A DNA stretch of 64,000 nucleotides from Acidiphilium sp. PA. GTDB taxonomy: Bacteria; Pseudomonadota; Alphaproteobacteria; Acetobacterales; Acetobacteraceae. The notes below the pieces were generated by a model. That model made no database searches, had not been told where the DNA came from, and was given only the letters and a program-made list of their open reading frames with translations. Below, piece by piece: positions 1 through 64,000 of this stretch. The translations under genes and the position numbers were made by a program. Each line of letters begins with the position of its first letter. Position 1 is the stretch's first letter. The DNA is taken from the NCBI RefSeq assembly GCF_026191915.1, contig NZ_JAIMBY010000014.1, positions 1 to 64,000 on the forward strand, in the 5' to 3' direction.

Positions 1-1
1 C

Positions 2-139
2 AAGAAACTCAGGGACACCCCGTCTTATGAGGCTCCGGATGACAAAGAGCTGACGCCCTTCAAATACATGCCGTTTACGAGTGACGACGATCGAATCCGT
101 ACCGTCTTGGTGATGGGTAGTCTGTCGTGTCTTCGTTAG
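2..139 (+). CDS. C-terminal end of an unrecognised protein (partial)
   Basis: An open frame enters from the left window edge and ends at a TAG at 137-139, giving about 45 residues. The visible peptide contains LTPFKYMPFTSDDDRIRTV. I do not recognise the family. The start lies outside the window, so it may be a real gene end or a remnant. Nothing in the next 350 bases continues it. Confidence 0.3.
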   Translation, partial: KKLRDTPSYEAPDDKELTPFKYMPFTSDDDRIRTVLVMGSLSCLR

Positions 140-570
140 AGTGATGCAGCGCGAAACGATCATGGCGTTTCGGATGCAGGTCAAGCCATCACTCTACGAT
201 TTCATGCACCCTGCCAAGAATCATCGATGGAGGTGTTGATGTCGCGGCCAATTTTCCGACCGATGAGGCGGCGCCCTATGACCAGCGATCTACGTGTGCC
301 CGACGTGATCGTGTTCATCCTCGTTTCGGTGACGTCATCGACCTGCCATGAGCTGGCGGATTGCGCATAATGAAGGGTCCCGCCTAACCAGACTCATAGG
401 CTGCGCCGGCAACGCGCAAAAACCAGCCAGCATGCGATCAGGCCAGCATTACCCAAAGTCGATAAAACCGCCCCAAACCCAGAGCACCAAAAGTTTTTTG
501 CTTTCTTTTTTTCAAAAAAGAAGCGCTTTCTTCCTTTCTCACCCCCCGCCCACCATGGTTATCTCCCCTT
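140..570. other. Intergenic stretch without a clear gene
   Basis: No convincing gene is seen here. A 44-codon frame from 240 to 374 has a good ribosome-binding site (GGAGG before ATG), but its product resembles nothing I know. The last third holds copy 1 of the AT-rich palindromic element (489-523). It also holds a block at about 533-570 that is conserved upstream of the paralogous gene at 26.8 kb. Confidence 0.5.
489..523 (+). repeat. AT-rich palindromic element, copy 1
   Basis: The pattern is a short A-tract, G, T-tract, G (AAAAGTTTTTTG), then a hairpin of CTTTCTTTTTTT and AAAAAAGAAG arms with a tiny loop. Five other copies occur at 20431-20464, 20512-20544, 25903-25937, 26909-26949 and 51969-52003. 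The composition contrasts strongly with the GC-rich surroundings. Confidence 0.75.
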
Positions 571-1179
571 GTGCGCACCGCCCCAACCCCGTTGACGATC
601 TCACTCCTCGACCGCTTCGCCCTCATCATGGCGATGCTTGCCGAAATCGCCGTCCGGCAGGGCCACGCGCAACACCTGCCGGGGGCCAGAATCATCGCCA
701 TCTGGCAGCGCCTCACCGGCATCGCCGCCCGCTTCGCCCGCGCCGTCCTGCGCGGCCCCACCCGAAGCCGCAAGCGCCCCACCCCAGCCAAACCCAGCCG
801 CACCGAACGCCCATCCCTGCCGGCAGGCTTCGGCTGGCTGCCCCGCGTCTTCCCCGGCACACCGGACATGCCCGCCGCCGTCACCTACCCCGCCCAGCAA
901 CTCCGCGACCTGCTCGCCGACCCCACCATGGCTCAGCTGATCGAAACCAACCCCGCCATCGGCCGCATCCTCCGCCCCCTCTTCGAAGCCCTCGGCATCG
1001 AACGCCCCGCCATCCTCGCCATCCCCAAACCCGCAGCCGAGGCCAGGCCCGTCCCCATCGAGCACCCCCAATCATCCCGCGCGACACAGATCCTCCCGGA
1101 CCCCGTCCCACCACCCACGCCCGCACCGCCACCGGACTGCGTGCACCGAAATTCGAACCTCCCAGCCGTCCCTGCCTGA
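571..1179 (+). CDS. Conserved hypothetical protein, paralog A (GTG start)
   Basis: A 202-residue protein of unknown function. Over about its first 160 residues it is nearly identical to the product of 26117-26800, and the two then diverge completely in their Pro-rich tails. The shared core includes LLDRFALIMAMLAEIAV, a helical segment near residues 10-30, then IIAIWQRL, a basic Pro-rich linker and a second helical region with TMAQLIETNPAIGRILRPL. Both copies begin at the same GTG and share the bases just upstream, which supports this start even though no Shine-Dalgarno is visible. Two other frames are also open because of the GC bias. I chose this one because its protein is the conserved one. 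It has no signal peptide and no recognised domain. Confidence 0.6.
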   Translation: MRTAPTPLTISLLDRFALIMAMLAEIAVRQGHAQHLPGARIIAIWQRLTGIAARFARAVLRGPTRSRKRPTPAKPSRTERPSLPAGFGWLPRVFPGTPDMPAAVTYPAQQLRDLLADPTMAQLIETNPAIGRILRPLFEALGIERPAILAIPKPAAEARPVPIEHPQSSRATQILPDPVPPPTPAPPPDCVHRNSNLPAVPA

Positions 1180-1281
1180 TTCCATCGATTTCGTTGCAAT
1201 ATCGAAACTAATTTGAACCGCGCCCCGCCGATCATCGCCCTTCGCTCCACCCGCATCACCACCAGAACCCCGGACAGAACC

Positions 1282-1713
1282 ATGACTTTCGTCAGTATCA
1301 CCCGCCTGCGCCTCCGCTCGGTCCGTTTCCTGCCGTCATTCATGATTTACGCCCTGAAATCGGTCCGCCAGTGCAAACACACGCCCGGCTTTCAAGGCGG
1401 CTCCCTCCTGCCCGATCGCAAACTGACCTTCTGGACCATGACCCTCTGGCGCGACCAGAGCGCGATGCGCGCCTACATGACAACAGGGGCCCATCTCACT
1501 GCAATGTCGAAACTGCTCGATTGGTGCGACGAGGCGAGCATCGTGCACTGGATGCAGGACAATGCAGCGCAACCAAACTGGCACGAAGCCGACCGCCGGA
1601 TGCGAACCGAAGGTCGCCCGTCGAAACTCCGCAATCCCGGCCCCAACCATGCCACATTGGGCTTCGCCCCGCCCCGCCCGACCCGTGCCGTAGCCCTCAT
1701 GCCGCGGGCATGA
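1282..1713 (+). CDS. ABM-like (dimeric alpha-beta barrel) protein
   Basis: A small protein of 143 residues starting MTFVSITRLRLRS. The stretch KLTFWTMTLWRDQSAMRAYM followed by a Gly-Ala-His and LLDWCDEASIVHW is typical of the ABM-like/DUF3291-type dimeric ferredoxin-fold proteins, some of which are haem or antibiotic monooxygenases. A catalytic activity cannot be assigned from sequence. The frame is open further upstream to 1213, but ATG 1282 begins the conserved beta strand and has a purine-rich GGACAG before it. The stop codon lies inside a long perfect inverted repeat (1683-1727), so the last residues are encoded by that repeat. Confidence 0.6.
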   Translation: MTFVSITRLRLRSVRFLPSFMIYALKSVRQCKHTPGFQGGSLLPDRKLTFWTMTLWRDQSAMRAYMTTGAHLTAMSKLLDWCDEASIVHWMQDNAAQPNWHEADRRMRTEGRPSKLRNPGPNHATLGFAPPRPTRAVALMPRA

Positions 1714-1727
1714 GGGCTACGGCACGG
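1683..1727. repeat. Perfect 21-bp inverted repeat, REP-like or terminator
   Basis: The arms 1683-1703 and 1707-1727 are perfect reverse complements with a 3-base loop. The arm contains CCGTAGCCCTCATGCC. It lies at the convergent ends of the plus-strand ABM-like gene and the minus-strand Hint gene. There is no T-tract on either side, so it is either a bidirectional terminator without a U tail or a REP-like palindrome. Confidence 0.7.
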
Positions 1728-1748
1728 TGGCCCGGCGCCCTTGCGCTG

Positions 1749-2777
1749 CTAAACCTCAGCCGACGGCGGCAGCGCCGAGAGCGGATACGCAAGCGTCGCC
1801 GCAATCGTGATGGCGATCTCGCGTCCCCCGGCCACGAGCGCGGCCGGGATCACACCGGCACCATCGGTCCAGCGCCCGTCGGCTTCGGGACTGTACCAGC
1901 CCTCCGTCAACGCCGGATGATCGAGCGGGACCGGCCTCCCATCGATCGTCAGTGCGGCGATCTTGATGCCAAGCGCGCGGCGGTCGCGCGGGTCCGCCAG
2001 GCGATAGCCCGGGATGGTGCTCCGGCTCGTGATCATCGCCGAGCCATCGGCGCAGTGATGGATCAGCACGGCCGCATCATCGGTGGTCGGCACCGGCGCG
2101 CGCGCCAGGATGCGCGCGCGCACCGTCTCGACCGCCGCGCCCGCTTCGGTGAACGGGGCAAACCGAGCGCCCTGCCGCCCACCCGCCGCGCGCTCAGGAT
2201 CACAACGCATCGGCGTCACATCATCGAACACAGTGCGATCCCCGGCTTCGAAAGATGTTTCACACGCGATGCCCTCGGCCAGCAGAGCCGTGGGTTCGGG
2301 CACCTCGATCTCGAAATAGGTCACGAGACGGCGCGCCACCTGCACGATCGCATAGCCATCAATCAGCGATCTGACCGGTATCAAATGGCCATCCAGCAGA
2401 AGCGCCTGATCGGGCGATACCAACAGGTCGCACCGGGGCAGCTCATGCGCCAGCGCGCCGGCGCGCACCAGGATCGGTTGCACCATCGCAGGCGCCGGGT
2501 GGGAAATCAGCTTTATCCGCCGCCGGCTGATCCGCACGATCGGCGCGGGCCTGTAATCATGGCAGATGACGCGGTCACCCGTCCGCAGTTCCTCGACCGG
2601 CACCTCACCCCGCATGGTCAGAATGCGCGTGCCGATGGTCACGCCCGCGGTATCGGCCGGCACCCCCGAATCGGAGGCGTGAAACGCCAGATCAGCAACA
2701 ATAAAGGATCTCGCACCACCGGCGGTGCCAGGCGTCATGCCGACAGTCATGGTACGATCGATCGTGGTGCCGGGCAT
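1749..2777 (-). CDS. Hint-domain protein with degenerate active site
   Basis: A 342-residue protein with a Hint_2 (hedgehog/intein-type) domain at about residues 42-200. It has the conserved GTRILTMRGEVPVEELRTGD block and the HLIP motif. It is a tandem paralog of the neighbour at 2825-3865. Alignment places Gly45 where the neighbour has the nucleophilic Cys45, and Gln124 where the neighbour has His124. Self-cleavage is therefore unlikely, and the domain may be structural. ATG at 2777 is preferred because GGAG precedes it at a good distance; an upstream TTG at 2819 is the alternative. No secretion signal is obvious. The C-terminal third matches the neighbour (PEADGRWTDGAGVIPA) and has no family I recognise. 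Confidence 0.8.
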   Translation of the reverse strand: MPGTTIDRTMTVGMTPGTAGGARSFIVADLAFHASDSGVPADTAGVTIGTRILTMRGEVPVEELRTGDRVICHDYRPAPIVRISRRRIKLISHPAPAMVQPILVRAGALAHELPRCDLLVSPDQALLLDGHLIPVRSLIDGYAIVQVARRLVTYFEIEVPEPTALLAEGIACETSFEAGDRTVFDDVTPMRCDPERAAGGRQGARFAPFTEAGAAVETVRARILARAPVPTTDDAAVLIHHCADGSAMITSRSTIPGYRLADPRDRRALGIKIAALTIDGRPVPLDHPALTEGWYSPEADGRWTDGAGVIPAALVAGGREIAITIAATLAYPLSALPPSAEV

Positions 2778-2824
2778 GCTTGATCTCCGGTTGGGTTGGA
2801 CTGTCAAAAGGGTAGGCAAGCTGA

Positions 2825-3865
2825 TCAGCGCGCTGAATGCCGCGGTTGCGCCGCGGACCCCACGAGCGGATAGGCCAGCGTGGCGGCAAGCGTGACGGCA
2901 ATTTCCGACGAATCCGACAGCAGGGACGCAGGGATCACCCCCGCCCCGTCGGTCCAGCGCCCATCGGCTTCCGGCTTATGCCAGCCCTTCGTCAGCGCCG
3001 TGTGCCCGAGCGGCAAAGTCGCCCCGTCGATCGTCAATGTCGCGACCTTGATGCCAAGCCGGCGGCAATCGCGCGGATCGTGCGTAATGTGCCCCGGAAT
3101 CGCGCTGCGACTTTCGATAATCGCGGCACCGTCGGCCCGGCGCCGGATGACGAGCCTGGGATCACTGGTGGTGATGATGCCCGTGCGCGCGAGCAACCGG
3201 CGACGGACCCGCTCGACGATACGGCCCGAGACCGCGACCGGCGCGCACCCCTCCATTTCGCGCCGGGTTGGCGCGAATGCGGGGTGCAGAACGAGCGGCC
3301 CGTCGGCGTTGTCGAACCCTGCGCGGGTGGGGGTCTTGCGAAGGGATTCCGCAGGAACACCCTCGGCTTGCACCACGGCATGGACCGGCAGTTCGACATG
3401 ATAATACATGACCGCATCCAGCGCGACCTGTCGGATGGTCACGCCATTGATCAGCACCTTGGCAGGGATCAGATGCCCCTCCAGATACAACGCATGATCA
3501 GGCGACAGCATCAGGTCGCGCCGCGGCATGCCATCGGCGATCGCTCCGGCCTCGATCAGGACCGGCAGGTCACGGTCACGATGGGCGTGGCGGCGCAGGT
3601 CGATCCGCCGGTGTCCGAGCCAGACGAGCGGTGCGGTCTGGCCATCGGCCAGGACCAGCGCGTCGCCGGCGCGCAGATGCTCCACCGCCACTTCGCCTCT
3701 GGCGGTCAGAATGCGGGTTCCTGCAACGAAACAGGGCGGCGGGCCCGCATCGACGGCGCGCCGACGCCTCCGGATAGCGACCTCCGTGTTGCCGGTAATT
3801 CCGCCAGGCGCGGTCACGGAGTCAAACCTGGGCACGAGCGGTATAACGCTTGGAGATTCGGTCAT
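2825..3865 (-). CDS. Hint-domain protein with intact Cys and His
   Basis: A 346-residue protein. The Hint_2 domain begins at Cys45 in CFVAGTRILTARGEVAVEHL and includes SPDHALYLEGHLIP (His124), as in hedgehog/intein-type autoprocessing domains. The first 44 residues are the only sequence before the nucleophile, so any autocleavage would release just this short N-terminal peptide. It is followed 47 bp downstream by the degenerate paralog, probably in one operon. ATG 3865 is chosen over an in-frame TTG two codons upstream. Hint_2 proteins are frequent in alphaproteobacteria, often linked to surface or secreted proteins. The partner here is unknown. Confidence 0.8.
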   Translation of the reverse strand: MTESPSVIPLVPRFDSVTAPGGITGNTEVAIRRRRRAVDAGPPPCFVAGTRILTARGEVAVEHLRAGDALVLADGQTAPLVWLGHRRIDLRRHAHRDRDLPVLIEAGAIADGMPRRDLMLSPDHALYLEGHLIPAKVLINGVTIRQVALDAVMYYHVELPVHAVVQAEGVPAESLRKTPTRAGFDNADGPLVLHPAFAPTRREMEGCAPVAVSGRIVERVRRRLLARTGIITTSDPRLVIRRRADGAAIIESRSAIPGHITHDPRDCRRLGIKVATLTIDGATLPLGHTALTKGWHKPEADGRWTDGAGVIPASLLSDSSEIAVTLAATLAYPLVGSAAQPRHSAR

Positions 3866-4008
3866 TGCCAATACAGACCTTCGATAATGCGTCGGCTTGA
3901 AAGGTTTCGTTCAATATTCCGGCTTCTGTTGTTAACCATGCCTGAACTGAACGGATAGCATAATGATCAGGCCACCCTGTTGCCGAAATCAGTACGCGTC
4001 GTCCTGCT

Positions 4009-4941
4009 TCAGTCCTGATTGGCGCCGGACAGATCAGACCGCAGAACATCGGCCACGGCCTGCGCGCTGCTGGACAGAACCCGGCCCCGGCGGGCGGCAA
4101 GGAAGAGCCGTGCGCTGGCAAGCGGCCGGTCCGCGAGCGGGATCGCAATCACGCCGTCGAGCGGCGCGCGGCCGCTACCGGCGAAGTGGAACTGAAAAGA
4201 AACCGCATCGGTCAGCCGCACATAATGCTTCATCACTTCGAACATATTGGTGATCAGCACTGGTTTGGTCCGAACGCCGCTGCCTCGCACGGTTGCAGCG
4301 GTGTCAGCCAGGGCGGTATCGACCAGAGCCCGTGCCGCAAGGTCGGCCTCGGCCAAAACAATCGGGTAGTCGAGACAATCATGGATCGACAGGATCGGGT
4401 GGTTGGCCAGCGGATGATCCTGGCGCATCATGGCGCAGAATGATTTGCCGATCTGCGCAAGCACCGCGACATCATGATGGCGCGGTTCCTCATGGGTCAG
4501 GATCAGATCCGCCCGGTCATCCAGCAGATCTTCCAGCAGGGCCGCAGGCGTGCCCACCGCGACGCTGAACCGCACATGCGGAAATTGCTGCTGGAATTGC
4601 ACCATGATGCCGGGCAGCAGTTCGATCGCCGCGGATTCGGCGGAGGCGACGATAACATGGCCGCGCATCGGCCCCTGCAATTCCCGCAATGCCTCGCTGG
4701 TCTGGCGCACATCGGCCAGCACACGGCGGACATGGGCGGCAAAGATTTCACCGGCCGGCGTCAACTGCACGCCTTTCTGCGAACGGTCGAACAAGGCCGC
4801 GCCGAGTTCGGCTTCAAGGTCGAGAATACGGCGGCTGACCGCGGAAGCGGCGACGCGCATAGCCTCCGCCGCGCCGCGGATCGACCCGTGGCGGATCACC
4901 GCATCGAAATAGAGGTACAGGCGGGGTGGGGCGATGTCCAA
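4009..4941 (-). CDS. LysR-family transcriptional regulator
   Basis: A 310-residue protein with the usual LysR layout. The winged helix-turn-helix spans residues 5-65 (FDAVIRHGSIRGAAEAMRVA followed by SAVSRRILDLE), and a periplasmic-binding-like effector domain spans about 92-295. It lies 45 bp downstream of gmk on the same strand. It is not divergent to any gene, so the usual LysR neighbour rule gives no target. The effector is unknown. Confidence 0.9.
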   Translation of the reverse strand: MDIAPPRLYLYFDAVIRHGSIRGAAEAMRVAASAVSRRILDLEAELGAALFDRSQKGVQLTPAGEIFAAHVRRVLADVRQTSEALRELQGPMRGHVIVASAESAAIELLPGIMVQFQQQFPHVRFSVAVGTPAALLEDLLDDRADLILTHEEPRHHDVAVLAQIGKSFCAMMRQDHPLANHPILSIHDCLDYPIVLAEADLAARALVDTALADTAATVRGSGVRTKPVLITNMFEVMKHYVRLTDAVSFQFHFAGSGRAPLDGVIAIPLADRPLASARLFLAARRGRVLSSSAQAVADVLRSDLSGANQD

Positions 4942-4986
4942 GCCGTCACTCTAGCCAGGTGCGGCGTGAACACAACGCTGCGTGGA

Positions 4987-5568
4987 CTAGGCGAGCCGCG
5001 ACGTCATCAGCCGGCACGCCCGCCGCACCGCCCGCAGATCGCTCAGCGCGACCTCGAAATCGCGATTTTCGATGATGAAATCGAACTCGGTCTGATGCGC
5101 GAGTTCGGTCTCCGCCTCGGCCATCCGGCGTGCGATCGTCGCCGCGTCGTCGCCGCGCCGGATGAGCCTGGTCCGCAGATCCTCCAGCGTCGGCGTGCGG
5201 ATGAACACGCCCATCACATCATTCGGCAGCGCCGCCCGGAGCTGGCGGTACCCCTGCCAGTCGATATCGAACAGCACGTCCCGCCCGGCCGCCAACGCCG
5301 CTTCGACCGGCGCGCGCGGCGTGCCATACGATCGGCCGAACACGTTGGCGTGTTCCAGGAATTCCCCCGCGGCGATCATCGCCGCAAAGGTTTCAGGCGT
5401 CTTGAAATAATAATGCACGCCCTCCTGCTCGCCCGGCCGCGGCGCGCGGGTGGTGGCGCTCACCGAGAGCGACATGAACGTGTCGCCATCGAGCAACGCG
5501 CGTGAAAGCGATGTCTTGCCCGCACCCGAGGGCGCCGCCAGCACCAGGCAAAGCCCGCGCCGCTTCAT
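4987..5568 (-). CDS. gmk: Guanylate kinase
   Basis: A 193-residue cytoplasmic kinase that phosphorylates GMP to GDP with ATP. The P-loop APSGAGKTSLSR is at residues 11-22. The GMP-binding region contains SVSATTRAPRPGEQEGVHY, and the lid region contains FIRTPTLEDLRTRL. It is slightly shorter than the usual 200-215 residues but has all core motifs. It starts 6 bp after the end of yicC, so the two are co-transcribed, an arrangement common in proteobacteria. Confidence 0.95.
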   Translation of the reverse strand: MKRRGLCLVLAAPSGAGKTSLSRALLDGDTFMSLSVSATTRAPRPGEQEGVHYYFKTPETFAAMIAAGEFLEHANVFGRSYGTPRAPVEAALAAGRDVLFDIDWQGYRQLRAALPNDVMGVFIRTPTLEDLRTRLIRRGDDAATIARRMAEAETELAHQTEFDFIIENRDFEVALSDLRAVRRACRLMTSRLA

Positions 5569-5574
5569 CGGGGA

Positions 5575-6495
5575 TTATTCAATATTTTGCACCTGTTCGC
5601 GCAACTGCTCGATCGCCACCTTCAGCTCGAGCCCGATCTCGGTCAGCGCCAGCGAGGTCGATTTGCTGCACAAAGTGTTCGTCTCGCGATTGAATTCCTG
5701 CATCAGAAAATCGAATCGCCGTCCGATCGGCACCGTCTCACCCAGCAGCGCCCGCGCCGCGGCGCAATGAGCACCCAGGCGATCCAGCTCCTCGCGCACA
5801 TCCGATTTGCTGGCCAGCAGGGCCACTTCCTGCGCCAGCCGATCCGGTGCGAGCGGATTTGCCTCGCTCAACAAAGTCGCCAGCGCCGCTTCCAACCGGG
5901 CGCGATGCTGGGCCACCTGGTCATCGGCCCGTCCCCACGCCGCCTCGACCTGCGCCTCGATCCGATCGAGAAACGCCGCGATCAGCACGCCCAGCCGAGC
6001 GCCTTCGGCAATCCGTGCTGCGGCCAGGTCACCCAGCGCCGCCTCGAAACTCACCGCCAGCTCACTCGCCAACGCCGCCTGCGCCACTTCATCGTCGTCG
6101 ATCTCGACGGCATCGTGGCTCACCGGGCGGATTACCCCCGGCAATGCCAGCAACGCCGTCGCAGAGGGCACCGGCGCGCCGGGAATCTGCGCCGCCAATG
6201 CCACCGCGCGCGCCCGATACCGCTCGAGCACCGTCTCGTCGATCACATTGCCGGCCGCGGCGTCACGCTTGAGCGTCAGCGTCACCGAAACATTGCCACG
6301 CTTCAGCCGGCGCCCGGCTGCCTCACGCAGTGCCGGTTCCAGCGCATCGAACCCGGGCGGCAGCCGCAGCTTGAGGTCAAATCCCTTGCCGTTCACGCTC
6401 CGGAGCTCCCAGGCATAGCTGGTCGCTGCATGCACGCCGGCCACGCGGGCGAAGCCGGTCATCGATGCAAGCGTGGGCGCAATCGGGTTGTTCAT
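5575..6495 (-). CDS. yicC: YicC family endoribonuclease-like protein
   Basis: A 306-residue protein with the YicC N-terminal signature MTGFARV near residue 12 and WELRSVNGKGFDLKLRLP. The conserved DUF1732 C-terminus contains IGRRFDFLMQEFNRETNTLC and ends EQLREQVQNIE. E. coli YicC has been reported to act as an endoribonuclease; this is family knowledge. Its start overlaps the ccrM stop by ATGA (6492-6495), and gmk follows 6 bp later, so ccrM-yicC-gmk form a coupled unit. Confidence 0.92.
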   Translation of the reverse strand: MNNPIAPTLASMTGFARVAGVHAATSYAWELRSVNGKGFDLKLRLPPGFDALEPALREAAGRRLKRGNVSVTLTLKRDAAAGNVIDETVLERYRARAVALAAQIPGAPVPSATALLALPGVIRPVSHDAVEIDDDEVAQAALASELAVSFEAALGDLAAARIAEGARLGVLIAAFLDRIEAQVEAAWGRADDQVAQHRARLEAALATLLSEANPLAPDRLAQEVALLASKSDVREELDRLGAHCAAARALLGETVPIGRRFDFLMQEFNRETNTLCSKSTSLALTEIGLELKVAIEQLREQVQNIE

Positions 6496-7574
6496 GGCCG
6501 CAAGGTTTCGCGCACATGATCCAGTGCGACAAGCCTGCCGTCACGCTCGACGTGCCAGAACGTCCATCCGTTACAGCTTGCCGCGTTCTGCACCAGCGAA
6601 CCGACCTGATGGATCGAGCCGCGGTGCGCGCCGGCGATGATCGTGCCATCCGCCGTCACCGTGGCCGCAACCCGCCGCAACCGGTCGTGCAGTACCGTTC
6701 CCGGCGGCACCAGACCCCGCTCCACCAGCACGCCGAAGGCGATCCGCGGCGCCTCGCGGCGGTTGGTTGCCGAACTGGTCAGATGCGCCGGCGCGGCGCG
6801 CAGCGCGCGCAGCCTCGCCCACCCCGCCTCGACATAGGCGGGATGCCGCTCGATCCCGATGAAATGCCGGTTCAGCCGCTTGGCCACCGCCGCCGTCGTC
6901 GCCGTGCCGGAAAACGGGTCGAGCACCACGTCGTCCACATTGGTCGCCGCGAGAATAACCCTGTGCAGCAACGCCTCGGGCTTCTGCGTCGGATGCAGTT
7001 TCAGCCCATGCTGGTTGCGTAAGCGCTCGTTGCCGGTGCAGAGCGGGATTGTCCAGTCGCTGCGCATCTGCGTGTCGTCGTTCAATGACTTCATTGCCTG
7101 ATAATTGAAACGATAGCGGGATTTCGGCTCGCGCGCCGCCCAGATCATCGTCTCATGAGCGTTGGTGAACCGCCGGCCGCGGAAATTCGGCATTGGATTG
7201 GTCTTGCGCCAGATCACGTCGTTCAGGATCCAGAAGCCCAGATCCTGCATGATCGCGCCGAGGCGGAAAATATTGTGATACGACCCGATCACCCAGATTG
7301 TCGCGTCCTTGTGCAGCAGCCGCCGCGCCTCGCTCAGCCATGCCCGCGAAAACGCATCGTAGGCGGCAAAGTCGGTGAACTTATCCCAATCGTCATCCAC
7401 CCCGTCGACCAGACTATCATCGGGCCGCCGCAATTCCCCGCGCAGTTGCAGGTTGTATGGCGGATCGGCGAAGATGCAGTCGATCGATGCATCAGGCAGC
7501 ATCCGCATCGTCTCGGCGGCATCGCCGAGAAGCAACTGGTCGAGCGGCAGTTCACGAATTGCGGACAAGGGCAA
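6492..7574 (-). CDS. ccrM: CcrM-type adenine DNA methyltransferase (GANTC)
   Basis: A 360-residue beta-class N6-adenine methyltransferase. Motif IV, DPPYNLQLRGEL, is near residue 37. The SAM-binding motif I, VLDPFSGTATTAAVAKRL, is near residue 217. The C-terminal 85 residues form the RAMA-like DNA-recognition domain found in CcrM and end in a Trp-rich CNGWTFWHVE. In alphaproteobacteria CcrM methylates GANTC and controls cell-cycle transcription. The likely start is TTG 7574 with GAGG upstream; a second TTG two codons in is possible. It overlaps yicC by four bases. Confidence 0.93.
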   Translation of the reverse strand: MPLSAIRELPLDQLLLGDAAETMRMLPDASIDCIFADPPYNLQLRGELRRPDDSLVDGVDDDWDKFTDFAAYDAFSRAWLSEARRLLHKDATIWVIGSYHNIFRLGAIMQDLGFWILNDVIWRKTNPMPNFRGRRFTNAHETMIWAAREPKSRYRFNYQAMKSLNDDTQMRSDWTIPLCTGNERLRNQHGLKLHPTQKPEALLHRVILAATNVDDVVLDPFSGTATTAAVAKRLNRHFIGIERHPAYVEAGWARLRALRAAPAHLTSSATNRREAPRIAFGVLVERGLVPPGTVLHDRLRRVAATVTADGTIIAGAHRGSIHQVGSLVQNAASCNGWTFWHVERDGRLVALDHVRETLRP

Positions 7575-7750
7575 GGGCAGCCTCAGCAGGTTTCGACCCT
7601 TATACCTGACGAAGCCGCCGTAGTCGCGTCAATGGGCTTCGCGCCGGGATCGCGGAAGACGGGCCGGGCGAGAGACTAATTTGTTTCCGTCTTTCAAGGA
7701 AAACGCACTCCCTGCCCTGCCTTGGCCCGCCCTGCGCGTCCCGGCCGCGA

Positions 7751-8257
7751 TCAGCCGCCGAAATAACCGGGCAGGATCTTTTCGCTGGCGGTTTTCGGGT
7801 TGTCGGCGAGCAGTTTGGGATCGGTGGTGACGATGATGGTGCCGGCCATCGGGTCGCCGAAGCCATGGACACCGGGGCGGACCTTGGCAACGGTGCGCCC
7901 GCCGGGTTCCTTGGCAAGAACCGCATGGACCGAGCAGTAGTAATGCACGATGCCCTGATGCGGAAAGCTGATGGTATAGGTGTGCACCGGGCTGCCGGCG
8001 CCCTTGGTGCCTGCGACCGCGCCATCGAAGCGGGAACTGACTTTGCCGGAACTCGCACGGTAGCCGATGATGGTATGCCCGCCGGTATCTTCATTGACGA
8101 AGATCACCTTCTGACCCGGGCGCACGGCGACCGGGTTTTCAAGGAACATGTTGGCCCCGTTCATGTGGATATAAACCGGCTTCGGCGCGGCGGCGCGGGC
8201 TGCGAGCGGCGAGGCCAGCGCGGCGGCTATCAGGGCTGTGCGGGTGAGGTGGCGCAT
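7751..8257 (-). CDS. Secreted cupredoxin-like copper protein
   Basis: A 168-residue protein with an N-terminal Sec signal (MRHLTRTALIAAALASPLAA). The mature part has a plastocyanin-like fold signature: GGHTIIGY supplies a His, and HYYCSVHAVL supplies the Cys and second His in the normal C-terminal loop. Type 1 copper binding in the periplasm is therefore likely; the Met ligand is not certain. It is the last gene of the minus-strand efflux operon, 24 bp after the RND pump stop, which suggests periplasmic copper handling together with export. Confidence 0.8.
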   Translation of the reverse strand: MRHLTRTALIAAALASPLAARAAAPKPVYIHMNGANMFLENPVAVRPGQKVIFVNEDTGGHTIIGYRASSGKVSSRFDGAVAGTKGAGSPVHTYTISFPHQGIVHYYCSVHAVLAKEPGGRTVAKVRPGVHGFGDPMAGTIIVTTDPKLLADNPKTASEKILPGYFGG

Positions 8258-8281
8258 GGTGGTGTCCTTTCGTGTGATCGA

Positions 8282-11200
8282 TCAATGGTCTGGCGGGTCC
8301 AACCCGTCGTTGACTGGCGGGCCGATCCGCAGGTAGCGGGAAGCGAGGCGCGGCAGCACCAGCAGGGTGAGCATGGTCGCGGTGAACAGGCCGCCGAGGA
8401 TGATGATGGCCATCGGCCCCTCGATTTCATCCCCCGGCGCGCCGTTGGCAAGGGCGAGCGGCAGCAACCCGATCGCGGTGACGGTCGCGGTGATCACGAT
8501 GGCGGGCAGACGATCCATCGCGCCACGCCGTGCGGTCGCGGCCGACCAGGCGAGCCCGTCGGTCTGCACCAGCCTGGCATAGTGGATCAGCAGCAGCAGC
8601 CCGTTGCGCAGCGACAGGCCGAACAGCGTGACCAGCCCGACCATCGCGCCCAGGCTGATCGTGCCGGCCAGGAACAGCCAGGCGGCAGCGATGCCGCCCG
8701 CCAGCGCGAACGGCAGGCCGAGCGCCATGAGCGCGACACCGCGCGCCGATTTCAGCGCGAGCGCCACCAGTGCTGCGATCAGGACCAACGCGATGCCGGC
8801 ATGGATCAACAGCGAACGCCGCGCCGCGCCGCCGGCCACGGCACTGCCGCCATAGGTCACATAGGCATTGCCGGTCAGATGCAGGGTGGCGATGCGGCGC
8901 TTGATCGCCGCGAGCACGGCATCGCCGAAACCGGGTCGCGTATTGACGGTGATCACCTGTTCGGTGCGCCCGGCATTGTGCAGAATGAGCGCCGGCGCGC
9001 TGGTCTGGCGGATGTGGGCGACCAGACCGAGCGGCACGATGCGATGATCGACCGCCTCGATCGGCAGGCTGCGCAGCGCATCGGGATCGGCCCGGCGGGC
9101 TTTGGGCAGGGTGATCACGATCGGTTCAATCACGCTGCCCTGATAGACCTGGCCCACCCGATCGCCGGCGTACCCCATATTGATGGCGGCGAGCAGCGCG
9201 CGTGCGGTAACGCCGTAGCGCAGCATGGCCGCGCGGTCGGGTGCGATCGCCAGTTCAGGCGTGTTCGGCGGGGCGGCGACGGATGCGACGATGACGCCTT
9301 TGATCGGGCGTATGGCGTGCAGGATACGGTCGGCGTCCGCCGCGATGTTCGCGAGCGTGTCGCCATAGACCGAAATCACCAGCGGTGCGGTGAAACCGGA
9401 CAGGGTTTCGTGGATGCGCTCGGTCAGGAAGCTGTTGGCCCACCAGCGCACGCCGGGCACGGTATCGATCGCGGCGAGAATTTTGCGCTCCGCCACCGTA
9501 TTATGGGCGTTGCCGCTGCGGCTGAGCGTGATGTCGACTTCGGCCTTGTTGACATCGGGGTGGCCGTTGCCGAGCGTCGCCCGGCCGACATGCTCGACCA
9601 CATCGGCCACTTCGGGCATCCGGCCCAGAACGGCGGCGACATGCCGGCCGATCGTCAGCATCGTCTTGATTGAGGTGCCGGGGGCGGCAAGGTAATGGGC
9701 GATCATATCCTGCTCGCGGAACTGCGGCAGAAACTGGGTGCGCACCAGCGGCAGCGAGGCGCCCATGCCGATTACGAACACAATGGCGATCAGCGCGAGC
9801 AGGCCGGCACGGCGGGCGACGCCATCGAGCAGGCGGCCGTAGGCGCTGCGCGCCGATTGCATCGGCACATGTGCGGCCCCGCCGGTGCGGCGCGCCAGCA
9901 GCAGCCCGGCGAGCGCGGGGGTGAGCGTGAGGGCGACGAACAGCGAGGCGATGATCGCCGCGAGATAGGCGATGCCGAGCGGGGCGAACAACCGCCCGGC
10001 CACACCCCCCAACAACAGCACCGGGGTGAACATCACCGCAACGCATAACGTCGCGAAAATGATCGCGCTGCGCACTTCGACCGAGGCATCGCGGATCACC
10101 CGCAGCACCGGCAGCGGCGTCGCGCGTGCGCGGTTTTCGATCAGCCGCCGGTTGATGTTTTCGATATCCACCACCGCGTCATCGACGATTTCGCCGAGCG
10201 CGATGGCGAGGCCGGCGAGCGCCATAGTGTTCATGGTGACACCGAGGGCGCGGAGCACGAGGGTTGCCAACAGCAGCGCCACCGGGATCGAGACGAACGA
10301 AATCAACGCGATCCGCCAGTCACGCAGGGCGAGCAGCAGCACGATCAGGATGAGCACGGCGCCGATCAGCAGCACCCGGCCCAGATCGCTCAAAGCTTCG
10401 CGCACGAAACCCGAGGGTGCCAGGGCATGCGCATCGATTTCGATGCCCTGGCGGCGCAGCGCCGGGGTGACCGCGGCGAGCGCCTGTTCGGCGCCATGCG
10501 CGACGCGCAGCGTATCGGCCCCGGCGAGCGAGGAAACGATCAGCAGCAGGCCCGGCTTGCCGTGGACCAGCGCGGCACCGAACCGGGGCGGCGGCGCGGT
10601 GATGACGCGTGCGACATCGCTGAGGGTGACCGGCAGGCCGGCGTGTTCGCCGAGCAGGCTTTGCGCCAGCGCGCCAGCGTCGCGGGTCTGGCCATGGGCA
10701 TCGAGCACGAGTTGCTGGTTGCCGGTATCGATGAAGCCGCCGCCGAGCAAGGTGCTCGCATCATGCGCGGCGGTCGCGACCTGGTTGAGCCCGAAGCCGC
10801 TGGCGAGCAGCGCGCGCCGGTCCAGTTGAATTTCCAGCCGCGGCAGCGCCAGGCCGAACACGACGACATTGGCAACCCCCGGCACCGCCAGCAGCGCGGG
10901 GCGGATGGTGGTCTCCGTGATCGCGCTCAGGCGCATCAGCGACATCGCCGGTGCATCGAGCCCGATCACCACCGCCGTGCCGGTCGCGGATTGGCGCGGC
11001 ATGATCACCGGCACGGCGCGCGGCGGCAGCGCGGCGGTCAGGCTGGTCAGCCGGCCGGCAACGCTCGCGCGATCCGCCGCGATATCGGTGCCGCCGTGGA
11101 ACACCAGGTTGATCACCGACAGGCCGGCACTCGACTCCGAGCGGATGGCGGCGATTCCAGGCAGGCCGCTCAACCCCTGCTCCAGCCGGTCGGTCACGGT

Positions 11201-11389
11201 GTGCTCGACCTCGCGCGGATTGAGGCCGTTGGCGTTGGTCTGGATCTGCACGGTGGGCGGCGCGAATTCGGGAAACACGCCGTAATGCGCCGCCGGCAGC
11301 GCGGCCGCGGCGGACAGAGCCACGCTCGCGATGCCGAGCACGACCAGCAGGCGATAGCGCAGCGACAGGCGGATGATCGCCTCGATCAT
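8282..11389 (-). CDS. RND efflux pump, CzcA/CusA-like permease
   Basis: A 1035-residue inner-membrane proton-driven exporter. It has the expected duplicated layout: TM1 at residues 13-33, a large periplasmic porter domain, six TM helices from about 330, a second porter domain and six more helices. The TM4 motif reads EIVDDAVVDIENINRR, with the Asp-Asp and Glu of proton translocation. The first residues resemble heavy-metal RND members (VFPEFAPPTVQIQT). Substrate specificity cannot be read from sequence; the linked cupredoxin and Cus-like two-component system favour copper or a similar cation. It overlaps the adaptor gene by ATGA at 11386-11389. Confidence 0.9.
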   Translation of the reverse strand: MIEAIIRLSLRYRLLVVLGIASVALSAAAALPAAHYGVFPEFAPPTVQIQTNANGLNPREVEHTVTDRLEQGLSGLPGIAAIRSESSAGLSVINLVFHGGTDIAADRASVAGRLTSLTAALPPRAVPVIMPRQSATGTAVVIGLDAPAMSLMRLSAITETTIRPALLAVPGVANVVVFGLALPRLEIQLDRRALLASGFGLNQVATAAHDASTLLGGGFIDTGNQQLVLDAHGQTRDAGALAQSLLGEHAGLPVTLSDVARVITAPPPRFGAALVHGKPGLLLIVSSLAGADTLRVAHGAEQALAAVTPALRRQGIEIDAHALAPSGFVREALSDLGRVLLIGAVLILIVLLLALRDWRIALISFVSIPVALLLATLVLRALGVTMNTMALAGLAIALGEIVDDAVVDIENINRRLIENRARATPLPVLRVIRDASVEVRSAIIFATLCVAVMFTPVLLLGGVAGRLFAPLGIAYLAAIIASLFVALTLTPALAGLLLARRTGGAAHVPMQSARSAYGRLLDGVARRAGLLALIAIVFVIGMGASLPLVRTQFLPQFREQDMIAHYLAAPGTSIKTMLTIGRHVAAVLGRMPEVADVVEHVGRATLGNGHPDVNKAEVDITLSRSGNAHNTVAERKILAAIDTVPGVRWWANSFLTERIHETLSGFTAPLVISVYGDTLANIAADADRILHAIRPIKGVIVASVAAPPNTPELAIAPDRAAMLRYGVTARALLAAINMGYAGDRVGQVYQGSVIEPIVITLPKARRADPDALRSLPIEAVDHRIVPLGLVAHIRQTSAPALILHNAGRTEQVITVNTRPGFGDAVLAAIKRRIATLHLTGNAYVTYGGSAVAGGAARRSLLIHAGIALVLIAALVALALKSARGVALMALGLPFALAGGIAAAWLFLAGTISLGAMVGLVTLFGLSLRNGLLLLIHYARLVQTDGLAWSAATARRGAMDRLPAIVITATVTAIGLLPLALANGAPGDEIEGPMAIIILGGLFTATMLTLLVLPRLASRYLRIGPPVNDGLDPPDH

Positions 11390-12303
11390 CGTGTGCGGCC
11401 GCCCGTCTGGCCGTTATGGCTGGCGACGATCGAGAGCAGCAATCCCGCGCCGGCGATCGCCACGGCGGGGTGCGGCGGCAGGTTGGCGCGGCGGACGAAC
11501 GCATAGCGCAAACGGCCACCGGTTCGCACCGGTACGGCACCGCGCAGCGCCACCATGCTGAAGCGGTGCGGCGCGGTTTCGACAAAGATGGCCCGGCGCC
11601 CCGGCTGATAGATGATCGCCGAGGCCGGGATCAGGTAGCCGCGATGGGCATCCGCCTGATCGAGATGGAGTGCTAACGGCTCGCCGGCGGGCAGCAGCGG
11701 CGCGCGGTAGTAGACGCCCGGCCCGATCCGCCCGGCCGGCGCATGCGCCATGGCGCCGATGAGCTTCAGCGTGATCGGTGCACCGGCGGCATCCCGCCCG
11801 CTGGCCCGCGGCGGCGGGCTCGCGGTGAGCGCGACCGCGACCAGCGCGGCCTTGCCGGCGGCGATGGCGGCGACCGGACCGGTCGGCTGCGCCATCATGC
11901 CGGCGAGCGCCGGGCCGAACCGGGCGATCGCCTGGGCAGTGAGTGCCTGCAGGCGCGCGGTGGCGAGCGCATCGGCCGCCTCGGCCTGTTGCAGGCTGGC
12001 GGCGGAGACGTTCTGACCGGCGCGGTATAACTCGTGGGTGCGCGTGAGTTCCGCCGCGCTGAGATGGGCGCGGATGCCCGCGTTGATCAACGCCGCCCGC
12101 AGCGTCAGCAAGCCGGCCGGATCGATCACGACGCCATCGGCCTCGCGCGCCGGCTGAAAGCGGGTCAGTGCCAGTGTCGCGGTGCGCACGCCGCCGGCGA
12201 GCGCCGGGCCGCTGCCGATCACGGCGACCGGCTCGGTGCCACCGGCCGACGCCGGCAGCGGCAGCAGGGCCAGTCCGGCGAGGATGAGCGCGCGACGGAT
12301 CAT
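11386..12303 (-). CDS. Periplasmic adaptor (membrane-fusion-like) protein of the RND system
   Basis: A 305-residue protein with a signal peptide (MIRRALILAGLALLPLPASA). It has an Ala-rich helical hairpin at about 75-130 (SAASLQQAEAADALATARL) and a beta-rich C-terminal half with PAGEPLALHLDQ and GYLIPASAII. These are the features expected of the RND membrane-fusion component. It is short and divergent, with no clear lipoyl half-motifs, so the assignment leans on its place between the TolC-like and RND genes and its four-base overlaps with both. Confidence 0.7.
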   Translation of the reverse strand: MIRRALILAGLALLPLPASAGGTEPVAVIGSGPALAGGVRTATLALTRFQPAREADGVVIDPAGLLTLRAALINAGIRAHLSAAELTRTHELYRAGQNVSAASLQQAEAADALATARLQALTAQAIARFGPALAGMMAQPTGPVAAIAAGKAALVAVALTASPPPRASGRDAAGAPITLKLIGAMAHAPAGRIGPGVYYRAPLLPAGEPLALHLDQADAHRGYLIPASAIIYQPGRRAIFVETAPHRFSMVALRGAVPVRTGGRLRYAFVRRANLPPHPAVAIAGAGLLLSIVASHNGQTGGRTR

Positions 12304-13685
12304 GGGGAACTCCTGAAGAAACGATGATGCAGGGCATCTTCCAGCCGACCGATCGCGGCCAGGTTCTGCACGCGGGCGGTCAGCGCGTCCTGCCGGGCCA
12401 CGATCGCCGCCTGCCGCGCCCCCAGCAGGCTGAGCCTGCCGCTGGCACCGACGTGAAACGCCTGTGCAGCGGCGGCCGCGGTGCGGTCGGTGCTGGCGAC
12501 GCTGCGATCGGCCGCACGCAGCGCGACCGCGCTCGCGCGCAGATCGGCCCGCGCCTGATCGATCATGGCGAGCACGTGCTGCTGCACCGCATCGAACCGC
12601 GCGGCGGCGCGGCGGCGTTGAGCACGCGCGATCGCGATCGGCCCCTCGTTCTGGTTGAACACCGGCAGCGGCACGGACAGCGCGAGCAGGAATTTGTTGT
12701 CGCCCTGGTCGTAATGATAGCCAGGCCCGATGGTGAAGCCGGGATATTGCCGGTCGATCGCGGCGCGCAATCGATCCTGCGCCGCACGATAGGTGGCGAG
12801 TGCCGCGCGTACCGCCGGCCGGCCGATCAGCGCGGCGCGCGCGAGGCGCGCGACATCATGCGGCTGTGGCACGGTGTCGAACGCGGCGAGATCGAGCGGA
12901 ATACCGCGCAGCGCCGCCGCCGGCATGCCGATCGCGGCGGCCAGACGCGTCAATGCGAGCGCGCTGCGCCGCGCCGCCTCGGCGGCGGCGAAGCCGGTCT
13001 GCTCGGCATTGATCTGCCCGGCGGTGAGCACGGGTGCCGCAATCATGCCGGCCGTGAACCGCTGTTCAAGCACGATCTGGCTGGCGGCGGCGGTACGCGC
13101 CGCCCGATCGGCGATCGCGGCCTCGGCGCGCGCCTGCCAGACCGCGAGCAGCGCATCACGCACGCGGGCGCGCTCACGCCAGGCGGCCGTGCGGATCGCC
13201 GCGCGGGCCGCTGCGATGTTCGCCCGCGCCGCCGCGGCATCGGCCGCGCGGGCACCGAAACTGTCGATCATAAAATCGACGATCGGACCGATCTTGATCG
13301 GTGACGGCAGGCCGGCAGCGGTGTTGAAGGTGGGGCTGAGCCCGAGCGTCGGGTTCGGCAGGGCGGTGGCTGCGACCAACCCGCCCCTTGCGATCGCCTG
13401 GTCCGCCACCGCGATCCGCAGGTCCGGCCGCTCGAACACCGCAACCAGCGTGAGCGTGCCGATGCCCCAGCGCGGCGTGGGATGACCCATCGCGGCAAGA
13501 AACCGGCGCAAGGCCGCGTCATCGAGCCGGCGGGCCGCAAGGTGGGAGGCGCTGGTGGCTGCATCGATCGGGCGCGGCACATAGCGCGCGCAACCGGCGA
13601 GCGTCGCCGGCAGCAGCAGCGCGGCCAGCATCACAGCGCGCCATCCGCATCGCCGCCGGCAGGTCGAATCCATCATCGGGCTCAT
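12300..13685 (-). CDS. TolC-like outer-membrane efflux lipoprotein
   Basis: A 461-residue protein with a lipoprotein signal ending LAGC, followed by an Ala-rich, coiled-coil-forming body with two OEP repeats. LPNPTLGLSPTF near residue 110 is typical of heavy-metal CusC/CzcC-type channels. It would form the outer-membrane duct for the adaptor and RND pump encoded next, with ATGA overlaps. Several ATG codons lie close together at the start (MSPMMDS), so the exact start is uncertain by a few residues. Confidence 0.85.
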   Translation of the reverse strand: MSPMMDSTCRRRCGWRAVMLAALLLPATLAGCARYVPRPIDAATSASHLAARRLDDAALRRFLAAMGHPTPRWGIGTLTLVAVFERPDLRIAVADQAIARGGLVAATALPNPTLGLSPTFNTAAGLPSPIKIGPIVDFMIDSFGARAADAAAARANIAAARAAIRTAAWRERARVRDALLAVWQARAEAAIADRAARTAAASQIVLEQRFTAGMIAAPVLTAGQINAEQTGFAAAEAARRSALALTRLAAAIGMPAAALRGIPLDLAAFDTVPQPHDVARLARAALIGRPAVRAALATYRAAQDRLRAAIDRQYPGFTIGPGYHYDQGDNKFLLALSVPLPVFNQNEGPIAIARAQRRRAAARFDAVQQHVLAMIDQARADLRASAVALRAADRSVASTDRTAAAAAQAFHVGASGRLSLLGARQAAIVARQDALTARVQNLAAIGRLEDALHHRFFRSSP

Positions 13686-13710
13686 GTCGACCGAGCCGTT
13701 ACCAGCGCAA

Positions 13711-13750
13711 TCTGACGTTTGATAAACACGAACCTGACGGAAGCGTCAGA
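13711..13750 (-). promoter_or_regulatory. Candidate response-regulator operator upstream of the efflux genes
   Basis: The 78-bp gap between the kinase and the TolC-like gene has CTGACG at 13712-13717 and again at 13734-13739, 22 bp apart. The second copy forms a hairpin with CGTCAG (13744-13749). Two half-sites two helical turns apart fit binding by an OmpR-family dimer. The assignment is inferred from position and symmetry only. Confidence 0.4.
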
Positions 13751-13763
13751 AACGAAAATTTGT

Positions 13764-15233
13764 TCAGCCGGCGGCGAGCGGCAGACGCACGCTGACCACG
13801 GTGCCGATCCCGAGTGTGCTCGCGATCGAGACCGTGCCGCCATGCAGCGTGGCGATGCTGCGCACCACCGCGAGACCGAGGCCGAAATTGCCGCCGCGGC
13901 TCGAACGCGCCGCATCGGCGCGGTAGAACCGGTCGAACACATGCGGCAGATGCGCGGGCGCGATGCCGCTGCCGGTATCGGCCACATCGATCCGCAGCAT
14001 CGGCGCGGGTGCGCTGACCGCATCCGATCCCAGCGCCACGGTGACCGTGCCGCCCCGGCCGGTATGGGCGATCGCGTTGGCGACCAGATTGCCGACCGCC
14101 TGCTGGAACAGCGTGCGATCGCACGGGGCGATCAGCCGCGCATCGGCGTGCAATGCCAGACTGATGCCGGAGTCGAGCGCCGCCGGCTCGTAGAACTCCA
14201 GGATTGCCTCGAGTTCCGCTGCGATGTCCAGCGCCTCGCGGCGCGGCGCCGCACCGGCGGCCTCGGCACGCGCCAGAAACAGCAGGCTGTCGATCACCCG
14301 ATTGATCCGGCCGCATTCCTCGAGCGCCGATCCCAGCACATCGCGGTAATCCGGCGCGGACCGGACCCGGCCGAGTGCGACCTCGAGCTCACCGCGCAGA
14401 TTATTGACCGGCGTGCGCAGCTCATGCGCGACATCCGCCGAAAATTGCGAGACCTGCGCGAAGGAGGCTTCCAGCCGGTCCAGCATGTCGTTGAACGTCG
14501 CGGCCAGCGATTGCAGTTCGTCGGGCAGATCGGCGGTATCGAGCCGTTCGTGCAGGGTGGTGGCGCGGATGCTGCCCGCCGCCGCCGCGATCCGCGCCAC
14601 CGGGCGGATGCCGCCACGCGCGATGGCATAACCGATCGCGGCGCACAGCCCGAGCGACAGGATCAGCATGAACAGCAGCCGCTCGCGATCCTTGACGAGC
14701 ACCCGCTGGTCGCGCGCCCGGTCGATCGCGACCTGCACGATGGTCTCGGTGCGGCCGGCGCCGAACCGCTCGCTCAGCAACTCGAACGGGGTGCCGTGCT
14801 CGTTCTGCACCGTCGCGAAATCCTGCGCGCCGGGGCGCAGCGCCAGCAGCGCCGCGAAATCGGCCAGCGGCACCGCGCGGTCCATACCGGCGGTCTCACG
14901 CTCGATCCGGCCGTCCGGCGCGATCAGCCGGAACCAGATGAAACCCGAACCGGGCAGGACGAGGCGCGATGCACGGGTATCCGGCCCGGCAGCGCGGGGT
15001 ACATCGGCCGTCAGCAACCGCAGATTGGCCGCCGTATCGGTCAGGATGCGCCGATCTTCCGCGCGCAGATTGCCGGCCACGGTGCCATACAGCACGCTCG
15101 CCGCGATCAGGATGAGCAGAAAACTGGTCCCGGCGTACCACGCCGTCATGCGGATCACGATCGAGCCGGCGGCATGCGGCACCGCTGCCCGCGCGGCCGC
15201 GCCCGGCGCCGGCAATCCGCCCTGGTCAGGCAC
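13764..15233 (-). CDS. Sensor histidine kinase (CusS/heavy-metal type)
   Basis: A membrane histidine kinase of about 489 residues. The first TM helix is near residues 31-53, the periplasmic sensor region runs to about 185, the second TM helix spans about 186-208, and a HAMP linker follows. The phospho-acceptor is in SADVAHELRTPVNNL (His270), the N box is NLVANAIAHT, and the G boxes are DTGSGI and FGLGLAVV. I use GTG 15233, which has GAGG nine bases upstream and overlaps the regulator stop. ATG 15254 is in frame but lacks a ribosome-binding site. Its place beside the RND genes suggests metal sensing in the periplasm. Confidence 0.88.
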   Translation of the reverse strand: MPDQGGLPAPGAAARAAVPHAAGSIVIRMTAWYAGTSFLLILIAASVLYGTVAGNLRAEDRRILTDTAANLRLLTADVPRAAGPDTRASRLVLPGSGFIWFRLIAPDGRIERETAGMDRAVPLADFAALLALRPGAQDFATVQNEHGTPFELLSERFGAGRTETIVQVAIDRARDQRVLVKDRERLLFMLILSLGLCAAIGYAIARGGIRPVARIAAAAGSIRATTLHERLDTADLPDELQSLAATFNDMLDRLEASFAQVSQFSADVAHELRTPVNNLRGELEVALGRVRSAPDYRDVLGSALEECGRINRVIDSLLFLARAEAAGAAPRREALDIAAELEAILEFYEPAALDSGISLALHADARLIAPCDRTLFQQAVGNLVANAIAHTGRGGTVTVALGSDAVSAPAPMLRIDVADTGSGIAPAHLPHVFDRFYRADAARSSRGGNFGLGLAVVRSIATLHGGTVSIASTLGIGTVVSVRLPLAAG

Positions 15234-15906
15234 CGGAGCGATCCTCGAGCACATAGCCGATCCCGCGCACGGTATGGATCAGCCGGACGGGGAAGGGATC
15301 GTCCACCTTGGCGCGCAGACGGTGCATGTGCACATCGACGACATTGGCCCCGCTGTCGAAATTGATGTCCCACACCTGCTCGGCGATCAGGGTGCGGGTG
15401 ATCACGTCACCGGCGCGCCGGGCCAGCAGCGAGAGCAGCCGAAACTCCTTCGGCGTCAGATCGAGCGGCCGGCCGGACCGCAGCGCGCGGTGGCGCTGCA
15501 CATCGATCAGCAGATCGGCGACCTGCAGCGTCGCGGCCTGGCGCTGCGGCCCGCGGCGCAAGATGGTGCGGATGCGCGCGAGCAATTCGGAAAACGCAAA
15601 GGGCTTGACCAGATAATCATCCGCGCCCAGCTCCAGCCCATGCACGCGGTCGGCCACCGCGTCGCGCGCGGTCAGGAACAGCGCGGGCGTGTGATCGCGC
15701 CGCTGGCGCATGTCCTTCAACAGGGTCCAGCCATCGACGCCCGGCAACATCGCATCGAGGATGACCAGATCATAGGCGCCCTGGCGGATCAGCGAGCCCG
15801 CGATCGCCCCATCGTTCGCGATGTCGGCGCTGAAGCCGTTCTCTTCGAGGCCTTTTTTCAGAAACCCGGCGGTCTTGGGTTCATCCTCGACGATCAGGAG
15901 CTTCAT
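15226..15906 (-). CDS. OmpR-family response regulator (CusR-like)
   Basis: A 226-residue regulator. The receiver domain spans 1-115, with phospho-acceptor Asp51 (VILDAMLPGVDGW), Thr79 and Lys101. The C-terminal winged-helix domain spans about 128-222 (LTPKEFRLLSLLARR, then VVDVHMHRLRAKVD). It overlaps the kinase gene and, by ATGA, the upstream PAP2/LssY gene. It probably controls the efflux genes through the repeats at 13711-13750. Confidence 0.93.
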   Translation of the reverse strand: MKLLIVEDEPKTAGFLKKGLEENGFSADIANDGAIAGSLIRQGAYDLVILDAMLPGVDGWTLLKDMRQRRDHTPALFLTARDAVADRVHGLELGADDYLVKPFAFSELLARIRTILRRGPQRQAATLQVADLLIDVQRHRALRSGRPLDLTPKEFRLLSLLARRAGDVITRTLIAEQVWDINFDSGANVVDVHMHRLRAKVDDPFPVRLIHTVRGIGYVLEDRSGA

Positions 15907-17399
15907 GGCGCGGACGGTCCTTGTGCCGCAACGAAAGCGAGGCGGAGCGGTTCGCCGCCGACGGCACGGTCGATTACGATCGGTGCGGTCATCGCGCGGA
16001 TCAGATGGTTCCTGGCCCCGGCATCGGCGCCGATTTCAAGCGGCAACGGGAAGATCGATCCGATGCGGCGAATGCGCTCGGTCGAGACCGCGCCGAGCCA
16101 GATGTGCGCAAACCCGCCCGTGCGCGACGGCACCATGACGCGCGAGCGCCACAGGCGGAACACCAGGCGCCGATCGGCCGGCAGCGTGCCACCGGCGCGG
16201 ATCATCACCAGGGCGGGCAGCCGGCCGTCATCGAAGCGCGGCACCACTGGCAGGGCGCCGGGTGCTGCCCCTCTTCCCAGGAAGCGCAGCAGCGTCGCCA
16301 CTTGCCACGGCGGCGGCTGGCGCCAGCCATGCGCGGCCAGATCGTGGCGCAAGGCGCCCGGCGGACCGAGAAACTGCACCGTGAACGGATGACCGAACCG
16401 GCCGAGCAGCGAGAGCGGCCGGCGCGGCAGGCGCGCCCAGCCGCCATGCAACCACGCGCCGCGCGACATGGTCAGGCTGCCCGTCGTCAGTGTCGCATCG
16501 CGCAGGGCGGCGCGCTGGCCGATCGCGCCGGAAACCCCGCCGACGCCGAAGATCACGACCAGGATCATCAACCCCAACCCCGCCGGGCGCACCGCCTCGG
16601 CCGGATGCACCAGATAGACCAGCCCGAGCAGCACCGCCCAGGCGGCGCCGAAGGCGATTGCTTCGAGCGCGGTCGAGAGATAATCCGCCCCGAGATACAG
16701 CCGCGCCGTGAGCAGCCCCGCCAGAAACAGCAGCGTGGCGCCGACGATCATAATCCGCCAAAACGCGCCGGCGCTGCGGCAGATCACCACGCCCATGAAG
16801 CCGAGCAAGGCGGTCAGCACGGCAAGATGCGTGCCGGGAAACGGCAGCAGGCTCAAGCCGGTGGGGCGCAGGAACGGTGCCGGCCGGCCCAGCGCGACAT
16901 CGAGCCCCGCGGTGAACAGGATTGCGCCGATCGCGGCGGTGATCGCATAAGCCATGGCGCGCCAGGCGCGCCGCCGGTCGAGCCAGAGCACGATGCCGAT
17001 GCCCAGCGCCACCACGACCGCGCCGCTGCCCAGCGCGCTGCACCAGACCGCCAGCCGCAGCGCCCAGCGGACGCGCAGCGAGAGCAGCAGTTGCAGCACC
17101 GCGTGATCCGCCTGTACCAGCGGATCGCCGGCGATCAGGTCCTGCATCACGCCGAACAGCAGCCACAGGCTGGCGACCAGCAGCACCCCGAGGGCGGCGA
17201 TGCCCGGCAGTTCGGCGCGTGCGGGGTCGAGCAGGGTGCGCAGGCGGCGCGGCAGCAGGCTCGCCGGCGCGCCGGAGGCGGCCAGGATCGGCACCAGAAC
17301 ACGCACCGCGGCCTCGGTGGCCCAGGCGAGCGCGGCCGCGACGCCCAGCAGCACAACGCCGCCCAGCCCCAGCCCGATCAGGATCATGTCACGCGTCAT
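15903..17399 (-). CDS. PAP2-like/LssY C-terminal membrane protein
   Basis: A 498-residue polytopic membrane protein with about nine hydrophobic helices in the first 290 residues, then a soluble LssY_C-like domain of about 200 residues. The helices carry a PAP2-phosphatase skeleton (GRPAPFLRP, then FPGTHLAVL, then ARLYLGADYLS). The canonical PSGH and SRx5H motifs are altered to PGTH and to Arg-x5-Asp. It is the first gene of the run with the response regulator, overlapping by four bases, so it may be an accessory sensor, lipid-modifying or structural membrane protein. Phosphatase activity is doubtful. Confidence 0.7.
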   Translation of the reverse strand: MTRDMILIGLGLGGVVLLGVAAALAWATEAAVRVLVPILAASGAPASLLPRRLRTLLDPARAELPGIAALGVLLVASLWLLFGVMQDLIAGDPLVQADHAVLQLLLSLRVRWALRLAVWCSALGSGAVVVALGIGIVLWLDRRRAWRAMAYAITAAIGAILFTAGLDVALGRPAPFLRPTGLSLLPFPGTHLAVLTALLGFMGVVICRSAGAFWRIMIVGATLLFLAGLLTARLYLGADYLSTALEAIAFGAAWAVLLGLVYLVHPAEAVRPAGLGLMILVVIFGVGGVSGAIGQRAALRDATLTTGSLTMSRGAWLHGGWARLPRRPLSLLGRFGHPFTVQFLGPPGALRHDLAAHGWRQPPPWQVATLLRFLGRGAAPGALPVVPRFDDGRLPALVMIRAGGTLPADRRLVFRLWRSRVMVPSRTGGFAHIWLGAVSTERIRRIGSIFPLPLEIGADAGARNHLIRAMTAPIVIDRAVGGEPLRLAFVAAQGPSAP

Positions 17400-17547
17400 G
17401 CCAACGCATCATAGTCCGGCCCGGGCCGGATGCCCAACATCGCCGCCTGCGCCACCCACCGATTGGATACCGGCGCTCCGTCATGTCATAGCACATCCCA
17501 TCATCGCGTTTGACGTCTGACCGACGATTTCACCATCGGGCCGAACC

Positions 17548-18297
17548 ATGCTGCTTGCGACGACACCCTGGTTTCTCCTCGCCGCCGGTCTTGCGGGGTT
17601 CGCGGCCGGCTTCGTGAAGGGGTTCGCGGGGTTTGGCTTCGCGGTCGTGTTCACACCGGTGATGTCGCTGCTGTCACATAATCCGCGGCAGGTGGTGTTC
17701 GTGGCGCTGGTGCTCGGCACGGTCATGAGCCTCGGGGTGATCGCCGAACTGCGTCACGCGATCGCACGCGACCGGACCGTGCCGCTGGTGATCGGCACGG
17801 TGATCGGCACGCCGCTCGGCATCATGCTGCTTGGCGTGATCGATGCGGCGACGTTGAAGCTGATTATCGCCGGCGTTGCGATCGCGGTGACGGCGCTGCG
17901 CCTGGCCGATGTCCGCATTGCGATCCGCTCCGGCGCCGGTCCACTTGCCGCCGGGGCGGTTCTGGGCGGGGCGCTGAACGGCTGCACCAGCATGGGCGGG
18001 CCGGTGCCGGCGCTGATCGTCGCGTGGCAGGGCCGCGGCATCGACGAGAGCCGGTCGATCCTCGTCGTATTCAACCTGCTCGGCTATGTTTTAGCCATTG
18101 CGATCGCGCTCGCCACCGGCGTCGCACGCGCGCGATGGCTCGCCTCCGGCCTCTGGCTGCTACCGCCCGCCGGCCTCGGTACCTTCACGGGCATCCGGGC
18201 GGTACGGCGCGTCTCCCCGACCAGGTTCGCGCATGTCGTGACCGGTATCATAGGGCTGGCCGGCATCGCGGGTGCGCTTTCAGCGGTGCGTTTATGA
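17548..18297 (+). CDS. TauE/SafE family permease (sulfite/anion exporter type)
   Basis: A 249-residue membrane protein with about eight hydrophobic helices. It has the internal duplication of the TauE/SafE family, starting with FAAGFVKGFAGFGFAVVFTP and repeating a Gly-rich GGALNGCTSMGGPVPAL in the second half. Family members export sulfite, sulfoacetate or related anions; the substrate here is unknown. It stands alone on the plus strand, divergent from the PAP2/LssY operon. The next 208 bases to the tRNA gene hold nothing clear. Confidence 0.88.
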   Translation: MLLATTPWFLLAAGLAGFAAGFVKGFAGFGFAVVFTPVMSLLSHNPRQVVFVALVLGTVMSLGVIAELRHAIARDRTVPLVIGTVIGTPLGIMLLGVIDAATLKLIIAGVAIAVTALRLADVRIAIRSGAGPLAAGAVLGGALNGCTSMGGPVPALIVAWQGRGIDESRSILVVFNLLGYVLAIAIALATGVARARWLASGLWLLPPAGLGTFTGIRAVRRVSPTRFAHVVTGIIGLAGIAGALSAVRL

Positions 18298-18505
18298 CCC
18301 CGGGCGGCGAGGCGCCTTTCGATCATCGGCGCCTGGTTGATCATCTCCAGCAAAACGCGCTTCGCATCCGCCGCATACCGCAACTTCAACACCCGCAGAC
18401 CGCGGGATAGCGCCACGTCGAATGGGACAGAGACGGTGCATCCCGCTGAGAAACGACAATATCTTAGACGGTGCGGGTAAGGTGTGGCTGCGCCATACGC
18501 GACAG

Positions 18506-18595
18506 TGGCGGATGGGGTGGGATTCGAACCCACGGAACGCTTTCACGTTCGGCGGTTTTCAAGACCGCTACCTTAAACCGCTCGGTCACCCATCC
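18506..18595 (-). tRNA. tRNA-Ser(UGA)
   Basis: A 90-nt class II tRNA on the minus strand. The acceptor arms GGATGGG and CCCATCC pair perfectly, CCA is encoded at 18506-18508, and the T-loop is GTTCGAATC. The anticodon loop CTTGAAA gives UGA, and the long variable arm (AACGTGAAAGCGTT) is typical of serine tRNA. Confidence 0.97.
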
Positions 18596-18658
18596 AACGG
18601 CTTCGTCTCGCCGATGTACCCCGGCCCTCGTCGCTACTCAAGGCCGACCGGGCTTGCG

Positions 18659-18686
18659 TTGCCTCGCACGGCAAAAGCTTTATGAT
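18659..18686 (+). promoter_or_regulatory. Candidate promoter of the bacterioferritin-like gene
   Basis: TTGCCT (18659-18664) and TATGAT (18681-18686) are 16 bp apart. TGAT-N4-ATCA (18683-18694), an FNR-like half-site pair, overlaps the -10 region. The call is inferred from consensus only. Confidence 0.35.
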
Positions 18687-18728
18687 ATTCATCACGTTAA
18701 ACAGGTTCCACCGCGAAAGTTCAAGCCG

Positions 18729-19256
18729 ATGGCCGATACCATGGTGTCCACCGACAATCTGTTTCTCCGCGACGTCGTCGCGTTGCGGTCGAGTGTGCAG
18801 GAGTTCCTGGCCGCCCCGTCCCGCCCCGCGCACGCGGACGACGCCATCTCGCTGTTACAGGCGGCCCTCACGATCGAGATCGTCTGCGTCTGGCGCTACA
18901 CCATGATGTCGGTCTCCGCCCGCGGCCTGCGTGAAGAACGGGTCGGCTTTGAGTTCCAGGAACAAGCGAACGACGAGCGCAAGCACACGAGGATGGTGGC
19001 CGAACGGATCGAGCAACTCGGCGGCGTGCCCAATTTCCAACCAAAGGGCCTGATGTCGGGCCTCGCGATGGATTACAACGCCGATTTCGACGGCATGATC
19101 GCCCAGAACCTCAAGGCCGAACAATCGGTCGTCGAATACTACACCGATCTGATCAACCATTTTCACGATTCCGACCCGCAGACCACCGCAATGCTCGAAA
19201 TCATCCTGCAGGACGAGGAAGACCACGCCACCGACATGCAGGATCTGCTCGCCTGA
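18729..19256 (+). CDS. Bacterioferritin-like diiron protein, probably haem-free
   Basis: A 175-residue ferritin-superfamily protein. The diiron ligands of bacterioferritin can be placed at Glu50, Glu83 with His86 (NDERKH), Glu131, and Glu164 with His166 (EEDH). In E. coli Bfr the haem-ligating Met52 lies between the corresponding Glu and His; here that position is Arg84. The protein should therefore oxidise and store iron without haem. It has about 45 extra residues at the N-terminus before the first ligand helix. ATG 18729 follows a purine-rich GAAAG; the longer upstream frame runs through the tRNA gene and is not coding. Confidence 0.85.
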   Translation: MADTMVSTDNLFLRDVVALRSSVQEFLAAPSRPAHADDAISLLQAALTIEIVCVWRYTMMSVSARGLREERVGFEFQEQANDERKHTRMVAERIEQLGGVPNFQPKGLMSGLAMDYNADFDGMIAQNLKAEQSVVEYYTDLINHFHDSDPQTTAMLEIILQDEEDHATDMQDLLA

Positions 19257-19296
19257 ACGGATCATGCGCGATTGATAGCGCCCCCGAAACGAGTTA

Positions 19297-19312
19297 TGTG
19301 ACACCAATCACA
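19297..19312 (+). promoter_or_regulatory. Perfect CRP-type operator
   Basis: TGTGACACCAATCACA matches the CRP consensus TGTGA-N6-TCACA exactly. It lies 74 bp upstream of the small membrane protein gene and 41 bp after the bacterioferritin-like gene. A CRP-like regulator is encoded two genes downstream. Confidence 0.65.
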
Positions 19313-19385
19313 GAACGCAGGACATGAAATGACTATGAATGCCTGGACGGCGACATGATCGCCCTCCATCAGAAAGGCATTCGAC

Positions 19386-19643
19386 ATGTACAACCATTAT
19401 CGCCACATCGTCCTCGCTGAACCCAAGGCAACCGCGGTTACATCGCTCGGCGCGACCGACCACGAACTCGCCAGTTTCAGCAAGCCTGCCAAACATTCCA
19501 AACTTCGCGAATTGGCCTCGAATGTCGCTCCCGCCCTGCCATTCGTGGCAGCCATCTTGCTGGTCACGGGTTTCGCAATCGCGGCCTACCCGCTCATCGT
19601 CCACGATCTGCCGGTGTTTCTTGCACAAAGCCCGCTCGGTTGA
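19386..19643 (+). CDS. Small single-pass membrane protein, unknown function
   Basis: An 85-residue protein of unknown function. Residues 1-45 are hydrophilic, and one hydrophobic helix (ALPFVAAILLVTGFAIAAYP) lies at about 50-69, followed by a short tail. A ribosome-binding site (AAAGG) precedes ATG 19386. The gene is preceded by a perfect CRP-type site, and its stop codon directly abuts the stop of the convergent Crp/Fnr gene with no base between them. I do not recognise the family. Confidence 0.6.
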   Translation: MYNHYRHIVLAEPKATAVTSLGATDHELASFSKPAKHSKLRELASNVAPALPFVAAILLVTGFAIAAYPLIVHDLPVFLAQSPLG

Positions 19644-20330
19644 TCACGCCACCGGCGAGATCGACGATACCAGTGCCGCCAGCCGGGCACGATCGAGAAT
19701 GGTGATCCGCCCTGGCGACAGGGCGATCAGCCCCTGCATTTCGAGGTCCCGCAACCGCCGGTTCACCGTCTCACGGGCCGACCCGACCACACGGCCTAGT
19801 GCGCTCTGCGTAATATCGATCCGCGCCAGCCCCCGCTCGTCGTGGCGGCGCAGCAAATACATGATCAAGCGCTGATTGACGTCTTGAAACACCATCGAAT
19901 CGAGTTGCGCGATCGTTGCGCGCAGCCGGGCACAGATGATTTCCACCACCCGGTGCGCAAAGCCGCTGTCCTGCTCCATCAGGCGCAGCGTTGCCGCCCG
20001 CTCGATCACCAGCAGCCGGCCGTTGGTCACCGCGACCGCATCCGCGCTGCGGGATTTTCCGTCGAACAGGGCGATCTCACCGAACACCGCGCCCTGGGTC
20101 AGCACATTCAGCACCTGATCCTGGCCGTCCTCGCTCGGCAGCACAATCCGCACCTCGCCGGCCAGAATCGCCATCATCGACACGCCGGGATCACCGCGCT
20201 GAAACAGCGTTTCGCCCGCGCGCATCGTCCGCTCATACGCGCAGCCGAACAACGCATCGAGATCGGCCGGGCGAAACGGCGCAAACAGCGGAATCCGGCC
20301 CAGCAATTGCCGACCGTCGCGGATCATCAC
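19644..20330 (-). CDS. Crp/Fnr-family transcriptional regulator (CRP-like)
   Basis: A 228-residue regulator. The cyclic-nucleotide-binding fold covers residues 10-125 (AVFGEIALFDGKSRSADAVA is the phosphate-binding cassette region), the dimerisation helix lies at about 126-160, and the winged helix at 170-222. The recognition helix contains RETVNR (186-191), close to RETVGR of E. coli CRP, which contacts TGTGA half-sites. There is no N-terminal Cys cluster as in FNR, so oxygen sensing by an iron-sulfur cluster is unlikely. A perfect TGTGA-N6-TCACA site lies nearby at 19297. Confidence 0.9.
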   Translation of the reverse strand: MMIRDGRQLLGRIPLFAPFRPADLDALFGCAYERTMRAGETLFQRGDPGVSMMAILAGEVRIVLPSEDGQDQVLNVLTQGAVFGEIALFDGKSRSADAVAVTNGRLLVIERAATLRLMEQDSGFAHRVVEIICARLRATIAQLDSMVFQDVNQRLIMYLLRRHDERGLARIDITQSALGRVVGSARETVNRRLRDLEMQGLIALSPGRITILDRARLAALVSSISPVA

Positions 20331-20430
20331 GTCAAACCGAGCCTGCGCAAACCGTCATCACGTCACATCAGTAACGAAAACGCCAATGGATCGCAACGTC
20401 GGGGCGTACACGCGCACGGAGAGGGAAGCA

Positions 20431-20464
20431 CTGCTTTTTTGTAAAAAAGCAGCAAAAAACTTTC
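20431..20464 (-). repeat. AT-rich palindromic element, copy 2
   Basis: The stem arms CTGCTTTTTT and AAAAAAGCAG are perfect with a 2-base loop. They are followed on the plus strand by CAAAAAACTTT, so the element reads in the minus orientation. It is in inverted orientation to copy 3, which starts 48 bp away. Confidence 0.75.
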
Positions 20465-20511
20465 TTTAATTTGGTGCACGGGCGTTTTCGTAAGCACAGA
20501 CCCAGACAAAT

Positions 20512-20544
20512 AAAAGTTTTTTGCTTCTTCTTTACAAAAAGAAG
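20512..20544 (+). repeat. AT-rich palindromic element, copy 3
   Basis: AAAAGTTTTTTG is followed by the arms CTTCTTCTTT and AAAAAGAAG, with one mismatch in the stem. It lies 21 bp past the stop of the Mo-subunit gene and faces copy 2 in opposite orientation. Confidence 0.75.
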
Positions 20545-20565
20545 CGCTTCCCCTCCTTTCTTCCC

Positions 20566-22809
20566 TTACAGCAAATCCTCCATCAGAATCGGCGTCTTGC
20601 GGACCCGCACACCCGTCGCGTGGTAGACCGCATTCGCGATCGCCGCCGGCACGCCGACAATTCCGACCTCCCCGACCGCCTTCGCGCCGATCGCGTTCAC
20701 CACGCTATCATGCTCATCGAGCATCTCGACCACCACCTCGCCGATATCCGCATTCGCGGCAAAATGATATGATGCCAGATCGGTATTGGCGAACCGCCCG
20801 CGCGCCCGATCGACCTGCGATTGCTCGAGCAGTGCGGAACTGGCACCCCAGATCATGCCGCCCATCAGATTGCTGCGCGCGGTCCGCGGGTTGATGATCC
20901 GGCCGCAGGCAAACACGCCCACCATGCGCGCCACCCGGATCGTGCGCAGCAGCGGATCGATCCGCACCTCGGCAAACTGCGCGCCGAACGAGAACGACAC
21001 ATGTGTCTCACCCACCGGCCCGGCAAACGCCATGCCGCCGGCGAGACCCTGCCGCATCGTCTTGTCGTCCATATCGGTCGGTTTCCAGTCGGCCTGCTCC
21101 TCGATCACGCCGCCCGGCAGGCCGCCAATGATGTCGCTGATCGCGCGCCGGGACCCATCGGGCAGCACCACGTGCCGATCCGCCAGCGTCATTTTCGTAC
21201 GATCCTGCCCGCCCGCAACTGTCGCGAACAGGCGTTCGCGCACCGCGCGTGCAGCCATATGCACCGCCGAACCGGCCGAGCCCGTGGTGATCGAGCCGCC
21301 CGAAACCGGGCCGGAGGGATGCCTGCTGTGCCCCATCTCGACCGTGACGAGCTCATCCGGCACGCCCAGCACGTCCGCCGCCACCTGACCGAGCACGGTA
21401 TAGGCGCCGGTGCCGACGTCATGCGCGGCGCAATACACCACGCACGAGCCATCGGCGGCAAGCCGCACCCGCGCCGAGGATGGCGCCATCGCCGAAGGAT
21501 AGGTCGCGGTCGCACAGCCGTAGCCGATCAATGTGCCATCCGCCGCCACCATCGAACCCGGCTTGGCGTTGCGGGCGCTCCAGCCGAACAGCGCGGCCCC
21601 GCGCCGGTAGCATTCCACCAGGGAACGGCTGCTCCACGGCAGGCCGCTTACCGGATCGCGCGCGGGTTCGTTCATGATCCGCAGTTCGACCGGGTCGATC
21701 CCGAGCGAGACCGCCAGTTCATCCATGGCGCTCTCGAAGCCGAAGAAGCTCGGTGCCTCGGCCGGCGCCCGCATGAAGCCCGGCGTGTTCACATCGGTCG
21801 CAACGGTTGCAGAGCGCATGCGGATGTTCGGCGAGGCATACATTTTCGAGGTCGCCTCCATGCCCGGAAACGCGACATGGTCGATCACCGCGCTTTGGCC
21901 GACCTCGTCATGCATCACCGCCGTCAGCTTCCCCTCACGCGTCGCCGCCAGGCGCACCCGGCTGCGTGCGGCGGGGCGGAAACTGCCCACGGTGAAGCCG
22001 GCCTCGCGCGGCACGACGAGCTTCACCGGTCGGCCCAGCCGCCGCGCCGCCATCGCCACCAGCACGACATGCGGCAGGATCGACGCCTTGGCGCCGAACG
22101 CCCCGCCGACATAGGGGCTTTCCACCTGCACATCCTCGACCGGGATGCCGAACACCTTGGCCAGTCCCGCGCGCGTGCCCATCACCCACTGGCTCGGCAG
22201 ATTGATCAGCAGTTTGCCGTCCCGCCAGGCCGCCGCCGCGGCATAGAGTTCGATCGGGTTATGGTGCTGCGCCGGTGTCAGGTAGGTCGCATCAACCTTG
22301 ACCTCGGCCGCCGCGAACGCCGCCTCGGCGTCACCCACATCGATGCCGCTGTCGGCTGGTTCCTCGGTCAGCCCGGCATCGTCGATCGATGCCGAAGCCG
22401 GCTCGGTCGTGTAGTCGATCGCGACCAGCCGCGCCGCTTCCTCCGCCGCTTCCTGCGTATCGGCGATCGTCAGCGACACGATCTGCCCGGCGTAATGGAT
22501 CTCATCGGAGGAGAGCGGCAGGAAGGAGGATTGCATGTGCCCGCCCTTCATCACGAAGGTCTCGTCGCCGAGGCTCTCGTTCAGGCTCCGATGAGTCAGG
22601 ACCAGCCGGACCCCTGCCACCGCCTCGGCCGCCGCGGTGTCGAGCCGGCTGATCCGCCCGCGCGCCACCTTGCTCAGCGTCAACGCCGCATAGGCGGTGT
22701 TTTCATGCGGAAAATCGGCGGCGTATTGCGCGAGACCCAGCGCCTTGGCCATCGCGTCGCGGCGGACCACCGGCTCGCCGATGCCGCCGTTACCCATATT
22801 GATATCCAT
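20566..22809 (-). CDS. Molybdopterin-binding subunit, xanthine dehydrogenase/aldehyde oxidase family (PaoC-like)
   Basis: A 747-residue catalytic subunit that binds the molybdenum cofactor and hydroxylates aldehydes or N-heterocycles with water as oxygen donor. The substrate-binding domain begins near residue 10 (GEPVVRRDAMAKALGLAQYA). The core includes VESPYVGGAFGAK, and the catalytic Glu lies in AKAVGEVGIVGVPAAIANAV at the C-terminus. ATG 22809 (MDINMGNGG) has AAAGGA upstream; the frame is open further but that extension is not conserved-looking. It is the last gene of the four-gene minus operon, 2 bp after the FAD subunit. Confidence 0.9.
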   Translation of the reverse strand: MDINMGNGGIGEPVVRRDAMAKALGLAQYAADFPHENTAYAALTLSKVARGRISRLDTAAAEAVAGVRLVLTHRSLNESLGDETFVMKGGHMQSSFLPLSSDEIHYAGQIVSLTIADTQEAAEEAARLVAIDYTTEPASASIDDAGLTEEPADSGIDVGDAEAAFAAAEVKVDATYLTPAQHHNPIELYAAAAAWRDGKLLINLPSQWVMGTRAGLAKVFGIPVEDVQVESPYVGGAFGAKASILPHVVLVAMAARRLGRPVKLVVPREAGFTVGSFRPAARSRVRLAATREGKLTAVMHDEVGQSAVIDHVAFPGMEATSKMYASPNIRMRSATVATDVNTPGFMRAPAEAPSFFGFESAMDELAVSLGIDPVELRIMNEPARDPVSGLPWSSRSLVECYRRGAALFGWSARNAKPGSMVAADGTLIGYGCATATYPSAMAPSSARVRLAADGSCVVYCAAHDVGTGAYTVLGQVAADVLGVPDELVTVEMGHSRHPSGPVSGGSITTGSAGSAVHMAARAVRERLFATVAGGQDRTKMTLADRHVVLPDGSRRAISDIIGGLPGGVIEEQADWKPTDMDDKTMRQGLAGGMAFAGPVGETHVSFSFGAQFAEVRIDPLLRTIRVARMVGVFACGRIINPRTARSNLMGGMIWGASSALLEQSQVDRARGRFANTDLASYHFAANADIGEVVVEMLDEHDSVVNAIGAKAVGEVGIVGVPAAIANAVYHATGVRVRKTPILMEDLL

Positions 22810-22811
22810 GC

Positions 22812-23795
22812 TCAATGCTTTCCTTTCGCGACCATGGCGGCCCGCGCCACCGTGCGGGCCCCCAGATCGATCTTGAATCCGTTGTGGCGCAGTGGCCTGG
22901 CATCGGCGAACGCCGCTTTGCCCGCGTCCAGCGCCACCGCCTCGTTCAACACCTTGCCGACCAGCGCCGCCTCCGCCGCCGGCGCGCGCCACGGCTTGCT
23001 GGCAACGCCGCCCACCGATACCCGCGCGGCGGTGACGCGATCACCATCGAGTTCCAGCGCGACCGCCGCCGATGTCACCGCATAGGCATAGCTCTGCCGG
23101 TCGCGCACTTTCACATAGGTCGAATGGCGTCCCGCCGGCGTCGCCTGCACCAGAATCGCGGTCACGATCTCGCCCGGCTGCAAAATGCTCTCGCGCGCCG
23201 GATCATCGCCATAGGCCACGTGAAAATCGGCAAACTTCACGGTCTTGGTCCCCGAGGCCGAACTGATCTCGACGCTGGTATCGAACGCCGCCAGCGCGGT
23301 TCCCCAATCGCCCGGATAGGTTGCCACGCACCGGTCGGAGGTTCCGAACAGCGCCATCTCGCGATCCTCGCCGTCCAGCGCCGCACAGCCGGAGCCGGGT
23401 ACGCGCTTGTTGCAGTCGGACACGCCGTCGCGGAAATAAACGCAGCGCGTCCGCTGCAACAAATTGCCGCCCAGCGTGGCCGCGTTGCGGATCTGCTGCG
23501 AGGCGGCGAGCTGCAAACTCTCGACCAGCGCAGGGTAATTCTGTTTCAGAAACGGCAGCTCCGCGACATCCGCCATCCGCGCCAGCGCGCCGAACCGCAG
23601 CACCGGGCCATCCAGCTCAACCTTGGCCAGACCGGGCAGATGACCGATGTCGATCACGTGCTCGGCCCCTGCCAGATCGCCCCGCATCAGATCGACCAGC
23701 GTGGTGCCGCCGGCCATGATCGCGGCGTGGCTTTGCGCCGCCTCGCTCATCGCCTGCTCCAGCGTCATCGCACGGCTGTATAGAAACGGGCGCAT
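22812..23795 (-). CDS. FAD-binding subunit with extra iron-sulfur loop (PaoB-like)
   Basis: A 327-residue subunit of the molybdo-flavoenzyme. FAD-binding motifs are AAIMAGGTTLVDLM and RNAATLGGNLLQRTRC. Directly after the second motif comes a Cys-containing loop (RCVYFRD, then DCNKRVPGSGCAAL) like that in E. coli PaoB and HcrB, where Cys residues bind an extra 4Fe-4S cluster. It passes electrons between the FeS subunit and an acceptor. Its ATG shares a base with the stop of the FeS gene (TGATG), so translation is coupled. Confidence 0.9.
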   Translation of the reverse strand: MRPFLYSRAMTLEQAMSEAAQSHAAIMAGGTTLVDLMRGDLAGAEHVIDIGHLPGLAKVELDGPVLRFGALARMADVAELPFLKQNYPALVESLQLAASQQIRNAATLGGNLLQRTRCVYFRDGVSDCNKRVPGSGCAALDGEDREMALFGTSDRCVATYPGDWGTALAAFDTSVEISSASGTKTVKFADFHVAYGDDPARESILQPGEIVTAILVQATPAGRHSTYVKVRDRQSYAYAVTSAAVALELDGDRVTAARVSVGGVASKPWRAPAAEAALVGKVLNEAVALDAGKAAFADARPLRHNGFKIDLGARTVARAAMVAKGKH

Positions 23796-24316
23796 CAGGC
23801 GGCCTCCGCCATCGTCGAACCCGCAACTTCGCGCACTGCCGCAACGATGTTCGGATAGGCCGCACAGCGGCACAGATTGCCGGACATATATTCGCGGATC
23901 TCGTCATCCGACCCCGCATGACCCTCCGCCACGCACGCGACCGCCGACATGATCTGCCCGGGCGTGCAGTAGCCGCACTGCAAGGCATCGTGCGCGACGA
24001 ACGCCGCCTGCATCGGGTGCGGTGCACCATCGGCGCCGGCCAGTCCCTCGATCGTGGTGATCGCCGAACCCGCCGCGGCCGCCGCGAGCATCAGGCAAGA
24101 CAATTGACGACGGCCATCGACATGCACGGTGCACGCGCCGCAGGTGCCGTGGTTGCAGCCGACCTTGGTGCCGGTCAGGCCCAGATGCTCGCGCAGCGCA
24201 TCGAGCAGCGTGGTGCGCGGATCGAGTTGAATGTCGTGATCGGTGCCGTTGACCGTCAGTGTCACCCGCATGCGCGGACCGATCGCCGCGTTACCCATCG
24301 TGTCGTTACCGCTCAT
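23795..24316 (-). CDS. [2Fe-2S] subunit of the aldehyde oxidase (PaoA-like)
   Basis: A 173-residue subunit with two 2Fe-2S clusters. The plant-ferredoxin-type cluster sits at [16 protein letters not shown] plus a later Cys. The second, helical cluster sits at [10 protein letters not shown] and CRC near residue 150. E. coli PaoA has a Tat signal; this protein starts without one, so the enzyme is probably cytoplasmic. Its ATG overlaps the aldehyde dehydrogenase stop by four bases. Confidence 0.92.
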
Positions 24317-25791
24317 GAGCCAATGCCCCCTAACGCCAGATATTTGATTTCAAGATAATCCTCGATTCCGTATTTCGAGCCCTCGCGGCCCAGGCCGGAG
24401 GATTTGACACCGCCGAACGGCGCCACCTCCGTCGAAATTAAGCCTTCGTTGATGCCGACGATGCCGTACTCCAGCGCTTCCGCCACGCGGAAAATCCGGC
24501 CGACGTCGCGCGCATAGAAATAACTCGCAAGGCCGAACTCGGTGTCGTTCGCCATCGCCACCGCCTCGTCCTCGGTCTTGAAGCGGAACAGCGGCGCCAC
24601 CGGCCCGAATGTTTCTTCGCGGAAAATCAACGCCTCGCGCGGTACATCCGCCAGCACGGTCGGCTCGAAGAACAGTCCGCCCATTGCGTGCGGTTTGCCG
24701 CCGGTAACAACGCGCGCACCGTGCTTCACCGCATCGGCGATATGTTCCTCGACCTTCTCGACCGCGGCGCGGTTGATCAACGGCCCCTGGGTGACGCCGT
24801 CATCCATCCCGTTGCCGACCTTCAAGGCTTCGACGGCAATTTTAAGCTTCGCGGTGAACGCATCGAACACGCCGTCCTGCACCAGCAAACGATTGGCGCA
24901 CACACAGGTCTGGCCGGCATTGCGGAATTTGGAATCGATCGCGCCCTTCACCGCCGCATCGAGATCGGCATCGTCGAACACGATGAACGGCGCATTGCCG
25001 CCCAACTCCATCGAGGTCTTTTTGATCGTCGGCGCGCATTGCGCCAGTAACTTCGCACCCACCCCGGTACTGCCGGTAAAGCTCAGCTTTCGCACGATCG
25101 GGTTGGCGGTCAATTCCCCGCCGATCGGGCCGGACGGGCCGGTGATCACATTGCACACACCCGGCGGCATGCCGGCACGCTCGGCCAAAACGCCCAGGGC
25201 CAGCGCGGAAAACGGCGTCTGGCTCGCCGGCCGGATCACGCCGGTGCAGCCCGCCGCCCAGCCTGGCCCCGCCTTGCGGGTGATCATCGCGGCCGGAAAA
25301 TTCCACGGTGTGATCGCGGCAAACACGCCGATCGGCTGCTTCTGCACGATGATCCGGCGCCCCTTGGCATTTTCCGGAATCGTATCGCCATAAATCCGCT
25401 TTCCCTCCTCACCGAACCACTCGATGAACCCGGCGGCATACGCGATCTCGCCCTTGGACTCCGCCAGCGGCTTGCCCTGCTCCGCTGTCATGATCACGGC
25501 CAGATCGTCCTGATTTGCCATCATCAGATCGAATAATTTGCGCAAAATCCTGGCGCGCTCCTTGGCGAGCATGCCCCGCCAACCCGCCAGCGCCGCATCC
25601 GCCGCGACAATCGCCCGCCGCGTCTCCGCCGCGCCCATCGCGGGGACCCGGCCGACCAACGCGCCCGTCGCCGGATTCAAAATCTCGATCGTCGCCCCAT
25701 CATCGGCCCCCACCCACTTGCCGCCAATCAAATTGGCCTCACGCAGCAAGGTCGGGTCACTCAATTTCAGCTTGCTCGGCTGGTCCAGCAT
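24313..25791 (-). CDS. gabD: NAD(P)-dependent succinate-semialdehyde dehydrogenase family
   Basis: A 492-residue aldehyde dehydrogenase. The catalytic Cys is in NAGQTCVCANRLLVQDG and the general base Glu in MELGGNAPFIVF; the cofactor site shows PWNFPAAMITRK and FTGSTGVGAKLL. The sequence is closest in type to GabD, which oxidises succinate semialdehyde to succinate, but its operon with an aldehyde oxidase suggests a wider aldehyde role. ATG 25791 is preferred because GGAGG lies six bases upstream; an in-frame GTG at 25803 is less likely. It is the first gene of the operon. Confidence 0.85.
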   Translation of the reverse strand: MLDQPSKLKLSDPTLLREANLIGGKWVGADDGATIEILNPATGALVGRVPAMGAAETRRAIVAADAALAGWRGMLAKERARILRKLFDLMMANQDDLAVIMTAEQGKPLAESKGEIAYAAGFIEWFGEEGKRIYGDTIPENAKGRRIIVQKQPIGVFAAITPWNFPAAMITRKAGPGWAAGCTGVIRPASQTPFSALALGVLAERAGMPPGVCNVITGPSGPIGGELTANPIVRKLSFTGSTGVGAKLLAQCAPTIKKTSMELGGNAPFIVFDDADLDAAVKGAIDSKFRNAGQTCVCANRLLVQDGVFDAFTAKLKIAVEALKVGNGMDDGVTQGPLINRAAVEKVEEHIADAVKHGARVVTGGKPHAMGGLFFEPTVLADVPREALIFREETFGPVAPLFRFKTEDEAVAMANDTEFGLASYFYARDVGRIFRVAEALEYGIVGINEGLISTEVAPFGGVKSSGLGREGSKYGIEDYLEIKYLALGGIGS

Positions 25792-26116
25792 GGCATCCTC
25801 CACTTCACTGCGGCATCACATAGGGATGCCTCGGTCGAATCAGAACCCGCCGGATGCAAAACAATGCGGTCGGGGTGATCGGGGAAGGACGTGAGGGAAG
25901 ACCTTCTTTTTTGGGAAAAAAGAAGCAAAACACTTTTGGTCCTCTGGGTTCGCGGCGGTTTTAGTGGCTTGGGCCAGAGCGGCCGGGATTGCATTTGGCC
26001 CGTTATCGCGTCTGGTCGGCGAACGCCATGGATATAGGCAGCCGGAGATCTTTATGATGGTCAACCCACCGGCAAATGGCGGTCCGATGCCGTCATCGAA
26101 CTGCGGATGAGCAGGA
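25792..26116. other. Intergenic stretch between the aldehyde operon and paralog B
   Basis: No gene is seen. It holds AT-rich element copy 4 (25903-25937) and the presumed promoter region of the minus-strand aldehyde-oxidation operon. Confidence 0.5.
25903..25937 (-). repeat. AT-rich palindromic element, copy 4
   Basis: The stem CTTCTTTTTT and AAAAAAGAAG is perfect (10 bp) with loop GGG, then CAAAACACTTTT. It reads in the minus orientation. Confidence 0.75.
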
Positions 26117-26800
26117 TCACGCGGGCGTATGCAAGCTGATTAATGTTTCGAATTCGTAATAAAATAGCTGTGGTCGGGCGGCGGGCTCAGTGTGGGTTGA
26201 TATTCGGTCGTCGGGGCACGTGGAGGTTTCCGGCACCCGGGCGGTGAGCCGGGCGGGGTGATGAACGCTGGGCGACCGGGCGGGTGGGGGTTCGGGGTTG
26301 GCGGGTGTGGGTTGGGGTGCGACGGGTTGGGGTGCGGCGGGTTTGGGGATGGCGAGGATGGCGGGGCGTTCGAGGCCGAGGGCTTCGAACAGGGGGCGGA
26401 GGATGCGGCCGATGGCGGGGTTGGTTTCGATCAGCTGAGCCATGGTGGGGTCGGCGAGCAGGTCGCGGAGTTGCTGGGCGGGGTAGGTGACGGCGGCGGG
26501 CATGTCGTGGGTGCCGGGGAAGACGCGGGGGAGCCAGCCGAAGCCTGCAGGCAGGGATGGGCGTTCGGTGCGGCTGGGTTTGGCTGGGGTGAGGCGTGGG
26601 CGGTTTGGGGTGGGGCCGCGCAGGACGGCGCGGGCGAAGCGGGCGGCGATGCTGGTGAGGCGTTGCCAGATGGCGATGATTTTGGCCCCCGGCAGGTGCT
26701 GCGCGTGGCCCTGGTTGACGGCGATTTCGGCGAGCATCGCCATGACGAGGGCGAAGCGGTCGAGGAGTGAGATCGTCAGCGGGGTTGGAGTGGTGCGCAC
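26117..26800 (-). CDS. Conserved hypothetical protein, paralog B (GTG start)
   Basis: A 227-residue protein that is nearly identical to the 571-1179 product up to about residue 160 and then has its own Pro-rich, low-complexity tail. The same GTG start is used, and the same block of upstream bases is present (including CACCCCCCGCCCACC). The helical core includes LLDRFALVMAMLAEIAV and QQLRDLLADPTMAQLIE. Nothing identifies a function. Such near-identity of core and upstream sequence with unrelated tails points to recent duplication or gene conversion. Confidence 0.6.
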   Translation of the reverse strand: MRTTPTPLTISLLDRFALVMAMLAEIAVNQGHAQHLPGAKIIAIWQRLTSIAARFARAVLRGPTPNRPRLTPAKPSRTERPSLPAGFGWLPRVFPGTHDMPAAVTYPAQQLRDLLADPTMAQLIETNPAIGRILRPLFEALGLERPAILAIPKPAAPQPVAPQPTPANPEPPPARSPSVHHPARLTARVPETSTCPDDRISTHTEPAARPQLFYYEFETLISLHTPA

Positions 26801-26908
26801 AAGGGCAGATAACCACGGTGGGCGGGGGGTGAGAAAGAGATTTGTTAGAATTTTTATCAGAATTGTTGGCGTGAGGCATCGCCAGCTTCACCAGCAACAG
26901 CCCAGATT

Positions 26909-26949
26909 AAAAAAGTTTTTTTGCTTCTTTTTTGTTCACAAAAAAGAAG
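26909..26949 (+). repeat. AT-rich palindromic element, copy 5
   Basis: The T-rich leader is followed by a perfect 10-bp stem (CTTCTTTTTT and AAAAAAGAAG) with loop GTTCAC. It lies in the 293-bp gap between paralog B and PhoX. Confidence 0.75.
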
Positions 26950-27050
26950 ACTCTGCCTTTCCGCGCCTGTCTCGCCTGTGTTCAGGCCGGGAGGGCTCGG
27001 TCGATTTCGGTTGTGTCGGTCGGACCGGACGGATGAAGCGTGGCTGAAGT

Positions 27051-27080
27051 GGTGGGGTGCGGTAGGGCACCCCACCCTAC
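27051..27080 (-). terminator. GC-rich hairpin after phoX
   Basis: GGTGGGGTGC (27051-27060) pairs with GCACCCCACC (27067-27076). An alternative hairpin pairs GTAGGG and CCCTAC within the same stretch. It lies 14 bp past the phoX stop. No T-tract follows, so it may be a REP-like palindrome that also acts as a terminator. Confidence 0.45.
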
Positions 27081-27093
27081 GCGTCGGGCAATC

Positions 27094-28677
27094 TCACCGC
27101 GCCAGTGCGACCAGTGTCGTCTGCGGCGGCATGCCGGGCTGGACTGTCGGCCAGCGGGTTGCCGGGTCGGCGAAGCTGGCGTTCGGGGTGGCGCCGGGGT
27201 GCCGGGCGACGGTGAATATTGTGTGTCCCAGCGGGCCGAACGCCGCGGCGCCGATCGCGCCACCGATGGGGGCGAGGTAGAGTTCGGTCAGCGCGTATCG
27301 GTCGTAGCCTGCAACGTCCATCACGAACAATCCATCGGCGGTGTCGCTGACCGCGCCGCCCTGGTCGGTGCCGACGTACAGCCGGTCGGCAGGGCCGAAA
27401 TTCAACGAATAGGGCGCGCGCAGCCATGCCAGCGATCCCGTGCCGTAGCGTGCCGAGGGGTCGGTGGCGGGGTCGCCGCCGAGCAGCACGACTTCGCCGG
27501 TGAAGCGCGGGGCCGCGAGATCGCCGCCGGTTGGCCGGAGCGCCAGGATATGGCCGCCGCCGTTGCCGGCGCGTGGATTGAGTGCATCCACCTGGTTCAC
27601 ACCGCGACCGGGATTGCCGGAGCAGGCGAGGTAGACCGACCGGTCCGGCCCGATCGCGAGGCCGGCTGGCGCATCGAAGCGGGCGCCGTGCCGCGCGGCG
27701 GAGAGGGTTGCGGTGACGCTGGGCAGGCCATCCGGCAGGTCGTGCCAGACGATCGAAGCGCCTTCGATGGTCGCCACGGCGAGCGTGCCGGCGTCGAGTG
27801 CGGCGCTGCCGTCGCCGATCGGTGCCGCGCCTTTGAAGCGGAACAGGCGGCCCATCGGGGCGTCCTCGGTCATGAAGACGACGGCCGAGCCATCGGCGGC
27901 GATGCCACAGGCGAGGCCGGCGCGCGGCATGCGCCCGAGCGCGGTGCGTTTGGCGGGAAACGAGGTCGGGCTCAGCGCATCGAGTTCGACCACCCAGCCG
28001 AAGCCGGCGCCGACGGTGGGTGCCGCGAAGCCTGCGGCGCGGCCGGCGAGGCGGGTGATCCAGGTATCGGTGCGGCCTTCGGGCAGCAGCACGGTGTTCC
28101 AGGGTGTGACGCAGCCGAGTCCCGGTGCGAGCACGCCTTGCACGCTTGCGCCGATCGCGCTCGCGGCGGGTCCGGTGATGGTGCAGAGCGTGCCATCGGT
28201 GATCCGGCGGGACTGATAGCCGCCGTCCACCACCACCCAGCGGCCGCCGCGCTCCGACAAATTCAACACCGATGCGCCCTGGAGCTTGCCGGCGATCCGT
28301 GGCTGATCGCGCCCGCCGGGGAATACCATGCGCGCCGAGACATCCGGGTGGGTGACCACCATGACGAGCCGCGCGACGCCATCCTGCGCCTGCGGCGGTG
28401 TGACGATGCCGGCGATGATGCCATCCCAGCCGAACTGGCGCGCGGCCTCGGTTTCGGTCAGGCGGTTCGGGGTGAAGGGCGGCGCGTTGGCCAGGACCGG
28501 ATCACCCCAGCGGATGATCACGTCCCGGCGCAATCCGTCCGCCACCACATCGTTCAATTGCGGCGATTCCGGGTTTGCCCCCTGCAGCAGGGGCGAGACG
28601 GTCTGCGCCCAGGCGCGGGCCGGCACCGCCAATGGTGCCAGCGCCACACCCGCCATCAGGCTACGCCGTGTCGCCAT
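27094..28677 (-). CDS. phoX: PhoX-type alkaline phosphatase (DUF839)
   Basis: A 527-residue secreted protein with a Tat-type signal (TRRSLMAGVALAPLAVPARA). The PhoX-family block FGWVVELD, then KRTALGRM, then VVFMTEDAPMGRLFRF lies near residues 225-290. The acidic, Gly-rich C-terminal blades include GPDRSVYLACSGN and PADRLYVGTDQGG. PhoX enzymes are calcium- and iron-dependent phosphomonoesterases exported folded by Tat; DUF839 also contains non-phosphatase members, so activity is inferred. The BamE gene lies directly upstream, with no functional link evident. Confidence 0.8.
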   Translation of the reverse strand: MATRRSLMAGVALAPLAVPARAWAQTVSPLLQGANPESPQLNDVVADGLRRDVIIRWGDPVLANAPPFTPNRLTETEAARQFGWDGIIAGIVTPPQAQDGVARLVMVVTHPDVSARMVFPGGRDQPRIAGKLQGASVLNLSERGGRWVVVDGGYQSRRITDGTLCTITGPAASAIGASVQGVLAPGLGCVTPWNTVLLPEGRTDTWITRLAGRAAGFAAPTVGAGFGWVVELDALSPTSFPAKRTALGRMPRAGLACGIAADGSAVVFMTEDAPMGRLFRFKGAAPIGDGSAALDAGTLAVATIEGASIVWHDLPDGLPSVTATLSAARHGARFDAPAGLAIGPDRSVYLACSGNPGRGVNQVDALNPRAGNGGGHILALRPTGGDLAAPRFTGEVVLLGGDPATDPSARYGTGSLAWLRAPYSLNFGPADRLYVGTDQGGAVSDTADGLFVMDVAGYDRYALTELYLAPIGGAIGAAAFGPLGHTIFTVARHPGATPNASFADPATRWPTVQPGMPPQTTLVALAR

Positions 28678-28680
28678 GGC

Positions 28681-29217
28681 TCAGAAACCCGACAATCCGC
28701 TGCTGCCGCTGGCGCCGCCGATGTCGCTTTGCCCGCCGGTGCCGAAGCCGCCGGCGCCGGTGCCGCCGAGCGGATTGTAGTGCCCGACACCGCCGACCAG
28801 CTGCTGGAACAGGCTGGCGTGGCCGCCGGGCGCGGGGGTGTGGCCGGCCGCCATCGCCACATTGACCGCGGCTTTCTTGCCGACGTCGTGGATGGATTGC
28901 AGCACGCCCGCATTATTGAAGGTGAGTTTGACGACTTTTTGTTTCAGGACACCCTGGGTCTGGCCGATCCGCCGCTTGGTCACCTGGCTGACGTAGAGCC
29001 ATTGATTGCGGTCGAACGTTTCATGCAGGGTGGGCGAGCCGAGCAGCGCGGTGGCATCGGCTTCGGTCGAGACGCCGGGGGTGAGTTGTTTGAGCGCGTG
29101 GGACGAGACGTCGTTGCCGCGATAATGCGGGGCCGCCGAAAAAATCGCACATCCGCCGAGCGCCGGCAGCAGCAGCAAGGGCAACAGGCGGTGGAGCTTG
29201 ATGGCTGGTTTGCGCAC
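28681..29217 (-). CDS. bamE: BamE (SmpA/OmlA) outer-membrane lipoprotein
   Basis: A lipoprotein of about 178 residues with a signal ending ALGGC. The SmpA/OmlA fold spans about 35-115 (KQLTPGVSTEADATALLGSP, then NQWLYVSQ). It is part of the Bam complex that inserts beta-barrel proteins. The C-terminal 70 residues are a Gly-rich extension not found in E. coli BamE. GTG 29217 is preferred because AAGGA lies nine bases upstream; TTG 29226 would be too close to that site. It is divergent from yceD, the usual alphaproteobacterial arrangement. Confidence 0.88.
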   Translation of the reverse strand: MRKPAIKLHRLLPLLLLPALGGCAIFSAAPHYRGNDVSSHALKQLTPGVSTEADATALLGSPTLHETFDRNQWLYVSQVTKRRIGQTQGVLKQKVVKLTFNNAGVLQSIHDVGKKAAVNVAMAAGHTPAPGGHASLFQQLVGGVGHYNPLGGTGAGGFGTGGQSDIGGASGSSGLSGF

Positions 29218-29355
29218 GCGGCTCAATCCTTACGATAGAAACGATGGTGATCCCAGGCCGTGCTGCCTGAGGGCGGTGCCACCGGCCGCATGCGAGCGAT
29301 CGCGGGTTCTATGGGCGAGCTTCCCGCTTCGCGCAAGATGCGACATGATCGGGTG

Positions 29356-29943
29356 ATGACCGACACGCCAGCCCCCATCCTGTCCCATAATTTCGACCTG
29401 TCGCGAGTCGCCGATGTGCGGCGCCGTGATCCGGCGCACGAGATCGGCATCACCGCGACCGAAGCGCAATGCGCCGCGATCGCCGCCGGTTTCGGCCTGC
29501 CGGGCATTGCGGCGCTGACCGGCCATTTCGCGCTGCGCCGCGCGCCGGATGGGCTGGTGCATGCGACGCTGACGCTGCGCGCGCGGGTGACGCAGACCTG
29601 CGTCGTCACCAGCGAGACCTTCGAGCAGGCGGTTGCGGAACAGGCGGCGCTGATTTTGCTCACCGAGGCGCAGGCCGAGGCGCGGCGCGATGCGGGCGCG
29701 GAGGGGTTGATCGACCCCGATGCGCCGGATGACATTGTGGCGACCGGCACCTTGGTCGACCTCGGTGCGATTCTCACCGAGCAGCTCGCGCTGGCGCTCG
29801 ACCCCTACCCCCGCAAACCGGATGCGGCGATTCCGGCCGACCTTACCCCGCAGCGCGAAAGCCGGTTCAGCGCCCTTGCGCAGCTGCGTGATCTTGCCAA
29901 TGCCGCCGGCAAACCCGGCCCCGACAGGTCGCGCCCTGAATGA
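29356..29943 (+). CDS. yceD: YceD/DUF177 family protein
   Basis: A 195-residue protein of the DUF177 family, implicated in large-subunit rRNA accumulation and nearly always next to rpmF. The typical region is RARVTQTCVVTSETFEQAV near residue 80, which carries the conserved Cys and Val-Thr motif. The acidic DPDAPDDI and LTEQLALALDPYPRKP are also family-like. ATG 29356 begins the conserved part; the frame is open further upstream without similarity. Confidence 0.88.
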   Translation: MTDTPAPILSHNFDLSRVADVRRRDPAHEIGITATEAQCAAIAAGFGLPGIAALTGHFALRRAPDGLVHATLTLRARVTQTCVVTSETFEQAVAEQAALILLTEAQAEARRDAGAEGLIDPDAPDDIVATGTLVDLGAILTEQLALALDPYPRKPDAAIPADLTPQRESRFSALAQLRDLANAAGKPGPDRSRPE

Positions 29944-30058
29944 GGGCGGCGCTTGCCGGGGTTGAGCGGCTCTGCTAGACGGCGTGATCTTGAACCACCC
30001 CCGTCATGGGGCGGTCGCGCGTTGCTGCGCCGCCGATACATAAGATACGAGAGTTGAT

Positions 30059-30262
30059 ATGGCCGTACCCAAGCGTAAAACCAGCCCGTCCCGCAAAGGC
30101 ATGCGCCGGAGCCATCAGGCCCTGGTGGTCCAGCCGCACGCCGAGTGTGGGAATTGCGGCGAATTGAAGCGCCCGCATCACGTTTGCGGCCATTGCGGCC
30201 ATTACGACGGCCGGGAAGTCGTTGCCGCGGGCAAGGACATCAAGGGCACGGTCCGGGTCTGA
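30059..30262 (+). CDS. rpmF: 50S ribosomal protein L32
   Basis: A 67-residue ribosomal protein. It starts [19 protein letters not shown] and carries the zinc-ribbon pair CGNCGE and CGHCGHY. It lies 115 bp after yceD and 45 bp before plsX in the conserved rpmF-plsX-fabH order. Confidence 0.97.
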
Positions 30263-30270
30263 TCTTCCAT

Positions 30271-30308
30271 TGATCGCGCCACCGAAGCCGCCGCGCCAGG
30301 CGCGATCA
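30271..30308 (+). promoter_or_regulatory. Inverted repeat between rpmF and plsX overlapping the plsX start
   Basis: TGATCGCGCC (30271-30280) pairs exactly with GGCGCGATCA (30299-30308), and the last base is the A of the plsX ATG. As RNA this hairpin would cover the plsX ribosome-binding region. It may work as an attenuator or translational control, which is inference from its position. Confidence 0.45.
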
Positions 30309-31435
30309 TGACATCCGAGACCGACCAGATCGTCACACTGACGCCGCAGGCCGGCGCATCCGCGATTCTGGCCGTGGATGCGATGGGCGGGGATCATGCA
30401 CCGGGTGTCATTATCGCGGGACTCGATATCGCCGCCGAGCGCCACCCCAAGGCGATCTTTCATGTGTTCGGGGATGCCGCGCTGATCGAACCGCTGGTGC
30501 GCGCCGCCAGGCGGCTTGCCGGAAGGGTCGTGGTGCACGGCACCTCCGAGATCATCGCGGATGATCTGAAACCGACCGCCGCGCTGCGGCTGCGCGATGC
30601 CTCGATGCGGCGGGCGATCGATGCGGTTGCCAGCGGCGAGGCGGCGGGCATCATTTCGGCCGGCAACACCGGCGCGATGCTGGCGCTCGCGAAAATCGTG
30701 ATCAAGACCATGGCGGGGATCGATCGTCCGGCGATGGCCGCGATCGGCCCCTCGGCCAAGGGGGATGTCGTGATGCTCGACCTTGGTGCCAACATGGTCT
30801 GCGACGCCCGCAATCTGGTGGAATTCGCGGTGATGGGCGAGATGTTCGCCCGCACCGTGCTCGGCCTGCCGAAACCCACCATCGGTCTGCTCAATGTCGG
30901 TTCCGAGGAGATGAAGGGCGACGAGACCCTGAAACGCGCCGCCGAGGCGTTGCGCGCCAGCCCGATCGGGTCGCAATTCCACGGATTCGTCGAGGGCCAT
31001 GATATTGCGGGCGGCACGGTCGATGTCGTGGTCACTGATGGGTTCACCGGCAATGTCGCGCTGAAAACCGGCGAAGGGGCGCTGCGGCTGGTCGGCGATC
31101 TGCTCAGGCGGGTCTTTACCGCGAGCCTTGCCGCCAAACTCGCCTATCTGCTGGCCAAGCCCGGCCTCAACCGGCTGCGCGAGTGGCTCGATCCGCGGCG
31201 CTACAACGGGGCGGTGCTGCTCGGGCTCAACGGCGTCGTCGTCAAATCGCACGGCGGCACCGATGCCGAGGGCTTCGCCCATGCGGTCGATGTTGCGATG
31301 GACATGATCGTGAACCGCTTCAATGAACGGATCAAGGACGGTCTGCTGCAGCATGACAACCGCGATGCGCTGGTCGCCGATGCGGCGCCGCGCGTGGCAC
31401 CCCTGCCCGTCCCGCCGATCGTCTCTGCCGGATGA
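30308..31435 (+). CDS. plsX: Phosphate acyltransferase PlsX
   Basis: A 375-residue peripheral membrane enzyme that makes acyl-phosphate from acyl-ACP for phospholipid synthesis. Hallmarks are LAVDAMGGDHAP near residue 21, SAGNTGAMLA near 118 and DGFTGNVALKTGEG near 246. The N-terminus is about 15 residues longer than usual. Its stop overlaps the fabH start by four bases. Confidence 0.96.
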   Translation: MTSETDQIVTLTPQAGASAILAVDAMGGDHAPGVIIAGLDIAAERHPKAIFHVFGDAALIEPLVRAARRLAGRVVVHGTSEIIADDLKPTAALRLRDASMRRAIDAVASGEAAGIISAGNTGAMLALAKIVIKTMAGIDRPAMAAIGPSAKGDVVMLDLGANMVCDARNLVEFAVMGEMFARTVLGLPKPTIGLLNVGSEEMKGDETLKRAAEALRASPIGSQFHGFVEGHDIAGGTVDVVVTDGFTGNVALKTGEGALRLVGDLLRRVFTASLAAKLAYLLAKPGLNRLREWLDPRRYNGAVLLGLNGVVVKSHGGTDAEGFAHAVDVAMDMIVNRFNERIKDGLLQHDNRDALVADAAPRVAPLPVPPIVSAG

Positions 31436-32400
31436 CCACGCCGGGGACCACGCTCGATGGCATCGGCGGTTATCTGCCGGAACGCATCGTCACCAACGAT
31501 GAGCTTGCCGCGCGCGTCGATACCTCGGACATCTGGATCCGCGAGCGCACCGGCATCACCATGCGCCATATCGCCGGGCCGCACGAGACCGCCACGTTCA
31601 TGGGTGAACAGGCCGCGCGGCGCGCCCTGAGCCGGGCGGGTGCGACGGTCGATGAGGTCGATGCCATCATCGTCGCGACCGCAACGCCCGACCAGGGGTT
31701 TCCGGCGACCGCGGTCAGCATTCAGCACGCGCTCGGGGTGACGAGCGGTTTCGCGTTCGACCTTTCGGCGGCGTGTTCGGGCTTCGTCTATGCCCTTGCC
31801 GTCGCGGATGCGATGGTGCGGGCCGGCCAGTGCCGCGGCGTTCTGATCATCGGTACCGAGGTCTATTCGCGCATTCTCAACTGGCAGGATCGCGGCACCT
31901 GCGTGCTGTTTGGCGATGGTGCCGGCGCGGCGTTCCTGCGGGCCAACACCACCGGAGCGGATCGGGGGGTTATTTCGACGCATATCCATGCCGATGGGCG
32001 CTATGGCGATATTCTGTTTATCGACGGCGCCACCGGCCAACCCGCCAAACCGCAGCATCTCGTGATGAACGGCCGCGAGGTGTTCCGCCATGCCGTGCCC
32101 AAACTGGCCGGTGCGGTCGACGAGGCGCTGCAGGCCAATCATCTGAGCCACGCCGATATCGACTGGCTGGTGCCGCACCAGGCGAACCGGCGGATTATCG
32201 ACGCCATGGGTCGGCGGCTGAACCTGGCCCCGGAGCAGGTGGTGGTGACCGTCGACCGGCACGCCAATACCTCGGCCGCGTCGATCCCGCTGGCGCTGGA
32301 CGATGCGATTGGCGACGGGCGCATCAAACCGGGGCACCTCGTGCTGATCGAGGCGCTGGGCGGTGGGCTGACCTGGGGTTCCGCGCTGATCCGCATGTGA
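31432..32400 (+). CDS. fabH: 3-oxoacyl-ACP synthase III
   Basis: A 322-residue condensing enzyme that starts fatty-acid synthesis from acetyl-CoA and malonyl-ACP. The catalytic triad is intact: Cys115 in SAACSGF, His249 in VPHQANRRI and Asn279 in RHANTSAAS. It is translationally coupled to plsX (ATGA overlap), so acyl-phosphate and chain-initiation enzymes are made together. Confidence 0.97.
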   Translation: MTTPGTTLDGIGGYLPERIVTNDELAARVDTSDIWIRERTGITMRHIAGPHETATFMGEQAARRALSRAGATVDEVDAIIVATATPDQGFPATAVSIQHALGVTSGFAFDLSAACSGFVYALAVADAMVRAGQCRGVLIIGTEVYSRILNWQDRGTCVLFGDGAGAAFLRANTTGADRGVISTHIHADGRYGDILFIDGATGQPAKPQHLVMNGREVFRHAVPKLAGAVDEALQANHLSHADIDWLVPHQANRRIIDAMGRRLNLAPEQVVVTVDRHANTSAASIPLALDDAIGDGRIKPGHLVLIEALGGGLTWGSALIRM

Positions 32401-32595
32401 GCGGCTGCATGGGCCGCCGGAGCGGTGAGGCCGCCACGGCCGATGCTGCCCGCGCGCCGATGGTGCTCACGGGCCGAGACACATCCGCTCGTCCCAATCG
32501 GTGCGAAGGTGTATTTTTTCTTTGATTTCCAGCGACTTTGCCGGGGCGGCCGACATTTCGGTTGACCCGCTTGGCTTTCTTGCTAATCTCGTCTG

Positions 32596-32907
32596 ATGGG
32601 CACTTTGACGCGCGCGGGTCTGGCGGAATCGATTTATGCGGCGGTCGGTTTGTCGCGTAACGAAAGTGCGGCACTGCTGGAATCGGTGCTGGACCGTATG
32701 AAGATGGCGCTCGCCGATGGTGATTCCATTAAAATCAGTGGGTTTGGCACGTTTTCGGTGCGCCAAAAGGGGCGGCGGATCGGTCGTAATCCCAAGACCG
32801 GGCATGAGGTGCCTATTCTGCCGCGCCGGGTTCTGATCTTCCGTGCCAGCCAGATCCTGCGCGAGGCGGTCGATCGGGGCGCGCCGGACGGGGCCGGGCG
32901 GTCTTGA
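32596..32907 (+). CDS. ihfA: Integration host factor subunit alpha
   Basis: A 103-residue histone-like DNA-bending protein. The HU/IHF body includes [18 protein letters not shown] and [20 protein letters not shown]; the beta-arm with the intercalating Pro lies in [18 protein letters not shown]. No Shine-Dalgarno is visible before ATG 32596, and TTGACC (32562-32567) lies close upstream, so a leaderless transcript is possible. Its stop overlaps the merR start (TTGA). Satellite and phage integrases often need IHF. Confidence 0.95.
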
Positions 32908-33491
32908 GCGGGGATGCCGGCACGGTGACCGCGGACGGCGACGAATTCCGTGGCCGTACCCGCAAATCGGCGGAAGCCTACCGCACCATCAGCGAAGTTG
33001 CGGACGAGTTGCATGTGCCGCAGCATGTTCTGCGTTTCTGGGAAACCAAATTTCCGCGCATCAAACCCCTGAAACGGGGCGGCGGGCGGCGCTACTATCG
33101 GCCGGATGATGTCGTGTTGCTGCGCCGGATCGCGGATTTACTGTATATTCAAGGCTATACGATCAAAGGTGTGCAACGTCTGCTCAAGGAAGGGGGCGGC
33201 GCGCTGCATGATGAAATCCCGCCCGCCTCCGAGGAGGAACGCGCCGCCGCCGCCGCCGAACGCGCCCAGACATCCAGCCTCGGCGCGGGTGCGCCGGCGC
33301 GCGCCGACCTTCCCGAACTGCCGATCCACGATGCGACGCCGGTCGCCCGTGCAACGCCAGCGCCGCCGGCGGCGGGTGACGATCTCGAGTCGATGCTCGC
33401 CCGAAGCCAGCGGGTCAACGCCATGCTCCGCACGACCCTGCGGATGACGCTCACGGAGCTGGAAAACCTGCGCGCCCGCCTCGCGGGCTGA
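32904..33491 (+). CDS. MerR-family transcriptional regulator
   Basis: A 195-residue protein starting at a TTG that overlaps the ihfA stop. The MerR helix-turn-helix spans about residues 25-95 ([20 protein letters not shown], then [18 protein letters not shown]). The rest is Ala- and Pro-rich with a final helix. There is no effector-binding Cys pattern of metal-sensing MerR proteins. The ihfA-merR-tRNA-Pro order is common in alphaproteobacteria. Confidence 0.9.
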
Positions 33492-33550
33492 GGCCGGCCG
33501 GGGCGGTGGGGGTTTCCCTCGGTTGATGGACTTGCTAAGGACCGTGGCGT

Positions 33551-33627
33551 CGGAGCGTAGCGCAGCCTGGTAGCGCATCAGTCTGGGGGACTGGGGGTCG
33601 TGGGTTCGAATCCCGCCGCTCCGACCA
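33551..33627 (+). tRNA. tRNA-Pro(GGG), integration target
   Basis: A 77-nt tRNA. The acceptor CGGAGCG pairs with CGCTCCG, the discriminator is A, CCA is encoded, and the T-loop is GTTCGAATC. The loop CTGGGGG has anticodon GGG. Its 3' 48 bases (33580-33627) are duplicated at 48101-48148, marking it as the attachment site of the mobile element; the gene is left intact. Confidence 0.97.
33580..33627 (+). repeat. attL, 48-bp direct repeat in tRNA-Pro
   Basis: This is the 3' part of tRNA-Pro from the anticodon stem to CCA, identical over all 48 bases to 48101-48148. The bases just outside differ (C versus A before, A versus T after), which fixes the ends. Confidence 0.95.
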
Positions 33628-33675
33628 ATGTTTGCAAGGGGTTAAGGTCCATCCCGCCAATCGCCGGACCGCAGC

Positions 33676-33682
33676 GGATACC
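33676..33682 (+). promoter_or_regulatory. Candidate integrase arm-type site, left end
   Basis: GCGGATACC matches the repeats at 47979-47987 and 48000-48008 near the right end. It lies 49 bp inside attL. Confidence 0.4.
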
Positions 33683-33770
33683 GGTTGGAACACACTCCGA
33701 CCCGGCGGATTGCTTAGACTTCACGTTTCCGTGATCGCCCGATGGGATGACCAGCAGGTGATGTCGGCAG

Positions 33771-33957
33771 TGACGCCAGTGACGGCATATGACGTCACTT
33801 TCCTATAGAAGCCCCTATACCATTATGTAAAAAAATAGTTGTTAATGGGGTGTAGTGGTGTCATTGGCGTCATCATTGCGAAACCTGCCGATAAAATCAC
33901 GATGTTTGGAATGACGCCACTGTGACGCCACTCTAAAAAATGCCGTCACTGCCGTCA
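33771..33957. repeat. Iteron-like cluster TGACGNCA, eight copies
   Basis: Copies on either strand are at 33771, 33780, 33790, 33865, 33912, 33923, 33941 and 33950. The central base varies among C, G and T. An AT-rich patch lies between the third and fourth copies. Clusters like this are typical of replication origins or of repressor-operator arrays. Confidence 0.5.
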
Positions 33958-34345
33958 TTCGGCGCGATCGGATCGAAACCACGAAAACCCCGTGCCCGGC
34001 GCAACCGGATAGGCGTTGTCTGCCGCCGCCCGCCTGGTGCAGGATACCGCCCATGCGCTTGCTCTCGCTTGCGGGACGGAGCTTACCGATAGCTGTATCG
34101 GGGAGCGCGGCGGTGTGGCCGCACACTCGTCGCGCCAACCGGCTTCAGCGTCCCCTATCCGCCCGTCATGCCGATGCAGTGGCGCTGCGCATGCGCCTTG
34201 TGGTAGCGACCCGGTGGGTGTCAGCGGAACGCCGCCGATGCCGAGAAATACCACCTTCGCCGCCGCACCGATTTGCCATCGGGCGGCGGCGTTTTTCACC
34301 CCTCGATGTCGCGATGCCGATGCCCGGCTTTACCGCCGGCGCGAA

Positions 34346-34645
34346 TCAGTCGGTGATCGGCTTGATCAATCCCAACCGCACGGCCGCTGCTCGATCACGC
34401 CATCCCAGATGCTCGCCACGGCTGATCCTGCCGACCAGATCGGCCGCCATCGCCTCATCGCCCGCATAGGCCGCTACGGCTTCACGGTGCCGGCGCAGTG
34501 CCGACCTCGCCCTGATCCGGTGAGACGGTGGTGCCATCGGGTTCTCGGCAATGACCACCAACCGCGCCACGGTATCAGCGTCAAGCATGCCGCGCTCTAT
34601 TTCCAGCCGATCAACCGCTGATAAATCAGGCTGCATGGCGTTCAT
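34346..34645 (-). CDS. Hypothetical protein of the element
   Basis: A 99-residue, helix-rich protein (LDADTVARLVVIAENPMAPP, then HRIRARSALRRHREAVAAY). No domain is recognised. It is the last minus-strand gene at the left end, separated from the terminase-like gene by a 520-bp gap. Codon use looks coding in this frame, and the competing plus-strand frames look like its shadow. Confidence 0.45.
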   Translation of the reverse strand: MNAMQPDLSAVDRLEIERGMLDADTVARLVVIAENPMAPPSHRIRARSALRRHREAVAAYAGDEAMAADLVGRISRGEHLGWRDRAAAVRLGLIKPITD

Positions 34646-35165
34646 CGTCGTGCTGCATCATCGCTCGATCCTATTCAAGCCGGCACCCTTGCACTGATAA
34701 CTCACCGTTATTCTCGCGCACAAGAGCACACTGGTATCAATCCGGCACGCCGAACCATGCGGGTTGTCGCATATATGCGGCAGGACGGTTTAGAGCGTGC
34801 TGTGCGCCGTCCGGCTTTTCAGGTCTCGCGATGGCAACCACTATGCTTCGGCCTACCACATTGCGATTTCTGGCCAGCCATCCGCAAAATTTTCAGGGTC
34901 CTTCCCACCCGGCACCCGGTCACGGGTAACGCGCGACCGCGTCACATCGCTAGCGCCATAATTTTCAAATTTGGTCCGGTTGGGATTTCGCGCAAAGTCA
35001 GAAATGTTGCGATTTTTGTTAGGAATAAGCGACACTTAACCGAAAATAGCAGCGGCGTTGCCAACCATCCCCACACAAAACCGTCAGAAACCCCCGCTTA
35101 AAGCGGGTTCCGGTGGTCCGGTTGGTGGTCCGGTTGGTGCCGCTACGCCGCTGGTGTAGGTGCTG
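34646..35165. other. Gap within the element, no supported gene
   Basis: This stretch is lower in GC than its surroundings. Small frames exist on both strands (for example 60 codons at 34853-35035, minus) but none has a ribosome-binding site or similarity I can support. Near 35108-35135 the unit GGTCCGGTTGGT is repeated directly. Confidence 0.5.
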
Positions 35166-35762
35166 CTACTCCGGCGCGGCCGGCGGCGCGTCGAAATCGA
35201 GCTGGGCGAGTTCGAGGCAAGCCTCCCTGATCTCGCGCGTGAGGATGATGTGGACCACGCCAGCGTCGCCCTCGGCTGCCAGTTCGGCGGCGATGCGGTC
35301 GGGGATGTTGAACATCCGGTCCCGAAACGCGCGGGCGATGCGGAAACCTACCTGCCGTTCGGCCGCGGCTGACACCAATTCACCCCGCTCAAGCTGAAGT
35401 TTGATCGCCGCCAATTCCGCCTCGGTTTCCGCAAGCCGCGCCCGGTGGTGCGACCATCGCTTACGCGAGTCCGCAAGCGCCTCGATACCGCCCGGCTCTG
35501 TTCCATCCGCTGCTGCTGGTGCCGCCGCTGGTGCGGTTTGCACCGCCTCGCCAGCACTAGCGTCATGCCGGCCGCCCACGGCAGGGTCAGTGTGCTCGAC
35601 CCATTCTCGATCGGCCAGGGCGGGATCAATGGACCATACCCGCCCCGCGCGCTCTGCGCTGATCCGGTTGGCGGCGATCGCCTTGCTGACGGCGCGTTCA
35701 CTGCACCCGCGATGGCGCGCATATTCCGCAACATTCATCATTTCAGTGGATCCAATCGTCAA
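35166..35762 (-). CDS. Nu1-like small terminase / DNA-packaging protein candidate
   Basis: A 198-residue protein. The N-terminal helix-turn-helix (NVAEYARHRGCSERAVSKAI, residues 10-29) is like that of Nu1 and other DNA-packaging small subunits. It is followed by an Ala-rich linker, a coiled coil at about 105-135 (LAETEAELAAIKLQLERGEL) and a C-terminal segment with FRIARAFRDRMFNIPDRIAA, a stretch common in Nu1-type proteins. No large terminase is encoded nearby, so it may redirect a helper phage's terminase to element DNA. It overlaps the upstream gene by 20 bases. Confidence 0.7.
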   Translation of the reverse strand: MTIGSTEMMNVAEYARHRGCSERAVSKAIAANRISAERAGRVWSIDPALADREWVEHTDPAVGGRHDASAGEAVQTAPAAAPAAADGTEPGGIEALADSRKRWSHHRARLAETEAELAAIKLQLERGELVSAAAERQVGFRIARAFRDRMFNIPDRIAAELAAEGDAGVVHIILTREIREACLELAQLDFDAPPAAPE

Positions 35763-36201
35763 TAATTTCGAGCTGTCCCGGCACGCTCACGATGACGGGC
35801 ATGCGTTTGATGAAAAACTGCGACCAAAGCCGCATTAGGGGCTGCTCGCACTCTATGACCACAGCCCGGCCAAACTGCCGCGCAACCTCGATCACCCCGG
35901 CGGCTTTCGCGTCATGCAGCACCACGGCCGCAACCCGCCCGAACGCCCTCAGATCACGCGCCGCCCGCCATCCGTCAGGCCCGGCGCCGTCGCAATCGCA
36001 GAGTAGCGCCACGCCAGGCGCGCGGCCGGACACCATCGGCCACATATCGTCGAGGGTGCGGTCTGGCCCGACGATCTCCTGATAGATGATCAGCCCAGCC
36101 TCGGCAGCGTCGATTAGCTTCAGGCGTTCGGGAGCCCCGACATAGGCTTGCCGGTAGCTGGCGATGACGCGGGCCTGATCCTCCGCCCGGTCCGGGGTCA
36201 T
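35743..36201 (-). CDS. Hypothetical alpha/beta protein of the element (1)
   Basis: A 152-residue protein of unknown function. Its pattern of alternating strands and helices (GVALLCDCDGAGPDGWRAAR, then VAAVVLHDAKAAGVIEVARQ, then AVVIECEQPLMRLW) resembles the product of 36503-36871. The two may be diverged relatives. It overlaps both neighbours, so it belongs to the late-gene-like operon. Confidence 0.6.
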   Translation of the reverse strand: MTPDRAEDQARVIASYRQAYVGAPERLKLIDAAEAGLIIYQEIVGPDRTLDDMWPMVSGRAPGVALLCDCDGAGPDGWRAARDLRAFGRVAAVVLHDAKAAGVIEVARQFGRAVVIECEQPLMRLWSQFFIKRMPVIVSVPGQLEIIDDWIH

Positions 36202-36506
36202 TTCCGCACCATCCTGACCACGGTTGCCCGCCGGCGCACCGCCTCTGCCGCCCTACGCCGCCTCTGCGCTGCCCGGCGTCGTGCTGCGCTGGTCTCGCCT
36301 ATCGCCTGCCGGATGAGGCGCACGGCACGCGCCGCGCTGTACGCCACCCGGACCGGAAACCATGGCTTCGCCGGGCTGGTCGATGCTGCCCAGGCGCGGG
36401 CTTCGCTGGCCTTCACCCGCATCAGATCGCCGGCGGCGAACGCGCGGCCGTCATGGTTGATGGTGAAGCCCCGGCGCACCCTCAGCCACCGCCACCGCCC
36501 GCTCAC
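36198..36506 (-). CDS. Hypothetical basic protein of the element
   Basis: A 102-residue, Arg-rich protein beginning at GTG 36506, which overlaps the preceding stop (GTGA). It has FTINHDGRAFAAGDLMRV near the N-terminus, suggesting a small beta fold. The C-terminus is a very basic tail (RRRAAQRRRRAAEAVRRR) that could bind nucleic acid. No family is recognised. Confidence 0.5.
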   Translation of the reverse strand: MSGRWRWLRVRRGFTINHDGRAFAAGDLMRVKASEARAWAASTSPAKPWFPVRVAYSAARAVRLIRQAIGETSAARRRAAQRRRRAAEAVRRRATVVRMVRK

Positions 36507-36871
36507 GCCGCGCTCCGCGTGGCCTGCCCAAACCCGCCGATGTCCCGCTGGTTCGCAGCCACCAGCACTCGCCACGCTCGCGCATCCGTTTCTGCGCATG
36601 CGATCACCAGCACGCTATCGCCGGCCTTCCCCATTTGGGCAGCGTACCGCCCGATCGCAGCATCCGGCGCGCGGACCGTCACGACGATGGACGCGGCGCG
36701 AATTGCAGCAATCGCCGCCGGCCAGCGGCCAGGGTCCGGCGTGTTGCGAGCATCGATCACCACCACCCTGCCGGCTCGATCTGCGGTAGCGAGCACCGCA
36801 GGCTTATCACCGGCCCGTACCGCAATCAGCGTCACCCCGGCCAGCGTGGCGGCGGTTGCGACCGCGCTCAC
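36503..36871 (-). CDS. Hypothetical alpha/beta protein of the element (2)
   Basis: A 122-residue protein starting at GTG 36871, in a GTGA overlap with the gene before it. Successive strand-helix units read GRVVVIDARNTPDPGRW, ASIVVTVRAPDAAIGRYAAQ and SVLVIACAETDARAWRVLV. The spacing is like that in the 35743-36201 product. Function unknown. Confidence 0.55.
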   Translation of the reverse strand: MSAVATAATLAGVTLIAVRAGDKPAVLATADRAGRVVVIDARNTPDPGRWPAAIAAIRAASIVVTVRAPDAAIGRYAAQMGKAGDSVLVIACAETDARAWRVLVAANQRDIGGFGQATRSAA

Positions 36872-37083
36872 GACGCCCTCAGCGCGGTTTTCATCACCAC
36901 CTTCTCCGGCGGCTTCGGACGCGGCCGTGCCGGGCGATGGCCGGGGGTTTCGTCTGCGGGCTCGATCTGTGCCGACCACGCTTTTGCGAGTTCCGGCGTA
37001 AGGTCGAGAATCGCCCCGCCGGTGAATGTGCCTGCGCTTCCCATCGCCAAGGTGAAACCGCCGCGGACTCGATAAAGTGCCAT
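36868..37083 (-). CDS. Small protein downstream of the capsid gene
   Basis: A 71-residue protein. ATG 37083 is preceded by GGAG at a good distance. The N-terminus (MALYRVRGGFTLAMGSAGTF) is beta-like and the tail is Pro- and Arg-rich. Its position 47 bp after the capsid gene suggests a head-related or decoration role, but there is no similarity to confirm that. Confidence 0.55.
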   Translation of the reverse strand: MALYRVRGGFTLAMGSAGTFTGGAILDLTPELAKAWSAQIEPADETPGHRPARPRPKPPEKVVMKTALRAS

Positions 37084-37129
37084 GTTATACTCCAACAAAA
37101 AGCGGCCCGGCTTTCACCGGGCACGCGGT

Positions 37130-38266
37130 TTACGAGGCGTCGGTGATGGCCGCGAAGCTGACCGGGTGGCGCGGCGCGATATCGACCGTTGCCATCACCC
37201 TCAATTCCAGTCCGCCGGATGAAAAGCCCGCGCCGTATGGGTTGGTCGCAAGTTCGATCACACCCCATTCCCCGATCAACAAATCCGGCCAGTTCCCGAA
37301 CAAAACCGCTGACAGGCCGGTGCCGGTGCCTTTGGTCAGCCCGCTCGGCACGTTTGTGGAGCGGGCGACTGGCAGGCCGTTCAGCGCACCAGGCGCGCGG
37401 CCGGGCTTTCCGGTGGGGTCCGGGAAGTATGACCAGACCGGCCGGTTGGCGCTATCCACCAGCCCGCGCATTTCCTTCACGATCGCCGGCGTGGTCAGGT
37501 AAGCCATGTCATCGGTATCGACATTTGCCGCCGTCACGGTTTCCTCGAGCGCCTCGAGCGCGGCCAGCGTGATCGGCCCGCCGTTGGTGCCGAGCGCCAC
37601 CGTGCCGATGCCGCTGGTGCCCAGGATGCCGAGTGGTTGCCCGTTGCTGCCGGTGCCGGCGATCGCCGCGATATCGATCGCCTGCGCAACGCCCCGCGCC
37701 AGATCACGCATCAAAAACGCCTCCGCTTCGGGGCTGATCGAGACGATAAATTGGCGTGTGGCCTGCGCGTAACCCGCAACGGTTTTCGGGGTCATCCGAA
37801 CCTGATCCATCGCGGACGCCTCGCTCTCGGTGATGTCCGAACCTTCGGGGCTGATCCAGGCTGCCGCCGCACCGGTGCCGAGGCGCGGGATGGCGACATT
37901 GCCCACCAGGCCGGGCAGGACGGTCGCGCCAAGCTGCAGCACGCGGCTCTTACCGCGCAAGGCTGCGATGAAACCGCCCGGCGCAAACTCCTGCCCAACC
38001 AATGCAGCACCAGTGGTTGAGGCGACGTACGGCGCGGCCGGCGAATACGTTTGGGCCGGAGCCGTGCCGCCACCCGGATAGGCGCGCCCGAGCATGCTTG
38101 ATGGCATGAAAAACCCAGTGCGCTTCATGTTTTTCGCGATCGAGTCCGAAATTTCAAACTCGATGCCGGTTTGCTTTTTTTTGTCGAGCATGCCGGCCAG
38201 CAACCGCTGCACGCTGTATGCGTTGCGCTCGCGGGTCGAAAGATCGGGGTAAAGTGAGTCGGGCAT
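37130..38266 (-). CDS. HK97-type phage major capsid protein
   Basis: A 378-residue protein. The N-terminal arm is helical and charged; the HK97 fold begins near residue 85 (GAALVGQEFAPGGFIAALRG). Diagnostic parts are VLPGLVGNVAIPRL, WISPEGSDI, the P-domain helix (AQATRQFIVSISPEAEAFLM) and GSGNGQPLGIL-like loops (GTGSNGQPLGILGTSG). The scaffold-like delta domain is short, and no separate protease gene is present. It would form the icosahedral head of the element or replace the helper's capsid. Confidence 0.88.
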   Translation of the reverse strand: MPDSLYPDLSTRERNAYSVQRLLAGMLDKKKQTGIEFEISDSIAKNMKRTGFFMPSSMLGRAYPGGGTAPAQTYSPAAPYVASTTGAALVGQEFAPGGFIAALRGKSRVLQLGATVLPGLVGNVAIPRLGTGAAAAWISPEGSDITESEASAMDQVRMTPKTVAGYAQATRQFIVSISPEAEAFLMRDLARGVAQAIDIAAIAGTGSNGQPLGILGTSGIGTVALGTNGGPITLAALEALEETVTAANVDTDDMAYLTTPAIVKEMRGLVDSANRPVWSYFPDPTGKPGRAPGALNGLPVARSTNVPSGLTKGTGTGLSAVLFGNWPDLLIGEWGVIELATNPYGAGFSSGGLELRVMATVDIAPRHPVSFAAITDAS

Positions 38267-38308
38267 TGTCGTGTCCTATGTCAAAAGTTGTAGGCCGCGC
38301 CTAAACAT

Positions 38309-38644
38309 TTAGGCCGCGCGTGGTGGGGGTTCGTCGTCGGGGTTGAATGGTGGCGCGCTGCGGTTTGTGATCAAAACGCGAGGCTTGCCCTGCCAGACTT
38401 TTCCAGCGTTCCAGCCTTTCCCCCGCCATGGTTCCGGTGAGTTCCATGCGTGAGGCCAAGGCGTGGGGCGCCGAAACGGGATCACGTTGCCTGCATCTGC
38501 GACCGCTTCGGGCTTCGCCGGCGCCGGCGCATCCGCCTGCCCATCGGGCATCGTATCGGCAATGATCTCATCGAGCTCGGCATCGAGCCGGGTTTGTTGC
38601 TCACGCCGCTCCCGCACCTGAATTTCCAGCCAATCCTCTGACAT
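38309..38644 (-). CDS. Hypothetical protein between tape measure and capsid genes
   Basis: A 111-residue hydrophilic protein. A charged helix (LEIQVRERREQQTRLDAELD) is at residues 6-25, and a Pro- and Trp-rich C-terminal part has RPTPWPHAWNSPEPWRG. Its ATG shares one base with the tape-measure stop. A head-scaffold or chaperone role is possible from position, but nothing in the sequence proves it. Confidence 0.55.
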   Translation of the reverse strand: MSEDWLEIQVRERREQQTRLDAELDEIIADTMPDGQADAPAPAKPEAVADAGNVIPFRRPTPWPHAWNSPEPWRGKGWNAGKVWQGKPRVLITNRSAPPFNPDDEPPPRAA

Positions 38645-41172
38645 CAGCCGTAGCCAGTCCCGTTCATTGCCATCAGGCCGCCATCGCGCTTCTGGCGGAT
38701 CATCTCATGCTGGATCGCCGCGCGGATTGCCGTGTGCAGCCCGGCCGCGCTGTTCTGCGGATCGCCGGTGACGGTGCCATCGCTGTGGACATGGGTGTTG
38801 ATGTTGAAGGTGTGGTTGCCACCACCCCCACCTTTCATGCTGACCGGGATCGAGCGGCCATCGGGGAGGGGAACGTAGGCTTCCGGCATCCGGCCTTCGC
38901 CGTACATCGCGACCTGCGGGCTGCTGGCAACGCCGCCACTGGAATAGGCGTGCAATGGCATCGGGCCCATCGGGGTCATGATGCCGCCGTTGGCGAAGCC
39001 GAAAAATTTGCCGATGGTGCCGAGTACCGGGCCGATGTCAGACGCCGCGCTCATCAGCGAACTGCCCTTGCTGAACAATGAGCCGATGCCGGTGATCGTG
39101 TTGATGAAGCCAAGCCCCGATTTCGCCGCGCCGAGAGCGTCGCCTAGGATCGAGCCTGAGCCGGTGGGGCTCGGCATTGTCGGTTGCTGGCCACCACCCC
39201 AGCCGATGTTGCCCATCGAGCCGCTAAACGCACTGCCGCCGCTGCCGCCCTTGGTGCCGCCGCTGAACATGTCGGCAATACTGCCCGCGCCACCGAGGCC
39301 CTTTAAGAGCGAACCGAGGCCGGTGGACAGCGGTGAGACAATGGCCTGCTGGACCACCATCGAGGTCATGTCCTTGAAGATGCTGGCCGCGAAGCTGCGG
39401 AATGTCACCCGGCCGCCCTCGAGCGCGGTGGTGAGTTGATCGCTCATGCCGGACCAGGTTTTGGCCCAAATTTGCTTGATGTCATTGCTGGCCGTGCTGA
39501 CGGTGTGGACGGTTTTTTTAACGCTTTCATGCATGGGCGTGGTTGCCGGTGCGCCCGTCACTGAGGTGTTGGCGATGGCCGCGACATTGCCGGTCATGGC
39601 GGCCGTGATCGCCGGAGCCATCGCGGGATATTTCGCGATCTCCTTGCGCGCCCATGCCTCGGTCGCAAGAGCATCAGCAAGCTGGCGATGCGACAACGCC
39701 GCCGCGGTGGCGTGACTGCTGTCGGCCTGCAGCGTTGCGATCTGGTTTTGCACCTCCGCATTCTGGGTGCGCAAGATCGTGTTGAAGCGGTCCGCCGCGC
39801 TCACCGCGCCCGATCCAGAGGCGTCCCGCAACGTCGCGACGTGATCGCGGATCGCCGCGGTATGCTGGTGCAGATCGGAGGTTCCGCGCGCGGCGTGTTT
39901 CTGCGTTGCCGCATAGCTGTCGATCGCCGCCGATTGCTGTTGCGCGTAGACGCCCCGCGCCGCCGCCATCGATTGATTGCCGATCTGCTCGATCTGAAGG
40001 CGGTGCAGGCGATCTTGCAGCAAGGTCGTATTGCCGCCGCCGAACCGGCTCATCACACCTCGATCCGTGATCTGGTGTTTCAGCGATGCGATCTGGTCGG
40101 ACAGGGTGGTGGTGCGACCGATGCTTTCGAGCGCGTCGACCGCGCCGATCGCCTCGTTGCGGACTTCGTGCAGGGCTTCGATCAGGTAGCCCAGGTTGCG
40201 CGGCGCGTCGGTGCCGAGGGAGTGATAAAGGTCGTTTGCGACGGCGCGTTCTGCTTGCTCTTTGTGCCCCTGCTTTTCCAGGGTGGCGATGTACTCGTAT
40301 TGGGCGAGGTCGAGGAAGTGATATTCATGGTTCGCCTTGAGCGCCCACTTGGCAACGCCATCGCCCATCTTTGCGAAGTCCGCGACAACCTTTGTCGCTT
40401 TCTCGCCAGACACCCGGGCGAACTCGACGGCCGCGCGGGTCACGTCCTGCAGGGTGGCGCCGGTGAACTGACCGGTGCGGATCAGGTCATTGAGCGCGGC
40501 GCGAGCCATCAGCACGCCGCCGGGAATCTGGCGGCCGATCGTCTCCGCCATCGTGTTGAACTGGCCCTCGGTGATGCCGGCGACATTGCCAGTAAGCTGC
40601 ATGCCGCGGGCGAACCGGGCCGATTGCATCTCACCCAGCACCATCCCGGCCCCGACCGCCGCCACTTCGGCTGCCAAGCCACCGAGCGCGACACTCGCGA
40701 CGCCTGCGGAGGCAATGACTTCGGAGAGGTTTAGCTGTTCGGCCTCCACCATGAGCGAGCCGCCGAACCGGCTGTAGTTGCCCATGATCGCGACCTCGTG
40801 AAAGAGCACGATCAGCTCCCGCAAAGAGCGCCCCGAGGTGAGCATTTTCTTGAAGCCCATTTCCGCGTGGTGCGCCGCCTTGGTGACGCCAGTGCCCATC
40901 GCCGCCGCTGCCAGTTCCGCGTCACGCATCGCGCCGGTGACCGGTCCCAGCGCATCGGTGAGGCCAAGTTGGGCATTGCGTGCGGCCAGGATTTCGGTTT
41001 TCGAATAGGCCATCGACTCGGCGTGCTTGACGGTCTGATCAACCGCGCGCCGCTGGGCTTTGCTTAGTTCGACGGTCGAAAGGTCCAGTTTACCAATCTC
41101 GGCTCGCAGGGCTGCAACCTGCGATGTGCCGGTGGCATGGGCGGAGATGATGACTTCTGCGGTTTCAACCAT
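38644..41172 (-). CDS. Phage tail tape-measure protein
   Basis: An 842-residue protein. The N-terminus has VETAEVIISAHATGTSQVAA and heptad-like helices typical of tape measures. Hydrophobic segments lie near 140-180 (VIASAGVASVALGGLAAEVA). Long helical Ala/Gln-rich stretches follow. The C-terminal 130 residues are lambda-family-like, with FANGGIMTPMGPMPL, a Gly-rich linker and YGEGRMPEAYVPLPDGRSIP. In phages this protein sets tail length and helps DNA entry. No other tail gene is present in the element. It overlaps the gene before it by eight bases. Confidence 0.85.
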   Translation of the reverse strand: MVETAEVIISAHATGTSQVAALRAEIGKLDLSTVELSKAQRRAVDQTVKHAESMAYSKTEILAARNAQLGLTDALGPVTGAMRDAELAAAAMGTGVTKAAHHAEMGFKKMLTSGRSLRELIVLFHEVAIMGNYSRFGGSLMVEAEQLNLSEVIASAGVASVALGGLAAEVAAVGAGMVLGEMQSARFARGMQLTGNVAGITEGQFNTMAETIGRQIPGGVLMARAALNDLIRTGQFTGATLQDVTRAAVEFARVSGEKATKVVADFAKMGDGVAKWALKANHEYHFLDLAQYEYIATLEKQGHKEQAERAVANDLYHSLGTDAPRNLGYLIEALHEVRNEAIGAVDALESIGRTTTLSDQIASLKHQITDRGVMSRFGGGNTTLLQDRLHRLQIEQIGNQSMAAARGVYAQQQSAAIDSYAATQKHAARGTSDLHQHTAAIRDHVATLRDASGSGAVSAADRFNTILRTQNAEVQNQIATLQADSSHATAAALSHRQLADALATEAWARKEIAKYPAMAPAITAAMTGNVAAIANTSVTGAPATTPMHESVKKTVHTVSTASNDIKQIWAKTWSGMSDQLTTALEGGRVTFRSFAASIFKDMTSMVVQQAIVSPLSTGLGSLLKGLGGAGSIADMFSGGTKGGSGGSAFSGSMGNIGWGGGQQPTMPSPTGSGSILGDALGAAKSGLGFINTITGIGSLFSKGSSLMSAASDIGPVLGTIGKFFGFANGGIMTPMGPMPLHAYSSGGVASSPQVAMYGEGRMPEAYVPLPDGRSIPVSMKGGGGGNHTFNINTHVHSDGTVTGDPQNSAAGLHTAIRAAIQHEMIRQKRDGGLMAMNGTGYG

Positions 41173-41515
41173 GGATCGTGTTCTCCGTTGGAAATTTCAG
41201 CACGTTTCGGCTGGCGCGTTCGGCGGCTTCGGTCTCGCGATCGGCCAGGACCTCGTCGATCGCGGGATGCGGTGGAAGCAGGTCCGCAACATCGGCGGCG
41301 ATCTGTGCGGTTCGAAACGGGTTGGCCGGATCGATCGAGCGGCGCACCATCAGGCTGGTGATGGCGATGCGCTGTTGTTCTTCCGTGATGGCGGCCAGTT
41401 CGGCGCGCAAGCGGCTGATCTGGCGTTTGATGAGACCAGCGCGTGCGCGGCAAAGCTGGCGGGCGGCGGCCAGCATTGCGCGGAGTTCCTGCGGATCAAG
41501 TCCGGGCTCGATCAC
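41165..41515 (-). CDS. Hypothetical protein between VirE-type and tape-measure genes
   Basis: A 116-residue, mostly helical protein with a coiled-coil-like segment (KRQISRLRAELAAITEEQQR, residues 30-49) and a hydrophilic tail. It overlaps the VirE-type gene by ATGA and the tape-measure gene by eight bases. Its position just before the tape measure is that of tail assembly chaperones in phages, but no similarity is visible. Confidence 0.55.
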   Translation of the reverse strand: MIEPGLDPQELRAMLAAARQLCRARAGLIKRQISRLRAELAAITEEQQRIAITSLMVRRSIDPANPFRTAQIAADVADLLPPHPAIDEVLADRETEAAERASRNVLKFPTENTIHG

Positions 41516-42969
41516 GTCCGCGACTCCCTTATCCAGAATCGCTTTTTTCCGTTGCGGCTCGGTTCAAATCCCATCTGCGAAAGAATTGCGGTGATCCGGC
41601 GCGTGTGGCTGGTGCCCAAGTCCTTCAGCGGAATATGCAGCGCCTCTACCGAAATCTCATGCACACTCACGCGGTCTCGGCATTCGACAAACCTGTCGAC
41701 GGTCTCGCTCCATGCGTCGACCTCCCGCCTCGCCTCTTGCTCGTCGGCGATATGCTCGCGCTCAAAATCCGCCGCCGGCCAATAGGGTTCGCCCGCCTTG
41801 AATCGATGCACCGCCTCGGCGAATAGCTGGTCCCGCGCCTGCCGCAGTCCGTCGATATCGATTGATTTTACAGCCACCGGCCAGAAACGACGATTGCCGG
41901 TGGCGTCTCTCAGATATTGCGCCTCGTTCGTGGTCAGCACGAATACGCACTGCCGCGGCTCTTTGATCGTCCTGCGGCCATAGGCCGGTCGATAATCCTC
42001 AACCCGGCGCGTCAGGAAAGCCTTGAGCAGGTTGGCGTCAGCCTTGTCGAGCGCGGCCATTTCCGAAATTTCGACCAGCCACTTGTCCCGGATAAACCCG
42101 GAAAGGTCTTTACCTCCATTGCGCAAGTCCGGCATCTGATCGCCGCAGAATTCGCCAGCCAGCACAGTGCAGATCGATGATTTCAGGATGCCCTGCGGCC
42201 CCTCGAGCACCATCGCATAATCAAGCTGGCAACCCGGCCGCATGATGCGCGCCACCATGCCCATCAGGAACATTTCACCGACACGCTCGTTATAGATGGA
42301 CGCCTCTGTGCCGAGGTATTCAGACAGCCAGAACGCAAGCCGGGGGTTGCCGTCCCATTTTAGGCCGGTGAGGTAGTCCCGGACCGGGTGAAACGCCTGC
42401 TCATGCGCGCGCAAGTCGATCGCATCGGACAGGATGTCCGCGCTCATCCGTGGCAGGCCGGCGCGCTGGATGTGCTCGAGCACCGCCGCAAGGTGGTGGT
42501 CAGCGAATGAGCAGGGCTCGGTCACGGCGCGCAATGTTGTCGACGGTACCGGCCGCATGAGCATGACTTCGCGGCGCATCTCATTATAGGCCACCAGATC
42601 GCGAAGCGCCGGGTCACGGCGCATCGCAATCAGCGCATTCGTGAGGTTGTTGCGGGGTTCGTTAGTGAGGTTAGTCTGGCAGTCCCGCAACCAATCCGGC
42701 GCCGGCGTACTGCGCGACGTGGCTTCGATCTTTGACCAGGCGCGCCGGAGAGATTCGCCGCCCGCCGCTTGCGCGCGGAGGATGTATGCAGAGGTGCGCT
42801 CATTTTTTCGCAAGGTCTCGATCGTCTCATCGAGCGTGCGGCCTTCACGATAGGCGATGCCCATGGCGCGGAATGCAATCTTTGCCGGGGACATCGGCGC
42901 GGACGCCTGCCGCACCAGATCGTCATCATCGAATTCGTGGTCGAGAATTTCGGCGGCGTTCAAGTCCAT
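41512..42969 (-). CDS. VirE-type (PF05272-like) P-loop replication protein
   Basis: A 485-residue protein. An N-terminal helical region is followed by the VirE/D5-like ATPase core from about residue 190 (FHPVRDYLTGLKWDGNPRL). Walker A is LEGPQGILKSS (255-265) and Walker B is WLVEISEMAAL. A sensor-like FVLTTNEAQYLRD and an arginine-finger-like TGNRRFWPV follow. Such proteins pair with small primases in phages and satellites and are likely replicative helicases. Its ATG shares a base with the primase stop. Confidence 0.82.
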   Translation of the reverse strand: MDLNAAEILDHEFDDDDLVRQASAPMSPAKIAFRAMGIAYREGRTLDETIETLRKNERTSAYILRAQAAGGESLRRAWSKIEATSRSTPAPDWLRDCQTNLTNEPRNNLTNALIAMRRDPALRDLVAYNEMRREVMLMRPVPSTTLRAVTEPCSFADHHLAAVLEHIQRAGLPRMSADILSDAIDLRAHEQAFHPVRDYLTGLKWDGNPRLAFWLSEYLGTEASIYNERVGEMFLMGMVARIMRPGCQLDYAMVLEGPQGILKSSICTVLAGEFCGDQMPDLRNGGKDLSGFIRDKWLVEISEMAALDKADANLLKAFLTRRVEDYRPAYGRRTIKEPRQCVFVLTTNEAQYLRDATGNRRFWPVAVKSIDIDGLRQARDQLFAEAVHRFKAGEPYWPAADFEREHIADEQEARREVDAWSETVDRFVECRDRVSVHEISVEALHIPLKDLGTSHTRRITAILSQMGFEPSRNGKKRFWIRESRT

Positions 42970-43841
42970 CAGGCGGCCTCGCCCCGCTCGCTGCGAGCCA
43001 TGAGCACGTCATTGAAGTCGGTGCCGGCGGTTTGCGGTTTGATGATGCGAACCTCCCGGCCCTGCCGCTTCCAGCGTCGAGCAGCGGCCTCGGCAGCGCG
43101 CAATCCGGGGCCGTCAGGATCGGCGGCGATCGTCACTCGGCGCACCAGATCAGGCAGATCAAGCGAGTGCTCGAGGTTGCCCGCCGATACCGATGACCAT
43201 GCCGGCAACCCGGTCAGAATTCCCGCGCTGGCAGCGGTTTCGATGCCCTCGGCGATGAGCAGATCGGGCGAAGCAGGGGCGAGGCGGACCGCACCGCCTG
43301 CGACGATGCCGAGCGACGCCTTGACCGGCTCGACATTCCCCTTGCGGCCGTCCGGGGTAAGAAACGTCCTATGAATTGCCTGAGGCGTGCCGTCAGTGCC
43401 CACGATCAGGGCGAGCATTGCGTCAAGCTGCCGCTTCGATGGGTGCCAGGTGTCGGGGCGGTACCGGATCGAGGTCGAGCCCATGATCGCAGCGATGCCG
43501 CGCATAGCGAGGTATCGGCCAACCGGGTCATCCGGGTTCGGTGCCACCGCCCCGCACCAGGCGCGCCTTGCACGCTCCACGCGGGCCGCATCATGGGCGG
43601 CGCGATCTGCGTCATGCCGGGGTTCCTGTTGCGCTTGAGCAGGCGGCGCGCCACCGATCTGAGCGAAAATGCCGGCAGGGCCATCCGGCAGATTGCACGA
43701 TGAGCACCATAGGAGCGGTTGCCCATTGCGGCCCGTCGAAACCTTGAACGCCTCGCGATAGCCGCAGTCCGGGCAATCGCCGCGGAAGTCCCGGCCGGCG
43801 CGGTGCAGGTTCAACCGCTGCGCAACAATCTCCGGGGTCAT
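42969..43841 (-). CDS. Toprim-domain DNA primase
   Basis: A 290-residue protein. The N-terminal zinc-binding element has CPDCGY and WCSSC near residues 23-48. The Toprim domain at about 185-275 has the catalytic Glu in LLIAEGIETAASA and the DPD metal site in VTIAADPDGPGLR. ATG 43841 is chosen because it opens the conserved MTPEIVAQRLNL; an upstream extension in frame is Arg-rich and unlikely. With the VirE-type protein it would allow autonomous replication after excision. Confidence 0.82.
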   Translation of the reverse strand: MTPEIVAQRLNLHRAGRDFRGDCPDCGYREAFKVSTGRNGQPLLWCSSCNLPDGPAGIFAQIGGAPPAQAQQEPRHDADRAAHDAARVERARRAWCGAVAPNPDDPVGRYLAMRGIAAIMGSTSIRYRPDTWHPSKRQLDAMLALIVGTDGTPQAIHRTFLTPDGRKGNVEPVKASLGIVAGGAVRLAPASPDLLIAEGIETAASAGILTGLPAWSSVSAGNLEHSLDLPDLVRRVTIAADPDGPGLRAAEAAARRWKRQGREVRIIKPQTAGTDFNDVLMARSERGEAA

Positions 43842-43922
43842 CGCGCGCTCGGTGCGGGAGCCGTGACAGCCCCCGCACGCTCGCCTAACGTTGCGGTCGC
43901 AACACCTGCAACGGAGAGTGAT

Positions 43923-44144
43923 ATGGATGATTTGACGCGCACGCACCTATTAGCACAAGCGATAGTTCTGCGAATTTGTTTCCAGCAGATCCTTGAGATT
44001 AAAAAAATCTCACCGATCGATCTGCGAGAAACGATCACGGAGGCCTCGATGGAAGCAATCACTTTGTCGATGCCTCCGGGGTCAGATTACCATCACCTGT
44101 CCGAGCAGGTCGTGCGACAAATAGAATCCCTGCTTGGCGGCTGA
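43923..44144 (+). CDS. Small plus-strand protein, only one in the element
   Basis: A 73-residue protein of unknown function, predicted helical (THLLAQAIVLRICFQQILEI). It has a good ribosome-binding site (GGAGAG, five bases before ATG 43923). Its last 86 bases overlap the end of the minus-strand gene at 44059-44265, so the two would form an antisense pair. It is the only plus-strand candidate in the element. Confidence 0.4.
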   Translation: MDDLTRTHLLAQAIVLRICFQQILEIKKISPIDLRETITEASMEAITLSMPPGSDYHHLSEQVVRQIESLLGG

Positions 44145-44265
44145 CGGCATTCACAACAACGTCCCGGACCGCCGCATTAATTGATGCCTTGTTGATAGCG
44201 GATTGGTCCTGCCGCACGGCCTCAATTTCTTCCCGAACAATGCGGCGGACTTCGGCTTCGGTCAT
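44059..44265 (-). CDS. Hypothetical small protein of the element
   Basis: A 68-residue protein, N-terminally helical and acidic (MTEAEVRRIVREEIEAVRQD). A perfect GGAGG precedes ATG 44265, and its start overlaps the preceding stop by ATGA. Function unknown. Confidence 0.5.
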   Translation of the reverse strand: MTEAEVRRIVREEIEAVRQDQSAINKASINAAVRDVVVNAVSRQAGILFVARPARTGDGNLTPEASTK

Positions 44266-44519
44266 GCTGCCCTCCAAAGAATCGGCACCTGTTTGTCGCC
44301 GCCGGTTGCGGCGAGCATGGCCGGCGTGATCCGCTGGTAATCCATCAGGCGTCGGGTGATTTCCTTGCGGCAATTGAACGCGACCACGAGTTCGACCAGA
44401 AATTCCTCGATGGCGCGCGGTCCGAGCGATGCCAGATGGGCAGCGCCGCGCTGTATTGCCGGATCGGGTCGGTTGGGATTTTGGTTGACGCGGGAAGGTC
44501 GATTCGGGTATTCGGACAT
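44262..44519 (-). CDS. Hypothetical small protein of the element
   Basis: An 85-residue protein. The N-terminus is Pro- and Asn-rich, then comes a helical part (LASLGPRAIEEFLVELVVAF). It is coupled to the next gene by ATGA overlap. No family is recognised. Confidence 0.5.
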   Translation of the reverse strand: MSEYPNRPSRVNQNPNRPDPAIQRGAAHLASLGPRAIEEFLVELVVAFNCRKEITRRLMDYQRITPAMLAATGGDKQVPILWRAA

Positions 44520-44580
44520 TCTGGGACTTTCGGATATCGGGGCGCGGCCTGCGGGGGCTGCGCCTCATCTATTTTCGGGG

Positions 44581-44883
44581 TCAGGCGGCCAGCGGCTGTT
44601 TCATCCGGGCGGCCAGCCACCCATCGAGATCGGCCTTGCGGTAGATGTACCGGCGCGGCGTGATCCAGACGCGGGCAGGCCCATCGCCGGCGGCGTCCAG
44701 GCGTTCAAGGGTCCGCTTGCAGACACCAAGGTAAGCCGCAGCGCCCGCGCCGTCGAAATTTTCCCGCATCGCAGGTTCGGCAGCGGCTGGTTTCGTGGCG
44801 GGCGCATCGGTAGGCCGCGCGGCGCGTGACACGATTTCAGCAAGAACCCTGTCGGCCAGTTGGGCAATCGGATCATTCGTCAT
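44581..44883 (-). CDS. AlpA/excisionase-like helix-turn-helix protein
   Basis: A 100-residue protein. An N-terminal helical region is followed by a MerR-like excisionase winged helix at about 45-95: GAGAAAYLGVCKRTLERLDA, then ITPRRYIYRKADLDGWLAAR. This is the pattern of AlpA and Xis-type DNA-binding proteins, which control integrase or direct excision. AGGGG precedes ATG 44883. It is the best candidate for the element's master switch. Confidence 0.7.
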   Translation of the reverse strand: MTNDPIAQLADRVLAEIVSRAARPTDAPATKPAAAEPAMRENFDGAGAAAYLGVCKRTLERLDAAGDGPARVWITPRRYIYRKADLDGWLAARMKQPLAA

Positions 44884-44947
44884 CGTGAACCCCTGAGCGA
44901 TGTAATCGCGACTAATTGCGACACCGGGAGTTTGTGCGATCTGGGAC

Positions 44948-45655
44948 CTACCCGTCTCGGTCAGATTTCCGCTTTTCGAGTTTCTGACCTTTTTGGGTGT
45001 TCCGACTTTCAAGCCACTCCCTGATCATGCCGGCGGTGATCGGGAGCGCCCTATTTCCGGTCCGCTCTTGGGTGACGCCGCACGCCGCCAACAGATGCAC
45101 CAAGACTGAAACCCGCCTCGATCCGGCCGCGCTGGTCCGGGCATCGCGTCCGATTGATCGAATCGCGGGATCGATGACGAAGCTCAAAGCGTCCTCCGCG
45201 ATGATCTGCCACGCGGGCGGGGCGGTTGGTGCCCGCAATCCGTATTCGAGCAATTCCAGGTCGGTGCGCAGACTCGCTAAAATCGCCATCACACCCGGAA
45301 ACGGAAGCACCGCCCGATCACCTTCCGGCATTGCGGTCAATTCATTGATCTGCCGGCGAAGGGTGAGCGCGGCAGCGCGCGCGGCCTTCACCGTTTTGCC
45401 GACGCGATCAATCGCCTCGATCTCGGCAGCAAGATCACCCGTCATGTAGTGGTGACGGACAACCGCGGCGAAATACTGGATTGATTCGATGCGCGATTGC
45501 GCCGGCGGGTGTTTCCCGAACCATGCCACAACATCCGCTTCGGATGGCGCGAACGCTTCCACCAGATGCCACTCGCGAGCCGTCATCCGCACCGTCGCGC
45601 GCTGCGAAGCGGGAGACGGGGGGTTGCCCCGTTCTCCCTTGTGTTGCGCCGTCAC
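44948..45655 (-). CDS. Hypothetical protein of the element
   Basis: A 235-residue protein with a mostly helical prediction; LVEAFAPSEADVVAWFGKHP and the long helix IEAIDRVGKTVKAARAAALT stand out. No recognised domain is present. It is preceded by an ATGA-coupled gene in the early operon. Confidence 0.55.
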   Translation of the reverse strand: MTAQHKGERGNPPSPASQRATVRMTAREWHLVEAFAPSEADVVAWFGKHPPAQSRIESIQYFAAVVRHHYMTGDLAAEIEAIDRVGKTVKAARAAALTLRRQINELTAMPEGDRAVLPFPGVMAILASLRTDLELLEYGLRAPTAPPAWQIIAEDALSFVIDPAIRSIGRDARTSAAGSRRVSVLVHLLAACGVTQERTGNRALPITAGMIREWLESRNTQKGQKLEKRKSDRDG

Positions 45656-46059
45656 GCCGCCATCGCCTTTACGAGCCGATCACGTGCCAGGCGCGCTAGA
45701 TCGCCAAGCGCCTCGACTGCATGCCCGTCGATTTCGAGCCCGGCCGCCTTCTTGCCAGCCAGCCCGGTCGCCAGCCCGGCCAAGCCATCGAGGTCATCCC
45801 TGACGGCGCGGATGTCGTCCGGATCGATGGTCCGCCACTGATCGGCCGGCGCCGGCTCAGAGACCTCGCGGTGCGGGGAAAACTCGATGCCCTTCTCAAC
45901 CTGATCGACAATCAACCGAGCGAGCAGGTCGATTGCGGTGCCGGCAATCGGTTTGTTTTCGCTGATCTCCCGCGCGGCGATGTCGCGGAGGATGCCCGCA
46001 AGTTCACCAATCTGGTAGAGTAGATCGAACATGTCGGCAGGGATTGAATGGCGGGTCAT
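45652..46059 (-). CDS. Hypothetical protein of the element
   Basis: A 135-residue helical protein starting MTRHSIPADMFDLLYQIGEL. ATG 46059 overlaps the preceding stop (ATGA), and GAGGG lies upstream. Most of its length alternates Leu/Ala-rich helices, for example LDGLAGLATGLAGKKAAGLE. Function unknown. Confidence 0.55.
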   Translation of the reverse strand: MTRHSIPADMFDLLYQIGELAGILRDIAAREISENKPIAGTAIDLLARLIVDQVEKGIEFSPHREVSEPAPADQWRTIDPDDIRAVRDDLDGLAGLATGLAGKKAAGLEIDGHAVEALGDLARLARDRLVKAMAA

Positions 46060-46457
46060 GACATGGCCCTCGCATCCCGCACCAGCATCGCCACCAGCTG
46101 CTCGTTGATGCAACCGTGCTGCTCCGGTTCACCGATCTGCGAATCCCATAGACCAAGGCTCCGCGCCACCGCCGCGAAGCCGGCAAGCGTGGTGATGCGG
46201 TGGCTGGTGATCTCTGTGGCAAGGGCGTGTTGCTCGTCTTGAATGGGATCGGTCACGGCGTCGCGAGCATCATCGTCAGGAATGTGGTTTTCGCCACCCG
46301 GGTAGAAGGAGAGATAGTGCCGCTCATTGGCATCGAACCGGGCGCACAGGGCGATCAGTTCGGCATCGGCTGCGGCGGCTTGCGAAGTTGAAACCGACAC
46401 GGCCAGGGCGGCAGCGGTTCCTGCGACGAGGTTGGCAATGGCATCGCGGCGGTTCAT
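46056..46457 (-). CDS. Hypothetical protein with signal-like N-terminus
   Basis: A 133-residue protein. Residues 1-31 (MNRRDAIANLVAGTAAALAV and following) look like a Tat or Sec signal, with twin Arg and a hydrophobic core. The rest is soluble with CARFDANERHYLSFYPGG. Function unknown. It is ATGA-coupled on both sides. Confidence 0.55.
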   Translation of the reverse strand: MNRRDAIANLVAGTAAALAVSVSTSQAAAADAELIALCARFDANERHYLSFYPGGENHIPDDDARDAVTDPIQDEQHALATEITSHRITTLAGFAAVARSLGLWDSQIGEPEQHGCINEQLVAMLVRDARAMS

Positions 46458-46645
46458 CGCACCGCCTCCGCGAATACGGCCCGCATCGCCTGTGTTGCCA
46501 CGGCCGCGATGATCCGGCGTTCGCTCGGGGTCGATCCGAGCGCGGCCAGGTCGTGCGCGGCCGCCTTGGCTTGCGCGGCGATATCGATCAGGCGCGGCGA
46601 GTTGCCACTGGCAACGGTTTTTGTGCTAGACACATTTTCGGTCAT
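46454..46645 (-). CDS. Small hypothetical protein, first of the early operon
   Basis: A 63-residue, Ala-rich helical protein (DIAAQAKAAAHDLAALGSTP). GAGGGG precedes ATG 46645. It starts a row of four genes with ATGA overlaps that continues to 44948. Confidence 0.5.
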   Translation of the reverse strand: MTENVSSTKTVASGNSPRLIDIAAQAKAAAHDLAALGSTPSERRIIAAVATQAMRAVFAEAVR

Positions 46646-46745
46646 CGTATTGTCCCCTCAGGACCATTTTCCGAGGCCATGCCCGGTGGTGTTACAGCAC
46701 CATCGGGCCACCCCTCTGCCGGCATCCGGCCGGCGCGGCATCTCC

Positions 46746-47957
46746 CTATTCGGCTTTCCTTTTCCGCTTTGGGTCGATCTCGATAATCTCCGCCTGCCGG
46801 CCACCGCCAAGCATGGCAGCGATCTTTCCGCCCATTCGATCGGCGGCCGCCTTGGCGGGATCAGGCGCAAGGTGCGCATAGCGTTCTGTAGTCGCCGACT
46901 GGCGATGTCCTAGGAGCTTGCCCACAATGAACAGGGAGTCGCCGCCGGCCACGCCGACGCTGGCAAATGAATGCCGCAAATCGTGCAGATGGACGTCCTC
47001 GAGCCCGGCGGTGGCGCGGATTCGCTGCCATGGTTTCTGAGCGCCGACGAAGGGAGCACCAGCCCGATCGCCGGGCAGAACATACGGGCTTGCTGCTACG
47101 CGAGGCAGTCCGGCCAGCAGCTCGAGCGCGGGGGCGGACAAGAACAGGTTCTTCGCACCCGTCTTGCTTTCCGGCAGGCGCGCAATGCCGGTGTTGAGGT
47201 CGATCCAATCCCAACGGAGGGTCAGGATTTCGGAGAGCCGCGCGCCGGTGAAAAGCAGAAGCCGGATCAGCGATACCGAACGCCAATCTGCCAGGCCCGC
47301 GGTCTCGGCAGTCGCCAGGGCATCGCCAAGGCGCGCAAGTTCCTCTGCGCTCAGGAATCGCTCGCGGGATTTTTCCTTGTTCTTGTCTATGTGCCGGCAT
47401 GGGTTGGAATTATCAGGCCGCTCACCAACCCGCTCAGCCCATCCCATGATTGCCGACAAGAGCGCCAAGGCGCGGTTTGCCGCCACCGGCACGGCGCGCA
47501 TCGATGAATGAAACCGCGCCACATCCGCCTTACCGATGTCGACCAAGCGCAACCGGCCTAGCGCCGGCAGGATGTGCAGCCGGAGCAGCCTTTTATCCTC
47601 GGTCACAGTCCGCGGCTTTTTTTGGCCTTCCGCGTATTCCGTCATGTACCGGGCGGCGAACGCCTCCAAGGTTGGCGCGCTCCGCGCGGCGTTCCGCTCA
47701 GCGGCGGGGTCTTTCCCATCGCGGATGAGGCCGAGCAGCCGGACCGCTTCACGCCTCGCCCGTTCCGCGCTCCAATAGCCCGCCCCGTGCCGCCCGATGG
47801 TCAGGATGGTCTGGCGTCGCTTGATCCGGCATTTCAGGCAGTAGATCGCATCGCGCCCGCGATGGCGCACGCCGAACCCGCGCACACTGTCATCCCAGAA
47901 CACATCGCCGGGCTGCATTTTTTCGACCAGTTCGGCAGTGATGCGGCGGGTCGCCAT
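46746..47957 (-). CDS. int: Tyrosine recombinase (site-specific integrase)
   Basis: A 403-residue integrase. The N-terminal DUF4102-like arm-binding region spans 1-90, the core-binding SAM-like domain about 95-185, and the catalytic domain about 200-375. The catalytic set is complete: Arg240 (TGARLSE), Lys265, His325 and Arg328 (HDLRHSF), His351 (GHRQS) and Tyr360. It is transcribed away from the right end, with two 9-bp arm-like repeats just upstream. It should recombine the 48-bp tRNA-Pro repeat. Confidence 0.95.
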   Translation of the reverse strand: MATRRITAELVEKMQPGDVFWDDSVRGFGVRHRGRDAIYCLKCRIKRRQTILTIGRHGAGYWSAERARREAVRLLGLIRDGKDPAAERNAARSAPTLEAFAARYMTEYAEGQKKPRTVTEDKRLLRLHILPALGRLRLVDIGKADVARFHSSMRAVPVAANRALALLSAIMGWAERVGERPDNSNPCRHIDKNKEKSRERFLSAEELARLGDALATAETAGLADWRSVSLIRLLLFTGARLSEILTLRWDWIDLNTGIARLPESKTGAKNLFLSAPALELLAGLPRVAASPYVLPGDRAGAPFVGAQKPWQRIRATAGLEDVHLHDLRHSFASVGVAGGDSLFIVGKLLGHRQSATTERYAHLAPDPAKAAADRMGGKIAAMLGGGRQAEIIEIDPKRKRKAE

Positions 47958-47978
47958 GGCGCGGTCCTTTCAGCCGAT

Positions 47979-48008
47979 GGATACCACCGGACACTCTGCG
48001 GATACCAC
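47979..48008 (+). promoter_or_regulatory. Two candidate integrase arm-type sites, right end
   Basis: GGATACCAC occurs at 47979-47987 and 48000-48008, exactly 21 bp apart (two helical turns), between the integrase start and attR. A related GCGGATACC lies near attL. Confidence 0.5.
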
Positions 48009-48100
48009 GTCATGAAATTAAATCAACCGCATTGAAGCGACAACATCAAGAAAACCGCCATTTTTTCGTCGCATGTCGCCTCATGCCGCATCGCTATTCA

Positions 48101-48148
48101 AGTCTGGGGGACTGGGGGTCGTGGGTTCGAATCCCGCCGCTCCGACCA
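48101..48148 (+). repeat. attR, 48-bp direct repeat (tRNA-Pro fragment)
   Basis: This is an exact copy of 33580-33627. It contains only the 3' part of tRNA-Pro, so it is not a working tRNA. The stop codon of the next gene begins two bases further on. Confidence 0.95.
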
Positions 48149-48149
48149 T

Positions 48150-50183
48150 TCAATCCCCGATATTTTTCCTGACGGTCTGGCGCATGAAGGCGAAGCTCAG
48201 GGCGAAGAAGAACGCGCGCTGGGCGGCATCGGCGCCGGCGCCGTGGCCGCCTTCGGCCTGTTCGTAATAAAGAGCGTCGTACCCCAGTGATTGCAGTTTT
48301 GCCGCCATTTTCCGGGCATGGCCGGGGTGGACCCGGTCGTCCCGGCGGGTGGTGTTGATGAAGGCGGGCGGGTAGGTCTGGCCGGCGCGCACGAGCTGGT
48401 AGGCCGAAATCTCGTGCAGGAAGGCCCAGTCCTCGGCGATGTCGGGGTCGCCGTATTCGGCGATCCAGGAATGGCCGGCGAGGAGTTTGGTGTAGCGCCG
48501 CATGTCGAGCAGCGGCACCGCGCAGATAATCGCGCCGAACGCGGCGGGGTGGCGGGTCAGCATGTTGCCGACCAGCAATCCGCCGTTGCTGCCGCCCGAG
48601 CCGAGGATGCGGGCGGGCGTCGAGAGGCCGCGGGTCACGAGGTCGGCGGCGACGGCGGCGAAATCATCCTGGGCGGTTTTCTTGCCGGCGCGAATGCCGG
48701 CCTTGTGCCAGTCCGGCCCGAACTCGCCACCGCCGCGGATGTTCGCGAGCACGAAGGCGCCCCCCGTGCGGCACCACAGCGCGCCCTGGGCGGCGAGATA
48801 ATAGGGGGTCAGCGAGACCTCAAACCCGCCGTAGCCGTAGAGATAGGTGGGGAAGCCGCCGGCCGGTGGATCGCCCGCGGGGGCGACGACGAAATAGGGG
48901 ATCGCGGTGCCATCTGCGGCGGTCGCCTCGTACTGGCGGACGGTGAGGCCGCTGGCGTCGAATTGGGCGGGTAGCTGTTTCAGGAGACTCGGCGCTGCGT
49001 GCGGGCTGCCGAGCAGGAGGGAATCCGGCGTCAGGAAACCGCTGACGTTGAACAGCAGCGCGTCGGATTCGTAATCGTCGACCGATAAGTCCCGCACCGA
49101 AATGGCGCTGTTCGCCGGCATGCCGGGCACGGGGCGGACGGTCCAGCCGTGCGCGGCGTCGGCGAATTCGATCACGCTCGCCACATTGTCGAGCACGGTC
49201 AGCACCACGCCGGATTTCAGATTGACCCAGCTCTCGAGCGCGCGCTTGCGGGTCGGTGTGAAGATCGCCGCGAAATCGCGGGCGCCGGCGATGAATGCAT
49301 CGATCCCGATGGTCAGGAGGCTGCCGGGGGCGAATCCGGCCAGCATCGAGCGCGGGCGCACCAGGAGCCGCCCGTGCCCGATGTCGACATCGGCATCCTC
49401 GGGCAGATCGAGCTGCACGCGATCGCCGCCGATCGGCTGATAGAAACATTGGTTGCGATAGAACGCGATCGCGCGGGTGAACCACAGGAACCGGTGCGCC
49501 GGATCGTGGCTGCACGAGCCGGAGGCCGCCATATCGCCGGGTTCGACCGCGAAGACGGTCGGGGCGTCCTCGATCGAGGTGCCGCGCGTCCATTGCCGCA
49601 CGGTGCGGGCGTAGCCCGAAGACGTCACATCTCCGCCATGGGCCGAGGCGAGCAGCACGGTATCTGCATCGATCCAGGACACGGCGGTTTTGGCAAGTGG
49701 CACGGTGAACCCGTCCGGCACGAACCGGCGGCCCGCCATATCGAATTCGCGCACCACCGTGGCATCGGAGCCGCCGGGCGACAGGCTGATCAGGGCGCGT
49801 TCATGGGCTGGCGGCAGGGTTTGCGCGCCGTGCCAGACCCAGCTTTCGCCCTCGCTGGCGCACAGCGCATCGAGGTCGAGCAGCAGATCCCAACGGGGTG
49901 CCTCGGTGCGGTAATCGGCGAGCGTCGTGCGGCGCCATATACCGCGCTGGTGCGCGGCATCGGTCCAGAAATTATAGACGAACCCGCCACGCTGCACGAT
50001 GGCGGGAATGCGGGCGTCGGAATTGAATTGGGCGGTCAGCACCGACTGGTCGGCTGCGAATCCGTCGTCGCACAGCCGGGCGATGCTCGCGCGGTTCTGC
50101 GCCTCGACCCATGCGAGCGCCCGTTCGCCTTCGATGTCCTCAAGCCAGAGGAATTCATCGGTCTGCGTGTCGATGTCGTTCAT
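48150..50183 (-). CDS. Prolyl oligopeptidase family serine peptidase (S9A)
   Basis: A 677-residue peptidase. The N-terminal beta-propeller spans about residues 15-400 and the alpha/beta hydrolase domain about 410-670. The catalytic Ser is in GSGGSNGGLLVGNML near residue 531, the Asp region is TTRRDDRVHPGHA, and the His is in EGGHGAG near 648. ANIRGGGEFGPDWH is the usual S9A oxyanion-region motif. There is no signal peptide, so it is probably cytoplasmic. ATG 50183 has GGAG upstream. Its 3' end abuts attR, so integration left the gene complete. Confidence 0.92.
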   Translation of the reverse strand: MNDIDTQTDEFLWLEDIEGERALAWVEAQNRASIARLCDDGFAADQSVLTAQFNSDARIPAIVQRGGFVYNFWTDAAHQRGIWRRTTLADYRTEAPRWDLLLDLDALCASEGESWVWHGAQTLPPAHERALISLSPGGSDATVVREFDMAGRRFVPDGFTVPLAKTAVSWIDADTVLLASAHGGDVTSSGYARTVRQWTRGTSIEDAPTVFAVEPGDMAASGSCSHDPAHRFLWFTRAIAFYRNQCFYQPIGGDRVQLDLPEDADVDIGHGRLLVRPRSMLAGFAPGSLLTIGIDAFIAGARDFAAIFTPTRKRALESWVNLKSGVVLTVLDNVASVIEFADAAHGWTVRPVPGMPANSAISVRDLSVDDYESDALLFNVSGFLTPDSLLLGSPHAAPSLLKQLPAQFDASGLTVRQYEATAADGTAIPYFVVAPAGDPPAGGFPTYLYGYGGFEVSLTPYYLAAQGALWCRTGGAFVLANIRGGGEFGPDWHKAGIRAGKKTAQDDFAAVAADLVTRGLSTPARILGSGGSNGGLLVGNMLTRHPAAFGAIICAVPLLDMRRYTKLLAGHSWIAEYGDPDIAEDWAFLHEISAYQLVRAGQTYPPAFINTTRRDDRVHPGHARKMAAKLQSLGYDALYYEQAEGGHGAGADAAQRAFFFALSFAFMRQTVRKNIGD

Positions 50184-50275
50184 GCCGTGCTCCGGGGGTG
50201 AATACCTTACCCGCGAATAGAGCGCGCCCGCCCGGTGAAGTCCACCGGGCGGGCGCATCGGGCACGGCGCGCCGA

Positions 50276-50698
50276 TCAGTAGCCGGGCGGCGGCGGGGGC
50301 GGCGGTCCACCGTTGTTGTAATAACCGGGCGGCGGCGGCGGCGGCGGGCCGCCGTTGCCATACCCGGGGCCATACCCGGGGCCATAGCCGGGCCGTTGCC
50401 CGCCATAGCCCTGATCGTTGTAACCACCGTGATTGTAATAGGGGCGCGGCGCCTGCGGCGTGGTCAGGGCGCCGCCAAGCGCGCCCACCGCACCACCGAT
50501 CAACGCGCCTGCCGCAGGGCTGCCGCCCGTCGCCGCACCGATCACTGCGCCGGTGCCGGCACCGATCGCGCCACCACCCAGCGCGCGCTGGCCCGGGTCA
50601 TACGGGTTGGTGCAACCCGCGAGGCCCAGAGCGGTGACGATCACCGCGCCGGCCAACCCGGCACGGCGCATGCGCCGGCCTGAAATCATCGTACTCAT
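50276..50698 (-). CDS. Glycine-zipper lipoprotein with Tyr/Pro-rich repeats
   Basis: A 140-residue lipoprotein with a signal ending GLAGC. A glycine-zipper helix at about 38-80 (GGGAIGAGTGAVIGAATGGS) is followed by a low-complexity tail of PGYGPGYGPGYG and two copies of GGPPPPPPPGYYNN-like sequence. Such proteins sit in the outer membrane and may stabilise the envelope. GGAGG precedes ATG 50698. Confidence 0.75.
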   Translation of the reverse strand: MSTMISGRRMRRAGLAGAVIVTALGLAGCTNPYDPGQRALGGGAIGAGTGAVIGAATGGSPAAGALIGGAVGALGGALTTPQAPRPYYNHGGYNDQGYGGQRPGYGPGYGPGYGNGGPPPPPPPGYYNNGGPPPPPPPGY

Positions 50699-50785
50699 GG
50701 TTCTTCCTCCTGCAAACATGACAGCGATATAGGCGCGCACCATGGCCGGCGCAGGGTGAAATCATGGCAAAATTCCGCGCCTCCG

Positions 50786-51169
50786 TCACCGCGGTGGCGG
50801 CGGTCCGCCCGGCTCGGCCATGGCGCCGTGTTTGTGAAACTCGATCGGCACGACGAACTGCATCCGCGGCGGTGCATTGGCCGGCAGTTGCTTGAGGATC
50901 GCCTTGCCGATCGCGGCCAGCGCCAGCCGGTCGAGCGAAGGCCGGCCGGAGGGCCGCACCACCCATTCACTCAGCACATGCCCGGCGCGATCGACCGTGA
51001 AGCCGTAAAACCCGACATGCCGCACCCCTTTCTGTGCCAGCAGCTGCGGCACCTGGCGCGCAATCGCTGCCCGGGTTGCCGCGCTGATCGGATGCCGCGC
51101 CGGGGCCTGCGCGTGTGCCATGACCGGAACGACCATCATCAACCAAACGACCCAGCGACCACCCGGCAT
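50786..51169 (-). CDS. TonB C-terminal-like periplasmic protein
   Basis: A 127-residue protein with a signal peptide (VVWLMMVVPVMAHA). The remainder resembles a TonB C-terminal domain: YGFTVDRAGHVLSEWVVRPS, then LDRLALAAIGKAILKQLP, then FVVPIEFH. It lacks the Pro-rich spacer and stays periplasmic. AAGGAG precedes ATG 51169. No TonB-dependent receptor is nearby. Confidence 0.75.
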   Translation of the reverse strand: MPGGRWVVWLMMVVPVMAHAQAPARHPISAATRAAIARQVPQLLAQKGVRHVGFYGFTVDRAGHVLSEWVVRPSGRPSLDRLALAAIGKAILKQLPANAPPRMQFVVPIEFHKHGAMAEPGGPPPPR

Positions 51170-51259
51170 CCGCCACTCCTTCACGACATCATGACAATTT
51201 CTCGCAATCGGCCTGCCTGATCCCCATCTGCCGGTCAATTCATCCATCAGGAGCGCCGC

Positions 51260-51961
51260 ATGACCAACATCCTCATCGTCACCACCTCGCACACCGCCAT
51301 CCCCGGTTCGGATGATCGCACCGGCGTCTGGTTCGAGGAGTTGGCCACGCCCTATTACGCCTTCATCGATGCCGACTGCACCGTCACCCTCGCCTCGGTG
51401 CGCGGCGGTGAAATTCCGATCGATGGCCGCAGCCTTGCCGAAACCCCCCTGCCCGCCTCGGTCCAGCGTTTCCATGACGATCCCGCCGCGCTGGATGCCG
51501 CGCACCACAGCAAAGCCCTGGCCGATCTGACCGCGACCGAGTTTGACGCGATTTATCTCCCCGGCGGCCACGGCACGATGTGGGATTTCCCGCACAATCC
51601 GACCCTTGCCACCGCCATCACCTCCATGCTCGATGCCGGAAAAATCGTCGCCTCGGTCTGCCACGGCCCGGCCGCGTTCCTCGGCGTCGAGCGGATCGAC
51701 GGCTCGCCGCTGATCAAGGGCCGCTCGATCACCTGCTTCACCGATGATGAGGAGCGCGCCGTTCACCTCGACGACAAAGTGCCGTTCCTGCTGGAATCCA
51801 GCCTGCGGGCCGCGGGCGCCCAAGTCTCCACCGGTCCGGATTTCGCGCCGCATATCATGGAGGATGGCAATCTGCTGACCGGGCAGAACCCGAAATCGTC
51901 CGAGCCGTTGGCGCATGCGGTGGTGGATGCCTTGAAGGCTCGGCAGGTCAAAGCAGCGTAG
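51260..51961 (+). CDS. DJ-1/PfpI family protein (Hsp31/glyoxalase III-like)
   Basis: A 233-residue class I glutamine-amidotransferase-like protein. The nucleophile elbow is SVCHGPAAF with Cys134 and His135; Glu26/Glu27 (VWFEELATPYYAF) are near the acidic residue that activates the Cys. The region YLPGGHGTMWDFP is typical of Hsp31-type members that detoxify methylglyoxal or act as chaperones. The stop is followed directly by AT-rich element copy 6. Confidence 0.88.
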   Translation: MTNILIVTTSHTAIPGSDDRTGVWFEELATPYYAFIDADCTVTLASVRGGEIPIDGRSLAETPLPASVQRFHDDPAALDAAHHSKALADLTATEFDAIYLPGGHGTMWDFPHNPTLATAITSMLDAGKIVASVCHGPAAFLGVERIDGSPLIKGRSITCFTDDEERAVHLDDKVPFLLESSLRAAGAQVSTGPDFAPHIMEDGNLLTGQNPKSSEPLAHAVVDALKARQVKAA

Positions 51962-51968
51962 GGCGAAG

Positions 51969-52003
51969 GGTTCTTTTTTGTAAAAAAGAACCAAAAAACT
52001 TTT
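51969..52003 (-). repeat. AT-rich palindromic element, copy 6
   Basis: A perfect 11-bp stem (GGTTCTTTTTT and AAAAAAGAACC) with loop GT is followed by AAAAAACTTTT. It lies between the convergent DJ-1 and argG genes and may be a shared transcription end. Confidence 0.75.
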
Positions 52004-52008
52004 ATTCG

Positions 52009-53238
<1,230 letters not shown>

Positions 53239-53300
53239 CGCGGTCACCCTCTGTTCGGAGCGCGCGCCGTATCAGCCCCATGCCTCAACCGCAAGAGATA

Positions 53301-53912
53301 TCAGGTCGGTGTCGTCGCCGTCGGCCTGGCGCCGACGCCCGTTGCCGGCCCGACCAGCTGGCGCACCCGCGCGACCGTGCCGGCACTGTTCCAGTTGCCC
53401 GCACCGCTCAGTGTGGCCACCACTTCGCTCTTGCGGTTGACGATCACGGTGAGCGGGATGCCGTTGACCTGAAACGCCTGCAGGGCGCTGGAATTGGGGT
53501 TGAACAGCATCGGCACGCCGGTGATGCCATGTGCCTTGTAATAGGGGGCGACCGCCTGGATGCCGTTGGAGTCGACCGAGATCGGCAACACCCTGATCCC
53601 GTCGGGCAGCAGCACCTTGTTGATCGCCACCAGCGACGGCAGTTCCGCGCGGCACGGGGGGCACCAGGTCGCCCAGAAATTCACCACCAGCCCCTCGCCC
53701 CGATAATGCGCGAGCGTCAGGCGCCGTCCCGCGGCATTGAGGAAGTGAAACAGCGGCACCGGCTGCGGCAAAGTTTCCGCCAGATTCTGCCCGACATCGG
53801 GCAATTGTCCCGCCCGCGCCGATTTGCCGAAGCCGCCGAGCGCCGTTAAGTCTGGCAGCAGAAGACCCGCGCCCAACGCCGCGAAATGCCGCCGTGAAAG
53901 TCCGATTGTCAT
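53301..53912 (-). CDS. tlpA: TlpA-like thiol-disulfide oxidoreductase
   Basis: A 203-residue exported thioredoxin-fold protein. Its N-terminus has a Tat-like signal ([17 protein letters not shown]). The active site WCPPC lies in [20 protein letters not shown] near residue 90, and the cis-Pro loop is [10 protein letters not shown]. Such proteins reduce periplasmic disulfides, often for cytochrome maturation. The start codon overlaps the argH start codon on the other strand. Confidence 0.9.
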
Positions 53913-55359
53913 GAATGCCGATGCTCCACCCGAGATTAGCCCCGAACCCGCATCTGATGGTAACCCGCCAGGAGCGCAATGGGCCAAGCTGCAATGGGGG
54001 GGCCGGTTCTCCGAGGGGCCGGCCGCGATCATGCAGGCGATCAACGCCTCGATCGGGTTCGATTACCGGCTCTGGCGCGAAGATATCGAGGGCAGCCTTG
54101 CGCATGCCTCGATGCTGGCAAGCCAGGGGATCATATCACAATCCGACGAGGCCGCGATCCGCACGGGATTGACCGAAATCGGCGATGCGATCGCCGCCGG
54201 CACCTTCACCTTCGATCCCGCGCTCGAAGACATCCACACCAATATCGAGGCCTGGCTGGTCGGGCGGATCGGCGAGGCCGGGCGCCGGCTGCACACCGCG
54301 CGCAGCCGCAACGATCAGGTCGCGACCGATTTCAGACTGTGGGTGCGCAACGCGATCGATGCGACCGACCTGCAGCTGCGCGACCTGATGCGCGCCCTGG
54401 CCGATCGCGCGGCGGAACATGCCGGTGCCATCATGCCCGGCTTCACCCATCTGCAGACCGCCCAGCCCGTCACCTTCGGGCATCATCTGCTTGCCTATGT
54501 CGAAATGCTGGCGCGCGACCGCTCGCGTCTCGCCGATTGCCGCCGCCGGCTCAACCAATCGCCGCTGGGGGCCGCGGCACTCGCCGGCACCACCTTCCCG
54601 ATCGACCGCGGCATGACCGCGCAGGCGCTCGGGTTTGACCGGCCGACCGCCAATTCGCTCGATTCGGTCTCGGACCGTGATTTCGCGATCGAATTCCTGT
54701 CCGCCTTATCGATCATGGCGATGCATCTGTCGCGTTTCGCCGAGGAAATCATCATCTGGGTCAGCGCGCCGTACCGGTTCATCCGCCTGTCGGATGCGTT
54801 CACCACCGGCTCCTCGATCATGCCGCAGAAACGCAACCCGGATGCCGCCGAGCTGGCCCGCGCCAAGACCGGGCGGATTTTCGGCGCGCTGATTTCGCTG
54901 CTCACCGTCATGAAGGGCCTGCCGCTCGCCTATGCGAAGGACATGCAGGAGGACAAGGAGGCGGTGTTCAACGCGGCCGACGCCGCCGAACTCAGCATCG
55001 CCGCGATGACCGGCATGGTGCGCGACATGCAGGCCGATGAGGCGCGGATGCGCGAGGCCGCCGGGGCGGATTACGCGACCGCGACCGATCTGGCCGATTA
55101 CCTGGTGCGCGACCTGGGCCTGCCGTTCCGCACCGCCCATCACGTGACCGGGCGCATCGTCGCCGCCGCCGAGGCGCGCGGCATCGACCTCGCCGATCTG
55201 CCGCTCGCGGTGATGCAGGAGGCCGAACCGCGCATCACCGAAGCGGTGTTCGCGACGCTGAGCATCGATGCCTCGGTGGCGGCCCGCAGCGCCTATGGCG
55301 GTACCGCACCGGCGAATGTGGCGCGCGAGGCCGCGCAATGGCAGGAGAGTCTGCGATGA
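53911..55359 (+). CDS. argH: Argininosuccinate lyase
   Basis: A 482-residue enzyme that splits argininosuccinate into arginine and fumarate. The body begins WGGRFSEGP. The family signature [20 protein letters not shown] carries the catalytic Ser, and [13 protein letters not shown] and [16 protein letters not shown] are also diagnostic. ATG 53911 overlaps the tlpA ATG on the other strand (CATG), and no other good start precedes the conserved part. The stop overlaps the lptM start. Confidence 0.97.
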
Positions 55360-55478
55360 AATATCTGATCCTGATCCTGGCCTGCGCCGCGCTCGCCGGC
55401 TGCGGCCGCGCCGGCGCACCCTCGCCGCCCGGGCCGGCCAGCGCGATCACCTATCCGCACACCTACCCGTCGCAATGA
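55356..55478 (+). CDS. lptM: LptM-like small lipoprotein
   Basis: A 40-residue lipoprotein: [20 protein letters not shown], with the lipobox LAGC and a Pro-rich tail. In E. coli LptM (YifL) helps LptD maturation and is also encoded by lysA; this is family knowledge. ATGA overlaps link it to both argH and lysA. Confidence 0.75.
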
Positions 55479-56794
55479 ACGACGCGCCCGATCTCGCCCG
55501 CGACCAGCCCTGGCACCGGCTGATCGCGGCACGGCCTGCGCTCGCGTGGCACGCGATGGACGGGCTCTGCCTCGATGATGTGGCGCTCGCCGACATCGCG
55601 GCGCGGCACGGCACACCGACCTGGATCTACAGTGCGGCCACGCTGCGCGGCCGGATGGCGGCGTTGCAGGGTGAATTCGCTGACCAGGGGCTGACGCCTG
55701 GGATTCGCTACGCCATCAAGGCGAACGATCATCTGGCGATCCTGTCGCTGCTGCGCGCGGGCGGCGCGGGTGCCGATGTGACCAGCGCCGGAGAATTCGG
55801 GCGTGCCGCGGCGGCCGGGATCGCGCCGGCGGCGATGGTCTATTCCGGTGTCGGCAAGCGGGCCGAGGAAATCGCCCAGGCGATCGAGGCCGGCATCGGT
55901 CAGATCAATGTGGAAAGCGCCGAGGAGCTCGCGATGATCGCGGCCCTCGCCCGCGCGCGGGACCGCACCGCGCCGGTCGCGCTGCGGATCAACCCCGATG
56001 TCGCGGCCGGCGGCCACGACAAGATCAGTACCGGCCGCGCGACCGATAAATTCGGCATCGCCTATCGGGATGCCGCGTCCCTGTACCGCCATGCGGCGAC
56101 CCTGCCGGGGCTTCGGCCGGTCGGGTTTTCGACGCATATCGGCAGCCAGATCTTCGAGATCGCCGCCTACGAGGCCGCCTATGCGCGTATTCTCGCCCTG
56201 ATCGATGAGCTCAATGCGGCGCAGGTGAAGGTGACGGCTTTCGACCTCGGCGGCGGGTTCGGCATTCCGTATGACGATGGCATCGCGTTTCCGCTGCCCG
56301 CCTATGCCGCGATGGTCCGGCGGGTCGTCGCGGGGCGCGCGCTTGACCTCGTGATCGAGCCGGGCCGCTGGCTGGTCGCGCCGGCCGGGGTTCTGCTGGC
56401 GCGCGTGACGCTGACCAAGGCGACCGCAGCGGGCGATTTCGTCATTCTCGACGCCGGCATGAACGATCTGCTCCGCCCCGCGTTATACGATGCGATGCAC
56501 GGCATCGTGCCGGTCGGCGCCGTCGCGGCGGGCGGCTGGCCGCGCGCGTGCGAGGTGGTCGGTCCGGTGTGCGAGAGCAGCGACCGGTTCGGCCGCTACG
56601 ATCTGCCGCCGCTCGCACCGGGCGCGCTGGTCGCGATTCTCGATGCCGGCGCCTATGGCGCGGCGATGAGCAGTACCTATAACGGGCGGCCCCTGGCCGC
56701 ACAGGTCTTGATCGACCGTGGCCAACCCCATGTGATCAGGATGCGGCAGAGCATCGCCCAGTTATGGCGTGACGAAATCGTCCCGCCGTCATGA
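55475..56794 (+). CDS. lysA: Diaminopimelate decarboxylase
   Basis: A 439-residue PLP enzyme that makes lysine from meso-diaminopimelate. The PLP lysine is Lys82 in YAIKANDH. Other motifs are NVESAEELAMI, GFSTHIGSQI, the Gly-rich FDLGGGFGIPY, and VCESSDRFG with the catalytic Cys. Start and stop overlap lptM and the DUF4175 gene by four bases each. Confidence 0.97.
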   Translation: MNDAPDLARDQPWHRLIAARPALAWHAMDGLCLDDVALADIAARHGTPTWIYSAATLRGRMAALQGEFADQGLTPGIRYAIKANDHLAILSLLRAGGAGADVTSAGEFGRAAAAGIAPAAMVYSGVGKRAEEIAQAIEAGIGQINVESAEELAMIAALARARDRTAPVALRINPDVAAGGHDKISTGRATDKFGIAYRDAASLYRHAATLPGLRPVGFSTHIGSQIFEIAAYEAAYARILALIDELNAAQVKVTAFDLGGGFGIPYDDGIAFPLPAYAAMVRRVVAGRALDLVIEPGRWLVAPAGVLLARVTLTKATAAGDFVILDAGMNDLLRPALYDAMHGIVPVGAVAAGGWPRACEVVGPVCESSDRFGRYDLPPLAPGALVAILDAGAYGAAMSSTYNGRPLAAQVLIDRGQPHVIRMRQSIAQLWRDEIVPPS

Positions 56795-59100
56795 TGGACC
56801 AGCGCCTCGAACGGCTGCGCCGCCGGGCGCGGCTCGTGCTGCTGATCGAGGCGCTCGCCATCGCCATGTTGTTGCCGCTCGGCGTGATCGCCCTGTTCCT
56901 GATCGCCACCCTGCTCGGCGCGGGCGGCTGGCAGGCCGATGCCATCGGGCTGATCGCGCTGGCCGCCGCCATCATCCATGCGAAGCGCCGCTTCGCGCCG
57001 CCGCCGCCTGGCGCGATCGATCGACGGATCGAGCAGGATTCCCGGCTGCAGCACCGCCCGATCGCCGCCTATGAGGATACGCCCGCGCTGCTCGCGGCCG
57101 GTGGCGATCCGTTGTGGCAGGCCCATCGGGCGCGGGTTGCGGCGGCGATCGGCGGCGCGCGGATTAGCCGGCCGGCGCCCGATTTCGCATCGCACGACCC
57201 CTATGCGCTGCGGGCGCTGCTCGGACTGGCGCTGATCGCCGCCTGGATCGCGGCCGGGGGCGATGCCGGGCAGCGGCTCGCCGCGAGCCTGGCGGTGCCG
57301 CACCCGTTCGGCGGCGGTAGCCTCACGCTGCAAGCCTGGATCACGCCGCCGCGCTGGACCGGCGAGGCCCCGCAACTGGTCGAACCCGGCACCAAACCGA
57401 TCGCGGCACTCACCGGATCGTCGCTGTCACTGATCGTGACCGGTGGCGGACGGGGAGCACCCCGCGCCACGATCGGCGGCCATGCGCTGAAATTTTCCAC
57501 CATCGCGACCGGCAGCTATCGCACCACGCGGGTGGTGACGCGATCGGAATCCATCGTGATCGGGCCGTTCTGGGACCGGATCGCCCGCTATGATCTGGTG
57601 GTGTCACCGCCGACGCCGCCGCGGATCGGCTTCACCACGCCGCCCTACGCCGATCCGGACGGCAAACGCGTCGATTTCACCTGGCAGGTGGACAGCCGGT
57701 ACGGGTTGACCGATCTGGCGCTCGCATTCCGCCCGGTCGCGGCACCGCATGCGAAACAAGGCAGCGCCGCCGTGCCGCACCCGGATGCGGCCCATGGCGA
57801 TGCGCGGCTCACCCTGCTCGCCAGCCCCTATGCCGGCATGGCGGTTGCGGCCGAACTGCGCGCCACCAACCGGGCCGGTCAGACGGCGCGCTCGGCGGTG
57901 GCGAACGTCGTGCTGCCCGCGCCGATTTTGCATAACCGGACCGCCCAGGCGCTCGAAGCGATCCGCCGCGCGCTCGCCATCACCCCGGCGGCGCGGCCGG
58001 CGCTGGCCATCGCCCTCACAACGATCGCACACGCGCCACCCGGGCCGATCACGCCGGGGACCGCGCGTGATCTGGCTTCCTTCGCGCAGGGCTTCGCGGC
58101 AGACGGCGCTGCCGCCGCGCATCCCGAGGCCACATTATGGACGCTGGTGCAGCGCGCCGAACAGGGTGCTGCGTTTCGCGCCGCCCGGCAACTCGCCAAG
58201 GCCAGGCAGGCGCTGGAGGCCGCGCTTCAAAAGGCGCTTGCCGGGCAATCGCCCGGCGCGCAGCAGTTGCAGAACCTCCTGTCGCACCTCGACGCGGCCG
58301 CCCAGGCCCACAGCGCCGCCCAGGGGCAGCAGCAATCGACCGGCGCGCAGATGATGCAGATGTCCGCGATCAGCCACCTCGCCCAGCAGATCGCGCAGGA
58401 AGCCGCCGCCGGACAGACGGCACAGGCGCAGCGCGACCTTGCGAAACTGCGCGCCATGCTGCGCCAGCTGCAGAACGCCAAAGCCGCCTCCGCCGCCCAG
58501 CAAGCCCGCCAACAGGCGGCGCAACAAGCCGCGAAATCCCTGTCATCGGTGATGCGCCGCGAAGCGCGGCTGATGGACCACACCGCACGGCAGGATACGC
58601 CGCCCCCGCTGGGCAATCAGGCCGGCAACCCGCCCAGCGCGCAGAGCCAGGCGCTGGCCAACCAGCAGCACGCGCTCGAACAACAGCTCCGGATGGCGGC
58701 ACAAGCCATGGCCAAAGCCGGCATGATGCCCTCCCCCCAGATCGGCCAGGGCCAGAGCGCCATGCAAAGCGCGCAGGCGCAGCTCAAAATCGGCAATCAG
58801 GCCGGCGCGCTGCCCAGCGAACGCGCCGCCATCCGGGCGCTGCAACAGGCCCAGACCGCACTGCAAGCCATGCAGATGGGCCACGGCACCGGTGGCGGCC
58901 CCTCCGGCCTTGGCCAACATGCCGCCGGCGGCCACGGCGAGTACGGCAACCAAAGCCACAGCACCATCAGCCTCGGCCGCGCCGGCGCGCACTCCGACGC
59001 CCGCACCATCCAGAACGAACTGATCCGCCGCGACGCCGAACCAGACCTGCCCGCGCCGGCACATTCGTATTACCACCGTTTGCTGGGGTCTGATTTCTAG
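56791..59100 (+). CDS. DUF4175/TIGR02302 family membrane protein
   Basis: A 769-residue protein. Two TM helices lie at about 15-65 and a third at about 143-160. The middle part (180-400) is beta-rich and extracytoplasmic. The last 250 residues are Gln- and Ala-rich, coiled-coil-like (QNLLSHLDAAAQAHSAAQGQ and many similar stretches). The C-terminal NELIRRDAEPDLPAPAHSYY is a family signature. In alphaproteobacteria this gene regularly follows lysA. Function is not known; an envelope role is likely. Confidence 0.85.
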   Translation: MMDQRLERLRRRARLVLLIEALAIAMLLPLGVIALFLIATLLGAGGWQADAIGLIALAAAIIHAKRRFAPPPPGAIDRRIEQDSRLQHRPIAAYEDTPALLAAGGDPLWQAHRARVAAAIGGARISRPAPDFASHDPYALRALLGLALIAAWIAAGGDAGQRLAASLAVPHPFGGGSLTLQAWITPPRWTGEAPQLVEPGTKPIAALTGSSLSLIVTGGGRGAPRATIGGHALKFSTIATGSYRTTRVVTRSESIVIGPFWDRIARYDLVVSPPTPPRIGFTTPPYADPDGKRVDFTWQVDSRYGLTDLALAFRPVAAPHAKQGSAAVPHPDAAHGDARLTLLASPYAGMAVAAELRATNRAGQTARSAVANVVLPAPILHNRTAQALEAIRRALAITPAARPALAIALTTIAHAPPGPITPGTARDLASFAQGFAADGAAAAHPEATLWTLVQRAEQGAAFRAARQLAKARQALEAALQKALAGQSPGAQQLQNLLSHLDAAAQAHSAAQGQQQSTGAQMMQMSAISHLAQQIAQEAAAGQTAQAQRDLAKLRAMLRQLQNAKAASAAQQARQQAAQQAAKSLSSVMRREARLMDHTARQDTPPPLGNQAGNPPSAQSQALANQQHALEQQLRMAAQAMAKAGMMPSPQIGQGQSAMQSAQAQLKIGNQAGALPSERAAIRALQQAQTALQAMQMGHGTGGGPSGLGQHAAGGHGEYGNQSHSTISLGRAGAHSDARTIQNELIRRDAEPDLPAPAHSYYHRLLGSDF

Positions 59101-59153
59101 GGTCAGAAGCAAGCAAGGCGGCGGGCTTTGCCCGCTGGACCCCCATCAGGGGC

Positions 59154-60176
59154 TCAGCCCTGAGAACCCGGCACACCTTTCGAGGTCGAGTATTCGAAAT
59201 GCAGGGCGGTATCGGGGTGGACGATGGGGTGGATGGCGTGGGCGGCCATGGCGGCTTCGGCGAAGCCTTGCAGGATGAGTTTCAATTTGCCGGGGTAGGT
59301 TGCGACGTCGCCGATGGCGAAGATGCCGCGTGTGCTGGTCTCGAGGGTGGAGGGGGTGACGGCGATGTGGTGGTGGGTGAGGTCGAGGCCCCAGGTGGCG
59401 ATCGGGCCGAGGTCCATGGCGAGGCCGAAGAACGGGAGCAGGATATCGGCGTCGAGGTGGCGGGTCTGGCCATCGAGATCGGCGACTTCGACGCTCTGGA
59501 GTGTGCCGCCGGTGCCGTGCAGGGCGTGGAGCTGATAGGGGATGACGAGGTCGATTTCGCCGCGCTGGGCGGCCTGGGCGAGTTGATCGGCCATTTCGGG
59601 GGCGGCGCGGAATTTGGCGCGGCGATGGACGACCGCGACGCTGGCGGCGACGTCTTTGAGCGCGATGGCCCAGTCGACCGCGGAATCGCCGCCGCCGGCG
59701 ATGACGACGCGTTTGTTGCGGAACGCCTCGCGTTTCTTGACGTAGTATTGCACCGCACCGGTCGCCTCGAAGGCGGCGAGCCCATCGAGCGGCGGGCGGT
59801 TGGGGCCGAACGCGCCGGCGCCGGCGGCGATGATGATGGTTTTGGCGTGGATGGCATCGCCGTGGTCAGTGGTGATGGTGAAATCACCGGCGCTGCCGGC
59901 GATGCCGGTGACGATGCGGCCGAGCAGGCGCGGGGTGTGGAAGGGCTCGATCTGGCGTTCGAGATTTTCGATCAGCGTTGCCGCCTCGATCGCGGGGTGG
60001 GCCGGGATGTCATAGATCGGCTTTTCCGGATAGAGCGCGGCGCACTGACCGCCGACTTCGGCGAGCGCGTCGATCAGGACCGTGCCGAGTTTCAGCATGC
60101 CGCATTCGAACGCGGCGAACAGCCCGACCGGGCCGGCACCGATAATGGCCACATCGGCCGCAATGGGGTCTGACAT
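59154..60176 (-). CDS. Ferredoxin-NADP+ reductase, thioredoxin-reductase-like type
   Basis: A 340-residue flavoprotein. FAD binding: IIGAGPVGLFAAFE (residues 10-23) and the family stretch GGQCAALYPEKPIYDIPAHP. NADP binding: VVIAGGGDSAVDWAIAL. There is no CxxC redox pair, which separates it from thioredoxin reductases. The last FAD motif is GIFAIGDVATYPGKLKLI. GGAG precedes ATG 60176. It is divergent from tsaE. Confidence 0.9.
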   Translation of the reverse strand: MSDPIAADVAIIGAGPVGLFAAFECGMLKLGTVLIDALAEVGGQCAALYPEKPIYDIPAHPAIEAATLIENLERQIEPFHTPRLLGRIVTGIAGSAGDFTITTDHGDAIHAKTIIIAAGAGAFGPNRPPLDGLAAFEATGAVQYYVKKREAFRNKRVVIAGGGDSAVDWAIALKDVAASVAVVHRRAKFRAAPEMADQLAQAAQRGEIDLVIPYQLHALHGTGGTLQSVEVADLDGQTRHLDADILLPFFGLAMDLGPIATWGLDLTHHHIAVTPSTLETSTRGIFAIGDVATYPGKLKLILQGFAEAAMAAHAIHPIVHPDTALHFEYSTSKGVPGSQG

Positions 60177-60289
60177 GGATGTCTCCGTAGCCGAACTGAC
60201 GCCGGGGTCAATGATCGGGCGGGCTGGATGAGAATTTGCGATCACGGCAATGATTTTGCGATAGGGGGCGGTTGGCGCAGGATCGGGGC

Positions 60290-60727
60290 ATGGCGATTCG
60301 CAGGATGGTGCTTGAGTCCGAGATGGCAACCGTGGCGCTGGCGCGGGATCTGGCCGCGCGCGCGGTGGCGGGGGATGCGTTTTTGCTGAGCGGGCCGCTG
60401 GGTGCGGGAAAATCGACCCTGGCGCGGGCGTTCATTCGCGCGCGGGCGGGCGATGGGGCGCTTGCGGTGCCGAGCCCGAGTTTTACGCTGGTGCAGGTTT
60501 ATGATCTGGCGCCGCCGGTGGCGCATTTCGATCTATGGCGGCTGGGCGGGCCCGACGATGTCGAGGAACTGGGGTTGGAGGCGGCGCTGGCCGGGATCGT
60601 GCTGATCGAATGGCCGGACCGGTTGGGCGTGTTGGCCCCGGCGGATGCCGTGCGGATCGCGCTGGCGTGGGGCGAGGGCGAGCGGCGGGATGTGACGATC
60701 GAGGGACCGGAGCGGTTGATCGGATGA
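60290..60727 (+). CDS. tsaE: tRNA threonylcarbamoyladenosine biosynthesis ATPase TsaE
   Basis: A 145-residue ATPase needed for the t6A37 modification of tRNAs together with TsaB and TsaD. The P-loop is GPLGAGKSTLARAF near residue 35. The family motifs SPSFTLVQVYDL, HFDLWRL and LIEWPDRLG follow. ATG 60290 is chosen over an upstream TTG because it has GGATCGGGG before it. The stop overlaps addB. Confidence 0.95.
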   Translation: MAIRRMVLESEMATVALARDLAARAVAGDAFLLSGPLGAGKSTLARAFIRARAGDGALAVPSPSFTLVQVYDLAPPVAHFDLWRLGGPDDVEELGLEAALAGIVLIEWPDRLGVLAPADAVRIALAWGEGERRDVTIEGPERLIG

Positions 60728-63627
60728 TGCCATCGGTTGCCTACGTGCCGGCCTCGGTGCCGTTTCTGCCCGCGCTGGCGCGGGCCTGGCTGGATGCGGC
60801 GCGGGCGGCGGGGCGCGATGCGGCCGATGGGTTGCTGATTTTGCCGACCCGGCGTGCCGCGCGGGCGGCGGCTTCGGCATTTCTGGAGGCGAATGGCGGC
60901 CCGCTGATCATGCCGCGGATTGCCGCGATCGGCGCGGCGGACGAGGCGGCGCTGGGGATCGAGGCGGGGTTGGAACTGCCGCCTGCGATTCCGGCCGAGG
61001 AGCGGCGCACGATATTGGCGCGCTTGATCCTGGGCATGGGTGGGCGTGACGGCGCACCGCGGCGGCTGGCCGAGGCGTTGATGCTGGCGGATGATCTGGC
61101 CGTGCTGATCGATGCGGCGGCGCAGGCCGAGATCGATCTGGCGGAGACCCTGCCGGGGATCGTGGCGCCCGACCTTGCGGTGCATTGGCAGCGGATTCTG
61201 GATTTTCTGAGCATCGTGACCCGGTTGTGGCCCGATGTGCTGGCGGATCGCGGCGCGGTGGACCCGGCGCGGCGGTTGCGGCTGCTGATCGATGCGCAGG
61301 CGGATTTCTGGCTGGCGGCACCGCCGGTGATGCCGGTATGGCTGGCCGGGCTGGCGGTGGCGACGCCGGCGGTCGCGCGGTTGGCGCGGGTGGTCGCCGG
61401 ACTCGCGGCGGGCAAAGTAGTGCTGGCCGGGTTCGATGCCGCCATGCCGGCGGACGATTGGGCGCATCTCGCCGATGTGCCGACGCATCCGCAGGCAGGA
61501 TTGTTCCGGTTGCTGACCGCGATGGGGGTGCAGCGCGATGAGCTGGTGCCGTTGATCGCGGCGGATACCGGTGCGCGGGCGGGCCGCGTTGCTCTGTTGC
61601 GGCGCGCGTTTCTCCGCGCGGCGATGCCGGATGATGCGGCATCGGCAGGGATTTCGACCGAGGGTTTGTTCCGCCTGGATGCCGGCGATGAGCAGGACGA
61701 GGCGCGGGCGATCGCGCTCGCGCTGCGCGATGCGCTGGAAACACCGGGACGCGTCGCCGCGCTGGTAACGCCGGACCGGGGGTTGGCGCAGCTGGTCTCT
61801 GCGGAATTGCTGCGCCTCGGCATCCGTGCCGAGGATAGCGCGGGAGAAATGCTGGCCGGCACGCCGCCGGCGGTGCTGCTGCGGCTGCTGGCCGCAGCGC
61901 AGGACCGGGATTACGCGCCGGTCGCGTTGCTCGCGCTGCTGAAACATCCGCTGGTCTTTGCCGGCCGGGACAAACAGGCATGCCGGCGCCTCGCGCGGCA
62001 GCTGGATCTATGGCTGCGGGCCGCCGCACCCGGGCCGGGGTTCGCGGCGCTGCTGCGCGCGCTTGATGGCGATAAAAATCGTGAAATCAGTGGTTTCATA
62101 AGCTCTTTTCAGACAAGACTCGAGCCGCTGATAACGGCCTGCGCGCCGCTCGCCATCGAGCCGGCGACGGTGATCGGCGGGTTGATCGAAGCGGCCGAAG
62201 CGATCACCACGGATGAGACCGGGCGCTGCGTCCTATGGGATGCCGAGGCCGGGGCCGCGCTGTCCGAGCATCTGGCGGTGCAGCTGGCGGCGCTGGAGGG
62301 GCTGGAGCCGGTCGATCCGCGCGAGTTGGCCGCCCTGCTCGAGGCGGTGCTGGGCACCGCGCGGCTGCGCCGGCCCCGCGCGCGGGACGCCAATCCGCGC
62401 GTCGCGATCTGGGGCATCATGGAGGCGCGGTTGCAGAGTGTCGATACGCTGGTGCTGGGCGGCATGGTGGAAGGCGTGTTTCCGGCCGAGCCCGATCCCG
62501 GGCCGTGGCTGTCGCGGCCCATGCGCCGTGCTGCGCAACTGCCTGATGATGCGGCATTGATCGGCGAGGCGGCGCATGACGTGACCAGTTTGATGGCGAG
62601 CTGCGGCACGGTCATTCTATCCGCACCCCGCCGGCGCGGCCGTGCGCCGGCGGTGCCTTCGCGGTTTCTGGCCAGGCTCGACCTGGTGCTGCTCGGGGCG
62701 GGGCTTGCGCTCGAGGCGCATCCCGCCGCGGCGTGGGCGGCGCAGCTCGACCAGCCGGCGGTGCGCGCGGTGCGGCCGAAACCGGCGCCGCGGCCGCCGG
62801 CATCGGTGCGGCCGGTGACGTATTCGATTTCCGATATCACGACGCTGCTGGCCGACCCCTATGCGATCCATGCGCGGCGGATCATGCGGCTGCGCCCACT
62901 CGAGCGGCTGGATGCCGAGACCGATGCGGCGCTGTTCGGCACGCTCGTGCACAACGGGCTGGCGGCGGTGTCGAGCCGGCCGGATTGGGCGCTGGACGAG
63001 ACGGCGCCGGCCCGCCTGACCACGGCGTTCGAGCGCGAACTCGCGGGGCAACGGCTGCGGCGGGCATTGACGGCGTTCTGGCGGGTGCGGCTCGCGCGGA
63101 TCGCGGAATGGATCGTGGACATCGAGCGCGCGCGGATCGGCGAGTCCGGCGTGGCGGATGCGGTTGCGGTGGAATTGCCGGGCGCGTGGCTATGCGGCGG
63201 ATTTACCGTGAAGGGGCGGATCGACCGGATCGAGCGGCGCGGCACGGCCTTGCAGATCATTGATTTCAAGACCGGATCACCACCGAACGATGGCGCGGTC
63301 GAGGCGGGATCGGCCCCGCAACTGCCGATCGAGGCGGTGATCGCCGAGGCCGGCGGGTTTGCCGGGTTCGCCGGCCTGGTTGACGAACTCGCCTATTGGA
63401 AACTCTCCGGCGGCGCGACCGAGGGGCAGACACGGGCCTTGCTGAAGGGCGATGCGGCGCGGGTGCGTGCGGTGATCGAGACGGCACGCACCGCAATTCC
63501 GGCGCTGCTCGCGCATTATGCCGATCCGGCCACACCGTTTTTCGACCGGCCGAGCCCGGCGCGAACGACGTTCGACAGCCCCTTCGCCGGCGTATCCCGG
63601 CGCGCCGAATGGGAGGACAGCGCATGA
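60724..63627 (+). CDS. addB: Double-strand break repair protein AddB, alphaproteobacterial type
   Basis: A 967-residue subunit of the AddAB helicase-nuclease. The N-terminal region (VPFLPALARAWLDAARAAG, then LLILPTRRAARAA) is a divergent helicase-like part without a canonical Walker A, as in this subfamily. The C-terminal PD-(D/E)xK nuclease domain shows GRIDRIERRG and IIDFKTGSPP near residue 840. ATGATG at 60724 overlaps the tsaE stop. It processes broken ends for RecA together with AddA. Confidence 0.93.
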   Translation: MMPSVAYVPASVPFLPALARAWLDAARAAGRDAADGLLILPTRRAARAAASAFLEANGGPLIMPRIAAIGAADEAALGIEAGLELPPAIPAEERRTILARLILGMGGRDGAPRRLAEALMLADDLAVLIDAAAQAEIDLAETLPGIVAPDLAVHWQRILDFLSIVTRLWPDVLADRGAVDPARRLRLLIDAQADFWLAAPPVMPVWLAGLAVATPAVARLARVVAGLAAGKVVLAGFDAAMPADDWAHLADVPTHPQAGLFRLLTAMGVQRDELVPLIAADTGARAGRVALLRRAFLRAAMPDDAASAGISTEGLFRLDAGDEQDEARAIALALRDALETPGRVAALVTPDRGLAQLVSAELLRLGIRAEDSAGEMLAGTPPAVLLRLLAAAQDRDYAPVALLALLKHPLVFAGRDKQACRRLARQLDLWLRAAAPGPGFAALLRALDGDKNREISGFISSFQTRLEPLITACAPLAIEPATVIGGLIEAAEAITTDETGRCVLWDAEAGAALSEHLAVQLAALEGLEPVDPRELAALLEAVLGTARLRRPRARDANPRVAIWGIMEARLQSVDTLVLGGMVEGVFPAEPDPGPWLSRPMRRAAQLPDDAALIGEAAHDVTSLMASCGTVILSAPRRRGRAPAVPSRFLARLDLVLLGAGLALEAHPAAAWAAQLDQPAVRAVRPKPAPRPPASVRPVTYSISDITTLLADPYAIHARRIMRLRPLERLDAETDAALFGTLVHNGLAAVSSRPDWALDETAPARLTTAFERELAGQRLRRALTAFWRVRLARIAEWIVDIERARIGESGVADAVAVELPGAWLCGGFTVKGRIDRIERRGTALQIIDFKTGSPPNDGAVEAGSAPQLPIEAVIAEAGGFAGFAGLVDELAYWKLSGGATEGQTRALLKGDAARVRAVIETARTAIPALLAHYADPATPFFDRPSPARTTFDSPFAGVSRRAEWEDSA

Positions 63628-64000
63628 GCGGCGCAAGTCTCGGGGCCGAGGCCGCGCAAAGGGCTGCGTCCGACCCCGCTGTGTCCGCCTTCGTCGGCGC
63701 ATCGGCGGGGTCGGGCAAGACCAAGCTGCTGACCGACCGGCTGCTGCGGCTGATGCTCGCCGGCGCGCCGCCGGCGCGGATCCTGTGCCTGACCTTCACC
63801 CGCGCGGCGGCGGCGGAAATGGCGATCCGCCTGCGCGACCGGCTGGGGCGGTGGGCGATCGCGAGCGAGGCGGCGCTCGATGCGGACCTTGCCTCGCTCG
63901 ATGTGATGGCGCGTGCCGCGGTGCGGGCGCGGGCACGGGCGCTGTTCGGCCAGGTGCTCGATCTGCCGGGCGGCATGCGGATCGACACGATCCATGCCTT
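63624..64000 (+). CDS. addA: AddA helicase-nuclease subunit, N-terminal part (runs off the window)
   Basis: The first 125 codons of AddA, a UvrD-like helicase. The Walker A motif is GASAGSGKTKLL near residue 25, motif Ia is LCLTFTRAAAAEMAIRL, and the region ends at MRIDTIHA (motif Ic). ATG 63624 overlaps the addB stop by four bases. The remaining gene lies beyond 64000. Confidence 0.95.
   Translation, partial: MSGASLGAEAAQRAASDPAVSAFVGASAGSGKTKLLTDRLLRLMLAGAPPARILCLTFTRAAAAEMAIRLRDRLGRWAIASEAALDADLASLDVMARAAVRARARALFGQVLDLPGGMRIDTIHA

Follow-up and report, generated by a model that had tools for sequence, protein, structure and literature searches.

Results

The window, the whole 64,000-nucleotide stretch analysed here, contains a 14.5-kb element (33580–48148) inserted in a tRNA-Pro gene and flanked by exact 48-bp repeats. 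Its integration target is a plus-strand tRNA-Pro(ggg) identified by ARAGORN at 33551–33627. The exact direct repeats that an earlier note on this DNA had described were recovered at 33580–33627 (attL) and 48101–48148 (attR), the left copy being the 3′ part of the tRNA. A congener (G006) has the empty site, with an identical 77-bp tRNA, directly 3′ of which lies the prolyl oligopeptidase gene that comes next after attR in the window (48150–50183).

The genes assigned in the element are on the minus strand. A tyrosine integrase of 403 aa (46746–47957; PF00589, Arm-DNA-bind_3) is followed by the orphan g2 (63 aa, 46454–46645), which overlaps g3 by 4 bp; by g3 (133 aa, 46056–46457), from an accessory family common to other Acetobacteraceae VapE islands (35–36% identity to proteins of loci L079 and L085); by the orphan g4 (135 aa, 45652–46059), with 4-bp overlaps; and by the orphan g5 (212–235 aa, 44948–45655), which has no family match and no convincing relative among 200 Acetobacteraceae genomes. 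An AlpA/excisionase-like helix-turn-helix protein of 100 aa (44581–44883; PF12728, phrog_66) comes next, a label that is weak on identity because it derives from HTH_17 only, and then the orphans g7 (85 aa, 44262–44519) and g8 (68 aa, 44059–44265), overlapping by 4 bp. Replication is represented by a primase with DUF7146 and Toprim (Toprim_3) domains (290 aa, 42969–43841; PF23639, PF13362, phrog_510), which would measure 325 aa if started at an upstream GTG, and by a VapE-type helicase/replication protein (485 aa, 41512–42969; PF05272, E 2e-73). The replication genes find their nearest counterparts in other VapE islands of Acetobacteraceae, at ~50% identity. The element thereby shows the traits of a PICI in the broad sense: a specific attachment site with its own integrase, its own replication module with an AlpA-type regulator (AlpA-like by HTH_17 only), and a small genome (14.5 kb) in which neither the virion genes nor the lysis genes form a complete set.

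Beyond vapE, the orphan g11 (116 aa, 41165–41515) overlaps vapE by 4 bp and, by 8 bp, the gene for a tail tape measure protein (TMP) of 842 aa (38644–41172; PF06791 and PF09718, TMP_2 and Tape_meas_lam_C). The orphan g13 (111 aa, 38309–38644) overlaps tmp by 1 bp. An HK97-fold major capsid protein (MCP) of 378 aa (37130–38266) was assigned by PF05065 (Phage_capsid, E 5e-35), phrog_617, alignment and AlphaFold/Foldseek, its predicted structure having the HK97 fold. Then come g15 (71 aa, 36868–37083), a small protein found after the MCP in related phages (43–50% identity with L240 and L117 across 40 aa); the orphan g16 (122 aa, 36503–36871), with 4-bp overlaps; g16b (102 aa, 36198–36506), which bears a weak resemblance to another small protein from the post-MCP region (short match to L240 at 44%, E 0.005); and the orphan g17 (152 aa, 35743–36201), without a family match, whose single-sequence structure model was poor and uninformative (pLDDT 43). 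A Nu1-type small terminase subunit (TerS) of 191 aa (35166–35741) was assigned by PHROG only (phrog_57, E 1.9e-31), Pfam giving no match, and the last gene is the orphan g20 (99 aa, 34346–34645). In the gap beside nu1, TGGTCCGGTTGG occurs in three exact copies (34972, 35114 and 35126; 34972–35137), which are candidate TerS or origin binding sites; it is over-represented in the window, with 21 matches where 6.2 would be expected (0 of 100 shuffles).

Overlaps of 1–8 bp join primase, vapE, g11, tmp and g13, and likewise g15, g16, g16b and g17, and the capsid gene is bordered by gaps of 42 and 46 bp. The nearly unbroken minus-strand chain reported earlier is interrupted by a plausible plus-strand ORF of 73 aa (43923–44144) and by a 520-bp gap downstream of nu1. 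A promoter scan found nothing, and PADLOC found no defence genes among ten orphans.

The gene families named in the earlier note (integrase, AlpA-like, Toprim, VirE-type, TMP, capsid and Nu1-like) were all borne out by Pfam or PHROG matches, as was the absence of others: profile searches of the element's ORFs (Pfam, PHROG) gave no match for large terminase (TerL), portal, protease, tail tube, baseplate, holin or lysin, nor for an HNH endonuclease. The sole unassigned ORF near TerL or portal length is antisense to the tape measure gene, so no free ORF is left for either protein. Beside the TMP, no tail assembly chaperone was recognised, g11 and g13 having neither a convincing family match nor a counterpart in the loci compared. 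In a check for head-tail connectors, g15 and g16b resembled small post-MCP phage proteins, the g16b match being weak.

For TMP, MCP, g15 and Nu1 alike, near relatives occur in a single siphophage lineage, the closest members being L240 (IMGVR_UViG_3300031749_000034), L238/239 and a prophage in genome G432. These L240-type phages share with the element the nearest TMP, MCP (45–50% identity), g15 and Nu1, but differ in having a GpA-type TerL, a lambda-family portal, an S78 protease–MCP fusion, a tail tube with chaperone and the normal phage gene order. The TMP is 45% identical to that of L240 over residues 3–841; it is full length, with 83 unique residues against 77 in L240 (L239 as third sequence), and is complete, without excess substitutions over its phage sister. 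The idea that it is shorter than a helper's was dropped, since it is 69 aa shorter than the L240 protein and differs in length from that of L239 by no more than 3 aa. Nu1 is 35–37% identical to the Nu1-position genes of L242, L252 and L115. The late gene order is permuted: in the direction of transcription the element reads TMP–MCP–TerS, which cannot be obtained by deletion or block inversion from the TerS–TerL–portal–MCP–tail–TMP order of the phages. The alternative raised earlier, derivation by deletion from a collinear prophage, lacks support.

The capsid protein is shortened relative to this lineage. Its phage relatives carry an S78 protease, found by Pfam in L117 and L240, and about 100 further residues before the capsid domain; these extra N-terminal residues (235–383) are present in 74 of 74 intact phage relatives and absent from the element MCP. 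It retains 62 of 78 strongly conserved positions, the lowest retention, at an overall identity of about 40%. Its terminal branch is the longest of 64 in the tree, where faster evolution or a separate origin would look alike because its placement is weakly supported (0.685); relaxed selection could also account for the long branch and the lost conserved residues. MCPs of cf-PICI-like islands are about 40% identical to it, the phage fusion lineage being nearer. We dropped the notion that the protein corresponds exactly to a mature capsid subunit, as the solved R4C capsid chain starts at residue 86 of the element MCP, leaving about 85 pro- or N-arm residues.

The conserved syntenic siblings for which the earlier note had proposed a search did not appear in several hundred genomes or in scans of IMG/VR: no sibling element was found by MCP in 397 Acetobacteraceae genomes, by TMP in 249 Acetobacteraceae genomes and 385 Alphaproteobacteria, or in one scan of GTDB contigs and six of IMG/VR, and no locus with TMP, MCP and VapE together emerged from searches with MCP, TMP, VapE, Toprim, Nu1 or g5. 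The host genome holds no matching resident helper, with no PF05876 (GpA terminase) and no second PF05065 (HK97 capsid). Islands resembling cf-PICIs are common in Acetobacteraceae.

Discussion

Could the element be what is left of an inserted phage that lost most of its late genes and was rearranged? Most structural genes are missing, the remaining late genes derive from one phage lineage, the MCP has a long branch with some conserved residues gone, and no siblings were found, all in keeping with decay. However, the main ORFs are intact and closely spaced, the TMP is complete without excess substitutions, the att sites are intact, the order is permuted rather than collinear with the phages, and an island-type replication module overlaps into the tmp operon; a decayed prophage is therefore unlikely. 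We give still less credence to a resident anti-phage island, rarely or never packaged, in which MCP, TMP and TerS serve as decoys that poison the assembly of infecting phages. Lone structural homologs are able to disturb assembly; by redirecting capsids, Ccm suppresses its helper (PMC8569155), and defence systems are known to act on tail assembly (Tab, PMC10884400). Yet integrase, att sites and replication module indicate mobility, TerS makes most sense for packaging, and PADLOC gave no match among ten orphans.

A cf-PICI, that is, a self-sufficient capsid-forming satellite needing helper tails only, is highly improbable. The element shares with cf-PICIs an integrase, an AlpA-like protein, a primase, an HK97 MCP and a TerS; it carries possible small head genes, and islands of cf-PICI-like type abound in the family. 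But the genes that define cf-PICIs are TerL, portal, protease and HNH (PMC10690885), all lacking here, so the reading is already contradicted by gene content, and the MCP is nearer the phage fusion lineage than theirs.

The element is, in our view, probably a PICI-type satellite in the general sense, dependent on a helper phage whose assembly it would modify at the packaging, head and tail stages. The earlier proposal of a satellite with its own tape measure agrees with the clean insertion, the island-type replication module, the intact coupled genes and the permuted late order; that it supplies its capsid was too strong a wording, given the shortened MCP and the lack of portal, protease and TerL. 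It is more likely that the MCP enters helper shells in the manner of Ccm than that it forms a self-sufficient capsid. With its own copy-and-integrate genes and three phage-assembly genes, the element probably hitchhikes in, and re-shapes, helper particles, as judged from its sequence. The AlpA-like regulator would turn the element on during activity of a siphophage helper from the lineage with GpA terminase and protease–MCP fusion (L240/G432 type), and the element would excise and then replicate. Its Nu1-like TerS may steer the helper's large terminase onto satellite DNA, while the shortened MCP would join helper procapsids, like Ccm of SaPIbov5, which would probably yield a smaller head fitting 14.5 kb. 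The element's tape measure would take the place of the helper's in the tail, like PLE tape measures, and the helper would provide portal, protease, TerL, tail tube, tail tip and lysis. Weighing against this reading are the lack of siblings in the genomes and scans covered, the lack of a matching helper in the host genome, the long branch and low retention of conserved positions of the MCP, and the lack of a recognised chaperone next to the TMP, in which the element differs from PLEs. More tentatively, the satellite may re-specify all three of packaging by TerS, head geometry by a protease-less shortened MCP in helper shells, and the tail by TMP, using genes from its helper's own lineage and leaving enzymes and connector to the helper.

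Satellite manipulation of heads, of packaging and, since 2026, of tails is known from different elements, and the SaPI TerS is a precedent for a satellite-encoded small terminase. The combination of a lone MCP, a TMP and a TerS looks new, each part being known from other satellites. Ccm of SaPIbov5, a cos-type SaPI without an identified protease, is a lone capsid homolog with a delta domain of residues 1–87 (PMC8569155), and PmCI172 is a satellite with an MCP homolog (PMC6092414). Both resemble the element in having a single phage-derived HK97-type capsid homolog and no recognised protease, and the element likewise has a lone MCP homolog without a satellite protease or portal, its short N-terminal pro-region (about 85 residues) recalling the Ccm delta domain. 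Unlike them, the element also encodes a tape measure together with a Nu1-type TerS, has DUF7146/Toprim and VapE as its replication genes and resides in Acetobacteraceae, and its capsid redirection is putative. PLE tape measures give chimeric tails, and some cf-PICIs were reported with a putative tmp (PMC12987554, Extended Data Fig. 10b); PLEs alter the capsid of their helper in other ways (PMC10945586). The PLEs of Vibrio cholerae are like the element in pairing a satellite-encoded TMP with otherwise helper-derived tails, but in the element neither a tail chaperone nor a baseplate hub was recognised.

If this reading is right, the presence in a single small element of a lone capsid homolog, TMP and TerS of one phage lineage would mean that assembly edits are stackable, and would offer a genetically simple test of HK97-type head redirection by a protease-less capsid protein with a short pro-region. 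Satellite-encoded tape measures would also extend to Acetobacteraceae.

Insertion site and gene content of the element

The element spans positions 33580-48148 and is bounded at both ends by an exact 48-bp direct repeat, the left copy of which forms the 3' part of a tRNA-Pro(ggg) gene (33551-33627). In the congener G006, a tRNA-Pro 100% identical to that of the window over 77 bp is directly followed by a prolyl oligopeptidase gene, whose 90% identical counterpart in the window lies just beyond the right repeat. That these two genes adjoin in G006 indicates a clean 14.5-kb insertion in the window that rebuilt the tRNA gene. In another congener, G005, tRNA-Pro and the MerR-type regulator gene that lies on the side away from the insertion are about 5 kb apart, with other DNA (locus L147, 872-5879) in between.

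Minus-strand transcription runs from the integrase through g2-g5, an AlpA-like HTH gene, g7, g8, a primase (DUF7146 plus Toprim) and a VapE helicase into g11, the tape measure protein (TMP), g13, the HK97-type major capsid protein (MCP), g15, g16, g16b, g17, the Nu1-like small terminase (TerS) and g20. Overlaps of 1-8 bp join primase, vapE, g11, tmp and g13; mcp begins 42 bp past g13, 4-bp overlaps link g15-g17, and nu1 starts 1 bp beyond g17. As the earlier note had read from the sequence, no element gene matched a large terminase (TerL), a portal or a protease, nor a tail tube, baseplate, holin or lysin. The remaining sense ORFs of the element are all too small to encode TerL or a portal. 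A plausible 73-aa ORF (43923-44144, plus strand), opposite g8 between primase and g7, may be the element's sole plus-strand gene. The sequence TGGTCCGGTTGG occurs three times without mismatch, at 34972-34983 and, as a tandem pair, at 35114-35137, in a low-GC gap adjoining the small terminase gene; these copies are candidates for TerS binding (cosB-like) or origin sites.

The capsid and tape measure proteins

All 74 MCP relatives not cut by a contig end (among 80 from IMG/VR) reach 235-383 residues further N-terminally; in the capsid proteins of the IMG/VR phage L240 and of L117, the G370 prophage locus in which Pfam finds protease and capsid fused, this extension contains an S78 protease. A stop codon just upstream of the window MCP (381 codons stop to stop) shows that both the protease and some 100 residues of linker or pro-region are missing from it. 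About 85 residues precede the capsid core, with both the Pfam domain and the solved R4C capsid chain beginning at residue 86, and an AlphaFold model (mean pLDDT 76) adopts the HK97 fold from ~residue 96, with Foldseek matches including R4C (8gta), GTA, SaPI1 and HK97 capsids. The protein keeps 62 of 78 strongly conserved positions, far above its ~40% overall identity and below all 58 relatives (median 97%), and has the longest terminal branch among 64 in the tree. We read it as a constrained but specialised protein, with relaxed selection a possible alternative.

The TMP is complete at 842 residues (L239, 845; L240, 911; both IMG/VR phages) and aligns with that of L240 at 45% across residues 3-841. 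With L239 as third sequence, unique residues are about equally numerous in the element (83) and L240 (77), giving no signal of decay.

Late genes from one siphophage lineage in a permuted order

The closest MCP relatives are same-family prophage contigs (G432 and G370, 48-49%) and the IMG/VR phages L238-L240. The G432 prophage carries Nu1, a GpA terminase, a lambda-type portal and a long ORF of the protease-MCP type. L240 shares this capsid type and also has a gene like g15; the relatives of TMP, MCP, g15 and Nu1 thus all indicate a single siphophage lineage. The earlier note had named descent by deletion from fuller prophages as one case against its satellite reading. Related siphophages are ordered TerS - TerL - portal - protease/MCP - small genes - tube - chaperone - TMP, whereas the element reads TMP - MCP - small genes - TerS along transcription; since block inversion and deletion both preserve order relative to transcription, the element cannot be a simple product of deletion. 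Its arrangement would call for several independent relocations, or for capture of the genes one at a time.

A probable satellite that would edit helper assembly

Comparable genes have been studied in known satellites. SaPIbov5, in which no protease is identified, encodes Ccm, a lone capsid homolog that cannot form capsids alone but sits in pentamers of helper procapsids, turning prolate heads into small isometric ones (PMC8569155), and the gram-negative PmCI172 carries an MCP homolog and produces small heads (PMC6092414). TMPs of the Vibrio cholerae PLEs take the place of the helper's and are required for transduction, and some capsid-forming phage-inducible chromosomal islands (cf-PICIs) carry putative tmp genes (PMC12987554). 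TerS of some SaPIs redirects packaging, and the defining feature of cf-PICIs is a complete set of head and packaging genes (PMC10690885), which the element lacks. Every late gene of the element has a counterpart that was tested in another system. These counterparts, together with the missing cf-PICI set, make it most likely that the element is a PICI-type satellite that would edit how a GpA-type siphophage packages its DNA and builds its head and tail; the element would be induced and packaged, with small heads and chimeric tails. No matching resident helper phage was found in the host assembly (4.5 Mb, 86 contigs).

Relation to VapE islands of the family

The earlier note had proposed looking for syntenic elements in other Acetobacteraceae; no sibling appeared in family genomes searched by MCP (n = 397), VapE (n = 299) or TMP (n = 249), nor in 385 class genomes (TMP), a GTDB contig scan or six IMG/VR scans, pattern scans being prone to miss distant relatives. 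Of 299 family genomes, 49 have VapE relatives (E <= 1e-60), many of them within compact islands, with which the element has its replication module and the accessory family of g3 in common. Its morphogenesis gene set is its own. One island class (L068, L069, L079, L086, L087, L118-L124) carries MCP - S78 protease - portal - AlpA - integrase; TerL and HNH are present in some members only, and the class is cf-PICI-like. We found no open-licence papers linking Acetobacteraceae to phage satellites.

Compact cf-PICI-like islands, including L127, are numerous in the family genomes, with the order VapE/primase - (HNH, TerL) - HTH - MCP - S78 protease - portal - AlpA - integrase, several without a recognisable TerL. 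Two further VapE islands likewise have phage assembly genes only in part, with no capsid or portal in the stretch read: L075 (2364-19088) has a large terminase, TMP and baseplate hub, and L071 (1274-12083) a large terminase and a lytic tail protein. Two genomes each contain two related cf-PICI-like islands (G028, L068 and L087; G357, L120 and L121). L068, L120 and L124 have similar neighbours at the integrase end, namely a gene for a YggT-like membrane protein and one resembling folD, which suggests a shared integration site.
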